Shown here: piece after piece, positions 1 through 64,000 of the stretch | How positions within the stretch are numbered: the first letter of the stretch is position 1 | Layout of the letters: each line of letters begins with the position of its first letter | Assembly: GCA_005217565.1 (NCBI GenBank) | Contig: SJCO01000005.1 | Span: forward strand, 372,001 to 436,000 | Length of the DNA stretch: 64,000 nt | Reading direction: 5' to 3' | From: Puteibacter caeruleilacunae | Lineage (GTDB): Bacteria; Bacteroidota; Bacteroidia; Bacteroidales; Prolixibacteraceae | Position numbers and translations under genes: made by a program | The notes under the pieces: model-generated | Told to the model about the DNA's origin: nothing | What the model saw: the letters and a program-made list of their open reading frames with translations, nothing else | Databases searched by the model: none

Positions 1-751
1 CGATGTGCCTCATCTTCTTTATCACATTGGCGTAGAACAGATTATTATTCCCACAAATCTGCACATAGCCATGTCCTCCGGCTCCCTTATTCCAGGCCCG
101 TTCAATATAGCAATCCCTTACGGTAATATGCTTGGCACTGAAAATATTGATTGCAGAATAGCCTGTGTTGATGATGTTCACCTTATCCAGCCAGCAATCG
201 TAAGCACCATAGTTAAAGTAAATACCTGAAAACTTAGCCTCAGGTTTAGCGTCAACCAAATCGAAATCGTTAGGAACACCAAAATCACCTTTAATTGTAA
301 GCTGATGCAAGCCCGCATTGTAGGTGTTTTTGCCGTCGTGCTTCACAAAGCTAACGCTTGCATCGGCACCCATTAGCAGTACCACAGAATCGCGATGTTC
401 TGCATAAATCTGGATGTTCGATCTAAGATGGATAGCGTAATTAACATGGTAGGTACCATTCTTAATTTTGATCTGTCCTCCCTGATGTTCATTCCAGACA
501 TTTGTGATGACCTCCTCGAGAGTTAAGTCATCCGTCGGAGTATAAACATACTTGGTTTTCTCTTCCGATATTGGAAGAATACCAACTCTGGACCCCGCCT
601 TCATCCAGGTTTCTACCTGACTTTTATAGGTTGGGTCCACTTTAGATAGGTCGAATTCGACCCCCGGATCGCCAGGACGAATGTTTGATTCTTGCGCGAT
701 TCCTTGTGTAATAAAAATAAAGAACGTAAGAATTAGGTTAATCTTTTTCAT
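1..751 (-). CDS. Secreted right-handed beta-helix protein (pectate-lyase-like fold), C-terminus outside window
   Basis: An open frame runs leftward from an ATG at 749-751 to the window edge without a stop. The product starts MKKINLILTFFIFITQGIAQ, a signal peptide with probable cleavage after GIAQ. After about 80 residues come short beta-strand repeats rich in Asn, Gly and aromatic residues (for example GTYHVNYAIHLRSNIQIYAE, then HITVRDCYIERAW and GYVQICGNNNLFYANVI), the pattern of parallel beta-helix proteins such as polysaccharide lyases and surface glycan-binding proteins. About 250 residues are visible. No catalytic residues can be assigned because the right-hand part of the fold is cut off. 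The fold class is fairly sure; the substrate and enzymatic activity are unknown. Confidence 0.75.
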   Translation of the reverse strand, partial: MKKINLILTFFIFITQGIAQESNIRPGDPGVEFDLSKVDPTYKSQVETWMKAGSRVGILPISEEKTKYVYTPTDDLTLEEVITNVWNEHQGGQIKIKNGTYHVNYAIHLRSNIQIYAEHRDSVVLLMGADASVSFVKHDGKNTYNAGLHQLTIKGDFGVPNDFDLVDAKPEAKFSGIYFNYGAYDCWLDKVNIINTGYSAINIFSAKHITVRDCYIERAWNKGAGGHGYVQICGNNNLFYANVIKKMRHI

Positions 752-998
752 ACTTGTTTGGTTAATACGTGTGCGTTCACAGATGGAGGCACGAAGATAA
801 AAAAATTAACCAAAGTACTAGGATTAGAAGCAGCAATATATTGATTATAGTGGCGTAGAGATAAAAAATGAATTTGGGAGTTAACCATCTGAAAATAAAA
901 CTGTTTTTTAATATTGAAATCTTATTTATATCTTTACCTCGATGTAAGATTGTAGTAGTTGGTTCACATACTAAGTGTGTGATAAATTAATATAGATT

Positions 999-1382
999 AT
1001 GAGTTGTACTTGTCAGGATTATAGATCTGCGGATCTACAGATTTTAATGCACCACATTTACGAATATAAAAAAGGTATCAGAAACCTGGTGCTACATACC
1101 ATGTGTCACAGGGATAAGGATAAAGCAGAACATCTGCTATCGCAGAGAGGACTGGACTATTCTATCAGAACTGTCAATGAGGGCAAAATCAACATCTTTT
1201 TTGGTAATCCCGATTGTATTAGAGTGGTTCGTTCTTTTGGAGATAAATCACTTTCAGATTATACTCCTGAAGAGGATTTTATTTTGGGAGTAATGTTGGG
1301 ATATGATCGAAATCAGCAATGCCTGAGATATCTGGATAAAAAAGAAGGAGAAAAGAAGAATGAACTCTTGTCGCGAGCATAA
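999..1382 (+). CDS. DUF2023 family protein
   Basis: A 127-residue soluble protein. The central stretch HHIYEYKKGIRNLVLHTM and the later INIFFGNPDCIRVVRSFG match my memory of the small DUF2023 family of Bacteroidota and related anaerobes, whose function is unknown. In other genomes members often sit next to a flavodoxin gene. Here the nearest redox gene is the convergent small ferredoxin downstream. The N-terminus has a Cys pair (MSCTCQDY) and the C-terminal 20 residues are Lys/Glu-rich. No membrane segment or signal peptide is visible. The family call is from motif recognition only. Confidence 0.6.
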   Translation: MSCTCQDYRSADLQILMHHIYEYKKGIRNLVLHTMCHRDKDKAEHLLSQRGLDYSIRTVNEGKINIFFGNPDCIRVVRSFGDKSLSDYTPEEDFILGVMLGYDRNQQCLRYLDKKEGEKKNELLSRA

Positions 1383-1463
1383 GCTGCTCCTGAATGAAGT
1401 TTATACCCATAATGAAGATTCAATTTAAATAGGATAATAAGTCCCTAAACAATATTTAGGTGC

Positions 1464-1495
1464 AAAAAAGCCGACCTAATATTTAGATCGGCTTT
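1464..1495 (-). terminator. Rho-independent terminator of the ferredoxin gene
   Basis: The arms AAAGCCGA (1467-1474) and TCGGCTTT (1488-1495) form an 8-bp stem. Read on the - strand the stem is followed by a run of six T. It lies about 20 nt beyond the ferredoxin stop codon. Confidence 0.75.
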
Positions 1496-1513
1496 GGTGT
1501 CTTTAAAAGTTCT

Positions 1514-1681
1514 TTAACTCTCTGAGATTGCATTAACTGGACATACGTCAACGCATTCTCCACAGTCAGTGCATGTTGCAGCATCGATTGTGAAAATTTT
1601 TCCTTCATGTATTGCATCTACGGGACATTTTGGAGCGCAATCCCCGCAAGCTGTACATTCATTTGAAATTAAGTAAGCCAT
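1514..1681 (-). CDS. Small 2[4Fe-4S] ferredoxin
   Basis: A 55-residue bacterial-type ferredoxin starting MAYLISNECTACG. It has two complete cluster motifs, CTACGDCAPKCP and CTDCGECVDVCP, each Cys-x2-Cys-x2-Cys-x3-Cys-Pro, spaced as in clostridial ferredoxins. It should carry low-potential electrons for cytoplasmic oxidoreductases. The frame opens seven codons earlier, but family members begin with MAY, so the ATG at 1681 is chosen. The gene is monocistronic, with a clear terminator behind it. Confidence 0.9.
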   Translation of the reverse strand: MAYLISNECTACGDCAPKCPVDAIHEGKIFTIDAATCTDCGECVDVCPVNAISES

Positions 1682-1932
1682 AGTTTTTAATTTTGGTAAC
1701 ACAATTATAGGTTACGGGGTATTATCGTACTTGTTACTGCTGATAATTAGTTTATAATCAGATTAATTAAGACTTAAGTGATGGTTGCTGTTATTGTGGG
1801 CTAGTATAAGACCATTTTTATTATTCTGATTTCTACTCTAAAAGGTAAATAATGACTACTTGTTGTGACCTCTAGCACAGCTCTGGACGCTGTCAGGTGA
1901 TTCAAGGGAATGCAGAGGAATCTATCCCAAAG

Positions 1933-2289
1933 CTACCTTATAACCCTTACATTTCGGATATTTCTCAGCAAGAAAGCAGCAATCATAGCGGCATTTAATG
2001 AGACTATGCTGATTTCTAACATTTCTCCCAAATCAAGAAATAAGCACATCGAAACAGAGCCACCAACAGCAATAGATGATAAAACAAACATATCAATCTT
2101 GAACTTTCTTCTGTCGATTATCTGATTTCTATCACGTATAAAATACCCTATAGTCGATCCTAATGCTGGTCCTGTTGTTCCAAGCGCAAATGATTGAAAC
2201 CAATTATTTTTAGTAATCGTAAAGGTGATGATTGCAGCCAGAATAATAACAAATAATAAACCAAAACCTATTAAATCTGCCTTCTTCAT
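1933..2289 (-). CDS. Small membrane protein, paralog of the preceding gene
   Basis: A 118-residue hydrophobic protein beginning MKKADLIGFGLLFVIILAA. Four membrane segments can be drawn, two before and two after a basic loop containing RDRNQIIDRRKFKID. It aligns along its whole length with the product of 2294-2656 (shared ITFTIT near the N-terminus, a GP-x-xG-x-x-IGY segment, the D(R/K)RKF loop and an FLDLG segment), so the two arose by duplication. The gap between them is only 4 nt, which suggests translational coupling. An ATG six codons earlier would overlap the upstream stop and is less likely. Function unknown. Confidence 0.7.
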   Translation of the reverse strand: MKKADLIGFGLLFVIILAAIITFTITKNNWFQSFALGTTGPALGSTIGYFIRDRNQIIDRRKFKIDMFVLSSIAVGGSVSMCLFLDLGEMLEISIVSLNAAMIAAFLLRNIRNVRVIR

Positions 2290-2293
2290 AACG

Positions 2294-2656
2294 TTACTCT
2301 TTAACAATTTGAATATTTTGGGAATTCCTGAGTGCCAATACCGCCATTAATGTCGCATTAAAAAAGATAATGCTTTCGCTCAGTAAATCTCCTAGATCAA
2401 GAAATGCCCACATAAACAAAGAGCCGATTACCGCAATACATAATAACACAATCAAATCAGTATTGAACTTTCTCTTGTCGATTATCAGATCTTTATTGCG
2501 GAGTAAATAACCTATAATCAGGCCAATTCCAGGTCCTGATGCTCCAAAAGCAAAACGCTGATACTTTTCATGACCTGTAATTGTAAAGGTGATAAATGCG
2601 GCGATACCTAAGAGTACAAAACAGGCATAGCCTATCATCAAATGTTTATTCTTCAT
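2294..2656 (-). CDS. Small four-helix membrane protein
   Basis: A 120-residue protein with about four transmembrane helices. The central loop RNKDLIIDKRKFNTD is basic, so it probably faces the cytoplasm. It is the middle gene of a three-gene operon. Its ATG overlaps the stop of the upstream gene by 4 nt, and its paralog follows after 4 nt. I do not recognise a family. Duplicated small membrane proteins of this kind in Bacteroidota are usually annotated as hypothetical. Confidence 0.7.
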   Translation of the reverse strand: MKNKHLMIGYACFVLLGIAAFITFTITGHEKYQRFAFGASGPGIGLIIGYLLRNKDLIIDKRKFNTDLIVLLCIAVIGSLFMWAFLDLGDLLSESIIFFNATLMAVLALRNSQNIQIVKE

Positions 2657-3039
2657 AATGCTATTTTATCCAATATTGGGGTTATAAAAATAACCGTAAA
2701 TATAATAATTATTGCAAGCAACATCCTAGCAGTTAAGTGAGCATTTGAGCGATTGCTGAATTTATACTCAAGAAATTCAATCCTTCTTTCATTATAAAGA
2801 AAATGAGTAATAATACTACACGGTACAATTGGAAGAAGATAGACTAACTTCATGTTGCCATTTCTTGAAAAGTTTTCCATATATTCTGCAGTACAGATCT
2901 GGGTCATCAAAGCTTTTATTACTGAGCTTAACACTAAAGCTTGCAGTAATATAATGATAACCTTTGCTGCATATGTGGAATCTGGAAATTTAGTCCGATA
3001 AATCCGAATAAAGATGACATCAAAAATCATAGTTTGCAT
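2653..3039 (-). CDS. Membrane protein, first gene of a three-gene operon
   Basis: A 128-residue protein with three likely membrane helices (near residues 24-46, 65-82 and 104-123) separated by charged loops, including NERRIEFLEYKFSNRS. There is no signal peptide and no recognised domain. The 3' end overlaps the next start by 4 nt (ATGA arrangement). It does not align with the two paralogs that follow. Function unknown. Confidence 0.6.
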   Translation of the reverse strand: MQTMIFDVIFIRIYRTKFPDSTYAAKVIIILLQALVLSSVIKALMTQICTAEYMENFSRNGNMKLVYLLPIVPCSIITHFLYNERRIEFLEYKFSNRSNAHLTARMLLAIIIIFTVIFITPILDKIAL

Positions 3040-3246
3040 TCTTTATTGTTGTTGTATTGCTTTTAATGTTTTCGATTGCTTAAATCAAAGCGATCACTAA
3101 TTGCACTAACAAAAATATCAATTTGTAAATTAATTATGTGAGAAAAGTTGAGATTTTACCACAATTAGAATCCTTAATTCGCTCTCCCCAAATCCTCCTC
3201 ACCTGTAAACAGAAATTTTCTCTATGTAACTGTAACATAATTACAC

Positions 3247-3436
3247 TATATTTGACTCATTATTGAAACAGTAGCAAGCCCTGGCAAGAAATATGAACTT
3301 TTAGTTTGCAGCGGATTACTTCAACACTGAAGAAGAAATAGGAAATAATCCAATAAAAGTTTTGTGCAACACCAAAGCACATACTTCAGTTTTAACTCAT
3401 TGTATAATGGGCTAAGACTAAGGTATGTGCTTTTTT
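3247..3436 (+). ncRNA. Candidate small RNA ending in a long hairpin
   Basis: A TATATTTG box at 3247-3254 fits the Bacteroidota -7 consensus TAnnTTTG and would start transcription near 3260. No open frame of note follows until the strong hairpin terminator at 3374-3436, so a transcript of about 175 nt is possible. The size and rod-like 3' half would suit a regulatory RNA, but I cannot match it to a known family. It may instead be the leader of the lipoprotein gene at 3470. The remainder of the gap (3040-3246) shows nothing I can name. Confidence 0.3.
3374..3436 (+). terminator. Long hairpin with U-tail
   Basis: A 28-nt arm (3374-3401) and its partner (3406-3433) enclose a 4-nt loop. The outer 11 bp (AAAGCACATAC with GTATGTGCTTT) are perfect; the inner part has several G-U pairs and two mismatches. 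A T-run follows to 3436. It can act as an intrinsic terminator or an attenuator 34 nt before the next gene. Confidence 0.65.
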
Positions 3437-3469
3437 ATTTTCAATAAATTGAACTAAAATTAGTGTAGT

Positions 3470-4663
3470 ATGAGAAAGGTGAAATTAATTATTGGGGGAG
3501 TATTATTACTGGCTATAGTTGCATGTAGCGACGATTCTACTAGTGCGGTTGAAAATCAGCCACTAGGGGAGTTCGATACCGAATTGGGAATTGAAGCTGT
3601 GCCATCATCGTTGGGTAAAGCGTATCGCAAAAACTTCAATCGATATACCAAAGTCACAACCCCCAACGGAGGAGTGATACACATTGTAGCGCAAAGCAAT
3701 ATTACCAATGAGCAGATAGTTCGCTGTAGAAGCATTTTGCAGCACTATCTGACCAATTATCCAGGATCAACGTATGGTAATGATAAAAGTGGCGTAGCTA
3801 ATAAAATGGCCGCTAATAAGGCCATTCTAACGCTCTTAAATGGAAGCGACGATGGAAAAAATCCTGTCGAGGTAAACGGTCAGCCGTTGTATGAAAACGA
3901 GATTCAGGTTGAGGGGCATTCATGGTATGTTAATCAGGATTATACTCATCGTGATGCTGCATTTGAAGAGATACTTCACATGGTGCACGATTATGGGATA
4001 GGAGTTGACGGACCTAATAGTTCGCCAGGAGCACTTCCAGCATTTCAGCAAGAGATTAGAGCAGCGCAACAAAATGCCTTGTCGAATAATATCTGGGGAA
4101 TAGGTGCTGATAATGCTGGTTGGATTAAAGAGCTTACCAAAGAGAACAGTCTGTCGCAGGAGTATCTGGCTGCATTGATTGATTCATACTATGGATTATG
4201 GGGCGCCTGGACATCGCAGGTTAGCAGAGGTATGTGGGGACTATATGAGCCTAAAATACGCGATGAGATTGCCAGTGAGGATCAGCAGGGAGCAGCGCTC
4301 ATGAATAACAAATTCTTTCATCCTTACCTGACTTACAATGCACGCATCGATGCAAGTTTTACGGGAACATTTTCATTGGCATATGATGCTTCTGTGTCGT
4401 ATACAAACCACTCGCAATACCTAAAGGATATCACGTTGTTAGGCGCAAACGATACCAATGTAAAAGTGAATGAATTGGATAATGATATTACTGGAAATGA
4501 TGGGGCTAACATGGTTGTTTTTAGTGGGAAAAAGAGCGAGTATACCATTACAAATAATGATGGCGTTGTTGAGGTGAAGGATAATGTAGCCGATCGTGAT
4601 GGAAAGAATACCTTGCGCAAAGTAGAGCAACTTAAATTTTCCGATGAAGAGGTTGTTTTGTAA
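3470..4663 (+). CDS. Secreted lipoprotein with zincin-like motif and RTX-like C-terminal segment
   Basis: A 397-residue protein. The start MRKVKLIIGG is followed by a hydrophobic stretch and the lipobox IVAC, then SDDS, so it is a lipoprotein. Around residues 165-180 is DAAFEEILHMVHDYGIG, which resembles a zinc-protease helix but reads E-E-I-L-H-x3-H rather than H-E-x2-H; activity is therefore uncertain. The last 55 residues (VVFSGKKSEYTITNNDGVVE then DRDGKNTLRKVEQLKFSD) look like the tail of hemolysin-type calcium-binding or peroxidase-associated domains. I do not recognise the full family. The gene stands alone behind a hairpin. Confidence 0.6.
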   Translation: MRKVKLIIGGVLLLAIVACSDDSTSAVENQPLGEFDTELGIEAVPSSLGKAYRKNFNRYTKVTTPNGGVIHIVAQSNITNEQIVRCRSILQHYLTNYPGSTYGNDKSGVANKMAANKAILTLLNGSDDGKNPVEVNGQPLYENEIQVEGHSWYVNQDYTHRDAAFEEILHMVHDYGIGVDGPNSSPGALPAFQQEIRAAQQNALSNNIWGIGADNAGWIKELTKENSLSQEYLAALIDSYYGLWGAWTSQVSRGMWGLYEPKIRDEIASEDQQGAALMNNKFFHPYLTYNARIDASFTGTFSLAYDASVSYTNHSQYLKDITLLGANDTNVKVNELDNDITGNDGANMVVFSGKKSEYTITNNDGVVEVKDNVADRDGKNTLRKVEQLKFSDEEVVL

Positions 4664-4993
4664 GATCTTTGTCCTCTAGGCGGGCAGATTTCTTTTGTCC
4701 TGCAGAACGGGATTCTTTTGTCCTGCCGGACGGGCTCTCATTTTTGGCTTGCCCCAAAAACGAGACAAAAAAGTCAAGGCTGCCTGAAAAAAGTAATCGA
4801 TTTATTGCAGTTGGTAAGTTCGGCTGGGTGATCTTAGAATTGCATTCTAAGCTTCCCAGTCTCTCTAACCACCCGCTGCTAAATCCATTGCTTTTTTCAG
4901 GAGGCCAATTCCGTTGCCATGACCTGATGCTTTAAATCATAGGTAACCTGTCAAGCCTTAGCGAGTCGTCGCATGGCACGACAGTTTGAGCAT
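4664..4993 (+). other. Non-coding repeat-like spacer
   Basis: No convincing gene. The first part has related copies of TTTTGTCCTGC followed by an ACGGG segment, and further on the phrase TTGGCTTGCCCCAAAAACG, a kind of interspersed sequence I associate with Bacteroidota genomes. An 88-codon open frame here has no RBS, domain or plausible composition and is not called. Near the right end, TTAGCGAGTCGT resembles the extragenic palindromes seen later in the window. Confidence 0.4.
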
Positions 4994-5932
4994 CTATTTA
5001 CTCATCATCTCTTTGATATCCTTTAGTAACTCAATCGAAGCTTCAATTTCTTCCTTTCTAATAGCCACACTCTCAATATTGAATCCAATAGGAATACCCT
5101 TCGCTCTGCTATATTCAATGATCTCAGCAGCAATGGCTTTGCACACATGAATTGAATCTGATAGAATGTCTTTAGCATTCTTCAAATCGTTGTTCAGCCA
5201 TTTCGGAATATCAATCCCCAACCACTTCATGAATTCAAGTGTCTTTAGTGAACCACAGGGAGTTAAGGTAAATATGATAGGCACCAAATCCACATTTTTC
5301 TCTTGCGACAAATAATAGTAGTCCGACAAGAAATCTTTGGTGTTATTGATACTGTAAACACATTGCGATATAAAGAAACTACAACCTGAGTCGATTTTCT
5401 CTAAAAGGCGAATATGCTCGTTTCCTTTTTTAATATGTCGTTCAGGAATAGTAACACCACCTATCAACATCGAAGAGTCGGCATCATGGTTTATTTTATA
5501 TGCATCACTTAACGAAAGATTCGAAACCTGACTTTTAGATGGCGAGCCTACAAATACAGAACAATTAGCATCATCTGATTTTTCTATCCAGCCCTTGAAT
5601 TCCGATGGCGAATATTTCCCAACACTCTTATAGATGATCTTTGGAACCTCTAGCTCACTCAAATAGTTTTCGCTATAATAATCAGGAGCTAATGTTGGCA
5701 TAAATGGGAAAGGTCTCTCTCTGTCGGTTCTCGACGATTCATCCTGAATATCATAGAGTACCAATCCATCAATATCAACACTATTAATTCGCGCAATTTG
5801 CTTTTCAGCAATCACCTTAATTTTCTCGTTATCTGTATTTTTCTTTGGTGGAGTTAATCCGTAAAATAGGAATCCTGATTCTTTCTTAGCCAATCTATCT
5901 TTTAACATCTCTTCAATCTCGTTTTGTTCCAA
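4994..5932 (-). CDS. Methylenetetrahydrofolate reductase-like protein
   Basis: A 312-residue soluble protein of the usual MTHFR length. The segment around residues 158-192 carries LIGGVTIPERHIKKGNEHIR followed by SGCSFFISQCVYS, which matches the TIM-barrel signature of FAD-dependent methylenetetrahydrofolate reductases. The N-terminal half has LYDIQDESSRTDRERPFPF, a conserved patch in the same family. It would reduce 5,10-methylene-THF to 5-methyl-THF, or act on a related folate. It is more divergent than typical MetF, and no methionine-synthesis gene is adjacent, so no gene symbol is given. It is transcribed alone; both flanks are non-coding. Confidence 0.75.
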   Translation of the reverse strand: MEQNEIEEMLKDRLAKKESGFLFYGLTPPKKNTDNEKIKVIAEKQIARINSVDIDGLVLYDIQDESSRTDRERPFPFMPTLAPDYYSENYLSELEVPKIIYKSVGKYSPSEFKGWIEKSDDANCSVFVGSPSKSQVSNLSLSDAYKINHDADSSMLIGGVTIPERHIKKGNEHIRLLEKIDSGCSFFISQCVYSINNTKDFLSDYYYLSQEKNVDLVPIIFTLTPCGSLKTLEFMKWLGIDIPKWLNNDLKNAKDILSDSIHVCKAIAAEIIEYSRAKGIPIGFNIESVAIRKEEIEASIELLKDIKEMMSK

Positions 5933-6360
5933 TAGCTAGTCTCACTTTAATACGCTACAACATAACAGGTTATGTGTATGGTGTGATTCAAGCCGAAAAC
6001 CATCAAATAGTTATATTAGTTTATTTAATCCTTGAGGCCTCAAATATAGCGCTTCACCACGCATTATGTATACTTTTTAGGGGTATCGAAAGCAAAGTTC
6101 AGATTTAATTAAGCCCAAAACCTTTCCCCCGTCCAACCATTGATCCTTCCAACCTTTCAACCCTTTCCCCTTTCCTTCCGTTCCCAATAAACGATTCCTC
6201 AAATCTTTAACATGCTGATTTAAAGGTTAGTCTACTCCCATTCTACTTGTATTCTTATAAGATCCGTAAAATCGAGGTACTTTAGGTGAAGAATAATTAC
6301 TATATTTATAATAACCAACAAGACAAAAAAGCCTGACGTTGGCGATAAAACTCTGAAGCG
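5933..6360. other. Intergenic region with pyrimidine-rich tract
   Basis: No gene visible. Positions 6120-6192 form a C/T-rich tract built from variants of CCTTTCAACC and CCTTTCCCC. Similar heptamer-like tracts occur at 45,140-45,385 and 47,400-47,435. The rest is AT-rich and probably holds the divergent promoters of the flanking genes. Confidence 0.5.
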
Positions 6361-7473
6361 ATGGACAACCTTTTTTTTGAGAAATTTGATAAACCCTTCA
6401 TACTTGTTATAGGGGTAGGTGAGGGAGGCTGCAATGCCCTGCAGCACGTATACAAACAGAATAAGAGCAAAGCTTTAGACTTTTGTGCAATAGATACCGA
6501 TGTTCATGCATTAAACAGTATAGATATTCCATCCGAAAGAAAGCTTCTAATAGGAGAAGAACGACTGAATGGTTTTGGTGCAGCTTCTAAGCCGGTGCAA
6601 GGTGAATTAGCCGCAATGGAAAATGTGTCAAAGATTAATGAGTTCCTTGAAGGTGACTATACCATTGCATTTGTCTTAACAGGAATGGGGGGAGGAACTG
6701 GCACAGGAGCAAGTCCTGTTATTGCCCGATTATGCTGGGAATTAGACATTTTTACGATTGGTGTACTATCTACTCCTTTCACAACCGAAGGCAGTAAACG
6801 GAAAAATGTGGCAATGGAAGGTGTAAATAAGATAAAGGCTTACACCGATTCAGTATTCCTCTTTTCAAACGACTATATTTTTAATAAATATCCTGAAATC
6901 AAAATATCAGAGTCATTTAGTTATTCCGACGCTATTTTCAAGCAGCCAATTGATTTTATAACCAGGATTATGACCCAGTTTGGTTATATTGATATTGACT
7001 TTTCCGATGTCAAAAGTGTTTTAGCCGATTCTTGTTTTTCAACAGTCGATTATGGCGAAGCAGAAGGAGAAAACAGGATAGATTCAGCGCTAGAACAGAT
7101 TCTTCAATCTCCATTTATATCGAATGTAAATTTAAGTGAGGTAAAGAATATTCTAATTAATCTAGAGGCAGGAGAAGTAGAGGTAGAAATAGCTGAAATT
7201 AATGAGGTGTTGGATTTTATGAAAAAGAGTATGGGCGAAGACATTGATATTATTTGGGGAGTTGGTTATGATGAAAGCCTCGGAAGTAAACTAAGATTAA
7301 CCGTTATGTTGTCGAGCCTCAAGGAAGTACTGGTTGAAGAAGTTGCTAATCCTGAGGGCCCAGAAAAGAAAATCGTTCTACAGCGACAAGAATATCACGG
7401 TAAAACAACATCATTCGTAATCATACAATTCGGAAACGATAAGAATTGGGGTGTAGAGATATTATCGGATTAA
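6361..7473 (+). CDS. Divergent FtsZ-like GTPase (tubulin superfamily)
   Basis: A 370-residue tubulin-fold GTPase. It has the nucleotide-binding GVGEGGCNA (residues 18-26), FCAIDTDVHALNS (41-53), the tubulin signature GGGTGTG (110-116), the STPFTTEGSKRK segment, and the synergy (T7) loop DIDFSDVKSV (211-220), which keeps the catalytic acidic residues. It lacks the conserved C-terminal peptide by which cell-division FtsZ binds FtsA/ZipA, and the C-terminal 90 residues are unlike FtsZ. There are no division genes nearby. I infer an accessory filament protein, possibly like the FtsZ-like families proposed to remodel membranes. It is followed after 20 nt by a secreted protein, probably in the same operon. 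Confidence 0.85.
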   Translation: MDNLFFEKFDKPFILVIGVGEGGCNALQHVYKQNKSKALDFCAIDTDVHALNSIDIPSERKLLIGEERLNGFGAASKPVQGELAAMENVSKINEFLEGDYTIAFVLTGMGGGTGTGASPVIARLCWELDIFTIGVLSTPFTTEGSKRKNVAMEGVNKIKAYTDSVFLFSNDYIFNKYPEIKISESFSYSDAIFKQPIDFITRIMTQFGYIDIDFSDVKSVLADSCFSTVDYGEAEGENRIDSALEQILQSPFISNVNLSEVKNILINLEAGEVEVEIAEINEVLDFMKKSMGEDIDIIWGVGYDESLGSKLRLTVMLSSLKEVLVEEVANPEGPEKKIVLQRQEYHGKTTSFVIIQFGNDKNWGVEILSD

Positions 7474-7493
7474 AGATTCCTAAATAATAGAAG

Positions 7494-8123
7494 ATGGCAA
7501 GAATTGTTTTATTGATAGCAATAGCCTTATTAAACATTGACGTAACTGCTCAAGTCGCAGGTCTAGGAGAAAAAGATTTGACATTTAGTTTTTCCACAAA
7601 TGAAAGTCGTGTTGAGCTTGTTTTAAACAAGAATAGCGTTTTTGATTATTATATCAAGGCTCCCTTTGTGAGGAAGGCAACCTCAGGAAAGTGGAAGGTT
7701 ATTGATAATGCTTTAATCTTAAATAGCTTTAATTCAGAGAATGAAGTAAAGCAAAAGGTTGTGGAGAATTATAATCCAGAAGTATCAAAACGGAAATGCA
7801 GTTTTGATGTAACAAATATGAAAGGGAAGCATTTAACCTTTGACATTAGAGTTCTATACGCAAAAGAAGCTGATGAGCAGGTACATAATGGACTGTCATC
7901 GCCTGTTATTTTTGAAGTGAAACAAGGAGTCAACGGATTTATAATTGAGAGTGTGTTTTCTCATGTAGAATATTATATCACAGATAAAAAAGCAAATGAT
8001 TTTACTGTTCAGCTAAATGATAAATTCATCTTTCAGAATGAGAAATGGTTGTTTTATCAGGGCAAAATAAGACCTCGCAACTTCAATGGGAAACCAACGA
8101 AATACTATCTGACTGTTGAATAA
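7494..8123 (+). CDS. Secreted protein of unknown function, cotranscribed with the FtsZ-like gene
   Basis: A 209-residue protein beginning MARIVLLIAIALLNIDVTAQ, a signal peptide with probable cleavage at VTAQ. The mature part is predicted beta-rich, with no Cys pairs beyond a single KRKCSF and no membrane anchor. I recognise no domain. It starts 20 nt after the FtsZ-like stop with no terminator between, so the two are probably one transcript. That would link a cytoplasmic filament with a periplasmic or exported factor, but nothing in the sequence proves a shared role. Confidence 0.6.
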   Translation: MARIVLLIAIALLNIDVTAQVAGLGEKDLTFSFSTNESRVELVLNKNSVFDYYIKAPFVRKATSGKWKVIDNALILNSFNSENEVKQKVVENYNPEVSKRKCSFDVTNMKGKHLTFDIRVLYAKEADEQVHNGLSSPVIFEVKQGVNGFIIESVFSHVEYYITDKKANDFTVQLNDKFIFQNEKWLFYQGKIRPRNFNGKPTKYYLTVE

Positions 8124-8125
8124 AT

Positions 8126-8233
8126 AATACCCCTATCGTAGGCGTTGAATACCCATTTGAAAGAATCCATGAAGCAATGGCTTTTAGTGAGAGTGGAAGG
8201 GCAAAGGGAAAAATAATCATCAACTGGAGCTAA
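8126..8233 (+). pseudogene. C-terminal remnant of a zinc-type alcohol dehydrogenase / quinone oxidoreductase
   Basis: In the frame directly after the preceding stop, about 35 codons read YPFERIHEAMAFSESGRAKG followed by KIIINWS and a stop. This matches the C-terminal signature of medium-chain dehydrogenases and NADPH:quinone reductases. There is no start codon or upstream body, so it is a decayed fragment. The remainder of the gap to 8,393 shows nothing. Confidence 0.6.
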
Positions 8234-8393
8234 AAAAACGCATTGGCATTAAAGGTTTGCTTCTTAATTAGATCCATATTTTCTTAAGAAGAACTGATTC
8301 TTTATTGAAATTCATAAGAGACCTCTTTCTATTGCGTTAATTATTAGTGTTTTCCAATACTTTGCAGTCATATGGACTTTTATAAAATCAGAC

Positions 8394-8428
8394 AAGATAA
8401 CTTCTTCGAATTTTGGAGAAGTTATCTT
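8394..8428 (-). terminator. Perfect 12-bp hairpin downstream of the hydrolase gene
   Basis: The arms AAGATAACTTCT (8394-8405) and AGAAGTTATCTT (8417-8428) pair perfectly. It lies 26 nt beyond the stop of the - strand hydrolase gene. The T-tract is weak on either strand, so efficiency is uncertain. Confidence 0.5.
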
Positions 8429-8453
8429 GCATTAATTTATATTGAAGCCCTAA

Positions 8454-9503
8454 TTATTTATTGAAGAATTCAGCTATAGCGTCTGTTGAGACTTTTACCG
8501 CTTCCGGCTTGTAATAGAAATCAACATGGCTAAAATTACTCAAAGCCACAACCTTAGGATTATTTGTAAGCTTCTCAATAAATCCAGTTGAACAAACAGC
8601 TGTAGAAGCATTAGAGCTGTAGATTACAATAGTAGGCTGCACAATCTTGTCAGCATAAGCTTCACCTAGAGAAAATAAAGATTGCATTGCTTGGTCGCCA
8701 ATGTGCATATTAGTGAAGTTCTTAACAGCTTTAGGACCTCGAAATCCATCTCTACCATAGTAGTCATATGATTCTCCGGCCATTTCAGGATATGCTGCAG
8801 CTTCAACAAATTCTTCTCTTGATTGCTCATCGTTAAGTCCAAATGGTGCTACATAATCGGGTTTCCCTGTTTCATACTGCTTTTGCATTGACGCATTTGC
8901 TGCAGCAATTTGTGCGTCTGTTACCTCTCTACCAATCCACTGGAAAGCATCTGCAGCCATCATACCTGAAACCGTTGCAATTTTCTTAATTCTGTGGTCT
9001 GTAACTGCTGCCGAAGCTATAATCGAACCACCCTGACATACACCAAGTCCATAAATCTCTTCTACAAACGGAAGTGTTCCTAAATATGAAACAGCATCCC
9101 ATGTGTTTTCAATAAGTCGAAACATATACCTCGATTGTTTATGTTCTCCTGGTAATGCAGGTGATTCTCCCATTCCTAAATAATCGAATCCTAAGAAAAC
9201 GAAACCTCTTTTAGCCATTTCCAGCCCATAAGTTGCAGGAATTTGTTCCTTAACCTGTGGGAATGGGCTCGCACTAACGATTGCTTTATATTTTTTGTTT
9301 GCATCAAAATCTTCAGGAAGATATAAATCCCCTACTAAATCAACTCCAAATGATTTGAATGTTACTTTGTTTACACCTGCTTTTAAATCCTTCATTGTAT
9401 TATCTTTTAAATTATTACTTTTTTGCGCTGATATATTTAATGAGGCTGTTATCAGCAACAGACCCAACATTGTTTTTACGATTGATTTCACGATTGTTTT
9501 CAT
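8454..9503 (-). CDS. Exported alpha/beta hydrolase with Cys nucleophile (dienelactone-hydrolase-like)
   Basis: A 349-residue protein. The first 26 residues (KTMLGLLLITASLNISAQ) are a signal peptide, so it acts in the periplasm. The alpha/beta-hydrolase core has the oxyanion region SASPFPQVKE, the GFDYLGMGESP strand, the nucleophile elbow GLGVCQGGS (G-x-C-x-G-G), and a late His in NFSHVDFYY. A Cys in place of Ser at the elbow is normal for dienelactone hydrolase but rare elsewhere. The middle lid (about residues 185-270) is rich in aromatic residues. Substrate unknown. Monocistronic. Confidence 0.75.
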   Translation of the reverse strand: MKTIVKSIVKTMLGLLLITASLNISAQKSNNLKDNTMKDLKAGVNKVTFKSFGVDLVGDLYLPEDFDANKKYKAIVSASPFPQVKEQIPATYGLEMAKRGFVFLGFDYLGMGESPALPGEHKQSRYMFRLIENTWDAVSYLGTLPFVEEIYGLGVCQGGSIIASAAVTDHRIKKIATVSGMMAADAFQWIGREVTDAQIAAANASMQKQYETGKPDYVAPFGLNDEQSREEFVEAAAYPEMAGESYDYYGRDGFRGPKAVKNFTNMHIGDQAMQSLFSLGEAYADKIVQPTIVIYSSNASTAVCSTGFIEKLTNNPKVVALSNFSHVDFYYKPEAVKVSTDAIAEFFNK

Positions 9504-9658
9504 ATCAGTTATTTTTTTGAATTATTAACTGATGCAAAGTTCGGGTATGAGGTATGTTTTTGACTTAAACTTTTTCGTTAAGATGTATACATTTTCGTAG
9601 GAGGAAATAAAAAGCTGGAAATATGAAGCTTTTATAATCGTAACTATTCAGTGGGAAA

Positions 9659-9727
9659 TTGAAAAAAGTAAAAATCAGTGTTGCTTCTCTGCTAACTGCT
9701 TTAATGTTAATACTTTTTTTGACATAG
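9659..9727 (+). other. Possible 22-codon signal-peptide-like fragment in a gene-poor stretch
   Basis: Between 9,504 and 9,943 no full gene is visible. A TTG-started frame encodes KKVKISVASLLTALMLILFL and then stops, which looks like an orphan signal peptide or lipoprotein leader. It may be the start of a lost gene. The rest of the gap is AT-rich and holds the hydrolase promoter. Confidence 0.25.
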
Positions 9728-9901
9728 AGGATATACTTGATGTCGAACTAATAAATCTTTCAGGTTAGAGCACTTCAATTATCGCGATTCAATTTCACTT
9801 CAATAGTGATGATTGAGGCACCACTGATATTTAGATGTTTTTATTAAAGATAAGTGAGAATCCAAATTATTCATGATATTTGTAGTCGAACCTTTTACTG
9901 A

Positions 9902-10282
<381 letters not shown>

Positions 10283-10295
10283 TGACAACAATATT

Positions 10296-13200
10296 ATGCT
10301 TAAACAACCAATGTTCCTTCATCGCATGCCAAAGGTAGAGCTTGCTAAGTGGTATGTAACTCACTTGTTTACCAGAAAATTAAAGCTAATTTTACTTTTA
10401 CTGAGCATTTCAATAACGAATAGTTACGGACAAACTTTTATTGGAAACTATGGAGATATAGGAAAAGTTGCAAATGTAGGAGATCAGGTATTTTTTGCTG
10501 CCGATGATGGTGTGCATGGCAAAGAGCTATGGGTGACGAAGGGTTCAAAGAAGAATACATCATTGGTTAAGGATATTTGCCCTGGAAACAGAGGATCTTC
10601 TCCTTCAGACTTAATTTCTTATAAAGGAGTACTTTACTTCTCAGCATACGATAATATCAATGGTACAGAACTTTGGAAATCGGATGGAACTGAAGAAGGA
10701 ACTCAAATGGTTAAAAACATCAGACCGAATAGTGGAGGTTATGATAATGGATCTAATCCAATGCAATTTTTACTTTGGAAAGGAGAACTATATTTCACTG
10801 CTTCACATACAGGCAACAGTCGTGACATATGGAAAACAGATGGAACATCAGAGGGCACTGTTAAAGTTAGCGAAGGATATTATAATGCTATATACTATCT
10901 AAGAATCGTTGGCGATGATTTGTTTTATATCAGGAGACATGGCTATGGTGAGTTGATAAAAATGGATGGAGAAACAAATCGTGTTTCAGATTATAATGTA
11001 GATGATTACACAGGGATATCGGATCTGGTTTCTACCGGAAAATCATTATATTTTATTGCACATACAACTTATCGAAATGAAATACGTTTTTATCATTTTG
11101 ATCCTGTTTCTGAGGAATTTACTCTGTTGTTAGAGCTTGGGGGAGGACACGAATTCGGTAATGTTACAGTCGTAGATGATAAGGTATTCTTTAGTGTAAG
11201 AAAGGACGCTTATGGTAAGGAGGAAGATGTTTTATGGAAAACCGATGGGACAACTGCAGGTACTGTTCCTGTAAAAACTTTTGGATGGGCACCGCATTGG
11301 TCTAATTCATTTATGCAAAATTTTATTGCTTTCAAAGATGTACTCTATTTTCGAGCGAGCAATGAAGCTGGCTTTTACCTTTATAAATCTGATGGTACCG
11401 AGGCTGGTACCAAACAAGTGGCCGAGGTTAGTATGGAAGAGTCCGTGAAACCTATTATTGCGAACGATAAACTCTATTTTTCCAGTAGAAGTAGAGAACT
11501 TTGGGAATCGGATGGAACTACTGCAGGTACAGTCAGAATAAGTCCGGTATATTTATTTAATTACACTAATGCATCAGTTTTACATAACGTAGATGGAATA
11601 GTGTACTATAAAGGTCAAGATGAATATGGTACGGGACTTTGGAATACGAATCCGAATTCTGAAATTAAAGTAAAAGTAGATTATCGAACTTATGTCAATA
11701 ATGCGAGCATTAACTTAAGATCGAAAGTTGATAGCTGTACAGTCCAAAAGGTTGAAATTCGTAATGCTGGAAATAAGGAGCTATGTATGTCAAAGGTTGT
11801 TGTTACTGGTAATGATTTCTTTCTCAGTGGGGAGATTGATCAGTTTATTCAACCAGGAGAAAAGAACAGTTTTTATCTACATTATTTCCCATTTACGGAA
11901 GGAGAATCGAAATGCATGCTTGACATCCTATCAAATGATTTAAACGAAGGAGTATTTCGATTAAATATTACTGGAAACTGTGAAGGTGTTTCAAGTGCTT
12001 TCAATGCCGACACGGTAAAGTTAGCTCACATGCTTACTCCTCACAGTGAGGATGAGGCGAGTAAATTAAAGCTCGACAATAATGAGATTCTCGAGAACTC
12101 AACAAGTAATACTACTGTAGGGTTAGTCTCTTTATATGGAAAAAATGATGTTGAATTTTCATTGGTCGAGGGATTGGGTGATCGTGATAATGTATATTTT
12201 TCGATTGAGGACAATCAATTGATTGCAAAAGAAAGCTTTGATTTCGAGGAGGATAATGCATACAGTATAAGAATAAAGGGAAGTGTTCGTGAATCGAATG
12301 AAAGTTATGAAAATCCTTTTGTGATTGATGTTGTAAATGTAAATGAAGATATAGCGTTTGACGCATGTGGAAAACAAGTCAGAAATGAATCGTATGCTTT
12401 GACTGGTGTTGTATTTCTTGATAATAATACAGTTATCGCGATCGGGGAGAGTGGTACAATCATTAAATCGAAGGATGGTGGTGAAAATTGGTATAAGGTA
12501 AGTACTGAAACGATAAGGAGATTGTTTGCTATACAGCGCATCGATAGTAAAACGGCTTATGTCATAGGAGATTATGGTAAATTACTGAAGACTGTTAATG
12601 GTGGGGATGATTGGTTCTTGGTAGATTTTCCAAATCCGGAATATCCATATCCAAGAGATCTTTTCTTTATTAATGAGGATGTTGGATACCTCTTTGGAGG
12701 TAAAAATAACATCTTAAAGACGACCGATGGTTGTAAAACATGGAAAGCATTAAGTGTAACACCTTATGATATTGCAGGAGGATACTTTATCAATGAGGAT
12801 AAGGGCTTTGTTTTCGGAGGTTCATTGTATATGACTGACGATGGCGGTGACACATGGGTTAACGTGGAAATAAAGGATTTACCTTTTAGTAACTCATTTG
12901 TTGATATTCAATTTGTTAATGAAAAGACAGGATTTTTGCTTGGCCGAAAGGGTAGAGTATATAAAACAACAAATGGAGGAGAAAAATGGGTTAAAGTAGG
13001 CACGATGGTAACCGACTATGCAACAGTAATCCATTTTAAGAATGAATCTATAGGTTATGCTACAGGATCCTGGGATGGCTCTCTTATATATAAAACAGAG
13101 GATGGAGGTGTAACCTGGGAACCGCAAAACGAATGGAATTATTTTCATAACACAATTGCCTTAGATTTCAGTCCTGATTATAAAAGAGGGTGCGCTGTAG

Positions 13201-14900
13201 GATTTGGTAGCAGTCTTGGTAGTACTGGAGAAAGTGGAAGAACAATTATTAACATGCAAGACAACGAATGGCATGTACATTCCTCATTGCAAGAAGCAAA
13301 TTATAAGAGTATTAGTTGTCTTGATGATGCTACTACCATAATCTTTGGGGAGAAGAATATTAAATCAAAGGATTATGGTCTGACTTGGAATCCCATTGAC
13401 ATACCATTAAAAGAACCTAAGGATCATACAATTATTGAATCGTTTTTTGTTAATAATGAAGTTGGCTTTGCGATTGATCACTTTTCTATTTACAAGACTA
13501 TTGATGGTGGAGATAATTGGACACGATTTGACAGTGATATTGAAGCATATGAGCGTTTGGTAGATATTTATTTCTTTAATGAAAACTTAGGTTTTGTATT
13601 TGGATGGAGTGAATCAATCTATAGAACGGTAGATGCCGGAGCAAACTGGGAAAAAATTGAAGGAGTTAACCAGAGTACAGCAATTGAGGATATGTACTTT
13701 TTAGACTCCCAAAGAGGATTTGCGATAAGTGGAAATCCATCTAAGATTCTACAAACCGAGGATGGAGGTCTTTCTTGGAAAGCCTTGAATAGTTATTCCG
13801 GGACATGGCTTCGAACAATCGACTTCTTTGATGATCAAAAAGGAGTTGCCCTAGGTGATGATGGTTTTGAACTAAGAACAGTTGACGGAGGAATGACTTG
13901 GAAGGAGGTGAGTACAGGCATTGGGTATGACTTCAAATCTACATTCTTCTTTGATTCAGAGAAAGGATATGTTGCAAATAGTAACGGAGGTGTATATGAA
14001 ACTCTTGATGCAGGAGAGACTTGGTTGAAGGCTTATAATACAACAAGTTTTAATGATCTGGACGTGATGAATAATAATGTTTGGTTGGTTGGTGCCCGTG
14101 CGACCTTATATTCTGTTACTGATGATAACAAGCAAACAATGCCAGGTTACATTGCAGGAACAGCATTAGCACCTTTGAATTCCACTTTATCTTACTCTAT
14201 TCCTCAATCATATGGGACTCATTATTCATGGGAAGTGAATGGTGATAATCAAATAGAATACAATTTGAATAAAGCTAAAGTAACATGGAATGAACTGGGT
14301 GATTTTAGCATCAAAGTAACATCTTATAACAGTTGTGGAACAGGAAAAACCAGAGAGCTTGTAGTGAAAGTTACCGAACTGCCTGAGCCTGAAATCCTGG
14401 GTGCTGATACTGTTGTCATTAATTCTCAAGAGGACTATCAAGCTAAACACAGCCTTGGAAGTCGCATAAGTTGGAACGTTCAAGGAGCTCAAAATAGCAA
14501 TCCTAATGATGATATAGTTACAGTTGATTGGGGTGATATTGGGAAAGGAAAGATTATGCTTCGAGAAACCAATACTGAATCTGGAGCCAGGGGATATGCT
14601 GTGTTAGATGTTATTATTGTAGAAGATAAGATTACGTCTACCACTATTGATGCGTTAATAGAAGCATATAGAGTTTACCCAAATCCAACAACTGATTTTG
14701 TACATGTTGATGTCGAAAGTTCCCAGAATGAAACTATTATAATAAGAATTTTAGATAATCTAGGGAAGGTTCTTAAGATAAGGCAGTTTGAATCGTATGA
14801 GGATATAAGAATAGATGTTAGTGATTTACCTTCAGGTCTTTATTTTATGAATATGCAGGTGGGAAAGACTTCCAAGTCAATCAAAATATTAAAGAAGTAA
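10296..14900 (+). CDS. Giant secreted beta-propeller protein with T9SS C-terminal domain
   Basis: A 1,534-residue exported protein. A hydrophobic core (KLKLILLLLSISITNSYGQ) ends near residue 46; the 27 residues before it are unusually long, so an in-frame TTG near 10,362 or the ATG at 10,326 may be the true start. Residues about 60-430 contain ELWKSDGTEEGT-type repeats (six or more), a propeller-like unit common in Bacteroidota surface proteins. A central Ig/cadherin-like part follows (to about 690), then a long series of BNR-like repeats of the form KTxDGGxxW (to about 1,290) resembling Ycf48/sortilin propellers, then PKD-like modules. The last 75 residues (YPNPTTDFVHVDV through LPSGLYFMNMQVG to KSIKILKK) are a type A sorting domain, so it is exported by the type IX system. 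Probably an adhesin or glycan-binding protein. Confidence 0.85.
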   Translation: MLKQPMFLHRMPKVELAKWYVTHLFTRKLKLILLLLSISITNSYGQTFIGNYGDIGKVANVGDQVFFAADDGVHGKELWVTKGSKKNTSLVKDICPGNRGSSPSDLISYKGVLYFSAYDNINGTELWKSDGTEEGTQMVKNIRPNSGGYDNGSNPMQFLLWKGELYFTASHTGNSRDIWKTDGTSEGTVKVSEGYYNAIYYLRIVGDDLFYIRRHGYGELIKMDGETNRVSDYNVDDYTGISDLVSTGKSLYFIAHTTYRNEIRFYHFDPVSEEFTLLLELGGGHEFGNVTVVDDKVFFSVRKDAYGKEEDVLWKTDGTTAGTVPVKTFGWAPHWSNSFMQNFIAFKDVLYFRASNEAGFYLYKSDGTEAGTKQVAEVSMEESVKPIIANDKLYFSSRSRELWESDGTTAGTVRISPVYLFNYTNASVLHNVDGIVYYKGQDEYGTGLWNTNPNSEIKVKVDYRTYVNNASINLRSKVDSCTVQKVEIRNAGNKELCMSKVVVTGNDFFLSGEIDQFIQPGEKNSFYLHYFPFTEGESKCMLDILSNDLNEGVFRLNITGNCEGVSSAFNADTVKLAHMLTPHSEDEASKLKLDNNEILENSTSNTTVGLVSLYGKNDVEFSLVEGLGDRDNVYFSIEDNQLIAKESFDFEEDNAYSIRIKGSVRESNESYENPFVIDVVNVNEDIAFDACGKQVRNESYALTGVVFLDNNTVIAIGESGTIIKSKDGGENWYKVSTETIRRLFAIQRIDSKTAYVIGDYGKLLKTVNGGDDWFLVDFPNPEYPYPRDLFFINEDVGYLFGGKNNILKTTDGCKTWKALSVTPYDIAGGYFINEDKGFVFGGSLYMTDDGGDTWVNVEIKDLPFSNSFVDIQFVNEKTGFLLGRKGRVYKTTNGGEKWVKVGTMVTDYATVIHFKNESIGYATGSWDGSLIYKTEDGGVTWEPQNEWNYFHNTIALDFSPDYKRGCAVGFGSSLGSTGESGRTIINMQDNEWHVHSSLQEANYKSISCLDDATTIIFGEKNIKSKDYGLTWNPIDIPLKEPKDHTIIESFFVNNEVGFAIDHFSIYKTIDGGDNWTRFDSDIEAYERLVDIYFFNENLGFVFGWSESIYRTVDAGANWEKIEGVNQSTAIEDMYFLDSQRGFAISGNPSKILQTEDGGLSWKALNSYSGTWLRTIDFFDDQKGVALGDDGFELRTVDGGMTWKEVSTGIGYDFKSTFFFDSEKGYVANSNGGVYETLDAGETWLKAYNTTSFNDLDVMNNNVWLVGARATLYSVTDDNKQTMPGYIAGTALAPLNSTLSYSIPQSYGTHYSWEVNGDNQIEYNLNKAKVTWNELGDFSIKVTSYNSCGTGKTRELVVKVTELPEPEILGADTVVINSQEDYQAKHSLGSRISWNVQGAQNSNPNDDIVTVDWGDIGKGKIMLRETNTESGARGYAVLDVIIVEDKITSTTIDALIEAYRVYPNPTTDFVHVDVESSQNETIIIRILDNLGKVLKIRQFESYEDIRIDVSDLPSGLYFMNMQVGKTSKSIKILKK

Positions 14901-14927
14901 ACATCAATAATATTGATAATTGTCAGG

Positions 14928-14990
14928 CGAATGTCTATAGCAACGAAGTAGTTGGATTGCTTTCTATATCTTCACTGCTATAGACATTCG
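14928..14990. repeat. 15-bp inverted repeat behind the propeller gene
   Basis: CGAATGTCTATAGCA (14928-14942) and its perfect complement (14976-14990) enclose 33 nt. There is no T-run, so it is either a weak terminator or an mRNA 3'-end structure. It separates the propeller gene from the sigma-factor gene. Confidence 0.6.
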
Positions 14991-15044
14991 TTGCCTCAGA
15001 GTATCCCTTTCTCCAAAGAAGTAGCGATTATTTTTCTATATTTG

Positions 15045-15695
15045 ATGCGTTCTAAACGAGATAATCTAACGTTGGTAAGTTCAGATAAAAATAGCGATAC
15101 TGTACTTTGGGAGAAGGTGAGGAGTGGTAACCACGAGGCACTTGCTGAAATATTTAAATTGCATTATGCTGGTTTATTTGCATATGGAATTAAAATAGTA
15201 CCCTTTCATGACTTTGTACGAGATCATATTCAGGAGCTATTCTTGACGATCTGGCAATCTCACGATCGATTATCATCGGTTTCTAATATCAAAGCATATT
15301 TGTTGGTTTCTCTTCGAAGATTAATGCTGAAATCCCGAAAATCGACTCCCACAGAGGATTTGAATGAAAAGGGTAACGGCGATTTCTTGATTTTCGAACA
15401 GGGGGAATTTGTCGATAGAGAGGTTATCTCTTCGCAGATAAAAGAGCAGCTCCTAGAGAATATTAACGCACTTCCCAATAAGCATCGCGAAGTGGTGTTT
15501 CTACGATTTTATCATGATTTAAGCTATCGAGAGATTGCTGAAATTGTGGAGATAAAAGAGCAGACAATAAAGAATATGATGCCGGGTGTTTTTAGTAAAC
15601 TTCGCAACGGACTAACCAATATAAAACGCGATGATTTGAACGACCTTGATGTAATGCTGTTCGAATTCTTTACCCTTTTTAAAAGAAATTTTTAA
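15045..15695 (+). CDS. ECF RNA polymerase sigma factor (FecI-like)
   Basis: A 216-residue sigma-70 family protein. Region 2 spans about residues 20-85 (LAEIFKLHYAGLFAYG and RDHIQELFLTIWQSHDRL). Region 4 is near the end (LPNKHREVVFLRFYHDLSYR followed by EIAEIVEIKEQTIKNMM), a helix-turn-helix that reads the -35 element. The frame is open 31 codons further upstream, but that part falls in the inverted repeat and has no family resemblance, so ATG 15045 is preferred. A TATATTTG box directly abuts this ATG (15037-15044); if used as a promoter, translation would have to start further in. The FecR gene follows after 223 nt, and the pair should control the SusC/SusD locus. Confidence 0.85.
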   Translation: MRSKRDNLTLVSSDKNSDTVLWEKVRSGNHEALAEIFKLHYAGLFAYGIKIVPFHDFVRDHIQELFLTIWQSHDRLSSVSNIKAYLLVSLRRLMLKSRKSTPTEDLNEKGNGDFLIFEQGEFVDREVISSQIKEQLLENINALPNKHREVVFLRFYHDLSYREIAEIVEIKEQTIKNMMPGVFSKLRNGLTNIKRDDLNDLDVMLFEFFTLFKRNF

Positions 15696-15918
15696 GAAAT
15701 ATTTATTCTAACTCATTTTTAAGAGTAATGTTGTTAAGTGTCATGTAGTCAGGTGGCTATGGTTGTTGTTTTTGTGTCCTTATGACGAAGATAACCTCCA
15801 CCAATTGGTTACTTTTTTCATTATTTTTTAAAAAAGATCAGATTTTCACAGTACTATTTTTCGATTGCGTCCTCTTTATTAATAGAAGGACAATAAAAAT
15901 GATTTTCAATTTAGAATA

Positions 15919-17256
15919 ATGACTAACGAGAATCTTGAAAAATTGCTAGCTGATCAAACATTTCAAAATGAATTAAAAATGTTTGAAACTTATTCTGATC
16001 TCCAGAAGAGGGAGTTTAGGAAAAAGTATGACTTAACAAAGCAACAGTTTGTTGAGGCAAAGACAGTAATCGATAGTATCACTTTTAAGAGCGTTACTTT
16101 CACCGAACAGGAATTGGATTATCTGTGGAATGCAATTGGTATACAACCCAAAGACCACCAGCAACCGCAGTCACAGCAACTACAGTCCCAGCAACCGCAG
16201 TCCCAGCAAAGCAACCAGCAACACCCTGGCGAGCAGTCACAACGCTCCCAAGGCCGCAACCAAAACCAGCAGCCTAACCAGAATAACCAGCGCCGCAAAG
16301 ACCAGCAGACTCTTCGCCGCAAGGTACGTGAAATCAACTTCAATTGGTTTGCCAGGATTGCAGCCATTCTTGTTATTCCATTAATCATTACCTCATTGTA
16401 TTTGTATACCCAGAACGTTTCTCTGTCACGGTTCAAGGCAGATAAAGTTGAAACGCTTGGTACAACTTATAACACTGTATACGCACCGTTAGGAGGAAAA
16501 ACAATGGTAACCTTACCCGATGGAAGTGAAGTGTGGCTAAACTCAGGTAGTTCATTAAAATACCCACTATTGGGAAGTGATGAATACCGTGAGGTATTCC
16601 TAACAGGAGAAGGTTATTTCAAAGTAAAGAAAGACAAGGAAGTGCCGATGTATGTGAAAACAAACGATCTGCATGTAAAAGTATATGGAACCACCTTTAA
16701 TGTTAATGCATACGACGAAAACGACGATGTTAGTGTAGCGTTGATTGAAGGAAAGGTTTCGCTAGCCTTAGCATCCGCAGCATCGCAATCATCTACAATC
16801 GGAGCCACCCCAAAAACCAAAACCAAAACCAAAACCAAAACCAAAATCAATGCCCGTAAAGCATCCTCCAATAACGCAAAGGAAACCTTCCTTAAGCCAG
16901 GGCAAATCGGACAGTTGTACAAAGACAATAACAAGCTAAAGGTAACAACAACAAAAGGATTAGATCAATACATCGGTTGGATTAATGATATCTATGTATT
17001 CGAAAATACCAAGTTTAAAAACATATTAAAGCGTCTTGAGAAAGCCTACAACGTAAAATTCCTAATCGAAGATGCTCGACTCGAGGAATATTCATTTGAT
17101 GCAACATTTGATAAAAAGAGTATCGATCAGATAATGGAGATATTTAAATTGACATTGCCTATTGAATGGGAGCGCGTAAAATCACCTCAATCTAAGAATA
17201 ATCACTTCACCTATGAAACAATTAAAATTAAACGCGATATGAAACGAAAACTATAA
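15919..17256 (+). CDS. FecR-type anti-sigma factor with Gln-rich linker
   Basis: A 445-residue inner-membrane regulator. The cytoplasmic N-terminus is followed by a very Gln-rich low-complexity linker (about residues 78-130), one membrane helix (FARIAAILVIPLIITSLYLY, about 145-165), then the periplasmic FecR domain with APLGGKTMVTLPDGSEVWLN (about 190-210), LTGEGYFKVKK and VYGTTFNVNAY. The C-terminal DUF4974-like segment (FENTKFKNILKRLEKAYNVK) is typical of Bacteroidota. It should hold the ECF sigma factor until the STN domain of the neighbouring SusC signals. A (Lys-Thr) run near residue 300 comes from a hexanucleotide repeat. Confidence 0.88.
   Translation: MTNENLEKLLADQTFQNELKMFETYSDLQKREFRKKYDLTKQQFVEAKTVIDSITFKSVTFTEQELDYLWNAIGIQPKDHQQPQSQQLQSQQPQSQQSNQQHPGEQSQRSQGRNQNQQPNQNNQRRKDQQTLRRKVREINFNWFARIAAILVIPLIITSLYLYTQNVSLSRFKADKVETLGTTYNTVYAPLGGKTMVTLPDGSEVWLNSGSSLKYPLLGSDEYREVFLTGEGYFKVKKDKEVPMYVKTNDLHVKVYGTTFNVNAYDENDDVSVALIEGKVSLALASAASQSSTIGATPKTKTKTKTKTKINARKASSNNAKETFLKPGQIGQLYKDNNKLKVTTTKGLDQYIGWINDIYVFENTKFKNILKRLEKAYNVKFLIEDARLEEYSFDATFDKKSIDQIMEIFKLTLPIEWERVKSPQSKNNHFTYETIKIKRDMKRKL
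16813..16848 (+). repeat. Hexanucleotide tandem repeat AAAACC within fecR
   Basis: Five perfect AAAACC units (16813-16842) plus one altered unit encode a run of Lys-Thr pairs. Unit loss or gain stays in frame, so it would vary linker length in the periplasmic domain without destroying the protein. Confidence 0.8.
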
Positions 17257-17270
17257 AGATAATAAGCAAA

Positions 17271-17304
17271 AAGTGCAGGGAAGACCGCCATCTAACCTGC
17301 ACTT
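17271..17304. repeat. 9-bp hairpin between fecR and susC
   Basis: AAGTGCAGG (17271-17279) pairs with CCTGCACTT (17296-17304) around a 16-nt loop. On the + strand it is followed by A residues, not T, so it is probably an mRNA stability or processing element rather than a terminator of fecR. Confidence 0.5.
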
Positions 17305-17349
17305 AAAAAAAGCTTATTCAACTTTTTTATAAATCAAACATCTAAAGGT

Positions 17350-20300
17350 ATGAAAAAAAAACAAATGTTTTTTTCTCGGAGTCGCATTAAGGACTTCGAA
17401 CGGAAAATTTTATTAAAAATGAAGCTAACTCTAATTCTAATTATTGCAGGAGTAATTAATCTGGCAGCATCAGAAAGCTACTCCCAGACCGCCAGACTCG
17501 ATGTGAAGCTGGGGACTACAAATGTTGAGTCTGTGCTGGAACATATCGAAAATCAGAGTGAATATTGGTTCGTGTATAACCGTGATGCAATTGATCTGAA
17601 TCGAAAAGTAACCATCAATGTCGAGAAAGTGAGAGTTAAGGATATACTTAATGAACTCTTCGAAAATACCGGTGTGAAATATCAGCTGGTCGATAAAACA
17701 ATTGTACTGACAACAGTGTCTGAACAAACTGCACAAATACAAAAGAAAGATATTCAGGGTACTATTAGCGATGAGGCAGGAGAACCTTTACCTGGAGTGA
17801 CAGTGCTTATTAAGGGTACAACAAATGGTACTGTGAGTGACTATGATGGTAAGTTTCAATTATCAGGAGTCGATGCTAAAACGATTCTTCAGATCTCTTT
17901 TATGGGAATGAGATCTCAGGAAATTGAAGTAGGTAGTCAGAATGTTATAAATATTGTAATGCTTGAGGACGCAATCGGACTTGAGGAGGTGGTTGCTGTA
18001 GGATACCAAATGAAACGAAAAACCAATCTTACAGGATCTGTCTCAACGATATCGTCAGAACAATTAGAAAACCGACCAGTGCAGAAACTAAGTAACCTTA
18101 TGACAGGTCTGGCTCCTGGTTTGAATGTTAGCTATACAAATCCCGGAAGAGTAGGCGGTGGAGAGGTGTATTTTAACATTGGAGGAACAACATCACGCTA
18201 TTCGCCAGGAGTATTGCTGGTAGTCGATGGAGTTGTACAGCCTAGTATTAATGCATTAGATTTTATTAATCCTAACGACGTTGAGAACATTTCGGTACTA
18301 AAAGATGCTGAGGCGGTAATCTACGGAGCCAGAGGTTCTGGTGGTGTGCTTGTGGTAACAACCAAAAAAGGTAAAGCACCAAAGGTGAGTGCCAGTGTAA
18401 GTTCAACCTTTACCATTCCTCACTATTACTCGCGCAAAGAGGACATGTATACTTTCTTTACTCAGTTGAGAAAAGGATGGGAAGATCAAGGCGATGCACC
18501 TACATTCCGCTTCCAGAAAATCTTTGACTATATGGATGCAAACAACATCCAACATGAAGATATCTTCAAGAATGATTTTAAGTATGAGATCACTGATGGA
18601 GCCCAGTTCTTCGATGCCAACTACTTGACATTCGGTCATAACGATTGGTTTGATTTTATGTATGGAACAGCCATGCGTTACAACTATGACGTGTCAGCTT
18701 CCGGATCTACTAAAAATACCAATTATTATCTCTCCGGAGGAGTAGTGGATGAAGGAGGTATGCTTCAGTATGGGAAGAATGATGCTTTGACTTACTATAC
18801 ACGTGTGAAGTATGAATATTCGCACAAAGATTACCTGAAAATAGGAGTAAATGTTGGCTTGCGCTACCAAAAGCTAAATGAGCCGACTTACATTAATGAT
18901 GTGCAAAACTGGACCTCATTAAAGCACACCTCCGACTTACCTTATACAAAGGAAGGCAGATATAATACCAACTTTGCTAAGTGGTATAGTCCTCTTGCTT
19001 TGGCTGTTGAAGGAGGGCAAAGCAGAACAGATAAGTACAATGTTAGTCCGCAGTTTTTCGTTGAATTAAAGCCATTTAGAAACATGGTAATCACCGGTAA
19101 TGTTTCTCGAAATATGGACTTTGTTCAAAACCGAAATGTCATGAAGAATGTGGCGCATTACGATGGAAACGAAGACTTTGTACGCTATAATCTAAATGAA
19201 GGGCGCGATAGAGTGATGGCGTCAAAATCTACATTCAACTCTTTTATTGGTAACCTGCAGGCAAGGTATGTAGCTAACATCAACGACAAGCATACTATTC
19301 GTTCGTTGGTGGGTACGTCGCACGAAGAATATTATTACGACAAAAATGGTGGCCACCGATTTGATCTTGTAAATGATGGATTGCCTTCATTGAACATGGG
19401 TAATACCGAAGAACAGTATAACTGGGAAAACCAATATCAAAATGCAATTAAATCGTACTTTGGTAACCTAAGTTATTCTTACAACGACAAGTATGTTATT
19501 GAAGGAAATATCCGTCACGATGGATCCTCTCGTTTTATTGAAGGGAAAAAGTGGGATACCTTCTTTGGTGCTGGTCTTACCTGGAACATTAGTCAGGAGC
19601 CATTCTTTAAAAACCTTAACCTATCAAATGTCGACTTCCTAAAGCTTCGTGGTACCTGGGGACAAATGGGTAACGAGAATAGTATTGGTTACTACGATTT
19701 TGTATCCAGAATTAAGATCGGACAAAGTGGCTATGTGTTTGGGGAATCTGGATCATATTACAATCCTCAATATGCAACAACTACAGGTTTTCCAGCTATT
19801 GATAGAACATGGGAAGTTGCCGAGAAGACCAATGCAGGTGTTGATCTTACCATGTACAAAAGTCGATTAGAGGTTAATGCCAATGTATTCGTCACTACCA
19901 CCGATAACATGTTCTATAGTGAAGAATTCCCAACCGTATTAGGAACATCGGCACCATCGGTTAATGGAGCAAGTGTAAAAGCTAAAGGATGGGATTTAAG
20001 CATCAAGTGGAAAGATAAAATAGGAACCGATTTCCAATATTATGCAGGAATTGGTATCTCTGATGTTCGTTCAAAGGTTGAAAGCTTATCTGATAGTAGA
20101 GATATCGGTAACGGGGTAAATGCTTTTGTTGAAGGACAGTATGTGAATTCAGCTTATGGTCTTGATTTCGGTGGATTCTTCCAGAGTGAGGAAGAACTAG
20201 CTGAGTATAAAGAGAATGTAACTGGTGGTATCTATCCTAACATTCGAGTAGGTGATGCAAAGTATTTAGATAAAGATGGTGACGGTCAAATAGAAGACAA

Positions 20301-20880
20301 TCGCATATACAAGGTTGATAGTAGCGGCAATCCAACTGAAGATTCAGGCGATTTGGTAAAGCTTGGCGAAACAGGAGCACGCTATCGCTATTTCGTTAAT
20401 CTTGGAGCATCGTGGAAAGGTTTCGATTTTAGTATGTTGCTGAATGGAATAGGCCGACTGCATATCTGGAATTTTACGGCACGAGAATATGATGCACCAT
20501 GGCGTCAACCACTAGATTTCTACTATGGTAACACATGGACAGAAGATAATCGCAATGCACTGTATCCAAGAATGCATATTCGTTCGTCGACCATTAACGG
20601 TAACATTAATGGACATAACTATCGTTGGTCAAATGCACCATACGTGAAGCGAAGTGTACCTTACCTGGCAATCAAAAATGTACAGTTAGGTTACAATCTA
20701 CCTAAAGCTTGGGCAAATAGGATTAAAACTGAACGCCTATACGTTTATGTGAGTGGAACTGATTTAGGATTTTTAATTAACAAAATGCCTAGCAAGAGTT
20801 TTACTCCATATCAACCGTATCAAACAAATCTAATGCCTGTACCTAGTACCGTTTCTTTAGGTTTAAAAGTTAACTTTTAA
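17350..20880 (+). CDS. SusC/RagA TonB-dependent outer-membrane transporter with STN domain
   Basis: A 1,176-residue outer-membrane glycan importer. After a long basic leader and the hydrophobic KLTLILIIAGVINLAAS comes an STN (secretin/TonB N-terminal) signalling domain (about residues 50-115), then a carboxypeptidase-like regulatory domain (IQGTISDEAGEPLPGVTVLI, about 134-215). The plug contains the SusC signature region (LEEVVAVGYQ and VLKDAEAVIYGARGSGGVLV, to about 345), and a 22-stranded barrel fills the rest, ending VSLGLKVNF. The STN domain fits control by the adjacent FecR/ECF pair. SusD follows after 8 nt. It should import oligosaccharides released at the surface. Confidence 0.93.
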   Translation: MKKKQMFFSRSRIKDFERKILLKMKLTLILIIAGVINLAASESYSQTARLDVKLGTTNVESVLEHIENQSEYWFVYNRDAIDLNRKVTINVEKVRVKDILNELFENTGVKYQLVDKTIVLTTVSEQTAQIQKKDIQGTISDEAGEPLPGVTVLIKGTTNGTVSDYDGKFQLSGVDAKTILQISFMGMRSQEIEVGSQNVINIVMLEDAIGLEEVVAVGYQMKRKTNLTGSVSTISSEQLENRPVQKLSNLMTGLAPGLNVSYTNPGRVGGGEVYFNIGGTTSRYSPGVLLVVDGVVQPSINALDFINPNDVENISVLKDAEAVIYGARGSGGVLVVTTKKGKAPKVSASVSSTFTIPHYYSRKEDMYTFFTQLRKGWEDQGDAPTFRFQKIFDYMDANNIQHEDIFKNDFKYEITDGAQFFDANYLTFGHNDWFDFMYGTAMRYNYDVSASGSTKNTNYYLSGGVVDEGGMLQYGKNDALTYYTRVKYEYSHKDYLKIGVNVGLRYQKLNEPTYINDVQNWTSLKHTSDLPYTKEGRYNTNFAKWYSPLALAVEGGQSRTDKYNVSPQFFVELKPFRNMVITGNVSRNMDFVQNRNVMKNVAHYDGNEDFVRYNLNEGRDRVMASKSTFNSFIGNLQARYVANINDKHTIRSLVGTSHEEYYYDKNGGHRFDLVNDGLPSLNMGNTEEQYNWENQYQNAIKSYFGNLSYSYNDKYVIEGNIRHDGSSRFIEGKKWDTFFGAGLTWNISQEPFFKNLNLSNVDFLKLRGTWGQMGNENSIGYYDFVSRIKIGQSGYVFGESGSYYNPQYATTTGFPAIDRTWEVAEKTNAGVDLTMYKSRLEVNANVFVTTTDNMFYSEEFPTVLGTSAPSVNGASVKAKGWDLSIKWKDKIGTDFQYYAGIGISDVRSKVESLSDSRDIGNGVNAFVEGQYVNSAYGLDFGGFFQSEEELAEYKENVTGGIYPNIRVGDAKYLDKDGDGQIEDNRIYKVDSSGNPTEDSGDLVKLGETGARYRYFVNLGASWKGFDFSMLLNGIGRLHIWNFTAREYDAPWRQPLDFYYGNTWTEDNRNALYPRMHIRSSTINGNINGHNYRWSNAPYVKRSVPYLAIKNVQLGYNLPKAWANRIKTERLYVYVSGTDLGFLINKMPSKSFTPYQPYQTNLMPVPSTVSLGLKVNF

Positions 20881-20888
20881 AAGCTTAC

Positions 20889-22679
20889 ATGATGAAAAAA
20901 ATATATTTGGTAATAGCCGTGTTGGTTTTTATGCTTACAGGCTGTGAAAAAGACTTGAATTTATACCCACTAACTGAATTAAGTACCGATTCATTTTTCA
21001 AAAAGGAAAATGACTTTAAAATATTCGCTAATCAATTCTACGATTATTTGCCAGGTTTCGGGACCTGCGGAAGAGATGAAGATGCTGATATAACGTATGA
21101 TGCAAGTGTGATTAGTAATGGTACCTACTTCGAATCGGCAAGTAGTGGATTGTACAATAATTCATACTCAAGAATCAGAAAGACAAACGATTTGTTGACA
21201 GCTTTCGATAATCTTGAGGATGAGCAACTGAAGGAGAAGGTACAGATTTATAGAGGTGAGGCATTGTTTTTTAGAGCATTGTTGTACTGGCATCTATATC
21301 GCGACTTTGGTGGAGTTATCCTTGTTGATAAACCTTTAGGACTTGAAGATCCATTGCTGTATGCAGCACGTAATAGTCGCACTGAAGTGGCTGATTTTAT
21401 CTTAAACGATTTGAATGAAGCACTGAAAACACCAATCGGTTCTCTTACCGGTACTGATAATTCAGGACGAATAACAAAAGAAGCGGTTCAGGCCCTAAAA
21501 GCCAGAGTTGCACTATTCGAAGGTACCTGGGCTAAGTATCACAGTACAGGAGGCAATTACAATGGCTATCTGCAACAGGCAATTGATGCATCTAAGTCGA
21601 TTATTGATGGAGGTAAGTTTGCATTGTTTGATCGAAGAGATGTGCTGGGAGAGGATAGTTACCGCTATTTCTTCACATTGGAAACTGAAAGAAAGAGTAA
21701 TCCTGTGGGGCTAGGCAAAGAAGATCAAAATGAGATTATCCTAGCCAACAAGTACAGTCAGTCGTTACGTAACCGAGGATATTCATGGGTTGTAATTGGA
21801 TGGGATGATCTATCTCCAACAAAAAAGATGATGGATATGTATCTTGATAGTAACGGACTGCCGATTGCTCATGCTAATAGTGTCTTTAAAGGATATGATT
21901 CAGAAATAGATCCCGACACCAAACTTGCTACCAACTGGGAGTATGTTGATCGTGATCCTCGAATTCGTACCAATCATGTTCAGCCTTTCGATCAGTATTG
22001 GTATCATATTCCATATGCACGCGATTTTACTGAAACTCCTGAGGAGTTGGTGGGAACAGGAGCATTCCATAATGGCTGGTGTCCTAGTTCACTAACAGGC
22101 TATACGCCTTATAAGTTTTGTAATGAAATAGCACAGCCTATTGCAAACGACTATCCTGTTTTCCGTTTGGCAGAGATGATGCTTATCTATGCCGAGGCGA
22201 CTTTTGAGAAAGATGGAAGCATTTCTGATAATGATTTGAATAAATCAATTAACCAGTTGAGAGCAAGAGTTGGAATGCCAGATCTAACAAACGGTTTTGT
22301 TGCTGATAACAGTCTGGATATGCTAACTGAAATTCGCAGAGAAAGAACAGTAGAGCTATTTATGGAAGGATTTAGGTACGACGATATTCGCCGTTGGAAG
22401 ATTGCAGAAGTTGAGATGCCTAAAACCATCAAAGGAATGAAGTGGGGAGGAACCATGTTCGAGAATCCTTTTGAAATTTACAATCCAGTAACCGCACAGG
22501 TTGAATCGGTTGATTTGAGAGGCATACATCGCTACGAATTAGATGCTAATGGTTTCTTGATAATTGAAGATGCCTCATTGAGAAAATGGGAGCCAAAGCA
22601 TTATCTTAAACCATTGCCACTTCGACAGCTACAGATTAATGAAAATATGGTCCAAAATCCAGGTTGGATTGGGCAATAA
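20889..22679 (+). CDS. SusD/RagB glycan-binding lipoprotein
   Basis: A 596-residue surface lipoprotein with lipobox MLTGCEKD near residue 19. It has the TPR-rich SusD fold: N-terminal LYPLTELSTDSFFKKENDF, central LFFRALLYWHLYRDFGGVIL with AYGEA-like helices, and the C-terminal IRRERTVELFMEGFRYDDIR then RWKIAEV, the most conserved part of the family. It caps the SusC barrel and binds the target glycan. It lies 8 nt after susC and is followed by a terminator-like hairpin. Confidence 0.93.
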   Translation: MMKKIYLVIAVLVFMLTGCEKDLNLYPLTELSTDSFFKKENDFKIFANQFYDYLPGFGTCGRDEDADITYDASVISNGTYFESASSGLYNNSYSRIRKTNDLLTAFDNLEDEQLKEKVQIYRGEALFFRALLYWHLYRDFGGVILVDKPLGLEDPLLYAARNSRTEVADFILNDLNEALKTPIGSLTGTDNSGRITKEAVQALKARVALFEGTWAKYHSTGGNYNGYLQQAIDASKSIIDGGKFALFDRRDVLGEDSYRYFFTLETERKSNPVGLGKEDQNEIILANKYSQSLRNRGYSWVVIGWDDLSPTKKMMDMYLDSNGLPIAHANSVFKGYDSEIDPDTKLATNWEYVDRDPRIRTNHVQPFDQYWYHIPYARDFTETPEELVGTGAFHNGWCPSSLTGYTPYKFCNEIAQPIANDYPVFRLAEMMLIYAEATFEKDGSISDNDLNKSINQLRARVGMPDLTNGFVADNSLDMLTEIRRERTVELFMEGFRYDDIRRWKIAEVEMPKTIKGMKWGGTMFENPFEIYNPVTAQVESVDLRGIHRYELDANGFLIIEDASLRKWEPKHYLKPLPLRQLQINENMVQNPGWIGQ

Positions 22680-22701
22680 ATATAGTGTTAGTGATTTTTT
22701 A

Positions 22702-22728
22702 GGGGGGAGGTCTTTGCCTCCTCCTTTT
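22702..22728 (+). terminator. Terminator-like hairpin after susD
   Basis: A G-rich arm GGGGGAGG and the arm CCTCCTCC close a 6-nt loop and are followed by five T. One mismatch in the stem. It should reduce transcription into the hydrolase genes relative to susCD, a common arrangement in such loci. Confidence 0.7.
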
Positions 22729-22796
22729 TGTTAGACACCAAAGCAGAATAATCTAACAATCAAGATATCCAATAATCTTTAAATCATAAAGGACAG

Positions 22797-24548
22797 ATGA
22801 AGGCATTAACAATACTTTTTACAATAGCAATCTGCTTAAGTGCGAACTTTAGTTTTGCGCATAACAAGGATGAAGCAAAAGCAGGAGTCTTGTTTTCCAG
22901 GGTAGGTTACGATTTAGATTCAGATAAACGAATAATCATAAGATCAGCAACCAACGACTACATAGCAGAAGGAGACGATTTTCAGTTGTATGATGAAAAT
23001 GGGAAAAACATATTCACAGGAAAGCTGAAGAGTTGGGGAGAGAAATGGAAAGAATACTGGTGGATTGCTGATTTCTCTGCACTTAAAAAAGCAGGCAGCT
23101 ACACCTGTGCTTTTAAAAATACCAGTGGGAAAGAGATAAAGACTGCTCCATTTAAGGTAGCGTCTGATTTACTCTGGAATGAAAGCTGGGAAAAGGTAGC
23201 CATTGAGCAGCTGAAACACAGGGTAGAGTTTAGAAAAAACAACTACAAGAAACATGGTCCCGGGCATGCCGAAGGTGGCGGGTGGCAGGACTGTGGTGGT
23301 TATCTTCGCGAAGTAAATAGTCATGCCACCATGATCACAGGCCTATTTGATCTCTTGGAATTCTCAGCAGACAAGATCAATCCCCAGGAAAAAGAAGAAC
23401 TCATTGAACAGTCAATCATAGGACTCGATTACATTGCATTTTGTCAGGATAAAGCCGAAGAGTTAGGTAAAGGTAGAGGCGCCATAATCCACGAATGGCC
23501 AAAGCACCGAAATGTAATAACAGGCGATGTTGTCAAAGGAGCATTGTGTTTTGCAAGAGCAGCAACACTATTGAACAGCAGCAATCCAACAAAGGCAAAT
23601 GAATACCTCGAGCGAGCAATGCGATCGTTTAATTTTATCGATAAAAACGGTCCGATTCATCATTGTGGAGGAACCGATTTTCATGGAACAGTACAACCTA
23701 ACGATGGCTATAATCCAGTAATACATGGAGCTCCTGAAGGATTTGTGCGTCCTGAGGAATGGAAAACACGCGATTTGGTAATGATGACATGGGTTGCTTC
23801 TGAATTGTCTTTTCAAAAGAGATATCTTGAAAAAGCAGCCGAGTATGCGCAAAAAGTAATTGATCGTCAGATTAGTAAAGCACATCCTGAAGGGAAATAT
23901 TATGGACATTTTAAGGCTTATAAATCGGCCAATTATAGTGAAAAAGCCTGGGAGCACCATCATATGGGCTATGATGCAGGAGCTACATTTCCGCATTATA
24001 TCATTTCCCTGATACAATTGGCCCAAAAGCATCCTAATCATCCCGCTAAACCTAAATGGGATAAGGCAATTCGCAATTTTGCCTATGGTTATTTTCTTCC
24101 AGCCTGTTCCGACAATCCTTTTTATCTGCTTCCAATTGGATATTATAAGGGTGAAGGCTTGTTGGTTTTTAGTGGCTTATGGCATGGAATTAATGGAGCA
24201 TACGGATCGGCAGCAGCATTGGCGCTTGAGTTGCAGACATATACAGGCGATGATCAATTTGGAAAAATAGCCATGGGAAATTTACAGTGGATTGCAGGAT
24301 TAAATAGTGGTGTGTGGGAAGAGAATCGCTATGTTTCAAAGAGTATGATCTATGGAGTAGGTGATGAGTATATTGGAAGCTGGACTAAAATTCCCGGGAC
24401 CATATGCAATGGCTTTGAATCTGATGCACAGTTTCATGTTGAGACACCCCGAAAATCGACCGACGCACCTAAGGTTTTCACCGATGAAGGTTGGATCACC
24501 CACTCCGGAGGCTGGTTAAGCGCATTGAGTCGTTTGGCAAATCATTAA
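22797..24548 (+). CDS. GH9-like glycoside hydrolase with N-terminal Ig (CelD_N) domain
   Basis: A 583-residue exported protein (signal peptide LTILFTIAICLSANFSFA). The N-terminal 100 residues match the cellulase Ig-like domain (RVGYDLDSDKRIIIRSA, WWIADFSALKKAGSYTCAF). The rest is an (alpha/alpha)6 toroid of GH9 type with GGGWQDCGGYLREVNSHA where active GH9 enzymes have a DAGD motif, and a C-terminal FTDEGWITHSGGWLSALSRL. The usual catalytic-base Asp of DAGD is therefore replaced (DCGG), so the activity may be altered or need another base. It would act on beta-glucan-like backbones in the periplasm or at the surface, alongside GH116 and GH95. Confidence 0.7.
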   Translation: MKALTILFTIAICLSANFSFAHNKDEAKAGVLFSRVGYDLDSDKRIIIRSATNDYIAEGDDFQLYDENGKNIFTGKLKSWGEKWKEYWWIADFSALKKAGSYTCAFKNTSGKEIKTAPFKVASDLLWNESWEKVAIEQLKHRVEFRKNNYKKHGPGHAEGGGWQDCGGYLREVNSHATMITGLFDLLEFSADKINPQEKEELIEQSIIGLDYIAFCQDKAEELGKGRGAIIHEWPKHRNVITGDVVKGALCFARAATLLNSSNPTKANEYLERAMRSFNFIDKNGPIHHCGGTDFHGTVQPNDGYNPVIHGAPEGFVRPEEWKTRDLVMMTWVASELSFQKRYLEKAAEYAQKVIDRQISKAHPEGKYYGHFKAYKSANYSEKAWEHHHMGYDAGATFPHYIISLIQLAQKHPNHPAKPKWDKAIRNFAYGYFLPACSDNPFYLLPIGYYKGEGLLVFSGLWHGINGAYGSAAALALELQTYTGDDQFGKIAMGNLQWIAGLNSGVWEENRYVSKSMIYGVGDEYIGSWTKIPGTICNGFESDAQFHVETPRKSTDAPKVFTDEGWITHSGGWLSALSRLANH

Positions 24549-24663
24549 AAGTGCACTTTTTATAATGATATTGACACCATGGTAGACCTATTCGTTCGCT
24601 AGTTTTACCGAACCAGAGTCGGTCAAAACGATCGATGCATTTATTTAAGTGAAATATTACCGT

Positions 24664-27240
24664 ATGAAAATTGTTTTAATGAGAAGACTGGCTGTACTAG
24701 TCTGGATACTGCTATCCGCAAATGTGTACAGTCAGCATCGCTTTGGGCACATGGTGCCTGAGCAGAAAAAGTTATCATCACAATGGGAGAAATCACTCTT
24801 TGTTGATGATGAACGAAAGGTTTATCGAGGCGAAGAGTTAACAACCATTGGAATGCCCGTGGGAGGCATAGGTGCCGGACAGTTATATGTTCGTGGAGAT
24901 GGAACACTGGCTTGCTGGTGGATTGCAAATAACGCCTATAATACTGGTCCTGGACGATCGGATGAGATGAATTTTAATACCCCACATGGTCCGTGGAAAG
25001 TATGTTATCAATCATTTGAGCCCTTTAGTTATTTCAAGCAAGGCTTCAAGCTGCAAGTCGAGCGTAAAGGAAAAACAATAGCTAAGTCGCTCAACAAACA
25101 TGATTTCGATAATATCGGTTTTGTGGGGGAGTATCCTATTGCAAAGGTATCCTATGAAAGTAATACATTCGAGCTACCTGTAGCTGTTGAAATGGAGGCT
25201 TTTTCACCCTTCATTCCCATGCAGTTGAGGGAGTCAGCCAATCCGGCAACAATTTTGAAATTTAAGCTCAAGAACACCTCAAAAGGCAATGTTAGCGTTA
25301 ACCTTACCGGCTTTATTCAAAACATGGTAATGGCCGACTTAAAAGGGGAAGTGAAAGGAGTGGTTCGTACTCAGGACCGGAGTACATATGAAAGGAAAAC
25401 ATTGTTCATGGATTGTGTTCCTGATGATCCGAAATATCAAAGTCATCCCTATTACGGAAACATGTCGTTAAGTCTGTTAAACCACGATGGAAGTGTAGAT
25501 ACCGGCAACAACAATACAAAAGCCATAGGTGATGAGTTGGTTGGTGAGGTAACCGCCAATATAAAGCTTGCGAAGGGCGAGGAGAAGAGTGTCGTCTTCC
25601 TCCTGTCGTGGTATTTTCCTAACCGACCTATGGAGGTTGATATGGGGTGGGACTGGAATAAGCCTATCAAGACTAAAGGACTTATTCGCGGTAACATGTA
25701 TGCCAATTGGTACAGCTCCTCATTAGATGTGGCCGATTACATTGATGAGAACTATGAATCGTTGACCACCTCCACCTATCAGTTTCATCATAGCTGGTAT
25801 GAAAAGTCGACACTTCCATACTGGTTGAAACAACGCATTCTGATGCCTGCCTCAATATTGGCAACAGAAACCGTACAATGGTATGCCGATAACAAGTTTA
25901 TGTTGTGGGAAGGCGTAGGCTCGTGTTATGGTAATTGCACCCATGTATACAATTACGCACAAGCAACAGCAAACCTATTCCCTGAAATAGAACGTAGTAT
26001 TCGCGAAAAATCAGACTTCCTAGTTTCGTTTCAGAAAGATGGAGCCATTCTTTCACGCGATGGACGAGAGCGTATATTTATGGATGGCCATTTAGGGGCA
26101 ATCCTCAAAGCCTATCGCGAGCATTTGAATTCAAAAGATAACCTATTTCTGTCGCGCAATTGGCCTAAAATTAAGAAAGCCATGGGGTACGCAATTAACG
26201 AAGATGGCAATGCCGATGGCTTAATGGAAACCACACAGTCGAACACCTACGACATCAATTTTAGTGGAGCCAATACCTATGTAGGGAGTTTATATCTCGC
26301 AGCGCTTAAGGCATGTGAACAAATGGCCCTAATCATTAGCGATAAAGAATTTGCCCAAACCTGTAATGACATTGCAGCCAAAGGCAGTCGCTTGTCGGTT
26401 GAGCGCCTATGGAATGGTCATTATTTTATCCAGGATGTAGATCTCGAGAAGCATCCCAAATATCAATATGCAAAAGGATGTTTGAGTGACCAACTATTCG
26501 GTCAAACGTGGTCGTACTTGTTGAACCTAGGTAGTCTTTACGAAGAGGAGAAAGTTAACACCACCTATCAATCAATATGGAAATACAACTGGACTCCCGA
26601 CGTAGGACCACAAGCAAAGAAGTATACCCCTGAACGCGATTATGCGGTAGCAGGTGAACCAGGATTGTTTATCTGTACCTGGCCGTTCAGCGAACATATG
26701 AATAAAAATGGTGTACGTTACCGCAACGAAGTATGGACAGGTATTGAGTATCAGGTTGCCACAGGAATGATCTATAACGGTATGCTAAAAGAAGGCTTAT
26801 CGCTGGTAAAAGCTGTTCACGAACGCTACCGACCAGAGAAGCATAACCCTTGGAACGAGATTGAATGTGGCGACCATTACGGACGTGCTATGGCCTCGTG
26901 GGGCGTATTGAAAGCATTAGAAGGATACCATTACAATGGACCTAAGGGAATCATGAAATTTGATCCACGACTAAAGCAGGCCGACTATTGCATGTTTTTT
27001 ACAGCAGCCGAGGGATGGGGATCCTATACCCAGTCGAAAGATGTAATTACGCTGACTGTTGATTTTGGTATAGTGTACATCAATGAGCTTGATATCCCAG
27101 GCAGTGGTGATGCTATAGTAACAGTAAACGGACAGAAGGTTTCAGCACAAATTAAAAGCATAGAAAATAAGCTGCAGCTTACGGGATTAGATTTATCATT
27201 AGACGCTGGCGATATACTGAAAATAACTCAACTAAAATAA
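24664..27240 (+). CDS. GH116 family glycoside hydrolase (beta-glucosidase / glucosylceramidase-like)
   Basis: A signal peptide (LAVLVWILLSANVYSQ) begins this 858-residue enzyme. The N-terminal beta-sandwich has the GH116 opening GEELTTIGMPVGGIGAGQLY (about residues 55-75). The (alpha/alpha)6 domain carries MLWEGVGSCYGNCTHVYNYA, GLMETTQSNTYDINFSG, YVGSLYLAALKACEQMA and GCLSDQLFGQTWSYLL; the Asp of GCLSDQLFGQ corresponds by my recollection to the acid/base position. Family members cleave beta-glucosides, beta-xylosides or beta-glucuronides. A GTG at 24649 is in frame, but the ATG at 24664 gives a better signal peptide. It ends 7 nt before the GH95 start, so the two are cotranscribed. Confidence 0.82.
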   Translation: MKIVLMRRLAVLVWILLSANVYSQHRFGHMVPEQKKLSSQWEKSLFVDDERKVYRGEELTTIGMPVGGIGAGQLYVRGDGTLACWWIANNAYNTGPGRSDEMNFNTPHGPWKVCYQSFEPFSYFKQGFKLQVERKGKTIAKSLNKHDFDNIGFVGEYPIAKVSYESNTFELPVAVEMEAFSPFIPMQLRESANPATILKFKLKNTSKGNVSVNLTGFIQNMVMADLKGEVKGVVRTQDRSTYERKTLFMDCVPDDPKYQSHPYYGNMSLSLLNHDGSVDTGNNNTKAIGDELVGEVTANIKLAKGEEKSVVFLLSWYFPNRPMEVDMGWDWNKPIKTKGLIRGNMYANWYSSSLDVADYIDENYESLTTSTYQFHHSWYEKSTLPYWLKQRILMPASILATETVQWYADNKFMLWEGVGSCYGNCTHVYNYAQATANLFPEIERSIREKSDFLVSFQKDGAILSRDGRERIFMDGHLGAILKAYREHLNSKDNLFLSRNWPKIKKAMGYAINEDGNADGLMETTQSNTYDINFSGANTYVGSLYLAALKACEQMALIISDKEFAQTCNDIAAKGSRLSVERLWNGHYFIQDVDLEKHPKYQYAKGCLSDQLFGQTWSYLLNLGSLYEEEKVNTTYQSIWKYNWTPDVGPQAKKYTPERDYAVAGEPGLFICTWPFSEHMNKNGVRYRNEVWTGIEYQVATGMIYNGMLKEGLSLVKAVHERYRPEKHNPWNEIECGDHYGRAMASWGVLKALEGYHYNGPKGIMKFDPRLKQADYCMFFTAAEGWGSYTQSKDVITLTVDFGIVYINELDIPGSGDAIVTVNGQKVSAQIKSIENKLQLTGLDLSLDAGDILKITQLK

Positions 27241-27247
27241 AACAACT

Positions 27248-29632
27248 ATGACATTTCAAATGCGAGAAATAAGCTTGCTGTTAATTATTGCTATTTTTGG
27301 TTTACTAGGGTGTGGTACTAGCCAAAAGTCAGAAAAACAAAGTCTTAAATTATTTTACAACAAACCTGCAAAAATATGGCAGGAGGAGGCTTTGCCTCTT
27401 GGTAATGGGCATGTAGGAGTCATGTTTTTTGGCGGACATAGTAAGGAGCGATTTCAGATTACTGAGGAAACCTTATGGCGTGGAGGTCCTGGAACTGGTG
27501 AGAAATATAATTTTGGAATCAGGAAGGGAGCTTGGAAATCGTTGGAACCAGTTCGTAAACTTCTGAAACAAGGTAAACTTGATGAGGCTCATGAATTGGC
27601 AAATAAAGAACTTACCAGCATTATCAACGATGATGAAGCTAATCCAGAAATGCACTTTGGAGATTATGGTGCTCAGCAAACAATGGGCGACCTTTTTGTA
27701 ACGGTTGAGAACCATGGCAATATAGAAGGGTATACCAGAGAATTGAATATTTCAGATGCAACGGCACGTGTGCGCTACAAAGCTGGAGGGGTGGAATATC
27801 AAAGGACGTATTTTGCCAACTACCCATCGAAAGTTATAGTCTATGAACTTGAAAGCACTGATCCAAAGGGAACTGATTATCAGATCGAATTCCGATCGCC
27901 TCACAATAAAACCGTTGAGGCATTTAATAATGGAGTTTATTCGTATAAGGGCAAAGTCTCCGGTAATAATATGGGCTTTGAATACCGTCTCAAAATCCAT
28001 GCTGGAAAAGGAACATCTGATTTTAAGAATGGAATACTTTCGGTAAAAGGAAGCAACAAACTGGTAATTTATCAGGTTTGTGCAACTGATTATAAAAATG
28101 AGTTCCCTAAATATTCAGGGAATGATTATATGGCGGCAAACGACAAGGTGTTAAAGGCCATTGAGGACCGTTCTTTGGAAGAACTTCACAAAGAACATGT
28201 GAGTGATTACAGTCAGTTGTTTAACCGTGTATCTCTTCAATTAGGTGAGCCTACAGGTCGAGATACTATCCCAACCGACCAGAGGCTTTTACAGTACTTC
28301 AAAACTGGAAATGATCTTGAGCTTGAAACATTGTTTTTCCAATATAACCGATATTTGTTAATTGCAGGATCGCGACCAGGTACTATGCCGTTGAACCTTC
28401 AGGGAAAATGGAATGATTCAACAAATCCAGTTTGGGCAGCCGATTACCACATGAACATCAATCAGCAAATGCTTTATTGGCCTGCTGAAGTTACCAACCT
28501 GAGCGAATGTCATATGCCTTTATTGGATTATACTGAAAGTCTTGTTGTTCCTGGTCAGCTATCAACAAAGGAGTTTTTCAATACCAGAGGGTGGACGGTT
28601 AGTACGATGAACAATCCATTTGGGTTTACTGCGCCAGGATGGAAATTCCCATGGGGCTATTTCCCGGGAGGAGCTGCGTGGTTGTGTCAGCACTTTTGGG
28701 AACACTATGAGTTTACCCAGGATAAAGTGTTTCTAAAAAACAGGGCTTATCCAATTATGAAAGAGGCTGCACTTTTTTGGGTCGATTACCTTATTGAGGA
28801 TGAAGATGGCCAACTGGTTTCATGTCCTTCCTATTCACCAGAGCATGGTGGTATCTCAACAGGTGCATCTATGGATCATCAAATGGCCTGGGATCTTCTG
28901 AATAACTGTGTTAAAGCATGTGATGTTCTTGGAACCGATGATGAATTCAAGGCAATAGCAAAGACCACTCGTGATAAAATATGTGCGCCGATGATTGGAA
29001 AGTGGGGGCAATTACAAGAGTGGAAAGAAGATGTAGATGATCCTCAAAATCAGCACAGGCATGTATCCCACTTATTTGCATTGCATCCAGGTAATCAGAT
29101 TACAGTGAGTCAAACACCCAAATTGGCTGAAGCTGCCAGGATTTCATTAACTGCCAGAGGTGATGGAGGAACAGGTTGGTCGATGGGATGGAAAATAAAC
29201 TTCTGGGCAAGATTAAAAGATGGAAATCACGCCTATAGTATGTTAAAAGAACTTATAAGTCCATTTAAGTTAAAGGAGTTAGGAACTTTTATAAATAGGG
29301 GAGGAAGTAATAATAACCTATTTACCACTCACCCTCCATTTCAATTAGACGGAAATATGGGAGGTTTAGCTGGTATGGCCGAAATGCTAATTCAATCGCA
29401 TGAAGGGATTATCGAGATTTTACCAGCATTACCCAATGCGTGGGACGCTGGTGAGGTGAAAGGATTAAAAGCCCGTGGCGGTTACGAATTAAACTTTAAA
29501 TGGGAAAATAAACAGGTGGTTGCATTGAGTATTAAATCTAATACCAATGCAACAGCTGAAATAGAAGTAAACGGACGGCTTGTAAAAATGAACCTTCCCA
29601 AAGGCGAATGGCAGGAATTAGAGTTGAAGTAG
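27248..29632 (+). CDS. GH95 family alpha-L-fucosidase / alpha-L-galactosidase
   Basis: A 794-residue lipoprotein (lipobox near GLLGCGTS). The N-terminal domain has the GH95 hallmark WQEEALPLGNGHVGVMFFGG and ITEETLWRGGP. The catalytic (alpha/alpha)6 barrel has the paired Asn segment ADYHMNINQQMLYWPAE, the Glu-containing SPEHGGISTGASMDHQMAW, HVSHLFALHPGNQI and the Asp-containing FQLDGNMGGLAGMAE, so all key positions known from characterised GH95 enzymes are present. It removes terminal alpha-L-fucose or alpha-L-galactose, which suggests a fucosylated or galactosylated plant or host glycan as the target of the locus. Confidence 0.92.
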   Translation: MTFQMREISLLLIIAIFGLLGCGTSQKSEKQSLKLFYNKPAKIWQEEALPLGNGHVGVMFFGGHSKERFQITEETLWRGGPGTGEKYNFGIRKGAWKSLEPVRKLLKQGKLDEAHELANKELTSIINDDEANPEMHFGDYGAQQTMGDLFVTVENHGNIEGYTRELNISDATARVRYKAGGVEYQRTYFANYPSKVIVYELESTDPKGTDYQIEFRSPHNKTVEAFNNGVYSYKGKVSGNNMGFEYRLKIHAGKGTSDFKNGILSVKGSNKLVIYQVCATDYKNEFPKYSGNDYMAANDKVLKAIEDRSLEELHKEHVSDYSQLFNRVSLQLGEPTGRDTIPTDQRLLQYFKTGNDLELETLFFQYNRYLLIAGSRPGTMPLNLQGKWNDSTNPVWAADYHMNINQQMLYWPAEVTNLSECHMPLLDYTESLVVPGQLSTKEFFNTRGWTVSTMNNPFGFTAPGWKFPWGYFPGGAAWLCQHFWEHYEFTQDKVFLKNRAYPIMKEAALFWVDYLIEDEDGQLVSCPSYSPEHGGISTGASMDHQMAWDLLNNCVKACDVLGTDDEFKAIAKTTRDKICAPMIGKWGQLQEWKEDVDDPQNQHRHVSHLFALHPGNQITVSQTPKLAEAARISLTARGDGGTGWSMGWKINFWARLKDGNHAYSMLKELISPFKLKELGTFINRGGSNNNLFTTHPPFQLDGNMGGLAGMAEMLIQSHEGIIEILPALPNAWDAGEVKGLKARGGYELNFKWENKQVVALSIKSNTNATAEIEVNGRLVKMNLPKGEWQELELK

Positions 29633-29651
29633 AGAAATAAAGAGAATTGGT

Positions 29652-29687
29652 ATACCCACGACGAAGCATTAGCGAGTCGTGGGGTAT
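29652..29687. repeat. Extragenic palindrome after the glycan locus
   Basis: ATACCCACGAC and GTCGTGGGGTAT form a stem with one bulge around a loop containing GCATTAGC, followed by ATCATGA. It is a variant of the palindrome family that recurs at 56,049-56,318, 62,542 and 63,576. It may also end transcription of the glycan locus. Confidence 0.6.
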
Positions 29688-29794
29688 CATGATTCCAAAC
29701 GACTTGTTCCTAACACAAAATCTTTCTTCATTGTCGAGTCTGTTAAGTCAAGTGCTGATTTAACAACAATGGTGAACGGGGAGGGGCATTTCAT

Positions 29795-30133
29795 CTAGAA
29801 CATCTCCAATTGCTGCGCTACAGGAGGTTTTTCTTTTTCCTTCTGTGCCTGGAAGAGTTCCATATTCCCAAATTGCTTGTCTGTAACCTTTAGTATGCCA
29901 ATATGACCATATTGGGGGAGAGCCATTTTCACCCGTTTAATATGCACTTCGGCGTTTTCACGACTAGGACAGTGTCGTAAATAAATTGAAAACTGGAACA
30001 TGGTAAAACCATCGTTAATTAATTCTTTACGGAACTTAGCTGCAGCCTTTCGTTGGCGCTTGCTATCGGTGGGTAAATCAAAAAATACCATTATCCACAT
30101 GGTTCTATATTGATTTAGTGCATCATGTTTCAT
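29795..30133 (-). CDS. cas2: CRISPR-associated endonuclease Cas2
   Basis: A 112-residue Cas2 starting [20 protein letters not shown]. The ferredoxin-like fold opens with [18 protein letters not shown], where the Asp after FF is the conserved active-site residue, and continues with [13 protein letters not shown] and [18 protein letters not shown]. It forms the Cas1-Cas2 integration complex that inserts spacers. The frame is open 16 codons upstream, but Cas2 homology begins at this ATG, which overlaps the end of cas1 by 11 nt. Confidence 0.92.
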
Positions 30134-31025
30134 GGAATATGGGATATAACAATTTTCTCCTGATTCCTTCGTAGCATTCAAACAGAGAGTTGGTCGTTCG
30201 ACTTGTAGCGACCATTAAGGGACTTTTTCGTTTATCGATATAAACATCACTACTGATAAGCTTCAATATATGTCGTTTCAATTCAGGTGTAAGCTCTTCG
30301 CTTAAGGCTTTCCCACTGATATATAAATCGTAGATAAGTTCGTCGGCATAAGGGCGATATGGTTCCATGATATCGTCGGCCAGACAGTACATGTTGTATT
30401 TGTTGGAATGAAAAATCCCGAATGCAGGATGCATGCCACTACTTACCAATGCCCTCGCTATTATTGCACGAATAATTGCATAAGCATAATTGAGCAAAGC
30501 ATTAGGAGGTTCTCCAAACCGATCGCGTACAAAATCATTACCCAATAATTCTTTCCAGTAATATGCTGCAGCACGACCTTCCACATTCTTTGGATCACCG
30601 GGATCGATTTTATCAATAAGCCAATGCATTCTGTCGGCGTCCTTTCCCAGTCGTTCAAGTAATGCAGCCTGATTGCGTAGCTTGGCTTCAATTGTTTGCT
30701 TCCATAGCTGACGCTTCAAAGGCAAACTAATATCAATTTGCTTTCGCATGCGTTCCGACATTACATGATGCCCATTTATAGGGAGCATGATAGACGCAGG
30801 CAAGTGTTGTTGGTCACAACTAATTACCACAGCAAGATTATCCTGAAGTGCCTGTAGAAGTCGATGAGTCATCGTAATCTGGCTATTATCGAGAACCACC
30901 ACAGCAATATCTTCAACAGAGATGGTCGCCCGGTTGGTTTCTTCTCCCGGGCGATCAACTACCAGTTGTTTATTTTTGTAACTCAGGTAAGCAGGATTAC
31001 CAAAATATACTGTGCGCTTTATCAT
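30123..31025 (-). CDS. cas1: CRISPR-associated integrase Cas1 (type II)
   Basis: A 300-residue Cas1 starting [15 protein letters not shown]; an ATG two codons earlier is also possible. The catalytic Glu is in [11 protein letters not shown] (about residue 148), and the metal-binding His and Asp are in [20 protein letters not shown] (about 205-225). The N-terminal beta domain carries [16 protein letters not shown]. It integrates protospacers into the array together with Cas2. It begins a few nucleotides after the cas9 stop, so cas9-cas1-cas2 is one operon. Confidence 0.95.
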
Positions 31026-31037
31026 AGGCAATTGGTG

Positions 31038-34000
31038 TTAATTGTATTGTTTTATTGTATGTTGTTTTTTTATTGAAACAATTTTCCCCAGTCGATTAAC
31101 ATTTAATTTCCAGCAGCGATCTACAATTTTAACTGAGTCAGGGCACATTGTTGTTTGTAATTTATTTTGACTTCCAAGTTCTCCAAATTTTTTTGTTGCA
31201 CTGTAAGGATGTATTAACGAGGCTATGTCAAAACGGATAAAGTAACATTCGTTTTTTGATGCTTTCACCATTTTGTATATTCTTCTTATTTGTTCTTTTG
31301 AAAGATTTGCAAAGTCAACAGAGTCTGGATTATCTATTTCACAATCTGATGGTACGTAAACCAAATCATTGGGTGAAATGGTGAAAAGAAACTGTCCCAT
31401 ATCATGCTTTATGGCAATAGGTGTCTTTTCGCCTGCTGGGTAATGAGCCGTTTGTTTTTGGTGGGCAATTACTTCGTTTAATGGAACAGTTTCATAGATC
31501 CTTTTTTGAAGTTCTTCATTCCAGTAGATCGCAAAGAAAAGGTTTGTGCCTTTTGCTGCCTCTACATATTTCTTACTCTTTACAATTGACTCACCGATAG
31601 GGAACTTTTTACCTGTTTCATAGATTCGTACTTTATAGATAGGATGATGAAACTTCCCGTTATTAAGTTGTTTTATGTTCTTATTTAAAGAATCAATTCC
31701 ATCAGAATTGAAAGCCAACTTGAAATTAGGACTACCTTTAGAATCTTTGTAATTCTCTAAATGATTTTGCAGAATTGCCTTTATAGAAGAATCCGTTATG
31801 GATTCAAGATTTTTCTTTGTAAAGTTCTCTCCAAGCTCAACTCTTGTCGCAGTAGTTGTTTTAGGATCAAGTAATTCATACACTCTTACTTCTTGAATAA
31901 CCTGATTGTTGATAATTAATGGGTGCTTTTTTAGATGTTTTTTAATTGAATGAATATCATTATCGAAGATACTGAGTAATGATTTCACTTTTGACTTAAT
32001 CTTCATGTCTATTATAAGTTCCCAATTTGCTAAGCAAGATTCTAGTTTTACTTTATTCTTTTTCTCTCGCTTTATTTGGACAGCTCCATGACACGTATCA
32101 GCATGTAAAGATTTTCTAATAGCCCAATTGTCACCTTTTGTTTGTTTTACTTTATCTTTTTGGGGAATACCATTTTTCCCGAATCTAAGATTCCCATCTT
32201 CATCCTTATAACTCCAATACGAATTAGTTGATTTATTAATAGTGCGGAGGTTTTGTTTGAAGCTTACAATAATTTTATCTAACTGATTCTTTGCATCAAT
32301 CGGAAAACTTTTCCAAGGCAAAAGATATTCTTTGGCTATTGTATTATTTTTAGGTTCTCCCGTAATAGGATTATTATAACAAACTTTTTCCTTCTTTCTC
32401 AGTTTTTCCTCAATAGTGAAATTTCTACTTCCATTGCTTAGAGCACTAATATAGTTAATGTGCAGAGGGCTAATACATGCCACAACTAAAGCATCTAATG
32501 CATGATGGCGATGGTCAATCCTTTTTTTAGAGAATCCTTTAGAAAGTTCATCTGGGATGGTTGTCCGGAAAAACTGGTTATCTTGATAGCCAAAATCATG
32601 TGTCTTCCTTAGTTTATTTAATCTTTTGAAACGATGTGCAATTATATCATTCCATTTATTATTTAATCCCCAATCCTCTCTCATAACAGCAGTAATAGCT
32701 CCAGTGATAGGGATAAGCTTTTTGGCTGTTGCTTCTAACTCATTATCTTCTCTGACAATATTGCCTAGTAAGGACTTAATATATTTACTGATGTATCGAC
32801 TGTCATTTAGTTGTCTATTAATGAAGCCTTCAGGTGTATCTTTACTCAAAAGATGGTTGAGTTTTTTGGGTAGAGTGCTGAAATTTCTTTTACATAGATC
32901 AACATATGAATTAAGGCTAAGAATTGTTACTGTTTCTCCTCCTCCGATATCAATTTTTTGATTTTGGTAATTTTCGATGAATTCATATGCGGTCTTATTA
33001 TCTTTAATTGCATTTACAGCACTTTCACAAATTACCTTGTTCTGTAACGAATTATCAAAATATCTCGATTGAGGAATAATATGCTCAATTTGATATTTTT
33101 CTGAAAATAACTTGCTCAGCGAAATAGGCTTTCCCGTATAGGGAGAGAAATAGCCCTGTTGTAACCACAATTTATATTTCTCTAGTTCTTTCCTTGTGGG
33201 TGTTGAGTTGCGCTTGATTTTTAATATTTCTTCTTGTTCTTTATTATTTTTGAATTTCAGGCTCGGATTACTCCATACCCCTTCTTCGTAAATTTTTAGT
33301 TTTTCTTGTTGACTATTGGAAAATGGACGGACTTCATCCGTTACTTCTGGGTCTTCTTTTAATTCTTTTAGTAATGCTTTAATTCTTTGATTTGTAATTT
33401 CATTGTTATTGTTGAGTTGAGATATTCTACTCCTTTTTTCTTTGGAGTTTTTCATTTCTCTTCCTAGCTCAACATGGATTTCATCAAAGAAATTCTTTTC
33501 TCCATTTCCATAGCATTCCCAAATTTCCTTTACAACTCTTAATGTTTCAGTAACTATTTGTTCTACAATCGGATTGCGAAGACTATGTTGCTTAAATTTA
33601 TCAAGAAACATTTGTATTGCTTTGGGAGATTCCCATTTTGCTATTTGTCCTATTTCGGAATATCTACCATAAATTGAGTAACAAGCCTGATGCACGCGCA
33701 ATCCCTTATAGTCTTCAATAGAGCTTAAGTCGATTAGGTTCTTTAATGATCTGCTATTAATTTCATCGTCTGAAACTTCATTGATTTTTTGTTCGGAGAA
33801 ACTGATTGTTTTTAGTCTCTGGAGTATGTTGTTTATATTTGATCTTGTTCTAGGATCTATATTTTCTTTAGCCCAGTATTTTCCTATTCTCATTAATGGA
33901 AGTAGCCTTTTTATTGCTTTTTCAGAGTATGAGGCGTATTCTCCTTTCAAGGGTGGCACATTGTTAAAGGCATCCACGAATTGGAGTTTATCTATATTAT

Positions 34001-35708
34001 TTTTTAAAGCGAATTTAGTTAATGCGGACTCAAATTCTTTTTGATTGGTAATTGAATAAATAATATGCCAAAGATGCATTTCCATATCTTTGGTCAAAGT
34101 AATATCAGAACCAGATGGCTTTACCTTTTTAAAACGATTCAAAAACATGGATCTTGTCTCGTTGCATGCTATTTTTTTGTCCTCAGGGTAGTTCCACCGA
34201 TAATCTTTAGGTGTTAATTTGTAAAACTTAAGCAATGTTTTTTGATCTATATCTTTTCGATCATTTAGAAAATCAAAAAGATTTACAATATCATTCTCTG
34301 AGGTTAGATAGTTCGGTGTTATATCTGCATTAACTAAGGTTTGTTTATCAGTTTGCTTTGTTCTTTTAAGTATTTTTAGATTCTGAATAAATTGCCAAAG
34401 ACGAAATTCTTGGAAATATGGATTCGATTTAGAGATACATTTTATGTGCTGTGTCTCTTTCTTTCCATCTTTTATGAAAGATCGTTCTTCATAAGGACAA
34501 TTTGCTATTGTTGATTTTTTACTTTTTAGAGGGCGTTGGTAAAATAAAATATCTTTAACTAGAAGAAAGATAAAGTCTTTGTTCTTAATGTTATTGCGGT
34601 GTTTGGTGTTGTGGGTATATAATTCATTTATACATTCAGTGTATAACAGTTTACTTTGAAGTTCAGGATGGAATTTCAATTGCGTTTTTAGAATTGATAC
34701 AAGCTCTTGTTCATAGTATTCACGATCAACCGTTGTTATAAGACGACCATTGATTTTTTGAGCTGGTTTTTCAAGTAAGGTATCATAAATATATTCACCA
34801 ATGGTTTTTTGACAAGAAACAATATCACTCTCTGTTTTCTTTTTTATAGCTATCCAATCTTCTTTTGAGTTAACAGCGCGAAAAGATCTTTTGATCTGTT
34901 GATTCTTATCCATTTGGGGAGTGCCATCCTTATTAAGTGTTGTAGTGATGATGAACTCTTTAGTTTTTCCAATCCAGTTTTGTAGCGATTCTTTGCTTTG
35001 TCTTTTATAAATTAAGCCATTTTCTAAAATAACATTATACCATGTACCTTTGGTATTTGTTTCATCAGTTGATTGAACATCTGTTACTTTTAAACAGTAA
35101 TACTCCTCAAGTTTGTTTTGATCAGAAGTGTTAACTTCTCCTCGCATTTGGTGATATCCTCTTTTCTTGTTAAAATTAAGTAGGATCCATGCAAGTTCCT
35201 CTTTACGTATTTTTTCAGTCAAGGCTTTTTTTCGAAGATAATATAATGTCCAGTCATACGGAACATTGTTCTGAATTCCATTGTTTTTAAACTCGTCTAA
35301 CATTTCTATGTAGGAATCCATAAATAGGAATTCATACTTACCTTGACGACCTTTCTTATAGTTTAGTTTAACTTCAATTCCACTTTTAAATTGACCTAAA
35401 CGCTTTTTAAAATCTATAGCATTGTCATAGTGTTGGGGGAGGAATTTGATAATGTGTAGGACTCGATGAAGCCGTTCTCTTCTTTGATGGTGCCTTTCAT
35501 ATAGTCTCCGGGTACCTCTATGTCTAGTGCGTTCTGCTGTTTGTGATATTGATTGTCCCGAACCAAACTTATCGAGAGCTTCTTTAGACATTGGAATTAT
35601 TCTAACTCCAAGATCAATTATTTTTCCTTGCTTTGTGTCAAAATCATGTTCAATTAAAGCCCAACCAATAGAATTGGTTCCTAAATCCAGTCCTAAAACT
35701 TTTTTCAT
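31038..35708 (-). CDS. cas9: Cas9 endonuclease, large type II-C
   Basis: A 1,556-residue Cas9. RuvC-I is MKKVLGLDLGTNSIGWAL with the catalytic Asp at residue 8. An Arg-rich bridge helix follows (TRHRGTRRLYERHHQRRERL, about 60-80). RuvC-II is FFDEIHVELGREMKN (about 744). The HNH domain has YQIEHIIPQSRYFDNSLQNK (about 873). RuvC-III is DHRHHALDALVVACI (about 1,065). All catalytic residues are present, so it should cut both strands under crRNA:tracrRNA guidance. It is longer than the compact Neisseria/Campylobacter II-C enzymes but in the size class known for Bacteroidota. No csn2 or cas4 is present, so the locus is type II-C. The tracrRNA promoter begins just upstream on the opposite strand. 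Confidence 0.97.
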   Translation of the reverse strand: MKKVLGLDLGTNSIGWALIEHDFDTKQGKIIDLGVRIIPMSKEALDKFGSGQSISQTAERTRHRGTRRLYERHHQRRERLHRVLHIIKFLPQHYDNAIDFKKRLGQFKSGIEVKLNYKKGRQGKYEFLFMDSYIEMLDEFKNNGIQNNVPYDWTLYYLRKKALTEKIRKEELAWILLNFNKKRGYHQMRGEVNTSDQNKLEEYYCLKVTDVQSTDETNTKGTWYNVILENGLIYKRQSKESLQNWIGKTKEFIITTTLNKDGTPQMDKNQQIKRSFRAVNSKEDWIAIKKKTESDIVSCQKTIGEYIYDTLLEKPAQKINGRLITTVDREYYEQELVSILKTQLKFHPELQSKLLYTECINELYTHNTKHRNNIKNKDFIFLLVKDILFYQRPLKSKKSTIANCPYEERSFIKDGKKETQHIKCISKSNPYFQEFRLWQFIQNLKILKRTKQTDKQTLVNADITPNYLTSENDIVNLFDFLNDRKDIDQKTLLKFYKLTPKDYRWNYPEDKKIACNETRSMFLNRFKKVKPSGSDITLTKDMEMHLWHIIYSITNQKEFESALTKFALKNNIDKLQFVDAFNNVPPLKGEYASYSEKAIKRLLPLMRIGKYWAKENIDPRTRSNINNILQRLKTISFSEQKINEVSDDEINSRSLKNLIDLSSIEDYKGLRVHQACYSIYGRYSEIGQIAKWESPKAIQMFLDKFKQHSLRNPIVEQIVTETLRVVKEIWECYGNGEKNFFDEIHVELGREMKNSKEKRSRISQLNNNNEITNQRIKALLKELKEDPEVTDEVRPFSNSQQEKLKIYEEGVWSNPSLKFKNNKEQEEILKIKRNSTPTRKELEKYKLWLQQGYFSPYTGKPISLSKLFSEKYQIEHIIPQSRYFDNSLQNKVICESAVNAIKDNKTAYEFIENYQNQKIDIGGGETVTILSLNSYVDLCKRNFSTLPKKLNHLLSKDTPEGFINRQLNDSRYISKYIKSLLGNIVREDNELEATAKKLIPITGAITAVMREDWGLNNKWNDIIAHRFKRLNKLRKTHDFGYQDNQFFRTTIPDELSKGFSKKRIDHRHHALDALVVACISPLHINYISALSNGSRNFTIEEKLRKKEKVCYNNPITGEPKNNTIAKEYLLPWKSFPIDAKNQLDKIIVSFKQNLRTINKSTNSYWSYKDEDGNLRFGKNGIPQKDKVKQTKGDNWAIRKSLHADTCHGAVQIKREKKNKVKLESCLANWELIIDMKIKSKVKSLLSIFDNDIHSIKKHLKKHPLIINNQVIQEVRVYELLDPKTTTATRVELGENFTKKNLESITDSSIKAILQNHLENYKDSKGSPNFKLAFNSDGIDSLNKNIKQLNNGKFHHPIYKVRIYETGKKFPIGESIVKSKKYVEAAKGTNLFFAIYWNEELQKRIYETVPLNEVIAHQKQTAHYPAGEKTPIAIKHDMGQFLFTISPNDLVYVPSDCEIDNPDSVDFANLSKEQIRRIYKMVKASKNECYFIRFDIASLIHPYSATKKFGELGSQNKLQTTMCPDSVKIVDRCWKLNVNRLGKIVSIKKQHTIKQYN

Positions 35709-35716
35709 GCGAAAGG

Positions 35717-35746
35717 TTGTATTTTATATATTCATTTATATCTTTG
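35717..35746 (+). promoter_or_regulatory. tracrRNA promoter
   Basis: A TTG at 35717-35719, 19 nt of spacer, and TATCTTTG at 35739-35746 match the Bacteroidota -33/-7 promoter. The -7 box is identical to the one inside every CRISPR repeat. It lies between the divergent cas9 start and the anti-repeat. Confidence 0.75.
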
Positions 35747-35749
35747 TTA

Positions 35750-35827
35750 TACAATCTGAAAGAAAATCACAATAAGGATTATTCCGTTGTGAAAACATTT
35801 AAAGCGGCTTTTTTAGTCGCTTTTTTT
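35750..35827 (+). ncRNA. tracrRNA
   Basis: Positions 35750-35773 (TACAATCTGAAAG, then AAAATCACAAT) are complementary to the first half of the CRISPR repeat with one mismatch, so this is the anti-repeat. It is followed by AAGGATTATTCCGTTGTG, a nexus-type segment familiar from Bacteroidota II-C tracrRNAs. A terminator hairpin (AAAGCGGC with GTCGCTTT, 35801-35820) and seven T close it. Transcription is rightward, opposite to cas9. It pairs with crRNA repeats read on the + strand. Confidence 0.9.
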
Positions 35828-35855
35828 ATCTCTTCTACTAAACAGTAGAAGAGAT
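35828..35855. repeat. Perfect 12-bp hairpin directly behind the tracrRNA
   Basis: ATCTCTTCTACT and AGTAGAAGAGAT flank an AAAC loop, beginning right at the end of the tracrRNA T-run. It may be a second stop signal for readthrough transcripts or a recognition site. The stretch from here to 36,076 is AT-rich and without genes. Confidence 0.6.
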
Positions 35856-36076
35856 CCTCTAATTTATGGATAATTTTGTTAGATTACCATATAAATTTGA
35901 ATAAGTTTTATTTAGGGGAACTAATATCGAATAATACATAAATACTTCTATATACTTGAAAATAGGATTGCTTAGTTGGATTATTATCGTTGCCGATATG
36001 ACATTGGTATATTTAGAATAATTAAAACCGTAAAATAATGTTGATAATTTCTATGATATATTCAAACTAAAGTAAT

Positions 36077-38430
36077 AATGTTAGGGAACAGCGAGAAGTA
36101 TCTTTGTTGTAAGTAGGCACAACATTTTGAGGTAAAACATTCAGGATTGGTGTGTTGTGATTTGCTTTCAGATTGTATCTTTGTTGTAAGTAGGCACAAC
36201 CCTCGCTTGCTTCGTTATTTGCCAGGATGAGTTGTGATTTGCTTTCAGATTGTATCTTTGTTGTAAGTAGGCACAACCTATTTCAGAAAAATACATAGGG
36301 TCTTCCTGTTGTGATTTGCTTTCAGATTGTATCTTTGTTGTAAGTAGGCACAACAGTGTCTTAAAATGCCTCTTATCCTCCTTGTTGTGATTTGCTTTCA
36401 GATTGTATCTTTGTTGTAAGTAGGCACAACTCTGCTAAGAGTGCTCCAGTTGAATCCAGTGTTGTGATTTGCTTTCAGATTGTATCTTTGTTGTAAGTAG
36501 GCACAACATCATTCACTGAAGTTATATCAACATTTGAGTTGTGATTTGCTTTCAGATTGTATCTTTGTTGTAAGTAGGCACAACATCATTCACTGAAGTT
36601 ATATCAACATTTGAGTTGTGATTTGCTTTCAGATTGTATCTTTGTTGTAAGTAGGCACAACAAATTCAATTTTTATATGCCGTTAGACATTGTTGTGATT
36701 TGCTTTCAGATTGTATCTTTGTTGTAAGTAGGCACAACTCTGCTAAGAGTGCTCCAGTTGAATCCAGTGTTGTGATTTGCTTTCAGATTGTATCTTTGTT
36801 GTAAGTAGGCACAACAAGATTTTAGGGGCAATCCATGTAAGGACCGTTGTGATTTGCTTTCAGATTGTATCTTTGTTGTAAGTAGGCACAACGAAATGGA
36901 GGCGCGTGAGGCGTTGGAGAATGTTGTGATTTGCTTTCAGATTGTATCTTTGTTGTAAGTAGGCACAACACCGAGTCTGAGCATGGTGATGTGGATTTCG
37001 TTGTGATTTGCTTTCAGATTGTATCTTTGTTGTAAGTAGGCACAACTGGATCAATACCATTCACTCCATCACGTGTGTTGTGATTTGCTTTCAGATTGTA
37101 TCTTTGTTGTAAGTAGGCACAACGTAAACGCGTTTATTTTCTTGGTGGTTGTGGTTGTGATTTGCTTTCAGATTGTATCTTTGTTGTAAGTAGGCACAAC
37201 TTACCTTGCATGTCTGGTACCAACCACACGTTGTGATTTGCTTTCAGATTGTATCTTTGTTGTAAGTAGGCACAACATAACGTTTTTCAACTAACTTGAA
37301 AACACTGTTGTGATTTGCTTTCAGATTGTATCTTTGTTGTAAGTAGGCACAACTAATATAGGTAATATTCCGTGGACTAAAGAGTTGTGATTTGCTTTCA
37401 GATTGTATCTTTGTTGTAAGTAGGCACAACACGAATTTAAGGCGGCATTTATGTCAGGTAGTTGTGATTTGCTTTCAGATTGTATCTTTGTTGTAAGTAG
37501 GCACAACTAGAAGAGTTCAATATCCATATGCGCCCTCGTTGTGATTTGCTTTCAGATTGTATCTTTGTTGTAAGTAGGCACAACTTTTCAATTCACAAAT
37601 AATAGTTCTCTTGGTTGTGATTTGCTTTCAGATTGTATCTTTGTTGTAAGTAGGCACAACTTTTTTCGATACTGCATTCATCTTCAACATGTTGTGATTT
37701 GCTTTCAGATTGTATCTTTGTTGTAAGTAGGCACAACTTATTGGATGAAATCATGTTAAACCTTCTTGTTGTGATTTGCTTTCAGATTGTATCTTTGTTG
37801 TAAGTAGGCACAACTAATGCAATTTGAAAGTGCTGTTTGTACCGGTTGTGATTTGCTTTCAGATTGTATCTTTGTTGTAAGTAGGCACAACGCTCAATAT
37901 GCAACACAGATAGGAGAGGCCGTTGTGATTTGCTTTCAGATTGTATCTTTGTTGTAAGTAGGCACAACTGGGGATATCGGCATCAGCGTAACCAGCTTGT
38001 TGTGATTTGCTTTCAGATTGTATCTTTGTTGTAAGTAGGCACAACTAAATTTATCCTCTAGTGTGGCCTTATCATGTTGTGATTTGCTTTCAGATTGTAT
38101 CTTTGTTGTAAGTAGGCACAACTTTGTCATCTGGTGGATTGATAGCCACGTGGTTGTGATTTGCTTTCAGATTGTATCTTTGTTGTAAGTAGGCACAACC
38201 CTCCTCGATGTCTACATCTGCAAACACCAGTTGTGATTTGCTTTCAGATTGTATCTTTGTTGTAAGTAGGCACAACAAGTAATTAAATGAATAGTGAAGA
38301 TACAATGTTGTGATTTGCTTTCAGATTGTATCTTTGTTGTAAGTAGGCACAACGCGGTGTACTTCTTATCCATGCGCACCAGGGTTGTGATTTGCTTTCA
38401 GATTGTATCTTTGTTGTAAGTAGGCACAAC
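36077..38430 (+). CRISPR. Type II-C CRISPR array, 30 spacers
   Basis: Thirty identical 47-bp repeats, the first full one at 36154-36200 and the last at 38384-38430, plus one degenerate repeat at 36077-36123. The repeat begins GTTGTGATTTGCTTTCAG and ends GTAAGTAGGCACAAC; the ends (GTTGTG/CACAAC) are inverted. Spacers are 30 bp, four of them 29 bp or so. Spacer 5 (36431-36460) equals spacer 9 (36739-36768), and spacer 6 equals spacer 7 (36508-36537, 36585-36614). The tracrRNA anti-repeat fixes crRNA sense as the + strand. In the degenerate repeat only the 3' 26 nt, holding the TATCTTTG box, are intact. Confidence 0.98.
36154..36200 (+). promoter_or_regulatory. Promoter inside each CRISPR repeat (first full copy shown)
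   Basis: Within the repeat a TTG at repeat positions 2-4 and TATCTTTG at positions 23-30 are 18 nt apart, matching the Bacteroidota -33/-7 promoter and the layout of the tracrRNA promoter. Transcription would start about 10-15 nt before the next spacer, as in Neisseria type II-C arrays where each repeat drives its own crRNA. Inferred from sequence; start sites are not proven. Confidence 0.6.
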
Positions 38431-38677
38431 CTACTTGCGACAAAGATTTGTATTTCAGGGTAGTATGAAGTGAAATAGGATTGCAGAAAATTACCTTCCA
38501 ATTCATTTCGTTTAAGAACGATAGGCGATTTTATTAATCGTAATTCACTAATGGCAACGGTGAAATGATCGAATTAACACTCAAAATCAATCATTTTATT
38601 CTTAGAATGATTATAAATAAAAGGTCAAAGTAAATTTTTTACTGCAGTCTTAGGATTGGTCAAAACATTCTTCGTTG

Positions 38678-39613
38678 CTACTCAATCCCATTATCTTTAA
38701 AAAAATCCACCTCCTCTAACAATGCAATCTGCTCTTGAGATAATTCTTTATGCTTCCATTTTTGTGCAGCGATCCATTTACCTAATGAGCTATGGGTTTT
38801 ACTGAGTGTTGAAACAAAACTTGTTCCGTACTCTTCTTTGTAAGCTTTCAATTCATCAAAGCGAGTAAACCAGTGTTGGTATCCACGTTCCTTATTGATG
38901 CGGGTACTTGTAGTTTTTTTAGGATCCCAGATAAAGCCAATATCATTGAGTAAACGCTTGCGTTCGGGCGACATGGTATCTTGATTTCGGCGCTGTACCT
39001 TTACGAAATTCAATAATTGTTCATTCGCCCCATAAAATCCCGCTACATAAAGATGCCCATGTTCTTCTTTAAACTCAACCAATTCGGCATATTTATTTTC
39101 CCAGTAATTCAGCGTTTTATTCCTCATGTCGACACCAAGATTTTTGAGTCGCTCGATTTTGGAATACTCCAATTTGCCTTTCCAATACAATTTACGCTGA
39201 TAAACCAACCAGTTATGTAGTTGAGTATCTTCACAACTTTCAGTAATGTGTGCATGTCCAAATTTGACTTTAAAATCATTGAGCTTTGCATACATCTTAT
39301 TCCAGTCGTGCATATCCAATAGTCGAAAGTTAAAACCTATTAATTTTAGAAGACTTTCCCTTCCTGGATCTAACTTTCCTTTGGTATGAACCAATCTTTG
39401 TCGGCGTACCCAATATCCAATAGTTTTTAGATTCTTATAGCGAGCAGGTACATCAGCATGTCCATGTTGTCGTTTAAAATCCACAAGTAAAAGATATTTT
39501 GATATCCAGCGCTGTTCCAATGTATTAGTCATGTCGTGCGAACGCTGATATTCTTGTATCGCTACAGTAATTGATTGATTGGTATCGTAATGTGTTGTCG
39601 TTTTATCTTGCAT
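38678..39613 (-). CDS. Stand-alone protein of four helicase-associated (HA) repeats
   Basis: A 311-residue protein made of four consecutive helicase-associated domains, each about 65 residues with the pattern W-x-Y-x2-L-x2-F-K-x2-H-G-H ... L-G-x-W-x3-Q-R ... L-x2-I-G-F. Examples are LVDFKRQHGHADVPARY with IGYWVRRQRL, and LVEFKEEHGHLYVAG. HA domains usually sit at the C-terminus of large helicases and are thought to bind nucleic acid; no helicase motor is present here. It lies convergent to the far end of the CRISPR array. The ATG at 39613 is preferred over one eight codons upstream. The 247 nt between it and the array are AT-rich and may hold the array leader. Confidence 0.8.
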   Translation of the reverse strand: MQDKTTTHYDTNQSITVAIQEYQRSHDMTNTLEQRWISKYLLLVDFKRQHGHADVPARYKNLKTIGYWVRRQRLVHTKGKLDPGRESLLKLIGFNFRLLDMHDWNKMYAKLNDFKVKFGHAHITESCEDTQLHNWLVYQRKLYWKGKLEYSKIERLKNLGVDMRNKTLNYWENKYAELVEFKEEHGHLYVAGFYGANEQLLNFVKVQRRNQDTMSPERKRLLNDIGFIWDPKKTTSTRINKERGYQHWFTRFDELKAYKEEYGTSFVSTLSKTHSSLGKWIAAQKWKHKELSQEQIALLEEVDFFKDNGIE

Positions 39614-39708
39614 AAAGGAAGTTGATTGGTAAATCACCTACAAAATTATCAATAAGAAATATAAAATCACAGTAGTCGTAGAGTAATTTAAGTATTCCTC
39701 GATAACCC

Positions 39709-39733
39709 AAAAAGAGCCTTCCGGAGAAGGCCC
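39709..39733 (-). terminator. Rho-independent terminator on the - strand
   Basis: GAGCCTTC (39714-39721) and GAAGGCCC (39726-39733) pair around CGGA; the - strand reading continues into five T. It can end transcription coming from the amidase gene about 200 nt upstream. Confidence 0.75.
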
Positions 39734-39786
39734 TTAAAGATTAAAAACACAGATGCAAGTCTTGCGACATTGCGATGAAAAGGAAA

Positions 39787-39836
39787 TTCAGCTGATTTTG
39801 GCAACCTAACAACCAAAATCGAGGCTGAGTTTTTTT
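39787..39836 (+). terminator. Rho-independent terminator on the + strand
   Basis: A two-part stem: TTCAGC with GCTGAG outside and GATTTTGG with CCAAAATC inside (39794-39820), then seven T. No + strand gene ends here, so it may close an unannotated short transcript arising in the 39,640-39,780 gap. Confidence 0.6.
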
Positions 39837-39925
39837 CGAAAGATGTGCCTTAGTTTACGCTGTTACCTGAAGTGCTGTAAAAAAATTAAAAACGAACGCT
39901 AAGCTAAATAGTGGCACATCTTTCG
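39837..39925. repeat. 89-bp element with perfect 13-bp terminal inverted repeats
   Basis: CGAAAGATGTGCC (39837-39849) and GGCACATCTTTCG (39913-39925) bound a 63-nt AT-rich core. The size would suit a small structured RNA in the 3' untranslated region of the amidase gene or a minimal mobile element. No target duplication could be confirmed. Confidence 0.6.
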
Positions 39926-39936
39926 GTTATATTTTA

Positions 39937-40554
39937 TTAACGACCAGCTTTACGATTAATGTTTTGTTTATAAACCAGTTGCTTGAATTGATCCATTGGA
40001 AATGCCTCGCCCGGATCCAACTTTCTGTCGGGACTTATCTCTGAATGTCCAACTACTTTACTGATGTGATAGTGATTCGTAATCTGCCATGTAACTTCTT
40101 TTGCCATAGCTAACTGAACAGGAGTGTAGCGATGCCAAAAACTACGATGACCGGTATTCGGATCTTCTTTTATAAACACATCTTTCGAATCAACCACTTT
40201 ATTATGCCAATTGTAATAACGGTTATTTTCGAAGATTAATTTGCCCTGGTTAACTAGCTCTATTCCAATGGAAAAGTGGTTTAATTCATGTAAATTGTCG
40301 AGCTCGCTCTTGCCTGCATGCCAGGCCTCAATATTGAACGGCACCGTTTGGTATACTTCACCATTTCTTCCGATAATAACATGGGCAGATGCATTTACGC
40401 CAGGCAATGTGAGGTATTTAACGGCCTTTAGAGCGTTGTTATTGGCCGTATAATGTAGTACTAATGCAATATGCTTACGAATTTTCTGCGTGTTTTTCGG
40501 GCACGCATATTGCGTAATACAGTCGCCTTGTAATCGATGATCTTTAATGTACAT
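39937..40554 (-). CDS. N-acetylmuramoyl-L-alanine amidase (Amidase_2 / AmpD fold)
   Basis: A 205-residue zinc amidase. Ligand residues appear in ALVLHYTAN (first His, about residue 34) and VVGHSEISPDRKLDPG (second His and the Asp/Lys pair, about 170). SAHVIIGRNGEVYQTVPF is the typical core. It cleaves the bond between MurNAc and the peptide stem. There is no signal peptide, so it is either cytoplasmic or released with help, as for phage endolysins. In Bacteroidota such amidases often accompany accessory clusters with small holin-like membrane proteins, and one is encoded on the other strand at 43,896. Confidence 0.88.
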   Translation of the reverse strand: MYIKDHRLQGDCITQYACPKNTQKIRKHIALVLHYTANNNALKAVKYLTLPGVNASAHVIIGRNGEVYQTVPFNIEAWHAGKSELDNLHELNHFSIGIELVNQGKLIFENNRYYNWHNKVVDSKDVFIKEDPNTGHRSFWHRYTPVQLAMAKEVTWQITNHYHISKVVGHSEISPDRKLDPGEAFPMDQFKQLVYKQNINRKAGR

Positions 40555-40789
40555 TTCTCAACATTTAATCGTTCGTAATATTAGTGCCTGGAAAATGTTG
40601 AATATCGTCTTGCTGTTATAGTATTCAAGTTCATAGGGAAAGGAATATTTCATCCAATTGCTACCGCCATTTGCCCATCTAATGGCGAACAGAACAAAAA
40701 GATGAATCCTTTTTTAAAGCAAGGAGAGGGGAGTTAGTGGTGGTATTCCTGTTCGTTTGGTAAGTACAACTCCCCAATCCTTTGCGTCC

Positions 40790-41164
40790 CTAAACACCCC
40801 TACTTGCTTCTTCTTTTATTCTTTCAATCAATAGACTCTTTTCGTATAATAACACACTGGCAAATTTAGTGCAAGGTATGCCTAGCAATTTGCATGCCCT
40901 TTCTGCGGCGGTAACTCTGATCTTTAATTGATCAGCAATTGCGTAATTTGAGATAAAGTCAGTAAAACTTTCTTTATTCTCCTGATCCTTCTGGTGCTTG
41001 ATGTAATCGCTACAAACTATCTGCTGTTCTACTAACACAACCAGCTGAGCTTTCATTTCAGCTTTCTCCTTCTCAAGCTCAGTTTGTTTCTCTTCTAATA
41101 TTGCTTGCCTTTTAATTAGGTCAGCAATAATCTCTTCATTTGTTTGCTTTTCAAATGATTTCAT
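40790..41164 (-). CDS. Coiled-coil protein with possible C-terminal DNA-binding helix pair
   Basis: A 124-residue protein starting MKSFEKQTNEE. Residues about 15-65 are a strong coiled coil rich in Glu, Lys and Gln (RQAILEEKQTELEKEKAEMK). The C-terminal 45 residues (RVTAAERACKLLGIPCTKFA) look like a helix-turn-helix. The frame is open 20 codons further, but that part is Cys-rich and unlikely. Function unknown. The gap from 41,165 to 41,530 shows no gene and only poly-T/poly-A tracts. Confidence 0.5.
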   Translation of the reverse strand: MKSFEKQTNEEIIADLIKRQAILEEKQTELEKEKAEMKAQLVVLVEQQIVCSDYIKHQKDQENKESFTDFISNYAIADQLKIRVTAAERACKLLGIPCTKFASVLLYEKSLLIERIKEEASRGV

Positions 41165-41530
41165 AATCAAATTTTTATATAATTTTACAAAATCACAGCA
41201 GTTGCTACAAAAATGCTTTAACACATTAATCGCAGCTGTTGCGTTATTATTTTTACGATTAGTATCAGGGGGACTTTTCCATCATCTAAAATGCCCTTCA
41301 ACCAACCGATGGTAATTGACAGACTCACTGTCTTAAATCCGGTACGAAAATACTACTTTCCGCTGGCGAGGACAAAATCCTTAGCTTAGGTGTGAATTCA
41401 GCCAATCTTCTGTAATGCCTGTAAAATCAATGGGTGCAGCAGATTGATATAGTTTTATCAAAAAACCGCACCATTGAGTATCAGTCGATTATACAGAAGC
41501 TGAGCTGTAACTGTTTTTTTTGACGGTTTT

Positions 41531-42628
41531 TTAGCTAATTTCCAACTCTCTTTGAGCCAACACACTTTTAATAATAGAGTGTGAGCTATTTTCATGTAAA
41601 TAATGGTCAAAGCGGTACTTATTCTTCATCCAGGGGAATAGGGTCTGTGGGTAAATGGCTTTATAACTGTTTACTATTCTTATAAAATCATCTATTACCT
41701 CATAAACGAACAGCACAACTGATTGTAATTCGATGTCGGCTTTTTTAGCTATATCTCTCTTTTTTTTCTCTGCAAAGTCCTTTCCCTTAGGGAAATGGTG
41801 ATGAAAAAGAATATAAAGTTCGCCAAGCCAAAGAGCACATTCATCAATAGGGCGTTCTTGTAGTTGTGTGATTATACTCGAAACTGAAGGTATTGCTTTT
41901 AGTCCTAAACGTTTTAACAGTTTTTTGATGAACTTTGTAGGAATGGACTGTTCCCTTGGAGAAACTTTTTGCAATATTATCGCCTTTGTGAAAAACAGCC
42001 CTAAACCATAGGCCACAATATCGCGATGGCATTCTCCTTTTTTAAATTTTACGTCTTCCGATACTTCTTCTTTAATCGCGTCCTTAATCTCTTCCGTAAC
42101 CTCTTTCTTAATCTTTTTCATAACCTCTTCCGGAACCTCTTCCGCAATCTTCTGCTGAACTTCTTCGATCCATTTAGCAATTGATTTTATCTTGGCTAGT
42201 ATTAGCTCAACCTGACTGAAAAAGGTGTTGAAAAAGCCCTCAATCTCCTCCTTTACGTGCTCCGACTGGTTGATCAGGTATACTCGTTTACCTTTGTTAT
42301 TATAGAGGCGAAACTTGGCAGGGATGTGCGCTTCGTTGTTCTTTGTCCTTCTTCTGTGATTCAGCAGGAATGCGTAGATAAGCTCATGTTCCTTCTTGAT
42401 GATATTATTGGTAGGTGTTGCCCTTTTAGTGAATCCTTTTATCTCCTCATTTAATTTTGTGATGATAGATGTGTTCGGTTTTTTGCCATTGAGGGTTACC
42501 AAACAATAGTCTTCTTCATCAACCACAATCGTAAAGTGTGGAGAGGTAATGGCTTCATAAATAGCAGGTAATTTAGCTTTCATCATTTTCTTTTGTTGCT
42601 TCGTCTCTGCATTTTTCGTTGTGTCCAT
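41531..42628 (-). CDS. Unknown protein with charged helical midsection
   Basis: A 365-residue soluble protein that I do not recognise. Residues about 150-195 form a repetitive Glu/Lys helix (IAEEVPEEVMKKIKKEVTEE). The C-terminal 150 residues are hydrophobic-helical with LWLGELYILFHHHFPKG and FIRIVNSYKAIYPQTLFPWM. A basic N-terminal third contains LNHRRRTKNNEAH. No signal peptide. It lies next to the repeat-rich region and is transcribed away from the RT cassette. It could belong to that cassette. Confidence 0.5.
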   Translation of the reverse strand: MDTTKNAETKQQKKMMKAKLPAIYEAITSPHFTIVVDEEDYCLVTLNGKKPNTSIITKLNEEIKGFTKRATPTNNIIKKEHELIYAFLLNHRRRTKNNEAHIPAKFRLYNNKGKRVYLINQSEHVKEEIEGFFNTFFSQVELILAKIKSIAKWIEEVQQKIAEEVPEEVMKKIKKEVTEEIKDAIKEEVSEDVKFKKGECHRDIVAYGLGLFFTKAIILQKVSPREQSIPTKFIKKLLKRLGLKAIPSVSSIITQLQERPIDECALWLGELYILFHHHFPKGKDFAEKKKRDIAKKADIELQSVVLFVYEVIDDFIRIVNSYKAIYPQTLFPWMKNKYRFDHYLHENSSHSIIKSVLAQRELEIS

Positions 42629-43895
42629 AGTTAATCGATTTAAATTTGTTCTGCCGAAACAGATGATTAGTTTAAAATTGATTTTGGACTAAAGATTGAT
42701 GAACCGTCAATCGCCGTGCGGATGATCAGGCTAGGATAAGTGTATAACGAGCTTGCTATTGATGATGGAAATCGTCCCCCTGTTATTGCTCTGCTTTCGC
42801 CCCGCAAATTTATAATTTTTCATAATAAAATGAAACAGTATTTTACCCCTGGCTACCCTAAATTATTGTCTCCAGATTGCCATCTTAAAATCACGATATC
42901 AAAATTGCTATCTCTAGATTGCAATTCTCCTACTCTTCCTTACTAACCCCTTACTTTCCCTTATCAAAACCCCGTATTCTCTAATGTTGAGTAGTAGAAA
43001 GTAAGGCTTTGGTAAGAGTTTGACAAAAGTTTGAGAAAAGTTTGACATGAGATTGACAAAAGATTTAGGAGCCCTTGATTGGTGTCTGATAATTTATTTA
43101 TATGATATTTGTCATGAAATTAGCGTGTAAAAATGACCTCAAAATGGGGTGCTGGGAAAAAAAATAAAAAAAATTAAACTTTTTTTTGGGCTTCATAAAT
43201 CGAAAAATCGTGCACTTTTTTCACAATTTTGCTATCTGTGCCACTTTTTTGCACCTCATGGCACTTACCGGTCACTTACCCCGACTTTGAGAAATGACAA
43301 ATTTGTTTTAAACTTGCATCGTGAGGTTCTGATAACGATGCATCTCACAACTGAAACAAGCGTTCTTTATAGCAGAAATGCAAACTGTAAGTTATCCACC
43401 TTTGAGGAGAAGTTGATTGAATGATCACTTCAAATTTTCAATGCCTGGAAAATGGTCATGGTGATAATGTAATGTTATCAACGTGATTTTTTGATCTCAA
43501 TCAATGAGGCGACGGATGGTGGTTTACAAAAGAGCAATCGTTTAAGTTGACGATGCAAAGGGAAGCTCTCGACTCGAAAAACGAGAGTTGAATCTCAAAT
43601 TTTATCTCACAGCAGAGAATCGGCCGATTCCAGTTACTGTGATGGACATGTTGGTAAAGCCTGGATAGCAGGTCAAAATTAGTTCGCAGAACACAGGCGA
43701 CAAATGCACTGTTGTGGTTCTACCATCGTGGAAGTCGAGTAATCAGAATTTTAGTAGTACTGTGTTTGGCATATACTTTATGTCCTAACCCGTCGTGTCT
43801 AAATTTCTGGAAATTAAGTTATCATCTGGACCCCCAGGCGTTATGCCTGTTGGTCTTCTCGTCTGAGGATCCAGTAATCTTTAAATCAATGTATT
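42629..43895. other. Gene-free, repeat- and hairpin-rich 1.3-kb region
   Basis: No plausible gene; the short open frames have poor composition. It contains a 10-bp inverted repeat (CCTTACTTTC 42949-42958, GAAAGTAAGG 42997-43006), four 11-bp direct repeats (43017-43060), further repeats of GTGCACTTTTTT and GGCACTTACC (43,205-43,280), and from about 43,440 a GC-richer stretch with several hairpins, including the palindrome GAATCGGCCGATTC (43617-43630) nested in TCACAG/CTGTGA (43607-43642). It lies between divergent gene sets and probably holds promoters and perhaps a structured RNA. Confidence 0.6.
43017..43060 (+). repeat. Four head-to-tail 11-bp repeats
   Basis: AGTTTGACAAA, AGTTTGAGAAA, AGTTTGACATG and AGATTGACAAA follow without gaps, one per DNA turn. 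The arrangement is that of an iteron or cooperative binding site. Confidence 0.75.
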
Positions 43896-44117
43896 ATGAA
43901 GAATATTGGGAACTTTCTTATTGGAACGATGTCAACTTTAGGGGTCAATGCAGGCATCAGTAATATTGATACCGCATCAACCCTCCCTTCTTCTATTATC
44001 GATAGTGTGGAAGCACTAGTGAGTTTGGTAGGAGGGATACTATCTACTGTCGTGGTGGCGTGGCTCAAATCTAAGTTAGAGAAGAAGAGCAAGCGTCATA
44101 AACGCGATAAATCGTAA
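43896..44117 (+). CDS. Small holin-like membrane protein
   Basis: A 73-residue protein with one clear membrane helix (about residues 36-57, EALVSLVGGILSTVVVAWL) and a strongly basic C-terminus (KSKLEKKSKRHKRDKS), the layout of small phage holins and similar peptides. Its N-terminus is weakly hydrophobic. It starts the rightward gene series that continues with DUF6266 genes and the RT. Pairing with the amidase at 39,937 is an inference. Confidence 0.5.
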   Translation: MKNIGNFLIGTMSTLGVNAGISNIDTASTLPSSIIDSVEALVSLVGGILSTVVVAWLKSKLEKKSKRHKRDKS

Positions 44118-44206
44118 TTGTCAGATCTACTGTACTACAGTGAATTGTATTTGCTGGCAGTGAGATCAAAGTAAATCAATTTATAAACTTTTAAATTTTA
44201 GATGTC

Positions 44207-44842
44207 ATGGGAAAAATAGCTCAAGGCGCATTTGGAGGTGTATCCGGAACCGTGGGAAATCTTGTCGGATCGTCATGGAAAGGTATTGATTATTTTAGAA
44301 TCAAGGCCGATCATTATCATGATGCGCATACCGAACCTCAAGTTAACCAGAGAAATAGATTCAGTGGAATTCTTGGAATGTGTAGTTTACTACGCGAGGA
44401 AGTAATTAATCCAATTTGGAAGCATAAAGCCGTTCAGATGACTCCATCAAACTTGTTTACTCAAGTGAACATGCAGGCATTTGGCGATGATGGCAATGTT
44501 GGTGATTGGTCATTGTTGAAGTTGACTGTTGGTACTTTACCAATTCCTTTCAACATGAAAATTGCTGATAATCCAGATACTCCCAAAACAATTGATGTGA
44601 GTTGGAGTACTTCACAATTGTCAGGGAAGAAGCGAGAAGATGATCAATTGATGTTGATCCTTACCGATGGAAAAGGCGACTGGTGTATGATGACCACCTT
44701 AGAAGCCTACCGTAAAGATGAGGAAGCAAGTATCATGTTACCTTACGAACCAGGCATGACAGTGCATGTATATGCATTCTTTGCCAGTCCTAAGCTTGAT
44801 CGCTTCTCAGAAAGTTTCCATACCGAAGTGGTTTTGTCGTAG
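44207..44842 (+). CDS. DUF6266 family protein
   Basis: A 211-residue protein with the family N-terminus MGKIAQGAFGGVSGTVGNLV followed by GSSWKGIDYFRIKADHYHDA, then QRNRFSGILGMCSLLREEVI. The C-terminal half is beta-rich, with VTLPY-like and VHVYAFFASPKLDRFSES segments. DUF6266 proteins are common in Bacteroidota and uncharacterised. This is the only one of four tandem relatives that keeps the Gly-rich N-terminal motif; the next three share only the later part. Confidence 0.75.
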   Translation: MGKIAQGAFGGVSGTVGNLVGSSWKGIDYFRIKADHYHDAHTEPQVNQRNRFSGILGMCSLLREEVINPIWKHKAVQMTPSNLFTQVNMQAFGDDGNVGDWSLLKLTVGTLPIPFNMKIADNPDTPKTIDVSWSTSQLSGKKREDDQLMLILTDGKGDWCMMTTLEAYRKDEEASIMLPYEPGMTVHVYAFFASPKLDRFSESFHTEVVLS

Positions 44843-45067
44843 ACTGTTAATTCGCGGTGGCGATGTTCTAAACAACTAATTAATTGACCAAAATATTCAG
44901 GTTTTTACCAACTATTTATCACAGCATCAGAAACAATGTACCCTCAAGCATTACCAAAAATATTACTATTATTCTTCCTTGTACTAATCATCGAAGCAGT
45001 ATTTTGCTATACCTTAGCTTCCATACTATATACACCAAAGCACCAAACTTCGGCTAACACAGAGCGC

Positions 45068-45125
45068 AGCGAATCCTTGTTCCCTTTTCCATTTTCCAGT
45101 CTCCAACTGCATCCATGCAGTACCC
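45068..45125 (+). repeat. 58-bp perfect direct repeat, copy 1
   Basis: Begins AGCGAATCCTTGTTCCC and ends CATGCAGTACCC. An identical copy lies at 45263-45320. After each copy comes a diverged pyrimidine-rich tail made of CCTTTCAACCGTTTACC-type units. The whole 44,843-45,529 gap is built from these modules; an open frame runs through it but is judged non-coding. Confidence 0.85.
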
Positions 45126-45262
45126 CAGGCAACGTCACCATTCCACCTTTCAACCGTTTACCTTACAACCGTTCCTCTTTCACCATCATTGTTTCGCTTA
45201 CAGGTCTTACAGACGCTGAAAGGTGTCCTTGGCCAGTATTCCATATCTCCAACTCCCTTCGA

Positions 45263-45320
45263 AGCGAATCCTTGTTCCCTTTTCCATTTTCCAGTCTCCA
45301 ACTGCATCCATGCAGTACCC
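45263..45320 (+). repeat. 58-bp perfect direct repeat, copy 2
   Basis: Identical to copy 1 at 45068-45125. It is preceded by ATTCCATATCTCC and an imperfect copy of the ACGCTGAAAGGTGT element (about 45,200-45,235). Diverged relatives, inverted, follow the RT gene at 49,640-49,830. Confidence 0.85.
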
Positions 45321-45390
45321 ATCGCAACGTTACCGTTTTACCTTTCAACCGTTTACCTTTCAACCCTTTACCATTCTACCAGCTCCCATC

Positions 45391-45453
45391 TCTTTGCCCT
45401 ATGCCCTATGCTCTTTGCCCTATGCCCTATGCTCTTTGCCCCATGCACTATGC
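45391..45453 (+). repeat. Three 21-bp tandem repeats
   Basis: Each unit reads TCTTTGCCC followed by TATGCCCTATGC. The first two (45391-45411, 45412-45432) are identical and the third has two changes. They end the repeat block ahead of the second DUF6266-like gene. Confidence 0.85.
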
Positions 45454-45529
45454 CCTTTGCCCTGGTTCCCCTTTCAACCCTGTACCAACGACATTAACCG
45501 GTGCAACAGCACCACAAAATTCAAATATC

Positions 45530-46087
45530 ATGGCACATATGATGACATGTAAGCGACCTCCTTTAAAAGAGGTCAACGTCTCAGCATTAGAGGCATTCGA
45601 ATTCTCTCGTAAAGTAATGTTACCAAAAATCCTAACCGAGGAGATCATCAAACCATCGTGGGATAAGTGCGCAAAAGATGGCGACGGAGTACAAGCCTTC
45701 TTAGCACAAAACATAGGAGCATTTGGCTGGAATGGACAATTGGAGGACTTCCACAACTTAGTCCTCACCAATGGAACATTGCCACCACCTTACACCTACG
45801 ACATAGAAATGTCGGATGAGCCCGACGGTGAGAATGACGTATGTATTATGTGGTTCAACGAAGATATGAAAGAAGACGATGAAAGAATGGATGATGAGAT
45901 CTGCTTTGTAATCTTCTCCAGCGATTTGGTCTACTTACACACAGGTAATGGTAAAGGCCGAAAACGCAGGGATGAATACGTCAATGTAACCATTCCATTC
46001 GGAAGCAAAGATAAGCTCAAAGTATTTGCCTTCTTCCGCAGTAAAGATGGCTCAGATTATTCACTAGCATGGTATAAGGAGGTATAA
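45530..46087 (+). CDS. DUF6266-like protein lacking the N-terminal motif (paralog 2)
   Basis: A 185-residue protein from the ATG at 45530. It shares with its neighbours the pattern KVMLPKILTEEIIKPSWDKC, a LxNGTLPPP segment and the C-terminal LKVFAFFRSKDG. An open frame continues 198 codons upstream, through pyrimidine-rich repeats that also lack stops in other frames, so that extension is rejected. Its stop overlaps the next start (TAATG arrangement), so the two are translated together. Function unknown. Confidence 0.65.
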   Translation: MAHMMTCKRPPLKEVNVSALEAFEFSRKVMLPKILTEEIIKPSWDKCAKDGDGVQAFLAQNIGAFGWNGQLEDFHNLVLTNGTLPPPYTYDIEMSDEPDGENDVCIMWFNEDMKEDDERMDDEICFVIFSSDLVYLHTGNGKGRKRRDEYVNVTIPFGSKDKLKVFAFFRSKDGSDYSLAWYKEV

Positions 46088-46662
46088 TGATGGATTGTTT
46101 AGAAGTGCATTACCAACCATTTAAGTCAGGAAAAGAGTTTGAAAACTACGATACGAAAGAGATCGTAATATCTCAAAAAGTAAAACTTCCTGCATTATTT
46201 CACAATAAAGTTATAGCACCCATTTGGGATCTTGTAGCTGGCGAAGGCAAAGGAGCAGAACTGTTTGTAAAAGAAAATCTTGCTTTGTTTGATAAGGATA
46301 GTAAGATTACCGACTACTCCAAACTAAAACTGACTACCGGGGATCTGCATTTACCTGATCCTATTGCTTTTGATCAGGGATATATTGATGGCTTTGTCAT
46401 CTCCAGCGATTATGCTGATGAAAATTGTATCCTTATGGATAAGGAACCGGAAAGAAAACTCGACCGACTCTGTTATGTGCTTATAGTAGGCGATGAGATT
46501 TACGCTTGTCTCAGATATAAAATACCTCGACAGCATCAGGTTGCATTCCTGACTCATCCATTTGAAGAACCCGAGAATATGCATGTATTTGTGTTCTACT
46601 GCGATGAGGAAATGAAGCGTTTCTCGCCAGCACAGTATAAAAAACTGTATGAGAGTGATTAA
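46087..46662 (+). CDS. DUF6266-like protein (paralog 3)
   Basis: A 191-residue soluble protein starting MMDCLEVHYQPF. Core segments VKLPALFHNKVIAPIWDLVA, KLKLTTGDLHLPD, EPERKLDRLCYVLIVGDEIY and NMHVFVFYCDEEMKRFSPAQ recur in the next gene. The two are about half identical at residue level by eye. The start overlaps the stop of the preceding gene. No signal peptide, no known domain beyond the DUF6266 resemblance. Confidence 0.65.
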   Translation: MMDCLEVHYQPFKSGKEFENYDTKEIVISQKVKLPALFHNKVIAPIWDLVAGEGKGAELFVKENLALFDKDSKITDYSKLKLTTGDLHLPDPIAFDQGYIDGFVISSDYADENCILMDKEPERKLDRLCYVLIVGDEIYACLRYKIPRQHQVAFLTHPFEEPENMHVFVFYCDEEMKRFSPAQYKKLYESD

Positions 46663-46818
46663 GTAAAATAACACGCTTCCAAGTGCTCCACCTGCTAAAA
46701 TGAGATGTTGTAGCAACACCGCCAACGTCTACTAAGACCTGCGGCGTGTAATTGTAGCTACACCTTCTCAGTGCTTGACAGCGCCTGGGAGCGTGTCTAA
46801 TTGTAAATAGATAAAATC
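46663..46818. repeat. Cluster of extragenic imperfect palindromes
   Basis: Two or three copies of an element with ends AACACGCT and AGGTGTT are packed here: AACACGCTTCCAAGTGC near 46,671, an ACACCGCC...GCGGCGTGT unit at about 46,716-46,749, and an inverted copy at 46,754-46,790 ending GGGAGCGTGT. Relatives lie at about 45,200, 49,836-49,872 and 51,652-51,689. Confidence 0.6.
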
Positions 46819-47397
46819 ATGACAGATTTAACAACTAATGATCAGGAGTGTATTCTTAAACGAGAACTTTATCAGCGTGAAACAAGAGACGTGACTGTGC
46901 AACGGACAGTAAAGATTAATGCAATGCTTCACGATACTGTTATTGCTCCTATATGGGATTTGGTAGCTGGTGACGGCAAAGGAGCAGAAATGTTTGTGCA
47001 AGAAAATATTGCTGCTTTTGGTGAGGATGGCAACATAAAGGATTACTCAAGATTGAAGTTGACTATTGGCGATCTTTACATGCCAAGTTATATTTTGTTA
47101 GAGGAGGATCCTTGTGGTGCTGGTGGTGTTCTTTTCTTTACCGATGCTGATGAGGAGGATGAAGCCTTAAGAAAGAAGGAACCAGAGCGAAAGCTCGACC
47201 GACTCTGCTATGTGATTATTCAAGATGGTGAGATTTACGCAAGACTGTATGATGACACTAGCAGGGATGATTTGGCACATTATCTGATTCATTCGATTGA
47301 TGTTCCGAAGAATATGCATGTATTTGTGTTCTTCTGTGATAAGGAGATGAAACATTTCTCTCCATCAGAATATCAAATGCTGTTTGTTGAAGAGTAA
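46819..47397 (+). CDS. DUF6266-like protein (paralog 4)
   Basis: A 192-residue close relative of the preceding gene: VKINAMLHDTVIAPIWDLVA, EMFVQENIAAFGEDGNIKDY, EPERKLDRLCYVIIQDGEIY, NMHVFVFFCDKEMKHFSPSE. The region between (PSYILLEEDPCGAGG) is diverged, so one loop seems to change faster than the core. It is separated from the third paralog by an extragenic repeat cluster. Function unknown. Confidence 0.65.
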   Translation: MTDLTTNDQECILKRELYQRETRDVTVQRTVKINAMLHDTVIAPIWDLVAGDGKGAEMFVQENIAAFGEDGNIKDYSRLKLTIGDLYMPSYILLEEDPCGAGGVLFFTDADEEDEALRKKEPERKLDRLCYVIIQDGEIYARLYDDTSRDDLAHYLIHSIDVPKNMHVFVFFCDKEMKHFSPSEYQMLFVEE

Positions 47398-47445
47398 ATC
47401 CGTTTTACCTTTCAACCTTTTACTGTTTAACCATAACGCAACACT

Positions 47446-47486
47446 CTATAGCGCCATTGATTGAATTTGATCAGTTTGCGCTATAG
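47446..47486 (+). repeat. 9-bp inverted repeat ahead of the DNA-binding gene
   Basis: CTATAGCGC (47446-47454) and GCGCTATAG (47478-47486) pair perfectly around 23 nt. It lies in the likely leader of the next gene and could be an operator or an RNA hairpin. It argues for the ATG at 47509 over an in-frame TTG at 47461. Confidence 0.65.
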
Positions 47487-47508
47487 TGATGCGTCTAAAT
47501 ATCAATTA

Positions 47509-48507
47509 ATGTACACCGTTCCCATTGACCTCTTACTTTATAGCCTGCGCAAGCGCAAGGTTAATCAGGTACGATTATACCTCTACCTGAAGTATATGGC
47601 CAGTGGGAACATTAAACTCACCAACGAGGTTATCGACGATATCTGTAGCAAGCTACACTGGTGTAAAAAGACATTCGAAAAACACCGTCAGTGGTTGCTG
47701 CGTAAGAAGTGGATCAGTTATAATAATAAGACCAAAAGCTTACATATTAAGGGATATAAACGAATAGCCTCAAAGTGGTATTGCAATCACAATCGTGGAG
47801 TGAAGTGTTGGATAGAATATCTAATCGATTTTAGAGCCTTTTGTTGTGGTGCTGTAATCGGGTGGGGTAGTATCTACATCAAACGCAAGAAGAGAGCTTC
47901 GAGGAAAACAAAAGGGGACCTCAATAAGGATGCTCATCATGCAAATGGGATGAATGAACTGCCCAACAAGTTACTAGCTCCTATCTTGGGACTACACTAT
48001 ACAACCGTAAGTAAATACCGCAGACTTGCTGAAAAACATGGATATCTTAATGTAAAACAGAATTACAAACCTTCCGATTGGCCTAAGGAGTTTTTAGCCG
48101 AAGTTAAAGAAGCTAACCCTGATAAAGCTGATCGTTTAAAGGTGCGTGGAGGGTTTATTGTTGAGCAATTGCCCAGTACAATTATTACTGAACTTACAAT
48201 CAAGAGAAAGCGCCTGTTTAAGCCTAAAAAGGAGATTAGAAGATGGCTTACATGTAAAGAGGTTGCTGCTGCTAAAGCTGCAGGTAAGACTGTGGGTAGT
48301 GAGGCTTCTTCATGCACGACCGCTATGGCTAAAGCTGCAGGCAAGACTGCAATTGATGTGGCTGCTGAGGTTGTATGCAAGTCAATGGTGAGTGACGAGA
48401 GCAAGAGCTCTATGGCGAAAACTCCAAAGGCAGCAAAGGTGAGCAACAGTACAATCAAAATAACAAAGCATAATGAACCAGGAGGCCAAAGTCTAGTAAT
48501 CCAATAA
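47509..48507 (+). CDS. Putative DNA-binding protein with two winged-helix segments and Ala/Lys-rich tail
   Basis: A 332-residue basic protein. Residues about 35-90 (KLTNEVIDDICSKLHWCKKT then FEKHRQWLLRKKWISY) and 155-190 (KLLAPILGLHYTTVSKYRRL then AEKHGYLNV) look like winged helix-turn-helix units, as in replication initiator or phage helix-turn-helix proteins. The last 100 residues contain repeats of AKAAGKT and many Lys, Ala and Ser, resembling histone-like tails. It lies directly upstream of the RT, 113 nt apart, and both may be one transcript. It may bind the repeats nearby. An in-frame TTG at 47461 is the alternative start. Confidence 0.6.
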   Translation: MYTVPIDLLLYSLRKRKVNQVRLYLYLKYMASGNIKLTNEVIDDICSKLHWCKKTFEKHRQWLLRKKWISYNNKTKSLHIKGYKRIASKWYCNHNRGVKCWIEYLIDFRAFCCGAVIGWGSIYIKRKKRASRKTKGDLNKDAHHANGMNELPNKLLAPILGLHYTTVSKYRRLAEKHGYLNVKQNYKPSDWPKEFLAEVKEANPDKADRLKVRGGFIVEQLPSTIITELTIKRKRLFKPKKEIRRWLTCKEVAAAKAAGKTVGSEASSCTTAMAKAAGKTAIDVAAEVVCKSMVSDESKSSMAKTPKAAKVSNSTIKITKHNEPGGQSLVIQ

Positions 48508-48620
48508 TCTGAAGATCCAGTAATCCAAGAATCGGCTAAGCTTAGATTCCTGATTTGGAAAAAACTTCAACCGTGTAACTAGGGTCTCCCCTACAGAGAG
48601 CTTAACCAAGAAATAGAATT

Positions 48621-49631
48621 ATGAAATATATTACAGAATTAGTTAAAAAAGAGAGAAAGTTGATTAAAGCTAACAACCATAGAACACTATCCGGCCTGCA
48701 CAATTTTATCGATGAAGACCTACTTAATTTCTGTCTTACAGGAATAAAACAGAATACACCTGTATCAGCATTAGATCGTTCTTTAATCAACTTCAACAAG
48801 TATAAGTCTATATCCATACCCTACCTGCTTAAGGAACTGAATGAAGGTTTATACCATCCCGTAGCTGTGAAGGCGAAACAGGTAATCGTAAAGAACAAGT
48901 TAAGGGATGTGGGCAAGTTGCCGTTAGAGGATGAGTTGTTACAGAAGGCAGTGAAGGTGATACTGGAGCCTGTGTATGAGCAGGTGTTCTTCAACTTCAA
49001 TGTTGGGTATCGGAGGTGTAATTATCAGAATGATGCTCACTCGTGGTTGCATCATCAAGTGACCTATGGTGGTTACCGTTACCTGATCAAGGCAGACCTG
49101 AAAGATTACTTTAACTTGATTGATCATGAATACATGATGGAGTTCCTGAAGAAGAAGATTGCAGATAATGTTATCCTGCATTTAGTGGAAGAGTGGCTAG
49201 CTGCAGTGAGTGCTAACCACAGTAAGCCCAAAGAGCGCCCACAAGGACTTCTAACTGGTTCTCCTCTCTCTCCTATGCTAAGTAATATTTACTTGCACTA
49301 CGTGCTCGATAATTGGTTTGTAAGCAGAATTCAACCACTCCTAAACAACACTAGCTTCATGGTTCGTTATTGTGATGATTTCATCATGGGTTTCAACAAC
49401 GCCAATGATGCACGTAGGGTGTACCGTACACTCTTCAAACGTCTGGCTAAGTATTACCTATACCTGAACCAAAGAAAGAGCTTTATGGTGTGGCTAGGTG
49501 ATGAAAACGATAATCCCAACTATGGCAGCGACTTTAAACATCATACCTTCGAATTCCTGAAGCATCACTATTGGTTGGACAAGATGGAAAATGGTCATGA
49601 TGTGTTGAGATTTAAAGTGGTGGGAAGGTAG
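48621..49631 (+). CDS. Reverse transcriptase, group-II-like, without maturase or endonuclease domain
   Basis: A 336-residue RT. Motifs in order: KLRDVGKLPLEDELLQKAVK (RT2a region, about 95-115), GYRRCNYQNDAHSWLHHQV (RT2), YLIKADLKDYFNLIDHEYMM (RT3, with the first catalytic Asp), RPQGLLTGSPLSPMLSNIYL (RT4), MVRYCDDFIMGF (RT5, YCDD active site), and KRLAKYYLYLNQRKSFMVWL (RT6/7). The QG-x-PLSPMLSNIYL pattern is that of group II intron RTs, not of DGR or retron RTs. The protein ends soon after RT7, so thumb/maturase and HNH domains are missing or minimal. No intron domain V is visible downstream. A free-standing RT of unknown purpose; it could be a defence or mobile-element enzyme. Confidence 0.85.
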   Translation: MKYITELVKKERKLIKANNHRTLSGLHNFIDEDLLNFCLTGIKQNTPVSALDRSLINFNKYKSISIPYLLKELNEGLYHPVAVKAKQVIVKNKLRDVGKLPLEDELLQKAVKVILEPVYEQVFFNFNVGYRRCNYQNDAHSWLHHQVTYGGYRYLIKADLKDYFNLIDHEYMMEFLKKKIADNVILHLVEEWLAAVSANHSKPKERPQGLLTGSPLSPMLSNIYLHYVLDNWFVSRIQPLLNNTSFMVRYCDDFIMGFNNANDARRVYRTLFKRLAKYYLYLNQRKSFMVWLGDENDNPNYGSDFKHHTFEFLKHHYWLDKMENGHDVLRFKVVGR

Positions 49632-49880
49632 CTTCGCCAGGAAGACCGGAAACCGGAGAATGGAAACAGGATTCGCCTCGATGAATGGAATGGTGGTAAA
49701 ATGGTAGAAAGGAAGGTGGAAAGGTGAGAGTGCGAAGGATAGTACCCAGAGGAATAGGAAACCGGATAATCGGGAAAGTGAGAAAGCATCGCTTCGATGA
49801 GGGTAGGAGATATGGAATTGAGGCCTGAAACACATGCCAGCGTCGGTAGCAGCTGGAAGCGTGTTGAATAGAATAACGGT
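49632..49880 (-). repeat. Inverted, diverged copies of the pyrimidine-rich repeat module
   Basis: On the - strand this region reads GCTTCCAGCTGC followed by CGACGCTGGCATGTGTT, then ATTCCATATCTCC, then CGAAGCGATGCTTTC with a pyrimidine tail, then CGAGGCGAATCCTGTTTCC with a second tail. The order matches the + strand block at 45,200-45,330. So the DUF6266/RT cassette is bracketed, loosely, by inverted modules. No gene is present. Confidence 0.65.
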
Positions 49881-49938
49881 AGTGATCACGATATCCCACG
49901 TTTTGCTAACGCTTCTTTGCGATTATTATTTTATTAAA

Positions 49939-50018
49939 CGAAACAGGTTTCGTAAAAAAAATAATATAAAAACGAAACTAGTTTCAATAAAAGTGCTATA
50001 TTTGTGAAACTAGTTTCG
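49939..50018 (+). promoter_or_regulatory. Promoter with three palindromic operators
   Basis: Three near-identical 14-bp palindromes: CGAAACAGGTTTCG (49939-49952), CGAAACTAGTTTCA (49973-49986) and TGAAACTAGTTTCG (50005-50018). A TATATTTG -7 box (49997-50004) lies between the second and third. The second covers the -33 region and the third the start site, so binding would repress. The likely ligand is the MarR domain encoded two genes downstream, which would then regulate itself. Confidence 0.8.
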
Positions 50019-50023
50019 TAAAT

Positions 50024-50236
50024 ATGGACGATATAATTGGATTTTCTGCATTAGCATTGGCTTTGTTTGCATTATCGCAAAAGAACATTGCGGCCCTAAG
50101 ATGTTGGCATTTAATGTCAAGCATACTCTATGTTGTTTATGGTTATATTATAACATCATATCCTGTAATGCTTGGGGCAGCTATGTTTAGTATCATCCAT
50201 ATTTGGCATATAAAGAAGAATTTTCAAACTCAATGA
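50024..50236 (+). CDS. Small membrane protein, YgjV-like
   Basis: A 70-residue protein with two or three hydrophobic helices (IGFSALALALFALSQ, LMSSILYVVYGYIITSY, VMLGAAMFSIIHIWHI). It resembles one half of the YgjV inner-membrane family. It is the first gene behind the operator-bearing promoter, with a leader of about 15 nt, and the MarR-GNAT gene follows after 16 nt. Function unknown. Confidence 0.55.
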   Translation: MDDIIGFSALALALFALSQKNIAALRCWHLMSSILYVVYGYIITSYPVMLGAAMFSIIHIWHIKKNFQTQ

Positions 50237-50252
50237 TTAGATAGCGAGACAA

Positions 50253-51260
50253 ATGACAGCAGATAAAGACTTTATTAAAAGCTTAGGTTTAATTGGGTAT
50301 ACAGCTCGAATTAGAAGATTAAATGATAGTCTAATGGCTATGGGCAAGGTTGTTTATAAAAATTTAGGAGTAGACATTGAGCCTAATTGGCATTTGATAC
50401 TATTGCTTTTAGAAAGAGAGAATGAACTAACGGCAACGGAAATTGCTAACCATCTTTTCTTTACTCACACTGCAATAATAAAAATTGCTAAAAAGATGGT
50501 TGGTAAAGGTTATCTTAAGACTTATAAATCGAATACAGATAGTCGTAAACAAATGTATGCACTATCTTCTTTAGCAAAGAAAGAATTACCTGGAATTAAG
50601 GAGATTTTAGAGCTGATAGCCAGGGCACATGAGCAATATGTGAGTCCTGGATTTATTAAGGAATTAGATAATATTGAATCATCTCTCAAGCAAAAAAATA
50701 CCATTTATCGAGTTAATGAGTTGTTGGAGAATGAGTTTTCAATCGCTGATCAAATAAGTATAAAGCCAGTAACAATTGAAAACTATAATTTCTTAAAAAA
50801 ACTAATAACCAAAATTTATCGTGATACATATGCATATTTGTGGAGTGATAAAGGGACAAATTATTTAGACGAGACCTACTCGAGAGAAAATGTAGAATAT
50901 GAGCTATCAAACAAAGCTGCCAGGTATTATTTTGTTTGTTATGAGAATGAAACTGTTGGAATATTGAGACTTATCTTTAATCTAAATAACAAGAATCAAT
51001 CAGAAGATAACTTTATAAAGTTGCAGCGTATATACCTGGATAAGCAAGTGCAAGGCCAAGGAGTGGGGACCAAGTTGTTTAAATGGTTAGCGGAGGAATT
51101 TCCTAGATATAAGATCTGGCTTGAAGTGATGGACTCCCAGGATGAAATTATCCGATTCTATGAGAAGTTAGGTTTTGAAATAATCAATAAAACACAAATT
51201 GAATCAGAATATATTGTTCCACGCTATAAAGGAATGTTTGTAATGCAAAAAGATAAATAA
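50253..51260 (+). CDS. MarR-type regulator fused to a GNAT acetyltransferase
   Basis: A 335-residue fusion. Residues 1-145 are a MarR winged helix (LTATEIANHLFFTHTAIIKI, then GYLKTYKSNTDSRKQMYALS). Residues about 165-335 are a GNAT acetyltransferase with the acetyl-CoA loop QGQGVGTKLFKWLAEEF and the C-terminal IRFYEKLGFEI. MarR-GNAT fusions are known in several phyla; the enzyme may acetylate a small molecule that the regulator senses. It probably binds the three palindromes upstream. A cupin gene follows after 13 nt. Confidence 0.88.
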   Translation: MTADKDFIKSLGLIGYTARIRRLNDSLMAMGKVVYKNLGVDIEPNWHLILLLLERENELTATEIANHLFFTHTAIIKIAKKMVGKGYLKTYKSNTDSRKQMYALSSLAKKELPGIKEILELIARAHEQYVSPGFIKELDNIESSLKQKNTIYRVNELLENEFSIADQISIKPVTIENYNFLKKLITKIYRDTYAYLWSDKGTNYLDETYSRENVEYELSNKAARYYFVCYENETVGILRLIFNLNNKNQSEDNFIKLQRIYLDKQVQGQGVGTKLFKWLAEEFPRYKIWLEVMDSQDEIIRFYEKLGFEIINKTQIESEYIVPRYKGMFVMQKDK

Positions 51261-51273
51261 AGGAGGAAAAGTA

Positions 51274-51651
51274 ATGGATAAAAAGTATGAATACAATCAA
51301 CAAATGAATATTAAGTATGATCATCATGAGTTAGTTGATGTTCCTCAGATAATAAAAGAGTGCACTGATAAGTGGTTTAATCAATCGCTTACAAAAGTAA
51401 ATGACAGTATGGTCCGAATAGGGATCGTTGAGGGTGAATATCATTGGCATAAACACGATGATGATGATGAATTCTTTTTTGTGTTGAGCGGCAAACTAAT
51501 AATAGAATTAGAAGATAAAGTAATTGAGTTAAATCCAAATCAGGGCACGACAATCTCAAAAGGTGTAATGCACCGACCTATAGCGTCAGAGAAGACAGTA
51601 ATGCTTATGGTGGAAACAGCCTCAATTGATCCGATTGGCGTGGTTGAATAA
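51274..51651 (+). CDS. Cupin domain protein
   Basis: A 125-residue single-domain cupin. Motif 1 is EYHWHKHDDDDEFFFVLSGK, with the metal-binding His pair and Glu; motif 2 is NQGTTISKGVMHRPIA, with a further His. It may be a small-molecule dioxygenase, isomerase or sensor. It is the third gene of the MarR-GNAT operon, with 13 nt spacing and an AAGGAGG-like ribosome site before the start, unusually strong for this phylum. Confidence 0.85.
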   Translation: MDKKYEYNQQMNIKYDHHELVDVPQIIKECTDKWFNQSLTKVNDSMVRIGIVEGEYHWHKHDDDDEFFFVLSGKLIIELEDKVIELNPNQGTTISKGVMHRPIASEKTVMLMVETASIDPIGVVE

Positions 51652-51689
51652 TAACACCTTTCAGCGTCAGCAGCATCTGGGAGCGTGTT
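51652..51689. repeat. Extragenic palindrome after the cupin gene
   Basis: Begins ACACCTTTCAGCGTCAGCAG and ends GGGAGCGTGTT. The - strand reading matches the element at 49,836-49,872. It may end transcription of the operon. Confidence 0.65.
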
Positions 51690-51741
51690 AAACAATAGCC
51701 AATGCATATGGCAACTATGAACCATATGCATTGGTATTAGC

Positions 51742-51872
51742 TTAAATCCTTACTTTTAATCTATTCAGTAGAGCCTGTAGATCAGCGGTTGCTACTTTCT
51801 CGCCTTCTTTTAGTCCTTCTTTTACAATGAAACCTTGATCGGTTAATTCACCAAGCGTTACTTTCTGCTTCT
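51742..51872 (-). pseudogene. C-terminal remnant of an RND efflux periplasmic adaptor (HlyD/AcrA family)
   Basis: On the - strand about 42 codons read KVTLGELTDQGFIVKEGLKE then GEKVATADLQALLNRLKVRI and stop. This is the conserved C-terminal region of membrane-fusion proteins of RND pumps. A stop precedes it in frame, and no other pump sequence is present, so it is a relic. The rest of the gap to 51,958 holds only promoter-like AT-rich DNA. Confidence 0.7.
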
Positions 51873-51964
51873 AATTCATCTCAATTTTATGCTAGGTTCT
51901 GTTCATATTTCGACTTTTCTTTATTAAATTAGCCAATATTTGACAAGTCATTAACTGGATGCAT

Positions 51965-52267
51965 ATGTATTTTGGAAAACGAATCAAGGAACTTCGCGAG
52001 GAACGGGAATTACTTCAGAGGCAATTAGCTGCCAGTCTGGAGATTGATACTCCAATGTATAGTAAAATTGAACGTGGAGATCGAAGGGCAAAACGAGAGC
52101 ATGTTCTGAAATTGGCTGAGCTGTTAGATACGGATCCCAATGAACTGTTGATGCTTTGGTTGGCCGGTCAAGTGTATGAGATTATCAAAGATGAGGAATT
52201 GGGACTACGAGCCATTGACTATATTAAAGAAAGCAGTATTTTATCTTCAAAATCTGGAAAACTATGA
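51965..52267 (+). CDS. XRE-family transcriptional regulator of the Septu operon
   Basis: A 100-residue regulator beginning MYFGKRIKELREERELLQRQ; an ATG two codons earlier is also possible. The helix-turn-helix is LAASLEIDTPMYSKIERGDR. The C-terminal part (IIKDEELGLRAIDYIKES) is typical of XRE proteins that precede restriction or defence genes in Bacteroidota. Its stop overlaps the ATPase start by 4 nt, so the two are coupled and it probably controls expression of the module. Confidence 0.85.
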   Translation: MYFGKRIKELREERELLQRQLAASLEIDTPMYSKIERGDRRAKREHVLKLAELLDTDPNELLMLWLAGQVYEIIKDEELGLRAIDYIKESSILSSKSGKL

Positions 52268-53559
52268 TTATTAATAAATTGACGCTACAAAATTTTCGAG
52301 GATATAGCGAAATTGAAATTCCATTGCATGAAGGATTTAACCTGATTATAGGAGACAATGGGAGTGGGAAAACATCATTGCTTGAGGCTTTGACTATTTC
52401 AATGGGATCTTTGTTTTTAGGGATAAGAAATACTGACTCAAGACATATCTTATCAAAAGATATGCATATCAGAAGTTTTGAAGATAGTGAAGAGTACGGC
52501 GGTAGTGTGGTTGTAATGGCTGAGGGTATCGTTAATGGAGAGCAGATAAGCTGGAGTCGTGAATTGACGAGTATAAATGGTAGAACATTGGTACGAGGAG
52601 CTCATGCCATAAAAAGTATTGGAGCTAATTATGATGCATTAATTCGACAAGGTGAGACTGTAAATTTACCTGTCTTGGCTTACTATGCAACCGGACGATT
52701 GTTTGATGAGGCTCGAGATACCAAAGAGAAGGAAAGTAAGTATCCCGAAATAGCATCCAGATTAAGAGCTTACAATCAGTGTTTAAAGGCTAAAATGACC
52801 TTTAAGAAATTTATTAAATGGTTTAGAGGAAAGCAATTGGCAAGGGCAACCAAAGGAACTGATGATATACGATTTGATCTGGTAAGAAATGCAATCATCA
52901 ATAATGTACCAGATTGTGAGAATATCTACTATGAATTGGATCCAGATAAACCTAATAAAGGACTTAAAGTAGAACTTGCAGATGGGCGCACACTTCCATT
53001 TTCATATTTAAGTGATGGTACCAGAAACTTTTTAGCATTGATTGCTGATATCGCCTATAAGTGTGTTACTTTAAATCCACATTTGAAAGAAAACGCTTTA
53101 TTAGAGACTACGGGTATTGTGCTTATTGATGAGCTAGATTTGCACTTACACCCTGAGTGGCAAAAAAGGATCATTAAAGGCCTGAGAGATACATTTCCGA
53201 AAGTGCAGTTTGTTTGTACTACCCATTCTCCATTTCTGATTCAGGAAACTGAGGCTAATCAGTTGATTAAACTAAAAGGTAGTGAGATTGAATATGTTGG
53301 TCAGGCTAACAACCAGAGTATTGAGGATATTGCTGAGGAGCATCAGGATGTAGAGAATCCCCAATGGAGTAAAAAGCGACAGATTATGTATGAGGTGGCT
53401 AAGGAATATTATAGCGCCGTTAAAGAAGGAACAGATACTCCAGAGTTAAAGGAAAAGTTTGATGAGGCGATGAAACCTTTTGCTAACGATACAGCGTTAT
53501 ATGCTGTGATTGACCAGGAGAAAATAAAAGCAGAGTACAAGAAAAGATTAAGTAAATAA
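52264..53559 (+). CDS. ptuA: Septu-type defence ATPase PtuA
   Basis: A 431-residue AAA/SMC-like ATPase of the OLD/RecF group. It has the N-terminal LTLQNFRGYSEIEIPLHEGF and Walker A GDNGSGKTSLLEA (about residues 31-43), a signature SYLSDGTRNFLALIADIA (about 240), Walker B GIVLIDELDLHLHPEWQKR (about 283) and VCTTHSPFLIQE (about 318). The C-terminal 100 residues (RQIMYEVAKEYYSAVKEGTD) are the part that in Septu contacts the nuclease. Its stop and the HNH start share a base (TAATG). The pair matches two-gene Septu antiphage systems, in which the ATPase controls an HNH nuclease. Confidence 0.78.
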   Translation: MIINKLTLQNFRGYSEIEIPLHEGFNLIIGDNGSGKTSLLEALTISMGSLFLGIRNTDSRHILSKDMHIRSFEDSEEYGGSVVVMAEGIVNGEQISWSRELTSINGRTLVRGAHAIKSIGANYDALIRQGETVNLPVLAYYATGRLFDEARDTKEKESKYPEIASRLRAYNQCLKAKMTFKKFIKWFRGKQLARATKGTDDIRFDLVRNAIINNVPDCENIYYELDPDKPNKGLKVELADGRTLPFSYLSDGTRNFLALIADIAYKCVTLNPHLKENALLETTGIVLIDELDLHLHPEWQKRIIKGLRDTFPKVQFVCTTHSPFLIQETEANQLIKLKGSEIEYVGQANNQSIEDIAEEHQDVENPQWSKKRQIMYEVAKEYYSAVKEGTDTPELKEKFDEAMKPFANDTALYAVIDQEKIKAEYKKRLSK

Positions 53560-54227
53560 TGCGACCAGTTAATAAAGGAGATTCCCCAAGAGATTATATC
53601 GATTACGGACAAGCACGGCATGATTTAGCTGAGCGTATCGGCTATTATTGTTCGTACTGTGAAATGAAAGTTTATCAAGGTATTGAGGTTGAGCATATTC
53701 TGCCGGTAAATCAAGGTGGGGACGAATTAGAGTGGGATAATTTTCTGTTGTCATGTAAATATTGCAATACCCGAAAAAGTGATCACAATGATAACTTATC
53801 CGATTATGTTTGGCCAGATATCGATAATACGGATCTGGTTTTTGAATATTCTGAGGCGAGTGTTGTTACACCACAGAAAGGTTTATCGTTGGAATTAAAC
53901 CAGAAGGCTCAGCAGACGATTGATTTGATGAAGCTAGATCTGTTTGCGGATAATACGACAGAAGCAGATACCAGATGGAGGTCAAGGAAAGAAGCATGGG
54001 ATTTGGCTCGGAAAAGCTATAATTCATGGGATGAAGCTCCTATTGTTGAGATGGCTCGTGTGATTGCCAGAACATCTTTGAGTGGTCACTATTCCATTTG
54101 GATGACTGTGTTTAGAGATGTGCCTGAGGTTTTAAAAGAGATTGACGAGGTATATCGATGTAAAGGATTATATAAAGAGTATGATGAGGATGGTAATAGG
54201 ATTGTAAGACCTGGAGGGTGTATATGA
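53559..54227 (+). CDS. ptuB: Septu-type HNH endonuclease PtuB
   Basis: A 222-residue HNH nuclease. The zinc-binding and catalytic part is at residues about 25-75: GYYCSYCEMKVYQGIEVEHI with LPVNQGGDELEWDNFLLSC and KYCNTRKSDHN, so two Cys-x2-Cys pairs and the conserved His of the EHI motif. The C-terminal 120 residues are helical. It overlaps the ATPase stop by one base. It should cleave nucleic acid when the ATPase is triggered. A small membrane protein gene follows 18 nt later. Confidence 0.8.
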   Translation: MRPVNKGDSPRDYIDYGQARHDLAERIGYYCSYCEMKVYQGIEVEHILPVNQGGDELEWDNFLLSCKYCNTRKSDHNDNLSDYVWPDIDNTDLVFEYSEASVVTPQKGLSLELNQKAQQTIDLMKLDLFADNTTEADTRWRSRKEAWDLARKSYNSWDEAPIVEMARVIARTSLSGHYSIWMTVFRDVPEVLKEIDEVYRCKGLYKEYDEDGNRIVRPGGCI

Positions 54228-54245
54228 TGGCTTAAGACGACAATT

Positions 54246-54719
54246 ATGAAGGAATGGAACTTGAAAGTAAAGAGTAGTGTGGAGGAAGTTGCTGAGAAAC
54301 TCGACGCTTCATTTGGATCTGTTAAAGGGTTCGTGTTTAACATGAAAAAGGACAGGAACGGTTTGGTGACATTTAAATTGCGTAAACGAGGGATGTATGC
54401 ATTTCAAATTCTATACCTGAATCGTATCGTCGCAAATGGAAAAATCGCAAAGGCTGATGCTGCAAATGAGAGCAATGTAGAGATCTTATTCTCTCAGGAT
54501 ATACTTGTGTATATAATGATATCGGTATACTTTATTGGGGGATTAGGACTGCTTGTAAGTGCTTTGTTTTTTGGAATTAGTAACAATATCAATGCGCTGT
54601 TAGTCGGTGTAATATTGTTGACTATCGGAATTTCTTTGTGGTTTGATATTAAGCGTAGATTTGAAAAGAATATTCAAAAATATAAGAAGCTATTTGCCGA
54701 GGTATTAGATGTGAAGTAA
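54246..54719 (+). CDS. Membrane protein of unknown function behind the Septu genes
   Basis: A 157-residue protein. The N-terminal 85 residues are soluble and beta-rich (WNLKVKSSVEEVAEKLDASF, then LVTFKLRKRGMYAFQ), followed by two membrane helices (about residues 92-115 and 118-138) and a basic tail. I have seen similar small proteins annotated as hypothetical in Bacteroidota. It starts 18 nt after the HNH gene and could be an accessory of the module, but this may be coincidence. Confidence 0.55.
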   Translation: MKEWNLKVKSSVEEVAEKLDASFGSVKGFVFNMKKDRNGLVTFKLRKRGMYAFQILYLNRIVANGKIAKADAANESNVEILFSQDILVYIMISVYFIGGLGLLVSALFFGISNNINALLVGVILLTIGISLWFDIKRRFEKNIQKYKKLFAEVLDVK

Positions 54720-54838
54720 AACGTTGGAGAACAATGAGCGTCGGTAATGACGGTTTATGTGGGGAAGTAATGGCACTGTAATATGCACATTTGAGATGTG
54801 GTAGATGGCTGCAACAGGACTTAAAAAATAATCTGATT

Positions 54839-56011
54839 ATGAAAACATATAAGCTGATATTACTGATTTGGTTTCCTGTGTTAATTTTTAATGGTTGTAA
54901 TCACAAGCCAGAGGTGAATCAATCAATAAGTGCGATTGATTTCCAGATTGATAGCTTGAGGGTTAAATTCAACATCCCTGCAGTGGCGTACGGTGTTATA
55001 AAAAACGACACGGTGTTGCTTCAACATGCCATTGGGTATCGCGATATTGAAACCAAGGAGAAGGCACAGGTAAATGATCTGTTCCATATCGGTTCAAATA
55101 CAAAGGCGTTCACCTCATTTCTTGCAGCAAAGCTTGTAGAGCAAGGGGTGATTAATTGGGATACCAGGTTCTTTGATGTATATCCAGAGTTGAAAAATGA
55201 GAGTAAGTCGGAATATGCTGCTATTTCGTTGAAACAGCTGTTGGGGAATAGGGCGCGACTCATTAGCTTTCAGAATGAATCAGAAAAGTATCCAATTGCT
55301 GATTATGAGAAGAATATAAGTCCCGACTTAAGTCTGCCTGAGAAAAGATATGCTTTCATCAAGCAGGTGCTGCAATATGAGCCTATTCCTTGGTATGATC
55401 ATCCTGACGATAGGTACTCTAATGCCGGGTTTATTGCGGCAGCACTGATGTTGGAGAAAGCTTCGGGAAAAACCTGGGAGGAGTTATTCCTTAAGATGTC
55501 GGATGACTTGAACCTAGGCGCACAGATTGGTTGGCCCGATGATAATGATCCTGAACAGCCTAAAGGACATATCAATCCTAAAGCCTGGACGTTCGATATT
55601 AATAAGGATATCATTCCTTTGCCAGAGTTTTTGAAGAAGTACCATTATTTCAATCAGTTTATGTTGTTGAATCATCCTTCGGGCAATGTGAGCATATCGC
55701 TTCCTAACTTCCTTGAGTATTTACGACTGAATATCAGGGGCCTGAATGGGGAGGATAACTATCTGCAAGCGACTACTTATAACGATGTTTTCAATGGCTA
55801 TAGTGATTATTCATGCGGATGGATGCATGAAAATTACTTTGTGCCTTGTTTTCACCATAAGGGGAGTTCTGGAACTTTCAACAGTATCGCAATCATTGAG
55901 CCCAATAAAAGGGTAGGGATAGTGATTCTGATTAATGTAGCCAATGCCGATGCGATTAATGCACTCGCAAAATTGCTGATCAATAAATACGTTACCGAAG
56001 CTCATTCTTGA
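54839..56011 (+). CDS. Serine beta-lactamase-like hydrolase, lipoprotein
   Basis: A 390-residue lipoprotein (ATG 54839, lipobox FNGCNH). The class C/beta-lactamase-family fold has the SxxK nucleophile in IGSNTKAFTSFLAAKLVEQG (about residue 80), YSNAGFIAAALMLEKASG (the Tyr-x-Asn motif, about 195), and HHKGSSGTFNSI in place of the KTG box (about 345). It is probably a peptidase or esterase acting in the periplasm, not a true beta-lactamase. The frame opens 16 codons earlier without a signal-peptide gain. Monocistronic. Confidence 0.85.
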   Translation: MKTYKLILLIWFPVLIFNGCNHKPEVNQSISAIDFQIDSLRVKFNIPAVAYGVIKNDTVLLQHAIGYRDIETKEKAQVNDLFHIGSNTKAFTSFLAAKLVEQGVINWDTRFFDVYPELKNESKSEYAAISLKQLLGNRARLISFQNESEKYPIADYEKNISPDLSLPEKRYAFIKQVLQYEPIPWYDHPDDRYSNAGFIAAALMLEKASGKTWEELFLKMSDDLNLGAQIGWPDDNDPEQPKGHINPKAWTFDINKDIIPLPEFLKKYHYFNQFMLLNHPSGNVSISLPNFLEYLRLNIRGLNGEDNYLQATTYNDVFNGYSDYSCGWMHENYFVPCFHHKGSSGTFNSIAIIEPNKRVGIVILINVANADAINALAKLLINKYVTEAHS

Positions 56012-56048
56012 TTAACCATCTATCCCAGAGAGACATTCTCTCTTTACT

Positions 56049-56391
56049 CCATGATGAACGTTAGTGAATCATGGGATATCATGATCACAATCAAGAAGCA
56101 ACACTGGAGGTGTGCACTCTCTTTAACCCATGATAAACGCAGTGAACCATGGAATATCATAGCATCACAATCAGTTTCTATCTGTCCCGGAGGGACATTT
56201 TCTTTTTTGCCCATGATAAACGCAGTGAATCATGGGATATCATGATCACAATCAAGAAACGGCACACTGGAGGTGTGCACTCTCTTTAACCCATGATAAA
56301 CGTTAGTGAATCATGGGATAAGAAGCAACCATCATCATCACCACCGCCGCACTTCCCCATAGCATTGAAAAGCAGCAGTCCCAGTCGGCGG
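56049..56391. repeat. Cluster of composite extragenic palindromes
   Basis: Four copies of a palindrome with arms CCATGAT/ATCATGG and a central AACGnnAGTGA (56049-56074, 56127-56152, 56210-56236, 56290-56318) alternate with TGTCCCGGAGGGACA and GCACACTGGAGGTGTGC palindromes. The last copy runs through AGAAGCAACC and an ATC/ACC microsatellite into a 48-bp element bounded by CCGCCG and CGGCGG (56344-56391). Similar composites lie at 62,542-62,643 and 63,576-63,678. No gene in 56,012-56,510. Confidence 0.8.
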
Positions 56392-56465
56392 AAGAGCCAA
56401 AGGCCCCAACATCAGTATTTCGCATATTTCCCTACCTTTTCCTTTCATAATTTCATTAGTGTTAC

Positions 56466-56473
56466 TACATTTG
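56466..56473 (+). promoter_or_regulatory. Promoter box TACATTTG ahead of the mrr fragment
   Basis: TAGTGTTACTACATTTGGGT at 56456-56475 fits the -7 consensus. The same 30-40 bp sequence precedes the genes at 63,265 and 63,880. Confidence 0.6.
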
Positions 56474-56510
56474 GGTTAACCTTTTACGAAACAATTAAAA
56501 AAACAACACA

Positions 56511-56555
56511 ATGACAATCCCAAATTACCAGCCTACGATGCTTCCAATGCACTAA
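56511..56555 (+). pseudogene. Truncated start of an Mrr-type restriction gene
   Basis: An ATG followed by MTIPNYQPTMLPMH and a stop. It is nearly the same as the first 13 residues of the gene at 63,880 (MAIPDYQSMMLPML), and the leaders match too. Only the promoter and first codons remain, so this is a relic of a duplication or replacement. Confidence 0.7.
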
Positions 56556-56597
56556 AATAGCACCCAAACAATCATCAATAATACAAAAGATCAACTA

Positions 56598-56870
56598 ATG
56601 AATACAAAACAAAAAATTATCCTGTGGATAGCCCGAATAGCAATGATAGCACTGTGTGTGGGCTACTTATACATGTATCATCCTTACACCTTCGGAATAT
56701 TTATCCTTGTCGTCATTTCAAGTTTTCAATCATTTTATAACCGTTCGGAAGGGGTAAAGAAATACAAGCGCGAGCTCATCTTTTGGGGTGTATTAGCAAG
56801 CTTTATTTCCATACTGATGGTATTCCCGGAGTTGAACTATTTAATTAACGACTATCAATCTCTGCAGTAA
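56598..56870 (+). CDS. Two-helix membrane protein, first copy of a duplicated pair
   Basis: A 90-residue protein with three hydrophobic helices (KIILWIARIAMIALCVGYLY, PYTFGIFILVVISSF, LASFISILMVFPELNYLI). The last 18 residues, including FPELNYLINDYQSLQ, are identical to those of the copy at 57,386. Its stop overlaps the next start (TAATG), so the two are translated together. Function unknown. Confidence 0.65.
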   Translation: MNTKQKIILWIARIAMIALCVGYLYMYHPYTFGIFILVVISSFQSFYNRSEGVKKYKRELIFWGVLASFISILMVFPELNYLINDYQSLQ

Positions 56871-57298
56871 TGAACAAACCCAAAAATTACAAAGCCCTGT
56901 TGGATATGATAATGCCCTTCGTTTTTATATTAGTAATTGTTGTTATAGGCATCTTATCGCATAAAGCGCATGCTAAACGCAGTAAATACGAGGTGGTAAA
57001 CAGAGATAGCAGTCTGTCAATAAAAGTAGACCGTACAGCAATGTATCGTGTTGCTACAACCTTTGTTGTTACTCCAGATAAGAAACACTATCAGATACCT
57101 TGGGCCGATAATATGGCATACGACAATATGCACTTATCGAATTTCGTCATGATGGGAGATTCAATCTGTAAGTCGGCCAACAGCGATAGTCTTTTCGTTA
57201 TTCGCGAAGGACAGCGATATCACTTTGTGCTAGAGCAAAGAATCTGGAATAGCGATAAGGCAATACCAGTCTTGTTCAAGATCAATAAAAAGCAATAG
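56870..57298 (+). CDS. Single-pass membrane protein with extracytoplasmic domain, first copy
   Basis: A 142-residue protein: one N-terminal membrane helix (MIMPFVFILVIVVIGILSHK) and a soluble domain with RVATTFVVTPDKKHYQIPWA then DNMAYDNMHLS and GQRYHFVLEQRIW. Most of this domain recurs in the product of 57,658-58,041. The domain is probably periplasmic. No family recognised. It is the partner of the preceding small membrane protein. Confidence 0.65.
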   Translation: MNKPKNYKALLDMIMPFVFILVIVVIGILSHKAHAKRSKYEVVNRDSSLSIKVDRTAMYRVATTFVVTPDKKHYQIPWADNMAYDNMHLSNFVMMGDSICKSANSDSLFVIREGQRYHFVLEQRIWNSDKAIPVLFKINKKQ

Positions 57299-57385
57299 CC
57301 TGTTAGGATCTTGACCAACGAGGAGCAGTCCTTAGGGGCAGACAATAGATGTAGTAACGAATAACAAAACTAATTGACTTCAATA

Positions 57386-57658
57386 ATGAGTACAAAACAA
57401 AAAATCATACTGGGGATAGCCGGCATTGTACTGGCAGCATTGTTTCTGGAATACTTATACCTGTATATGCCATACACATTTGGAACATTTGTCTTAGCGG
57501 GCATACCAGTTTTTTCAATCTATTATCATCGTGCAGAAGGAACAAAAAAGTACCGACGGGCACTCATATTTATGGCCGTGATTGCGCTCTTCTTATCCAT
57601 ACTGATGGTATTTCCGGAGTTGAACTATTTAATTAACGACTATCAATCTCTACAATAA
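57386..57658 (+). CDS. Two-helix membrane protein, second copy
   Basis: A 90-residue relative of the protein at 56,598 (MSTKQKIILGIAGIVLAAL, PYTFGTFVLAGIPVFSIYYH). The C-terminal end FPELNYLINDYQSLQ is unchanged between copies although the first 60 residues have diverged, which suggests a conserved contact. A start four codons upstream is possible. The stop again overlaps the next start. Confidence 0.65.
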   Translation: MSTKQKIILGIAGIVLAALFLEYLYLYMPYTFGTFVLAGIPVFSIYYHRAEGTKKYRRALIFMAVIALFLSILMVFPELNYLINDYQSLQ

Positions 57659-58041
57659 TGGGCAAGCCTTTAACAGAACAATACATAAGCAATAAGACGA
57701 TACGCATCTTCTTTGTAGCAGTTGTTGTGGCAATTGCTATCTTCTCGTACAAAGCGCGAGAACAACGCACTCGATTCACCGAAGTAACCACCGAGAGTAG
57801 TGTCTCGATGGAAGTACATCGTACCCTAATGCAACGGGTAGCCACAACCTTTGTTAGAACCTCCGACGACAGACTCTTTCAGATACCGTGGGCTGATAAT
57901 ATGGCTTACGAGAAGAAACACTTGGCAGCTTTCATCGAGCGAGGTGATTCAATCTACAAGCAAGCCAACAGCGATAGTATTTTCGTTATCCGAAAAGGAC
58001 AGCGATATCACTTCGTACTTGAGGAGAGGATCTGGAAGTAG
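57658..58041 (+). CDS. Single-pass membrane protein with extracytoplasmic domain, second copy
   Basis: A 127-residue relative of the protein at 56,870: N-terminal helix IRIFFVAVVVAIAIFSYK, then VATTFVRTSDDRLFQIPWAD, NMAYEKKHLAAFIERGDSIY and GQRYHFVLEERIW. It lacks the last 12 residues of the first copy. The pair-of-pairs arose by tandem duplication of about 0.8 kb. The location between defence genes is suggestive, but there is no direct sign of function. Confidence 0.65.
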   Translation: MGKPLTEQYISNKTIRIFFVAVVVAIAIFSYKAREQRTRFTEVTTESSVSMEVHRTLMQRVATTFVRTSDDRLFQIPWADNMAYEKKHLAAFIERGDSIYKQANSDSIFVIRKGQRYHFVLEERIWK

Positions 58042-58110
58042 GGAGGTCCGTTTTGGTAGTTTTAAGATGTTTTATAGTCTTAAAAGAACTATTATTAATA
58101 GATTTGTTCG

Positions 58111-58118
58111 TATATTTG
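58111..58118 (+). promoter_or_regulatory. Promoter box of the AAA15/RloB operon
   Basis: TATATTTG matches TAnnTTTG and lies 29 nt before the ATPase start. No clear -33 TTTG is seen at the usual distance. Confidence 0.5.
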
Positions 58119-58146
58119 TAAGAGAATTACAAAATAGCGACAAAAA

Positions 58147-59457
58147 ATGTTGATTAATTTTAGTGTTACGAACTTCGGTCCGATAAAAGAGCAGCAAACT
58201 CTTTCTTTTGAAGCAGATAGCTCTAGCCATCTTGAGGATTACTTTCTAATTCCTACTAAGGGTAATTTAAGATTACTAAAACTCGGTCTAATTTACGGGG
58301 CAAATGCATCAGGAAAGACAACAGTTTTGAGGGCTTTAGAGTTTTTAAGAGATTTGGTATTGGAGCCATATACTAAAAAAACAAGTAGGTTTGATTTTAA
58401 GCCTTTTTTGTTTGATCCGCAAACACCAAATGAAAATACTGTTTTTACTATCGAGTTCTTACAGAATAATATTAAATATTTTTATGAGTTAGAATTGAAT
58501 AATGAAGCAATAATTCGAGAAGAGTTATTCAACTTTAATCCCAATAGGGCAAATGTTTTTAAGAGGACAACGGATGTTGAAAATGAATATTCTGAAATAT
58601 CCTTTGGTAGTAAAATAAAGAAAAGTAAAGCCATTGAAAAAAGTCTTACTGCTAATACACTTTGGAACAATACTGTTTTGGGAGGATTTTTGAAGACTAA
58701 TGTTGAACAGAATGAGTTGAAAGAAGTAACTGATTGGTTTTCTGATTATTTGAAAGCTTTAATATATACCAGGACAGATTTGGAAGCGTATGTTACATCG
58801 CAAATTGGTCAGTCTGATATAAAAAAGGAAGATGTAGTTAATATTCTGAAGAAAGCAGATCTTAATATCTCCGATATAATCATTAATGCAGAAGAAAAGG
58901 ATATTCCTGCTGGAGTTCTGGAAATCATGGAGAAACAAGCAGGTGTTCCGAAAGATAAATTGAGTGAGTTGAAGAACAAAGGTAAACACACTACATTTGA
59001 TCTGGAATTTCAACATACTGTAGATGAGAATGATTATACTCTTTCGTTTGAAGATGAATCAGAAGGAACAAGGAGGTATTATGGTTTTGCTGGATTGTTA
59101 AGTATGTTGGTCCATAAATCGGCATTATTTTCAATTGATGAACTTGAAGCATCGTTACATCCTGATTTATTTACCCATTTCATTTTGTCTTTTTTAATGA
59201 ATTCAACAAAGTCGCAACTATTAGCAACTACTCATAACAGAGAGATTTTGAGCAATAGAGATATCTTTAGAAACGATGCAATCTGGATTACTGACAAGTC
59301 GGAATGTTGTTCTACAGAGTTGTACTCACTTGCCGATTTTGATACTTCAGTAATCCGTGATACAAGCAATGTCTACAATGCATATAAAATTGGAAAATTA
59401 GGAGGAGTTCCAAACTTAGGTGATCACTACATTGATACAGAAAATGAGAAGGACTAG
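58147..59457 (+). CDS. AAA15-type ATPase paired with RloB
   Basis: A 436-residue ATPase. It opens MLINFSVTNFGPIKEQQTLS, with Walker A IYGANASGKTTVLRALEFL (about residue 55), signature DESEGTRRYYGFAGLLSMLV (about 303) and Walker B ALFSIDELEASLHPDLFTHF (about 327), then LLATTHNREIL. This is the AAA15/AAA21 type found with RloB or nuclease partners. The long middle section (about 130-290) is a coiled-coil-like insertion. It overlaps rloB by 14 nt. Such pairs are candidate antiphage modules; activity is not shown here. Confidence 0.8.
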   Translation: MLINFSVTNFGPIKEQQTLSFEADSSSHLEDYFLIPTKGNLRLLKLGLIYGANASGKTTVLRALEFLRDLVLEPYTKKTSRFDFKPFLFDPQTPNENTVFTIEFLQNNIKYFYELELNNEAIIREELFNFNPNRANVFKRTTDVENEYSEISFGSKIKKSKAIEKSLTANTLWNNTVLGGFLKTNVEQNELKEVTDWFSDYLKALIYTRTDLEAYVTSQIGQSDIKKEDVVNILKKADLNISDIIINAEEKDIPAGVLEIMEKQAGVPKDKLSELKNKGKHTTFDLEFQHTVDENDYTLSFEDESEGTRRYYGFAGLLSMLVHKSALFSIDELEASLHPDLFTHFILSFLMNSTKSQLLATTHNREILSNRDIFRNDAIWITDKSECCSTELYSLADFDTSVIRDTSNVYNAYKIGKLGGVPNLGDHYIDTENEKD

Positions 59458-60082
59458 AAAACGCCCCATTAAGCAAAAACTAAAGTATGCAGCAGTGGTT
59501 GAAGGGCAATGTGAGTATTGGTATATTCAAATGCTTAAAAGGAATGAGCGTATTGTGAGTGTTGATATAATGCCGGAAATACCTCAAAAGAAAAAGCTTA
59601 TAGATCAATATGAAAAGGTAAAAGAGCTGGCTAGGCATTATGATCTGGTATTTTGGATTATTGATTTTGATGTTATATTAAAAGAGGATAAAGAAAGTAA
59701 AGTATCTAATAGCCCATTGCAGAATTTCAGACAGTATTATGAGAATCTTGAAAAGAAATATGACAATGTAAAGGTTATAATTAACAATCCCTGTATTGAA
59801 TATTGGTTTCTTTTACATTTTGTATCGACTTCCAGGTATTTTGATTGCTGTTCTAAATCAATTAAGGAGTTAGAAAAGTATATTTCCAAGTATAAAAAGA
59901 CGCAGGGCTTTTTTACGAAACAGGACAATGATATTTATTTGAGACTAAAACCATATCTTGATACCGCAATTAAAAATGCAAAGAAGGTTGAGAATTTTGA
60001 TTCTAAGAATGTGTTTGTAGGTATATGCCAGATGAATCGTTTTTTTGAGTCAGGTGAATTAAAAAAGATAACAGAGAAATAG
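59444..60082 (+). CDS. rloB: RloB family protein
   Basis: A 212-residue protein starting MRRTRKRPIKQKLKYAAVVE. Conserved positions are the Glu in VVEGQCEYWYIQMLKR, the Asp pair in LVFWIIDFDVILKED, and NNPCIEYWFLLHFVST. The E...D-x-D layout is reminiscent of TOPRIM-type nucleases, so it may be the effector of the upstream ATPase. RloB was first noted in restriction-linked loci of Campylobacter. The ATG at 59444 is used because homology starts there; an ATG eight codons earlier is in frame. Confidence 0.8.
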   Translation: MRRTRKRPIKQKLKYAAVVEGQCEYWYIQMLKRNERIVSVDIMPEIPQKKKLIDQYEKVKELARHYDLVFWIIDFDVILKEDKESKVSNSPLQNFRQYYENLEKKYDNVKVIINNPCIEYWFLLHFVSTSRYFDCCSKSIKELEKYISKYKKTQGFFTKQDNDIYLRLKPYLDTAIKNAKKVENFDSKNVFVGICQMNRFFESGELKKITEK

Positions 60083-60110
60083 TATTTACGATATTGAATT
60101 ATATCAAACA

Positions 60111-60299
60111 TCTGCCCTTTTAGGCAGATAATGTATGTAGCTACAGCGAGATGTTCATCCAATTTGCCACTTGGCAGCATTAATGAACTCTGCCCATTGG
60201 GGCAGATAATGTATGTAGAGACCAGGATAACCATCACCATCAACATCACCACCGCCGTGCCTCCCCATAGCCTTGAAAAGCAGCAGCACCAGTCGGCGG
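60111..60299. repeat. Two CTGCC/GGCAG palindromes and one CCGCCG element
   Basis: CTGCCCTTTTAGGCAG followed by ATAATGTATGTAG occurs at 60111-60139, and a near copy at 60189-60218. The third unit (60252-60299) is the 48-bp CCGCCG...CGGCGG element with a preceding CATCACC run, as at 56,344. Confidence 0.8.
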
Positions 60300-60340
60300 A
60301 AAAACTATAAACAATGCTTTCCCTCACCAATCCTGTAAAC

Positions 60341-62362
60341 TTACTCAGCTATGTTCTTTACGGTAAAGTTAAAGGTAGTTCCTTTGCCTGGAGTAGACTC
60401 CATCAATATATTCCCCTCTAATAAATCAATACAAGCCTTAACAATCGATAAACCTAAGCCAGTACCACCATACTTCTTCTTAGAATGCCCCGTAACCTGA
60501 GTGAAGCGTTTAAACACCTCTGCCTGTTGATCCTGAGGAATCCCAATGCCAGTATCCTTCACATAAAAGAACAGATTCTCATCTTTTATCTTGTAGCCAA
60601 AGGCGATAAAACCAAGCTCAGTAAATTTAAGTGCATTACCCAACAAGTTTTCAAAGATCTCACGTAACCTTGTTTTATCAGTCGTCACTACTAGCTCATC
60701 AAGCGGAGTGTCGACAAAAAAATCCAGCTCATCATTATTTGCAATATTCTGATGCTTACAAAAAACCGTATAGATATCCCGTAAAAGAGCATTTATATCA
60801 ACCACCTCATGGAATACAGAGATCTCTCCTGATTCAATCTTTGAAATATCAATGATGTCATTAATTAGTTGCAGCAGATGCTCACCGCTATTTGTGATAA
60901 TCGACACATACTCTTTAATCTCATCCAATTCGAGATCGCTTTCACTAATCAATGTAGAGTAACCAATCACTGCATTCAGCGGAGTTCTAATTTCGTGACT
61001 CATATTTGCCAGGAAGGCCGATTTTAGTCTGTCGCTTTCTTCTGCTTTTTCCTTAGCCTTCCGCAACTGTTCCTTAGTCTTTTTAATACTAGTAATATCA
61101 ACAGCAGTTGTGTAATTGTACATCTTACCACCTAATTGCACAAGTTCGGCAGTAAGCAAGACAGTAAGAGGTTCCCCCGATTTTGTATAGATAGTCCCTT
61201 CCACATTTTCAAACCTACCTTTATCTTTAAGTACCTCAATCAGGCGACTCCTAAATGAGCGATCCATTCTTAACAATGTCTCGGGATTCTTGCCAATAAC
61301 CTCCTCTTCGGTAAAGCCAAGTTTCTTGTAGAAAGTACGGTTTACATCGATATATTCAATAGGACTGTCAACGGTACTCAATCCAGAAATTGCAGGATTC
61401 ATATGAAAAGCTTTGGCAAATTTCTCTTCCGATATTTTTAGTTTAGAAACATCTTTACTCACCACAAAAATCGCAGGTTTACCATTCCATTCGCCCCAGT
61501 TCACATACGTTTCTACCGGAATCAGCTCATTGGTTTTCGTTTGTAGGGGAACAGGACAATAATCGCGTTTACCTTGCAATATTTCCTGGGCCATTCTCTC
61601 TGCATCTCCCTTTTCATCAGCAAGATGAATCGATAACATTTTTTTCCCGACAAGTTCATCAAGCGAATAACCTAATCGGTCGATAGCAGCCTTATTACAT
61701 TTGATAATATTAGTCTGCTCATCGAGAATAAATAAGTAATTATCGATTGAATTAAAGAAGGTTTTAAAATTCTTTTCGCTTTGTTGTAATCGTTTCTGAT
61801 CTTCTAATTCTTTAGTAATCTCGCGACGAATACCACAGTGACCAATAATCCGGTCATAATCATCGTACACGCAAGTATAATCTCCCTTAATAATCATAGG
61901 AGTACCATCGAACTTATATTCCGAAGTATTAATAGTGAGTTTACCACTGTCGAACAACTTGCGACAAAGACTCTTACCATAGGCGATATCGTGTTTATAG
62001 AAATCGCGATGAGTTAGACCGATTAAATCATCTTTATTCAAATTATACAACTCAGCCATTGTATTACTAACCCGAACAATTCGTTGATGATCGAACACAT
62101 AATCAAGAATAGCATCTTTATCTACCCAATCGTTCCACTCAATAGGTTCATCAATTTTCATAAAGAAAAAACCATCGACCGACTGTTTAAAAAACAAATC
62201 TAACAGCCAGTTATCCTCTCCCATCAAAGCCGTATCACATGAACTATTCCCCAATAGGGAGTCAACAAGTTTAGGACTCATACCCCACAAATTTTTAAAA
62301 GCTACGCTATTATTTTCCTCATTTTTTTTCGCGGCGTAATGATACACAGAATTATTCAACAA
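60341..62362 (-). CDS. Soluble PAS sensor histidine kinase
   Basis: A 673-residue kinase without membrane segments. Three PAS domains lie at about residues 80-185, 200-310 and 320-435 (for example EYIDVNRTFYKKLGFTEEEV). The HisKA motif is FLANMSHEIRTPLNAVIGYS (phospho-His at about residue 462), followed by the HATPase with N box LLGNALKFTELG, G1 VKDTGIGIP and G2 KYGGTGLGLSIVKACIDLLE. No receiver domain or adjacent response regulator is present, so its partner is elsewhere. It senses a cytoplasmic signal. Confidence 0.92.
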   Translation of the reverse strand: MLNNSVYHYAAKKNEENNSVAFKNLWGMSPKLVDSLLGNSSCDTALMGEDNWLLDLFFKQSVDGFFFMKIDEPIEWNDWVDKDAILDYVFDHQRIVRVSNTMAELYNLNKDDLIGLTHRDFYKHDIAYGKSLCRKLFDSGKLTINTSEYKFDGTPMIIKGDYTCVYDDYDRIIGHCGIRREITKELEDQKRLQQSEKNFKTFFNSIDNYLFILDEQTNIIKCNKAAIDRLGYSLDELVGKKMLSIHLADEKGDAERMAQEILQGKRDYCPVPLQTKTNELIPVETYVNWGEWNGKPAIFVVSKDVSKLKISEEKFAKAFHMNPAISGLSTVDSPIEYIDVNRTFYKKLGFTEEEVIGKNPETLLRMDRSFRSRLIEVLKDKGRFENVEGTIYTKSGEPLTVLLTAELVQLGGKMYNYTTAVDITSIKKTKEQLRKAKEKAEESDRLKSAFLANMSHEIRTPLNAVIGYSTLISESDLELDEIKEYVSIITNSGEHLLQLINDIIDISKIESGEISVFHEVVDINALLRDIYTVFCKHQNIANNDELDFFVDTPLDELVVTTDKTRLREIFENLLGNALKFTELGFIAFGYKIKDENLFFYVKDTGIGIPQDQQAEVFKRFTQVTGHSKKKYGGTGLGLSIVKACIDLLEGNILMESTPGKGTTFNFTVKNIAE

Positions 62363-62541
62363 ACCATTAAAACTATTATGTAATATTTCAAAAAGTTACA
62401 AAGATTATGTCTCGATCAGTATAAAGCATGAAGGGACAGTATGCCAGATTTTTATCCCTGACAAAGCATTAGCAGATCATGGAATAATTATCGCATCAAA
62501 AGCTACCTTTCATCTGTTCAGGAGTAATATTCTCATTTTAA

Positions 62542-62643
62542 TCCAGCATGAACGTCAGTGAATTGTGGGATAAGAAGCAACCATCACCACCACCACCGCC
62601 GTGCTTCCCCATAGCATTGAAAAGCAGTAGTCCCAGTCGGCGG
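62542..62643. repeat. Composite extragenic element
   Basis: A degenerate CATGA...TGTGG palindrome runs through GGGATAAGAAGCAACC and a CATCACCACC run into the 48-bp CCGCCG...CGGCGG unit (62596-62643). Same order as at 56,290-56,391 and 63,576-63,678. The gap 62,363-62,673 has no gene; a GCATTAGC-type piece is near 62,465. Confidence 0.75.
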
Positions 62644-62673
62644 AAGAAGCCAAAGCCCCACCGCGAGATGTAA

Positions 62674-63060
62674 TTAAGAAACAATTATCGCGTAAGAAAC
62701 AATTACATGGCTCAATACAAAATACACCCCGACAGCAATTCTTTTAACGATTTTATCCTTCTTATGATCATTACCCCATGTTTCAGATAACTCCGAATAA
62801 GGTCTTCTGTTATTGTATCTGATTTGATTGAAAAAGGACGATGCAATCAAGATTGCAGGTAAAACGATCAATGCATTCTCCTTTGCGAAACTTGGTATTG
62901 GTTGCCACATAAAAAGACACAACGCATAAATATTCATGGTTTGTAGGATCGCAAGAAAATTACTAGCCATCACTTCCTTTTCCTTAAAATACCCGAACTT
63001 AACCCCATAGATATAAGCAAAGGTATAGAATACATAGTCGATTGGTTTCAATGGCTTCAT
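62674..63060 (-). CDS. Membrane protein of unknown function
   Basis: A 128-residue protein with three or four hydrophobic helices (about residues 8-25, 32-52, 60-78 and 105-127). A basic loop RYNNRRPYSELSETWGNDHK lies before the last helix. No known domain. It is transcribed divergently from the gene at 63,265 and is flanked by extragenic repeats. Confidence 0.55.
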   Translation of the reverse strand: MKPLKPIDYVFYTFAYIYGVKFGYFKEKEVMASNFLAILQTMNIYALCLFMWQPIPSFAKENALIVLPAILIASSFFNQIRYNNRRPYSELSETWGNDHKKDKIVKRIAVGVYFVLSHVIVSYAIIVS

Positions 63061-63235
63061 GGTTGTGTCAATGTTGTTCCTTAGGATTAATGACTACACC
63101 AAAAGTAATAATTATTTGGAATGAGAGAGGTGCGGTGGAGAAGAAGGTTTACTTTAAAGATGAGCTGCGATTTTGTTTTACTAAAATGGTATACATGTTT
63201 TGTACGATAACCTTTCATATTATCATTAGTGTTGC

Positions 63236-63243
63236 TACATTTG
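63236..63243 (+). promoter_or_regulatory. Promoter box TACATTTG of the gene at 63,265
   Basis: ATTAGTGTTGCTACATTTGG is nearly identical to the leaders of the mrr copy and mrr fragment. It lies 22 nt before the ATG. Confidence 0.6.
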
Positions 63244-63264
63244 GATTAACGTGTATTGAGGATT

Positions 63265-63489
63265 ATGAAAAAGAATAACAGATTAGATGAAAGGCGAAAT
63301 CAGATATCCAAAGATGCTGATTTATTTGTTCAGCATCCTTTTTCTAATGCTCTTAAGGCATTCGAGCAAGCGGGTATTAGAAAAACAGCCCTTAATCTTA
63401 TTAGAAAAGGTTATGATAATAGCGTTATTGTTGATGCAACAGGATTATCTATTGATCAGATAGAAAAACTGCGCAAAGAAGCAAAATAA
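63265..63489 (+). CDS. Small protein resembling the C-terminal tail of PD-(D/E)XK transposase-type nucleases
   Basis: A 74-residue protein starting MKKNNRLDERRNQISKDADL. The end, NLIRKGYDNSVIVDATGLSI with DQIEKLRKEAK, is very like the helix-turn-helix tail of Rpn-type and other PD-(D/E)XK transposase nucleases. The nuclease domain itself is absent, so it is either a small DNA-binding protein or the surviving end of such a gene. The strong promoter box and a clean ATG argue that it is expressed. A TTG three codons earlier is the alternative start. Confidence 0.5.
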   Translation: MKKNNRLDERRNQISKDADLFVQHPFSNALKAFEQAGIRKTALNLIRKGYDNSVIVDATGLSIDQIEKLRKEAK

Positions 63490-63575
63490 TAATATTAATA
63501 GGGCGAGAAGAATTACGTATCTTATTGGTAATCACAATCAAGAAGCAGTACGCCGGAGGTGTGCACTCTGTTTAA

Positions 63576-63678
63576 CCCATGATAAACGCAGTGAATCATG
63601 GGATAAGAAGCAGCCATGAATATCATCACCGCCGAACTTCCCCATAACCTATGAAAAAGCAGCAGTCCCATTCGGCGG
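63576..63678. repeat. Composite extragenic element
   Basis: Palindrome CCCATGAT...ATCATGGG (63576-63602) joins via ATAAGAAGCAGCC and an ATCATCACC run to CCGCCG...CGGCGG (63629-63678). It precedes the mrr promoter. GCCGGAGGTGTGCACTC before it is shared with the 56-kb cluster. Nothing else is seen in 63,490-63,825. Confidence 0.8.
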
Positions 63679-63833
63679 AAGAAGCAGAGGTCCTATATCT
63701 CGTATACTATCTCTAATCAACCTTATTAAATAGCAACACATCATGGAGAAAAATGCCATCATGTTTATGAGTATACTTTAAGACCTATGCATATTTTCCC
63801 TCCCATTTCCTTTTAAAATACCCTTAGTGTTAC

Positions 63834-63841
63834 TACATTTG
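63834..63841 (+). promoter_or_regulatory. Promoter box of the mrr gene
   Basis: TACATTTG within TTAGTGTTACTACATTTGGG, 38 nt before the ATG. The whole leader matches that at 56,456-56,510. Confidence 0.65.
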
Positions 63842-63879
63842 GGTTGACCTTTTGCGAAACCATTAAAAAAACGAGCACG

Positions 63880-64000
63880 ATGGCAATCCCAGATTACCAA
63901 TCCATGATGCTTCCAATGCTGGAGGCAATGACGGATGGACAACAATATCGTTTAGCTGATTTAAGAGAAATTCTGGCTATCCGTTATAACATTACTCCAG
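63880..64000 (+). CDS. mrr: Mrr-type restriction endonuclease, N-terminus only
   Basis: Forty codons are visible before the window ends: MAIPDYQSMMLPMLEAMTDG then QQYRLADLREILAIRYNITP. This is the N-terminal winged-helix domain (Mrr_N) of type IV restriction enzymes that cut methylated DNA. The catalytic C-terminal domain lies outside. The same promoter and first codons occur as a fragment at 56,511. A defence function is in keeping with the island around it. Confidence 0.8.
   Translation, partial: MAIPDYQSMMLPMLEAMTDGQQYRLADLREILAIRYNITP

Follow-up and report, generated by a model that had tools for sequence, protein, structure and literature searches.

A putative sigma-ABfr-type promoter within the CRISPR repeats of Bacteroidota type II-C systems

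The CRISPR array described here belongs to a type II-C locus of Puteibacter caeruleilacunae and its repeats are very probably bifunctional, each one serving as a handle and as a sigma-ABfr-type promoter that would start the transcript of the next spacer. The array lies in the window, i.e. the whole stretch of 64,000 nucleotides that was analysed, and a promoter of this type borne by the repeat is in our opinion the best reading of the sequence data. Repeat promoters in type II-C systems are already known, so that the finding, which as an observation was confirmed to be real, concerns an ordinary-in-kind form of them; the form with a -7 box is apparently undescribed.

The presence, position, orientation and spacing of the box, its conservation among related repeats and its failure to pair with the tracrRNA can be read directly from the sequences. 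In the model that we propose, repeat positions 1 to about 25 would constitute the handle for pairing with the tracrRNA, and positions 2-30 would hold a promoter for the main sigma factor of the Bacteroidota (TTG, 18 nt, TATCTTTG), from which the transcript of the following spacer would start. RNA polymerase probably uses the boxes in the repeats, with starts about 3 nt past the box and within the repeat (position 33). The primary crRNA would then comprise some 15 nt from the repeat, followed by the complete spacer and the handle, and with a tracrRNA promoter of the same type the same constitutive polymerase would make both guide and tracrRNA.

The type II-C locus

The window contains a complete type II-C locus, with cas9, cas1 and cas2 (together in one locus, as judged by profile matches) on the minus strand and the tracrRNA and the array on the plus strand (Table 1). 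csn2 and cas4 are absent from the operon: the stretch from cas2 to the array holds no further minus-strand ORF of at least 90 aa, and its sole other ORF (111 aa) lies antisense within cas9. The nearby tracrRNA carries an anti-repeat with 96% complementarity to the repeat and has a fold z-score of -3.6; the tracrRNA gene had no match in Rfam. Since pairing with the tracrRNA involves the 5' part of the repeat on the plus strand, the crRNAs are read on the plus strand, away from cas9. The position of the decayed repeat suggests that the oldest spacer is found at the transcription-upstream end.

Table 1. Coordinates and strands of the features of the locus within the window
Feature	Position	Strand	Remarks
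cas2	29795..30181	-	TIGR01573, 75 bits (cutoff 24.5)
cas1, type II	30123..31031	-	TIGR03639, 306 bits (cutoff 120)
cas9, 1556 aa	31038..35708	-	TIGR01865, 417 bits (cutoff 100); Pfam RuvC_III, HNH_4, bridge helix
Putative tracrRNA promoter	35717..35746	+	TTG 35717-35719, 19 nt, TATCTTTG 35739-35746
tracrRNA gene	35749..35823	+	Anti-repeat 35749-35772, nexus hairpin, terminator-like hairpin 35801-35823 (terminator scan)
Array	36077-38430	+	1 decayed repeat and 30 exact 47-nt copies
Oldest repeat	36077..36123	+	Initial 21-22 nt decayed; TATCTTTG (36099-36106) and 3' half intact
30 identical 47-nt repeats	36154..38430	+	Spacers mostly 30 nt
-33-type TTG, first full repeat (positions 2-4)	36155..36157	+	Identical in 29 more copies
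-7-type box TATCTTTG, first full repeat (positions 23-30)	36176..36183	+	Also in 29 further copies and the decayed repeat
5' leader of the following crRNA, predicted to be transcribed	36186..36200	+	Positions 33-47; start about 3 nt past the box, from the -7 centring (PMC7366714)
Terminator-like hairpin	38407..38447	+	3' half of the last repeat pairs with the first bases beyond the array

Several other properties of the array and its surroundings were observed. Two spacers occur twice, one near 36431 and 36739 (within 36430-36770) and another in neighbouring units near 36508 and 36585, which is a sign of unit duplication or recombination. The ORF that adjoins the array (38678-39637) encodes four helicase-associated domains (HA, PF03457) without a helicase. 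The hairpin at the end of the array comprises 18 pairs, as though the leader starts with an inverted copy of the repeat. Such a leader-repeat hairpin was strong in the window (score 17) and likewise in loci L087, L054 and L034, but we rejected it as a general feature, as the score over 110 loci was 8.9 versus 7.7 for shuffled sequences and 8.4 for a control stretch.

The promoter-like motif in the window

The sigma-ABfr consensus has been described as centred at -7 and -33 (PMC7366714). A -7 box of the form TAnnTTTG is found in 31 of the 31 repeats of the array, and a -33-type element (TTG or TTTG at 18-20 nt from the box), here TTG at repeat positions 2-4 with a gap of 18 nt to TATCTTTG at positions 23-30, in 30 of them; the decayed first repeat has retained TATCTTTG and lost the TTG. 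The initial annotation had placed a promoter in every repeat, which is right for the 30 full copies and, in the first repeat, for the box only. Over the entire window the arrangement TTG-18-TAnnTTTG occurs 30 times, each time in the array (shuffled windows: mean 1.6, largest 5). As the repeats copy one sequence, these 30 matches test one coincidence and not thirty; the array copies are not independent and therefore a comparison was made across loci, where 111 repeats provide the independent test. The tracrRNA motif given in the same annotation (TTG-19-TATCTTTG) was indeed present. This single match is not significant alone, with 4 in the window against 1.8 expected and 13 of 100 shuffles reaching 4, and the evidence for the tracrRNA box is therefore taken from its position across loci.

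Conservation of the box among related loci

Relatives of the Cas9 were found in 31 of 395 genomes drawn from the phylum, in 64 of 395 from the class and in 115 of 393 from the order, and these draws overlap; the relatives with names belong to the Bacteroidota, plus one MAG labelled Chlorobiota. A total of 170 loci was compared (160 fetched stretches, 9 named loci and the window). Script-based detection yielded 117 tandem arrays, four of which were dropped as unlike a II-C repeat (the second of L021, two of L050 and the second of L051), leaving 113 arrays with 111 distinct repeats, among which L106, whose consensus ends at 32 nt, was still counted. An information profile aligned on the box is circular for the letters of the box, and conservation was therefore assessed by octamer counts.

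In the same loci, TAnnTTTG is about six times denser upstream of ORFs (2.16 per kb) than in coding sequence in sense orientation (0.35 per kb), and an enrichment of TTG before the box upstream of ORFs was observed only at gaps of 18-20 nt. The octamer is also frequent in antisense orientation upstream of ORFs (1.79 per kb), so that in this position the box by itself gives only a weak indication of direction. As the initial annotation stated, TATCTTTG fits the TAnnTTTG -7 box of the phylum, and its distance to the TTG agrees with the 18-20 nt grammar found upstream of genes. The tracrRNAs follow the same grammar: anchored on the nexus, an exact box was found 14-36 nt before it in 93 of 143 loci, with few elsewhere upstream, and the TTG gaps of these boxes peak at 18-20 nt (46/93). 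We rejected a common origin of the repeat and tracrRNA boxes, since identical octamers occurred in 3 of 74 loci as compared to a mean of 4.2 after shuffled pairing; the octamers do not covary and the two therefore share a promoter type and are not copies. From the initial claim that repeat and tracrRNA carry the same promoter the consensus type thus stood, and the identity of the octamer proved to be at chance level.

In the repeats, the exact TAnnTTTG is present past position 14 on the crRNA strand in 60 of the 111 distinct sequences and on the opposite strand in none of the 111; 300 dinucleotide shuffles gave a mean of 2.8 and a maximum of 8. When one mismatch was allowed the numbers were 103/111 versus 34/111 on the opposite strand (shuffles: mean 33.7, maximum 47), and in the 3' parts of the repeats no other gapped octamer of this form is as common as TAnnTTTG. 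When each of the 28 clusters of 3' parts was represented by a single repeat, 7 of these had an exact box (shuffles: mean 0.5, maximum 4). A comparison of box positions across Bacteroidota II-C repeats, proposed in the initial annotation, gave a start at 23 or 24 in 49 of the 60 exact-box repeats, the remainder starting mostly at up to 28, and of the 58 exact-box repeats with a TTG at 2-4, 51 showed a gap of 18, 19 or 20 nt between it and the box. The TTG itself is weak evidence, because GTTG is a common start of repeats and pairs with the tracrRNA. The proposal that each spacer has its own crRNA promoter is supported in so far as a box, and hence a candidate promoter, occurs in each repeat of the array in the crRNA direction.

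The rule is, as far as the repeat sequences go, common and not universal. The exact box is missing from 51 of the 111 repeats, and related arrays without a box at this position, which were held to speak against the reading, do in part exist: a box-like octamer with its start at 21-28 is absent from 20 of the 111 distinct repeats, including those of the long arrays L054, L057 and L087. Among the repeats without the usual box, a [GT]TCTTTG-like stretch has moved 3'-ward in L103, L143, L149, L151 and L136. Inspection of the repeats of L054, L087, L057, L095, L096, L036 and L132 revealed no recognisable box or shifted stretch. Arrays without a box may use another promoter. We also observed [GT]TCTTTGACA near the 3' end of the repeat in L103, L143, L149, L151, L031 and L136, mostly without a box at the usual place; this group may represent a second promoter placement, nearer to the layout of Neisseria.

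It is highly improbable that the octamer acts at the RNA level, for instance within the crRNA-tracrRNA duplex or as an RNase III site. In the window the anti-repeat does reach into the box, covering its initial TAT (repeat positions 23-25), but the nTTTG part matches the complement of the tracrRNA at only 0-2 of its 5 bases in 40 of 40 loci.

Repeat length

The initial annotation had further suggested that the promoter explains the length of 47 nt of the repeat, and this explanation was abandoned: a box-like octamer is found at the same place in 36-nt repeats and the extra ~11 nt of the long repeats lie downstream of it. Five 36-nt repeats (L010, L023, L039, L066 and L073) carry TAnnTTAG at position 23, of which the TTAG ending is one mismatch from the TAnnTTTG consensus, and the long repeats differ from them on the 3' side. 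The other four 36-nt repeats have GATCTTTG at 24 (L031), TAGATTTG at 21 (L043) or no box (L095 and L096). In most 46-47-nt repeats the box at 23-24 is followed by 16-17 nt up to the end of the repeat, a distance found in 49 of the 60 exact-box repeats, as compared to 6 nt in the five 36-nt repeats. The promoter would thus fit in a 36-nt repeat, because the extra ~11 nt sit 3' of the box. For Bacteroidetes, II-C repeats as long as 48 bp have been noted (PMC5704556); the repeat of L057 (57 nt, 25 copies, 30-nt spacers) exceeds this quoted upper limit.

The oldest repeat and the flanks of the array

For the analysis of array ends four of the 113 arrays were left out (one because of its odd period, the other three because they had few repeats), and upstream ends at contig edges were omitted, such that 83 of 109 arrays could be assessed. 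The transcription-upstream repeat is truncated from the 5' side in 52 of these 83 arrays; at the downstream end this was found in 1 of 108. In the 26 truncated oldest repeats for which the consensus has an exact box (among them L128, which is a whole repeat with scattered changes and not a truncation), TAnnTTTG was kept in 20 and the TTG at 2-4 in only 2. A TTG re-created before the box was looked for and not seen (3/26 at gaps of 18-20 nt). Breakpoints spared the box in 23 of 26 cases (binomial p of 4e-4 under a uniform model), a p-value on which we do not rely, given the crudeness of the uniform model and the fact that partial repeats of only a few bases go unnoticed. What is kept in the oldest repeats of Bacteroidota is the -7 box and everything 3' of it, and since the whole 3' part is retained the test is not specific for the box. 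A recent study (Feussner 2025, PMC12080349) found the first II-C repeat mutated in 60% of systems, mostly in the first 15 nt, explained the 5' loss as the avoidance of a useless guide from the first repeat and stated that the promoter must stay.

These data bear on the possibility that the octamer is kept for another reason, be it recognition or measuring by Cas1-Cas2 at spacer insertion, or plain descent. Many of the repeats are related, the distance between box and repeat end is mostly constant, and the free positions of the box are conserved too, being TC in 48 of 60 repeats versus 12 of 93 tracrRNA boxes. The repeats share descent, and the TC is kept beyond the needs of a promoter; it follows that descent or another constraint contributes alongside the presumed promoter function. 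We nevertheless consider it improbable that such a reason accounts for the octamer: the box is kept in 20 of 26 oldest repeats, which are not the insertion site in two described systems (PMC6008519, PMC8092290), its distance to the end of the repeat does differ between the five 36-nt repeats and most long ones, and the letters under constraint, TA..TTTG, coincide with those of the promoter.

Equally small, in our estimate, is the chance that transcription of the array comes from outside, either by read-through or from a start between the tracrRNA and the array, with the TATCTTTG of the repeats unused or of minor use. The interval from tracrRNA to array does contain two TAnnTTTG boxes in the proper orientation (TAATTTTG at 35871 and TAAATTTG at 35892), some arrays are without any box, and in F. 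columnare the coverage of the array was low, with 8 reads, too few to place starts (PMC8092290). However, neither of the two boxes has a TTG at 18-20 nt, the tracrRNA is ended by a terminator-like hairpin ahead of both, and the box is mostly kept in the oldest repeats. The flanks are not enriched for promoters across loci either: the full TTG-N18-20-TAnnTTTG was found in sense orientation at 2 places upstream of 76 arrays, and entering the array from the other end at 1 place in 110.

Comparison with known systems

The repeat promoters of Campylobacter jejuni and Neisseria meningitidis are of the sigma-70 type and are found in 36-nt repeats. Repeat-embedded crRNA promoters in type II-C were reportedly described by Zhang in 2013. 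As in the two species mentioned, for which such promoters were described (Dugar 2013, PMC3656092), the repeat would carry the promoter of the next spacer, the array reads toward the newest spacer and the system is a minimal cas9-cas1-cas2 with a tracrRNA. In C. jejuni and N. meningitidis the repeat has its -10 box in the 3' part and transcription starts in the spacer (PMC3656092), whereas here a Bacteroidota -7 box lies mid-repeat and the predicted start is within the repeat. A start in the spacer is typical of the Neisseria/Campylobacter kind of promoter and yields a shortened guide for which 5' trimming is not needed.

Closer to the present case are the Flavobacterium systems, which are of the same phylum and subtype, have the same direction and for which a promoter in each repeat was also proposed, based on a TTG near the 5' end of the repeat, in Flavobacterium columnare (PMC8092290) and F. 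psychrophilum (PMC10309648). For these repeats the TTG alone was named in the text available, and TAnnTTTG was named for the cas9 of F. psychrophilum; our analysis adds the -7 box, and it is this box rather than the TTG that the truncated oldest repeats keep. The II-C system of Riemerella anatipestifer (PMC5006608) resembles the present one in its 47-nt repeats, spacer length and gene set, and a repeat promoter was reported there as 'not found'. In the accessible text of PMC12080349 no promoter motif is named for the mutated 'extra repeat', and the words Bacteroid, Flavobacter and TAnnTTTG are absent from it. A statement on TAnnTTTG within a CRISPR repeat was not found in the literature searched, which covered few subscription papers.

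Implications

With a start 3 nt past the box, transcripts from repeats of 45-49 nt would include 10-15 repeat-derived nt ahead of the spacer, and those from 36-nt repeats 3-6 nt. The Cas9 of F. psychrophilum works with spacers of 22-30 nt and best with 24-26 nt (PMC12609912), on which ground some trimming of the crRNA may be expected. We tentatively view the repeat as a set of three modules, a reading that we hold to be possible and somewhat less probable than its opposite, in which a Cas9 handle and an overlapping housekeeping promoter are followed, in 46-47-nt repeats, by an extra helical turn (~11 nt) that is transcribed as 5' leader. If so, primary crRNAs would, unlike those of Neisseria and Campylobacter, start in the repeat and have the full 30-nt spacer with a repeat-derived 5' tag of 10-15 nt, and this tag would have to be trimmed off or tolerated by the Cas9.

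The analysis removes one explanation of the long repeats of Bacteroidota and places the extra turn downstream of the putative promoter. For a large family of Cas9 systems, in which previously the TTG alone had been proposed or no repeat promoter had been found, it names a candidate promoter element, and the predicted guide starts bear on the natural guide length and on the use of these large Cas9s.

Follow-up and report, generated by a model that had tools for sequence, protein, structure and literature searches.

The compact reverse transcriptase (RT) encoded at 48621..49631 (+) in the 64,000-nucleotide stretch of Puteibacter caeruleilacunae DNA analysed here (the window) derives from a group II intron and has been domesticated: the ribozyme, domain X and the thumb are gone, and the glutamine of motif 4 has become threonine. 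We draw this from its position in a clade beside intron RTs, the lack of intron RNA in the window and the purifying selection acting on the gene. The genome carries six diverged, intact copies of the RT gene. Each immediately follows a copy of one winged-helix (wH) gene, and purifying selection acts on all six, with dN/dS of 0.09-0.28. That many diverged copies, none of them disrupted and with dN/dS clearly below 1, rule out chance, and the domesticated RT probably has a new cellular job.

Earlier work on domesticated RTs of bacteria (G2L4, DGR, DRT and CRISPR-RT) brought to light an unexpected use of cDNA synthesis in each case. Here the introns of origin are identified, what was lost (ribozyme, thumb, motif 4 Gln) is sharply defined and there are six natural replicates under selection. 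As a result, it becomes testable how an RT of intron descent can function, or take on a new role, after losing its thumb, and whether the DNA-binding protein encoded next to it has replaced the thumb.

Sequence and structure of the reverse transcriptase

The 336-aa protein matches RVT_1 (E 8e-23) and consists of fingers and palm only. Its AlphaFold model (pLDDT 86, pTM 0.87) is likewise limited to fingers and palm and has group II RTs as its best fold matches. The first-pass annotation had credited the RT with all catalytic motifs and with no maturase or endonuclease domain, and both statements are borne out: Asp159 and YCDD are retained, and neither domain was found in the window RT. In all six copies the protein stops directly after motif 7, at a point beyond which most relatives from outside the cassettes continue for ~100 residues, and domain X and the thumb are absent. 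The same annotation called motif 4 group-II-like, which does not hold: the six cassette RTs read TGxxxSP (TGSPLSP in the window, with T212 replacing the glutamine), compared with QGxxxSP in 77 of 77 intron RTs. This Q-to-T change could reflect reduced or lost polymerase activity. The three catalytic aspartates are invariant among the six diverged copies, within an active-site motif that is YCDD, FCDD or YADD, and the palm is the best-conserved part of the protein.

A conserved noncoding element just before the RT start (48557..48614, +) is kept at all six RT loci and looks like the beginning of the ORF in the parental introns; a hairpin was considered for it and rejected, with z-scores near 0 or positive. 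The main rival to a working polymerase is a non-catalytic, regulatory RT that binds RNA, having inherited its binding around its own start codon, and that sets the expression of either the wH-RT operon or the block of DUF6266 and lysis-like genes. Replacement of the motif 4 glutamine in 6/6 copies, loss of the thumb and universal retention of an element like an intron ORF start would all fit such a regulator. A pure binding protein, however, would not need three invariant catalytic aspartates, nor does a best-conserved palm speak for it, and we consider this explanation unlikely, if still worth weighing.

Descent and distribution

The six cassette RTs form a single clade (100/100) on a long stem. 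This clade groups with Bacteroidota D1-D4-6 intron RTs (94/84), and a 100/100 branch separates the two together from 40 other group II RTs. Consistent with its placement, the best RT profile is the group II model TIGR04416, which at 161.8 bits falls short of its cut-off (300). All 11 nearest relatives tested sit in real introns (D1-D4-6 RNA, RF02005), seven of them with domain V RNA (RF00029) above cut-off. In the window, Rfam gave no match to intron RNA either at gathering thresholds or at E<=5, with all 11 relatives scoring as positive control; this agrees with the earlier statement that no intron is visible and excludes an intron fragment near the RT. Phylogenetic placement had been proposed as a check, and its outcome is split: the RT clusters with a known intron type, yet no domain V lies nearby. 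The only RF00029 matches of the genome are at C212 and, weakly, C1, neither of them at an RT cassette. A genome-wide D1-D4-6 search returned nothing, which is weak evidence since the control genomes gave no match either. The parent intron was not found in the same genome, whose other RT matches are only 28-30% identical.

Among the genomes searched, the cassette RT clade occurs in this one assembly only. A search of 392 further Bacteroidales genomes turned up RTs of intron type only, and plasmid and phage records yielded RTs at 25-34% identity only, group II or retron-type where annotated. Phage origin was rejected: no relative of the RT or wH gene turned up in viral contigs, and a search of 2.9 million contigs gave a single DUF6266 relative.

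Organization of the cassette

The genes listed in the first-pass annotation are all present on the plus strand at 43896-49631. The cassette itself is larger, with a noncoding leader and three opposite-strand genes (39937-42628) that recur in sister loci. These encode an N-acetylmuramoyl-L-alanine amidase (Amidase_2; 39937..40554, -) that recurs with the cassette, a 144-aa coiled-coil/HTH-like protein (40790..41224, -) that is the counterpart of an HTH gene in sister blocks, and a 365-aa helical protein (41531..42628, -) with no Pfam match, the positional counterpart of the RteC gene of island L181. A 134-bp repeat was rejected as the cassette boundary, most examined copies adjoining unrelated genes.

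The leader (42905-43895, with 43286..43895 as the feature, +) is common to four of the six RT loci and has no Rfam match. Its last 158 nt (43735..43892, +) are predicted to form two hairpins, and the genome holds four strong copies of this structured end, each within an RT cassette. No two-sided changes were seen among the four sequences, so the evidence for the structure is its folding energy and the placement of the substitutions. Since the leader is absent from the RT loci C14b and C101 while being partly kept at the RT-less locus C194, it may serve the holin/DUF6266 operon as 5' UTR instead of being an RT template. It is followed by the gene for a 73-aa holin-like protein with one likely membrane helix (43896..44117, +), which recurs in sister cassettes and has weak PHROG matches.

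Four DUF6266-type genes had been proposed. Gene 1 (44207..44842, +) is the only one with a Pfam match (PF19781, E 8e-20); genes 2 (45530..46087, +), 3 (46087..46662, +) and 4 (46819..47397, +) are diverged homologs by BLAST (E 1e-11 to 1e-13) that lack the N-terminal G-rich motif. The start of gene 2 needs revision, and is probably at 45530, with the in-frame 44936-45529 being dispersed repeat DNA. The predicted DUF6266 model (pLDDT 61) is too poor for a fold search.

The suggested partnership of RT and DUF6266 is not supported. DUF6266 adjoins the RT at four of six loci and is missing at C42 and C53; it is frequent alongside the RT inside this genome only, while 34 other genomes of the family carry DUF6266 with no cassette RT. 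Together with the holin and amidase genes, DUF6266 is an older partner. The constant partner is the wH gene, upstream of the RT in 6/6 loci and present also at two cassette loci without an RT. In the window it lies at 47509..48507 (+), its start being the ATG common to the sister copies and not the earlier assigned 47461, and encodes a protein with a basic Ala/Lys-rich tail and weak matches to MarR/HTH profiles. The 18-mer TCTGAAGATCCAGTAATC at 48508..48525 (+) has a second occurrence at the leader end, TCTGAGGATCCAGTAATC at 43862..43879 (+). Together, wH and RT make up an apparent operon.

Genomic context

The window copy of the RT stands in a defence island with type II CRISPR-Cas, Septu and AbiL. 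The CRISPR-Cas system is within ~8 kb of this copy, on the opposite strand, and none was seen in the regions read around the other five; recognised defence systems adjoin only two of the six RT loci. Homologs of the wH gene occur in integrase-RteC-HTH islands with defence-like cargo, and the RT-wH cassettes stand in blocks that are like mobile islands. The original proposal of a defence, diversification or gene-copying system is thus upheld in part: the window copy is in a defence island, diversification is not supported, as no template/variable repeat pair turned up in the window or its sister regions, and gene copying is possible.

Under gene copying, cDNA made from the transcripts of one cassette would recombine with its sisters, so that the cassettes spread and become more alike. 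There are six cassettes in one genome and their divergence is mosaic: between the window and C42 the leader is 92% identical but wH 78%, and between C42 and C53 dS is 0.22 for wH and 0.57 for the RT. Homologous recombination and duplication, however, suffice for such mosaics, two wH cassette loci have no RT, and neither target-site duplications nor poly-A-like signs were seen at the cassettes. On balance, gene copying appears rather improbable.

Proposed function

The best explanation, which we advance tentatively, is a domesticated, non-mobile, D1-D4-6-derived RT that acts with wH at six loci, copies a cassette RNA and has a role in defence or island maintenance. The RT would still copy RNA into cDNA. 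RTs require a thumb or a thumb surrogate (PMC12337344), and for this reason the grip on nucleic acid may come from the wH protein or else from a second RT subunit. The RNA recognised would be that of the cassette, namely the pre-RT element and, where present, the structured leader. More speculatively, the product might be used in defence or to maintain the island block: genes of the wH type are markers of integrase-RteC-HTH islands with defence-like cargo, and defence systems adjoin two of the six RT loci. A bolder version would make this a candidate new class of two-protein RNA-templated system at island-borne defence loci: the RT, of group II origin, without a thumb and with its dNTP site rewired by the Q-to-T change, would rely on wH as thumb surrogate and copy an RNA of the cassette dedicated to it, either the structured leader or the pre-RT element; we regard this class assignment as doubtful.

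Comparison with known systems

The closest known RTs are those of Bacteroidota D1-D4-6 introns (for example L090 UBA4073, L099 Anaerophaga and L102 Marinilabilia rubra), which share fingers and palm, 34-40% identity and the resemblance of their ORF start to the pre-RT element, and which form the neighbouring clade. In contrast to them, the cassette RT has no intron RNA, domain X or thumb, has TG for QG, and has wH as constant partner.

G2L4, which acts in DNA repair, is likewise a domesticated RT of group II origin that has no intron RNA and sits on a long stem branch (PMC12337344, PMC4244168), and its structure ranks among the better fold matches of our model. A role in repair or end joining would follow that precedent. 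However, G2L4 is defined by a YIDD active site and a maturase/thumb domain (PMC4244168, PMC12337344), has an RT3a plug and uses its thumb in strand annealing and dimerisation, whereas the cassette RT is thumbless, has YCDD in the window and exists as several island copies instead of a single housekeeping gene. A repair function thus seems improbable to us. G2L2/CRISPR-RT1 RTs are also group II-like without a maturase domain (PMC4244168). Unlike CRISPR-associated RTs, whose mark is linkage to the adaptation genes cas1/cas2, the cassette RT is not coupled to cas genes: only one of its six copies has any nearby.

DGR RTs are similarly compact, lack a maturase and have lost the motif 4 glutamine, and DGRs use an accessory nucleic-acid-binding protein, Avd. 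These likenesses, and the multi-copy paralogs nearby, would suit a diversity-generating system whose variable region lies at another genomic site. Against it, motif 4 is TGxxxSP, ending in SP, and not the (I/V/L)GxxxSQ of DGRs (PMC3521204), the RT falls in the intron clade, and a search of the window and seven sister regions, which recovered 10/10 planted pairs, found no adenine-biased template/variable repeat pair. We therefore judge this reading very improbable.

DRT/UG systems and retrons have in common with the cassette an RT, a possible structured noncoding RNA and a defence island. Both were rejected on profile scores: the PADLOC UG profiles score 71 bits (UG26), 71 bits (UG4) and 47 bits (Drt3a) against 162 bits for group II, with no UG partner domain, and the retron model NF038233 reaches 51 bits against a cut-off of 235, with no VTG in region 7. 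No msr-msd of a retron was found; there is a structured leader, which stands at the operon start in 4/6 loci and has no match in Rfam. The profile scores and the motif and repeat tests therefore agree with the original view that the RT is unlike retrons, DGRs and classical DRTs.

In gene content, the counterpart of the cassette is the Bacteroidales integrase-RteC-HTH-wH island (L176, L179 and L181). These islands have an integrase and no RT, with a methylase, Vsr, GHKL ATPase or similar cargo behind wH, and they share with the cassette the same wH family, the HTH gene and, in L181, the amidase, in the same order.

Cassette composition and copy number

The assembly that holds the window consists of 8.0 Mb in 220 contigs, with the window on contig C150. 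Its relatives belong to the Bacteroidales, one of them being a Prolixibacteraceae assembly from the same family. On the + strand the window encodes, in order, a 73-aa holin-like protein, four DUF6266-type genes, a winged-helix protein (wH, 47509..48507) and a reverse transcriptase (RT, 48621-49631, 336 aa). Only the first DUF6266 gene reaches the Pfam level; the remaining three are its diverged homologs. ATG 47509 is the likely wH translation start because it is common to the sister copies. The genome carries six copies of the RT: that of the window, two on contig C14 (C14a, C14:997-2115; C14b, C14:219185-220183) and those at C42, C53 and C101. The five sister RTs are 48-87% identical to the window RT, and the wH gene lies directly upstream of the RT in every copy. 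Two more wH copies (C100 and C194) lack an RT; both have DUF6266 genes nearby, and C100 also has a holin and an amidase. DUF6266, holin and amidase genes stand alongside wH-RT at C14a, C14b and C101, while C42 and C53 have leader, wH and RT only, plus a remnant of the holin start. Contigs end near three of the loci. From this gene content, the wH-RT pair is the most constant unit of the cassettes. DUF6266, holin and amidase are part of an older block, to which the RT was added later. Rhs-repeat-type genes face the RT 3' end in two cassettes (L011 3917-7483, L014 8309-9970).

The RT copies have pairwise dN/dS values of 0.09-0.28 and the wH copies of 0.10-0.35; in the most distant copy, synonymous sites are saturated or nearly so. 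As judged from their sequences, both are functional genes and not relics. Between the window and C42 the leader is 92% identical and wH DNA 78%; between C42 and C53, dS is 0.22 for wH and 0.57 for the RT. From this mosaic divergence, sister cassettes appear to recombine.

Descent of the reverse transcriptase

The best named profile for the RT is the group II intron RT/maturase, at 162 bits, which is below the cut-off of 300. A survey of 84,980 species genomes turned up only more distant relatives (full-length hits at most 40% identical). The cassette clade was seen in no other genome, and the lineage is known from one assembly. In the tree, the six cassette RTs form one clade (support 100/100) on a long stem (1.36), with intron-type RTs as neighbours, five from Bacteroidota and one from Balneolota (94/84). 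Another 100/100 branch separates this group and 13 other close intron-type RTs from the rest of the group II RTs, 40 in number. D1-D4-6 intron RNA precedes the ORF in all 11 relatives tested from among the nearest, and domain V scores above cut-off behind the ORF in 7 of them; neither was found in the window, even at E<=5. On these grounds, a domesticated group II intron RT is the best interpretation of the cassette RT.

The thumb/domain X is absent from the cassette RT: most of 80 relative loci keep about 100 residues past the point at which all six cassette RTs stop. The structure model (pLDDT 86, pTM 0.87) comprises fingers and palm and ends in the strands that follow motif 7; the structures it matches best are those of group II RTs, thumbless crystal constructs among them. 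The catalytic aspartates (159, 252, 253) are invariant in the six copies. Motif 4 is QGxxxSP or a near variant in the intron relatives, with Gln in 77/77, and the cassette RTs have TGxxxSP, with Thr in 6/6. The Gln position is that of Gln151 in HIV-1 RT, a residue that influences dNTP discrimination and fidelity (PMC3521204). A selected six-copy lineage of domesticated group II-derived RTs behind wH, with ribozyme and thumb lost and motif 4 changed from Q to T, is well supported. A thumb or thumb surrogate has been described as common to RTs (PMC12337344); wH, as the sole constant neighbour of the RT, would be the obvious candidate to supply one. We think it likely that the RT is active and acts together with wH.

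Gly/Cys-rich low-complexity inserts, variable between paralogs, occur in two RT loops, one preceding motif 4 and the other motif 7 (RT genes at L014 6220-7245, L082 994-2115, L012 8256-9290 and L013 8347-9423).

Noncoding elements and repeats

The 58-nt stretch immediately 5' of the RT start (48557..48614, +) is conserved across the six loci, and is 84% identical between the window and C101 despite saturated synonymous sites. A 23-nt part resembles the parental introns at the start of their ORF (19/23 in L099 of Anaerophaga, 17/23 in L090 of UBA4073; P<0.002 against shuffles for 4 of 16 introns tested), with the ancestral ATG lost. Known group II intron RTs bind their RNA close to their own start codon, and by this likeness the element may be a retained RT-binding site. 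A stable hairpin here was considered and rejected, as folding does not show one.

A noncoding leader (43286..43895, +) is common to four of the six RT loci. Between the window and C14a it is about 80% identical, although RT dS is 1.19 for that pair. Its end of about 159 nt (43735..43892) folds well (z -4.03), with all predicted pairs kept in the four sequences, which are also the only strong matches in the genome. Of the 21 variable columns, stems contain three (Fisher P 1e-4), a result favoured by the prediction of the structure from the same sequences. C14b and C101 lack the leader and the RT-less C194 retains part of it; it may therefore instead be a regulatory 5' UTR of the operon. The 18-mer TCTGARGATCCAGTAATC of the leader end (window 43862-43879) reappears in the wH-RT gap, both in the window (48508-48525) and in C14a, and all six genome copies, exact or with one mismatch, lie inside RT cassettes.

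A 134-bp intergenic repeat with inverted repeats is found at window 42905-43038 and about 18 further genome sites, the majority of copies examined adjoining unrelated genes. Dispersed low-complexity repeats of the CCCTATGCTCTTTGCC, CCTTTCAACCGTTTACC and GAATCCTTGTTCCC types (window 44936-45529 and 49632-49900) lengthen open frames, as in the N-terminal part of the second DUF6266-like ORF; related DNA is found elsewhere in the genome.

Genomic surroundings and possible role

The first-pass annotation had joined the DUF6266 genes and the RT in one retroelement-based system. As a conserved system this finds no support: DUF6266 occurs in 35 of 140 family genomes, the window's own counted, and the RT clade was seen in its own genome only. 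Viral contigs almost entirely lack DUF6266. In a related genus (G042:C1, G011:C1; L212-L217), group II intron-type RT copies and DUF6266 genes are both numerous; the few RT-DUF6266 pairs within about 8 kb there may be due to chance.

In other family genomes, wH homologs lie in Bacteroidales islands (L176, L179, L181) after a tyrosine integrase, RteC or a replacement, an HTH gene and sometimes an amidase. From sequence alone, what follows wH reads as Vsr, methylase and GHKL-ATPase-like in L176, as methylase and GHKL-like in L179, and as VirE-like in L178. The window cassette is flanked on one side by a type II CRISPR-Cas locus (29795-35708, -; Cas2-, Cas1- and Cas9-like genes, with a 1556-aa Cas9), at a distance of about 8 kb from the cassette's holin gene, and on the other by Septu (HTH, PtuA and PtuB, 51959-54227, +) and an AbiL pair (AbiLi/AbiLii-like, RloA/RloB-like, 58147-60082, +). 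Behind the C14a cassette lie a methylase and an McrBC-like pair, the latter by sequence reading; no recognised defence neighbour was found at the other four RT loci. A defence role is thus plausible but weakly supported. That the cassette serves defence or island maintenance, with cassette RNA as template, is a possibility we put forward tentatively.

DGR RTs carry Ile, Val or Leu at the motif 4 Gln position (PMC3521204), whereas the cassette RTs carry Thr. Domesticated group II-like RTs are a kind already known, and we rate the cassette lineage as a variant of it.
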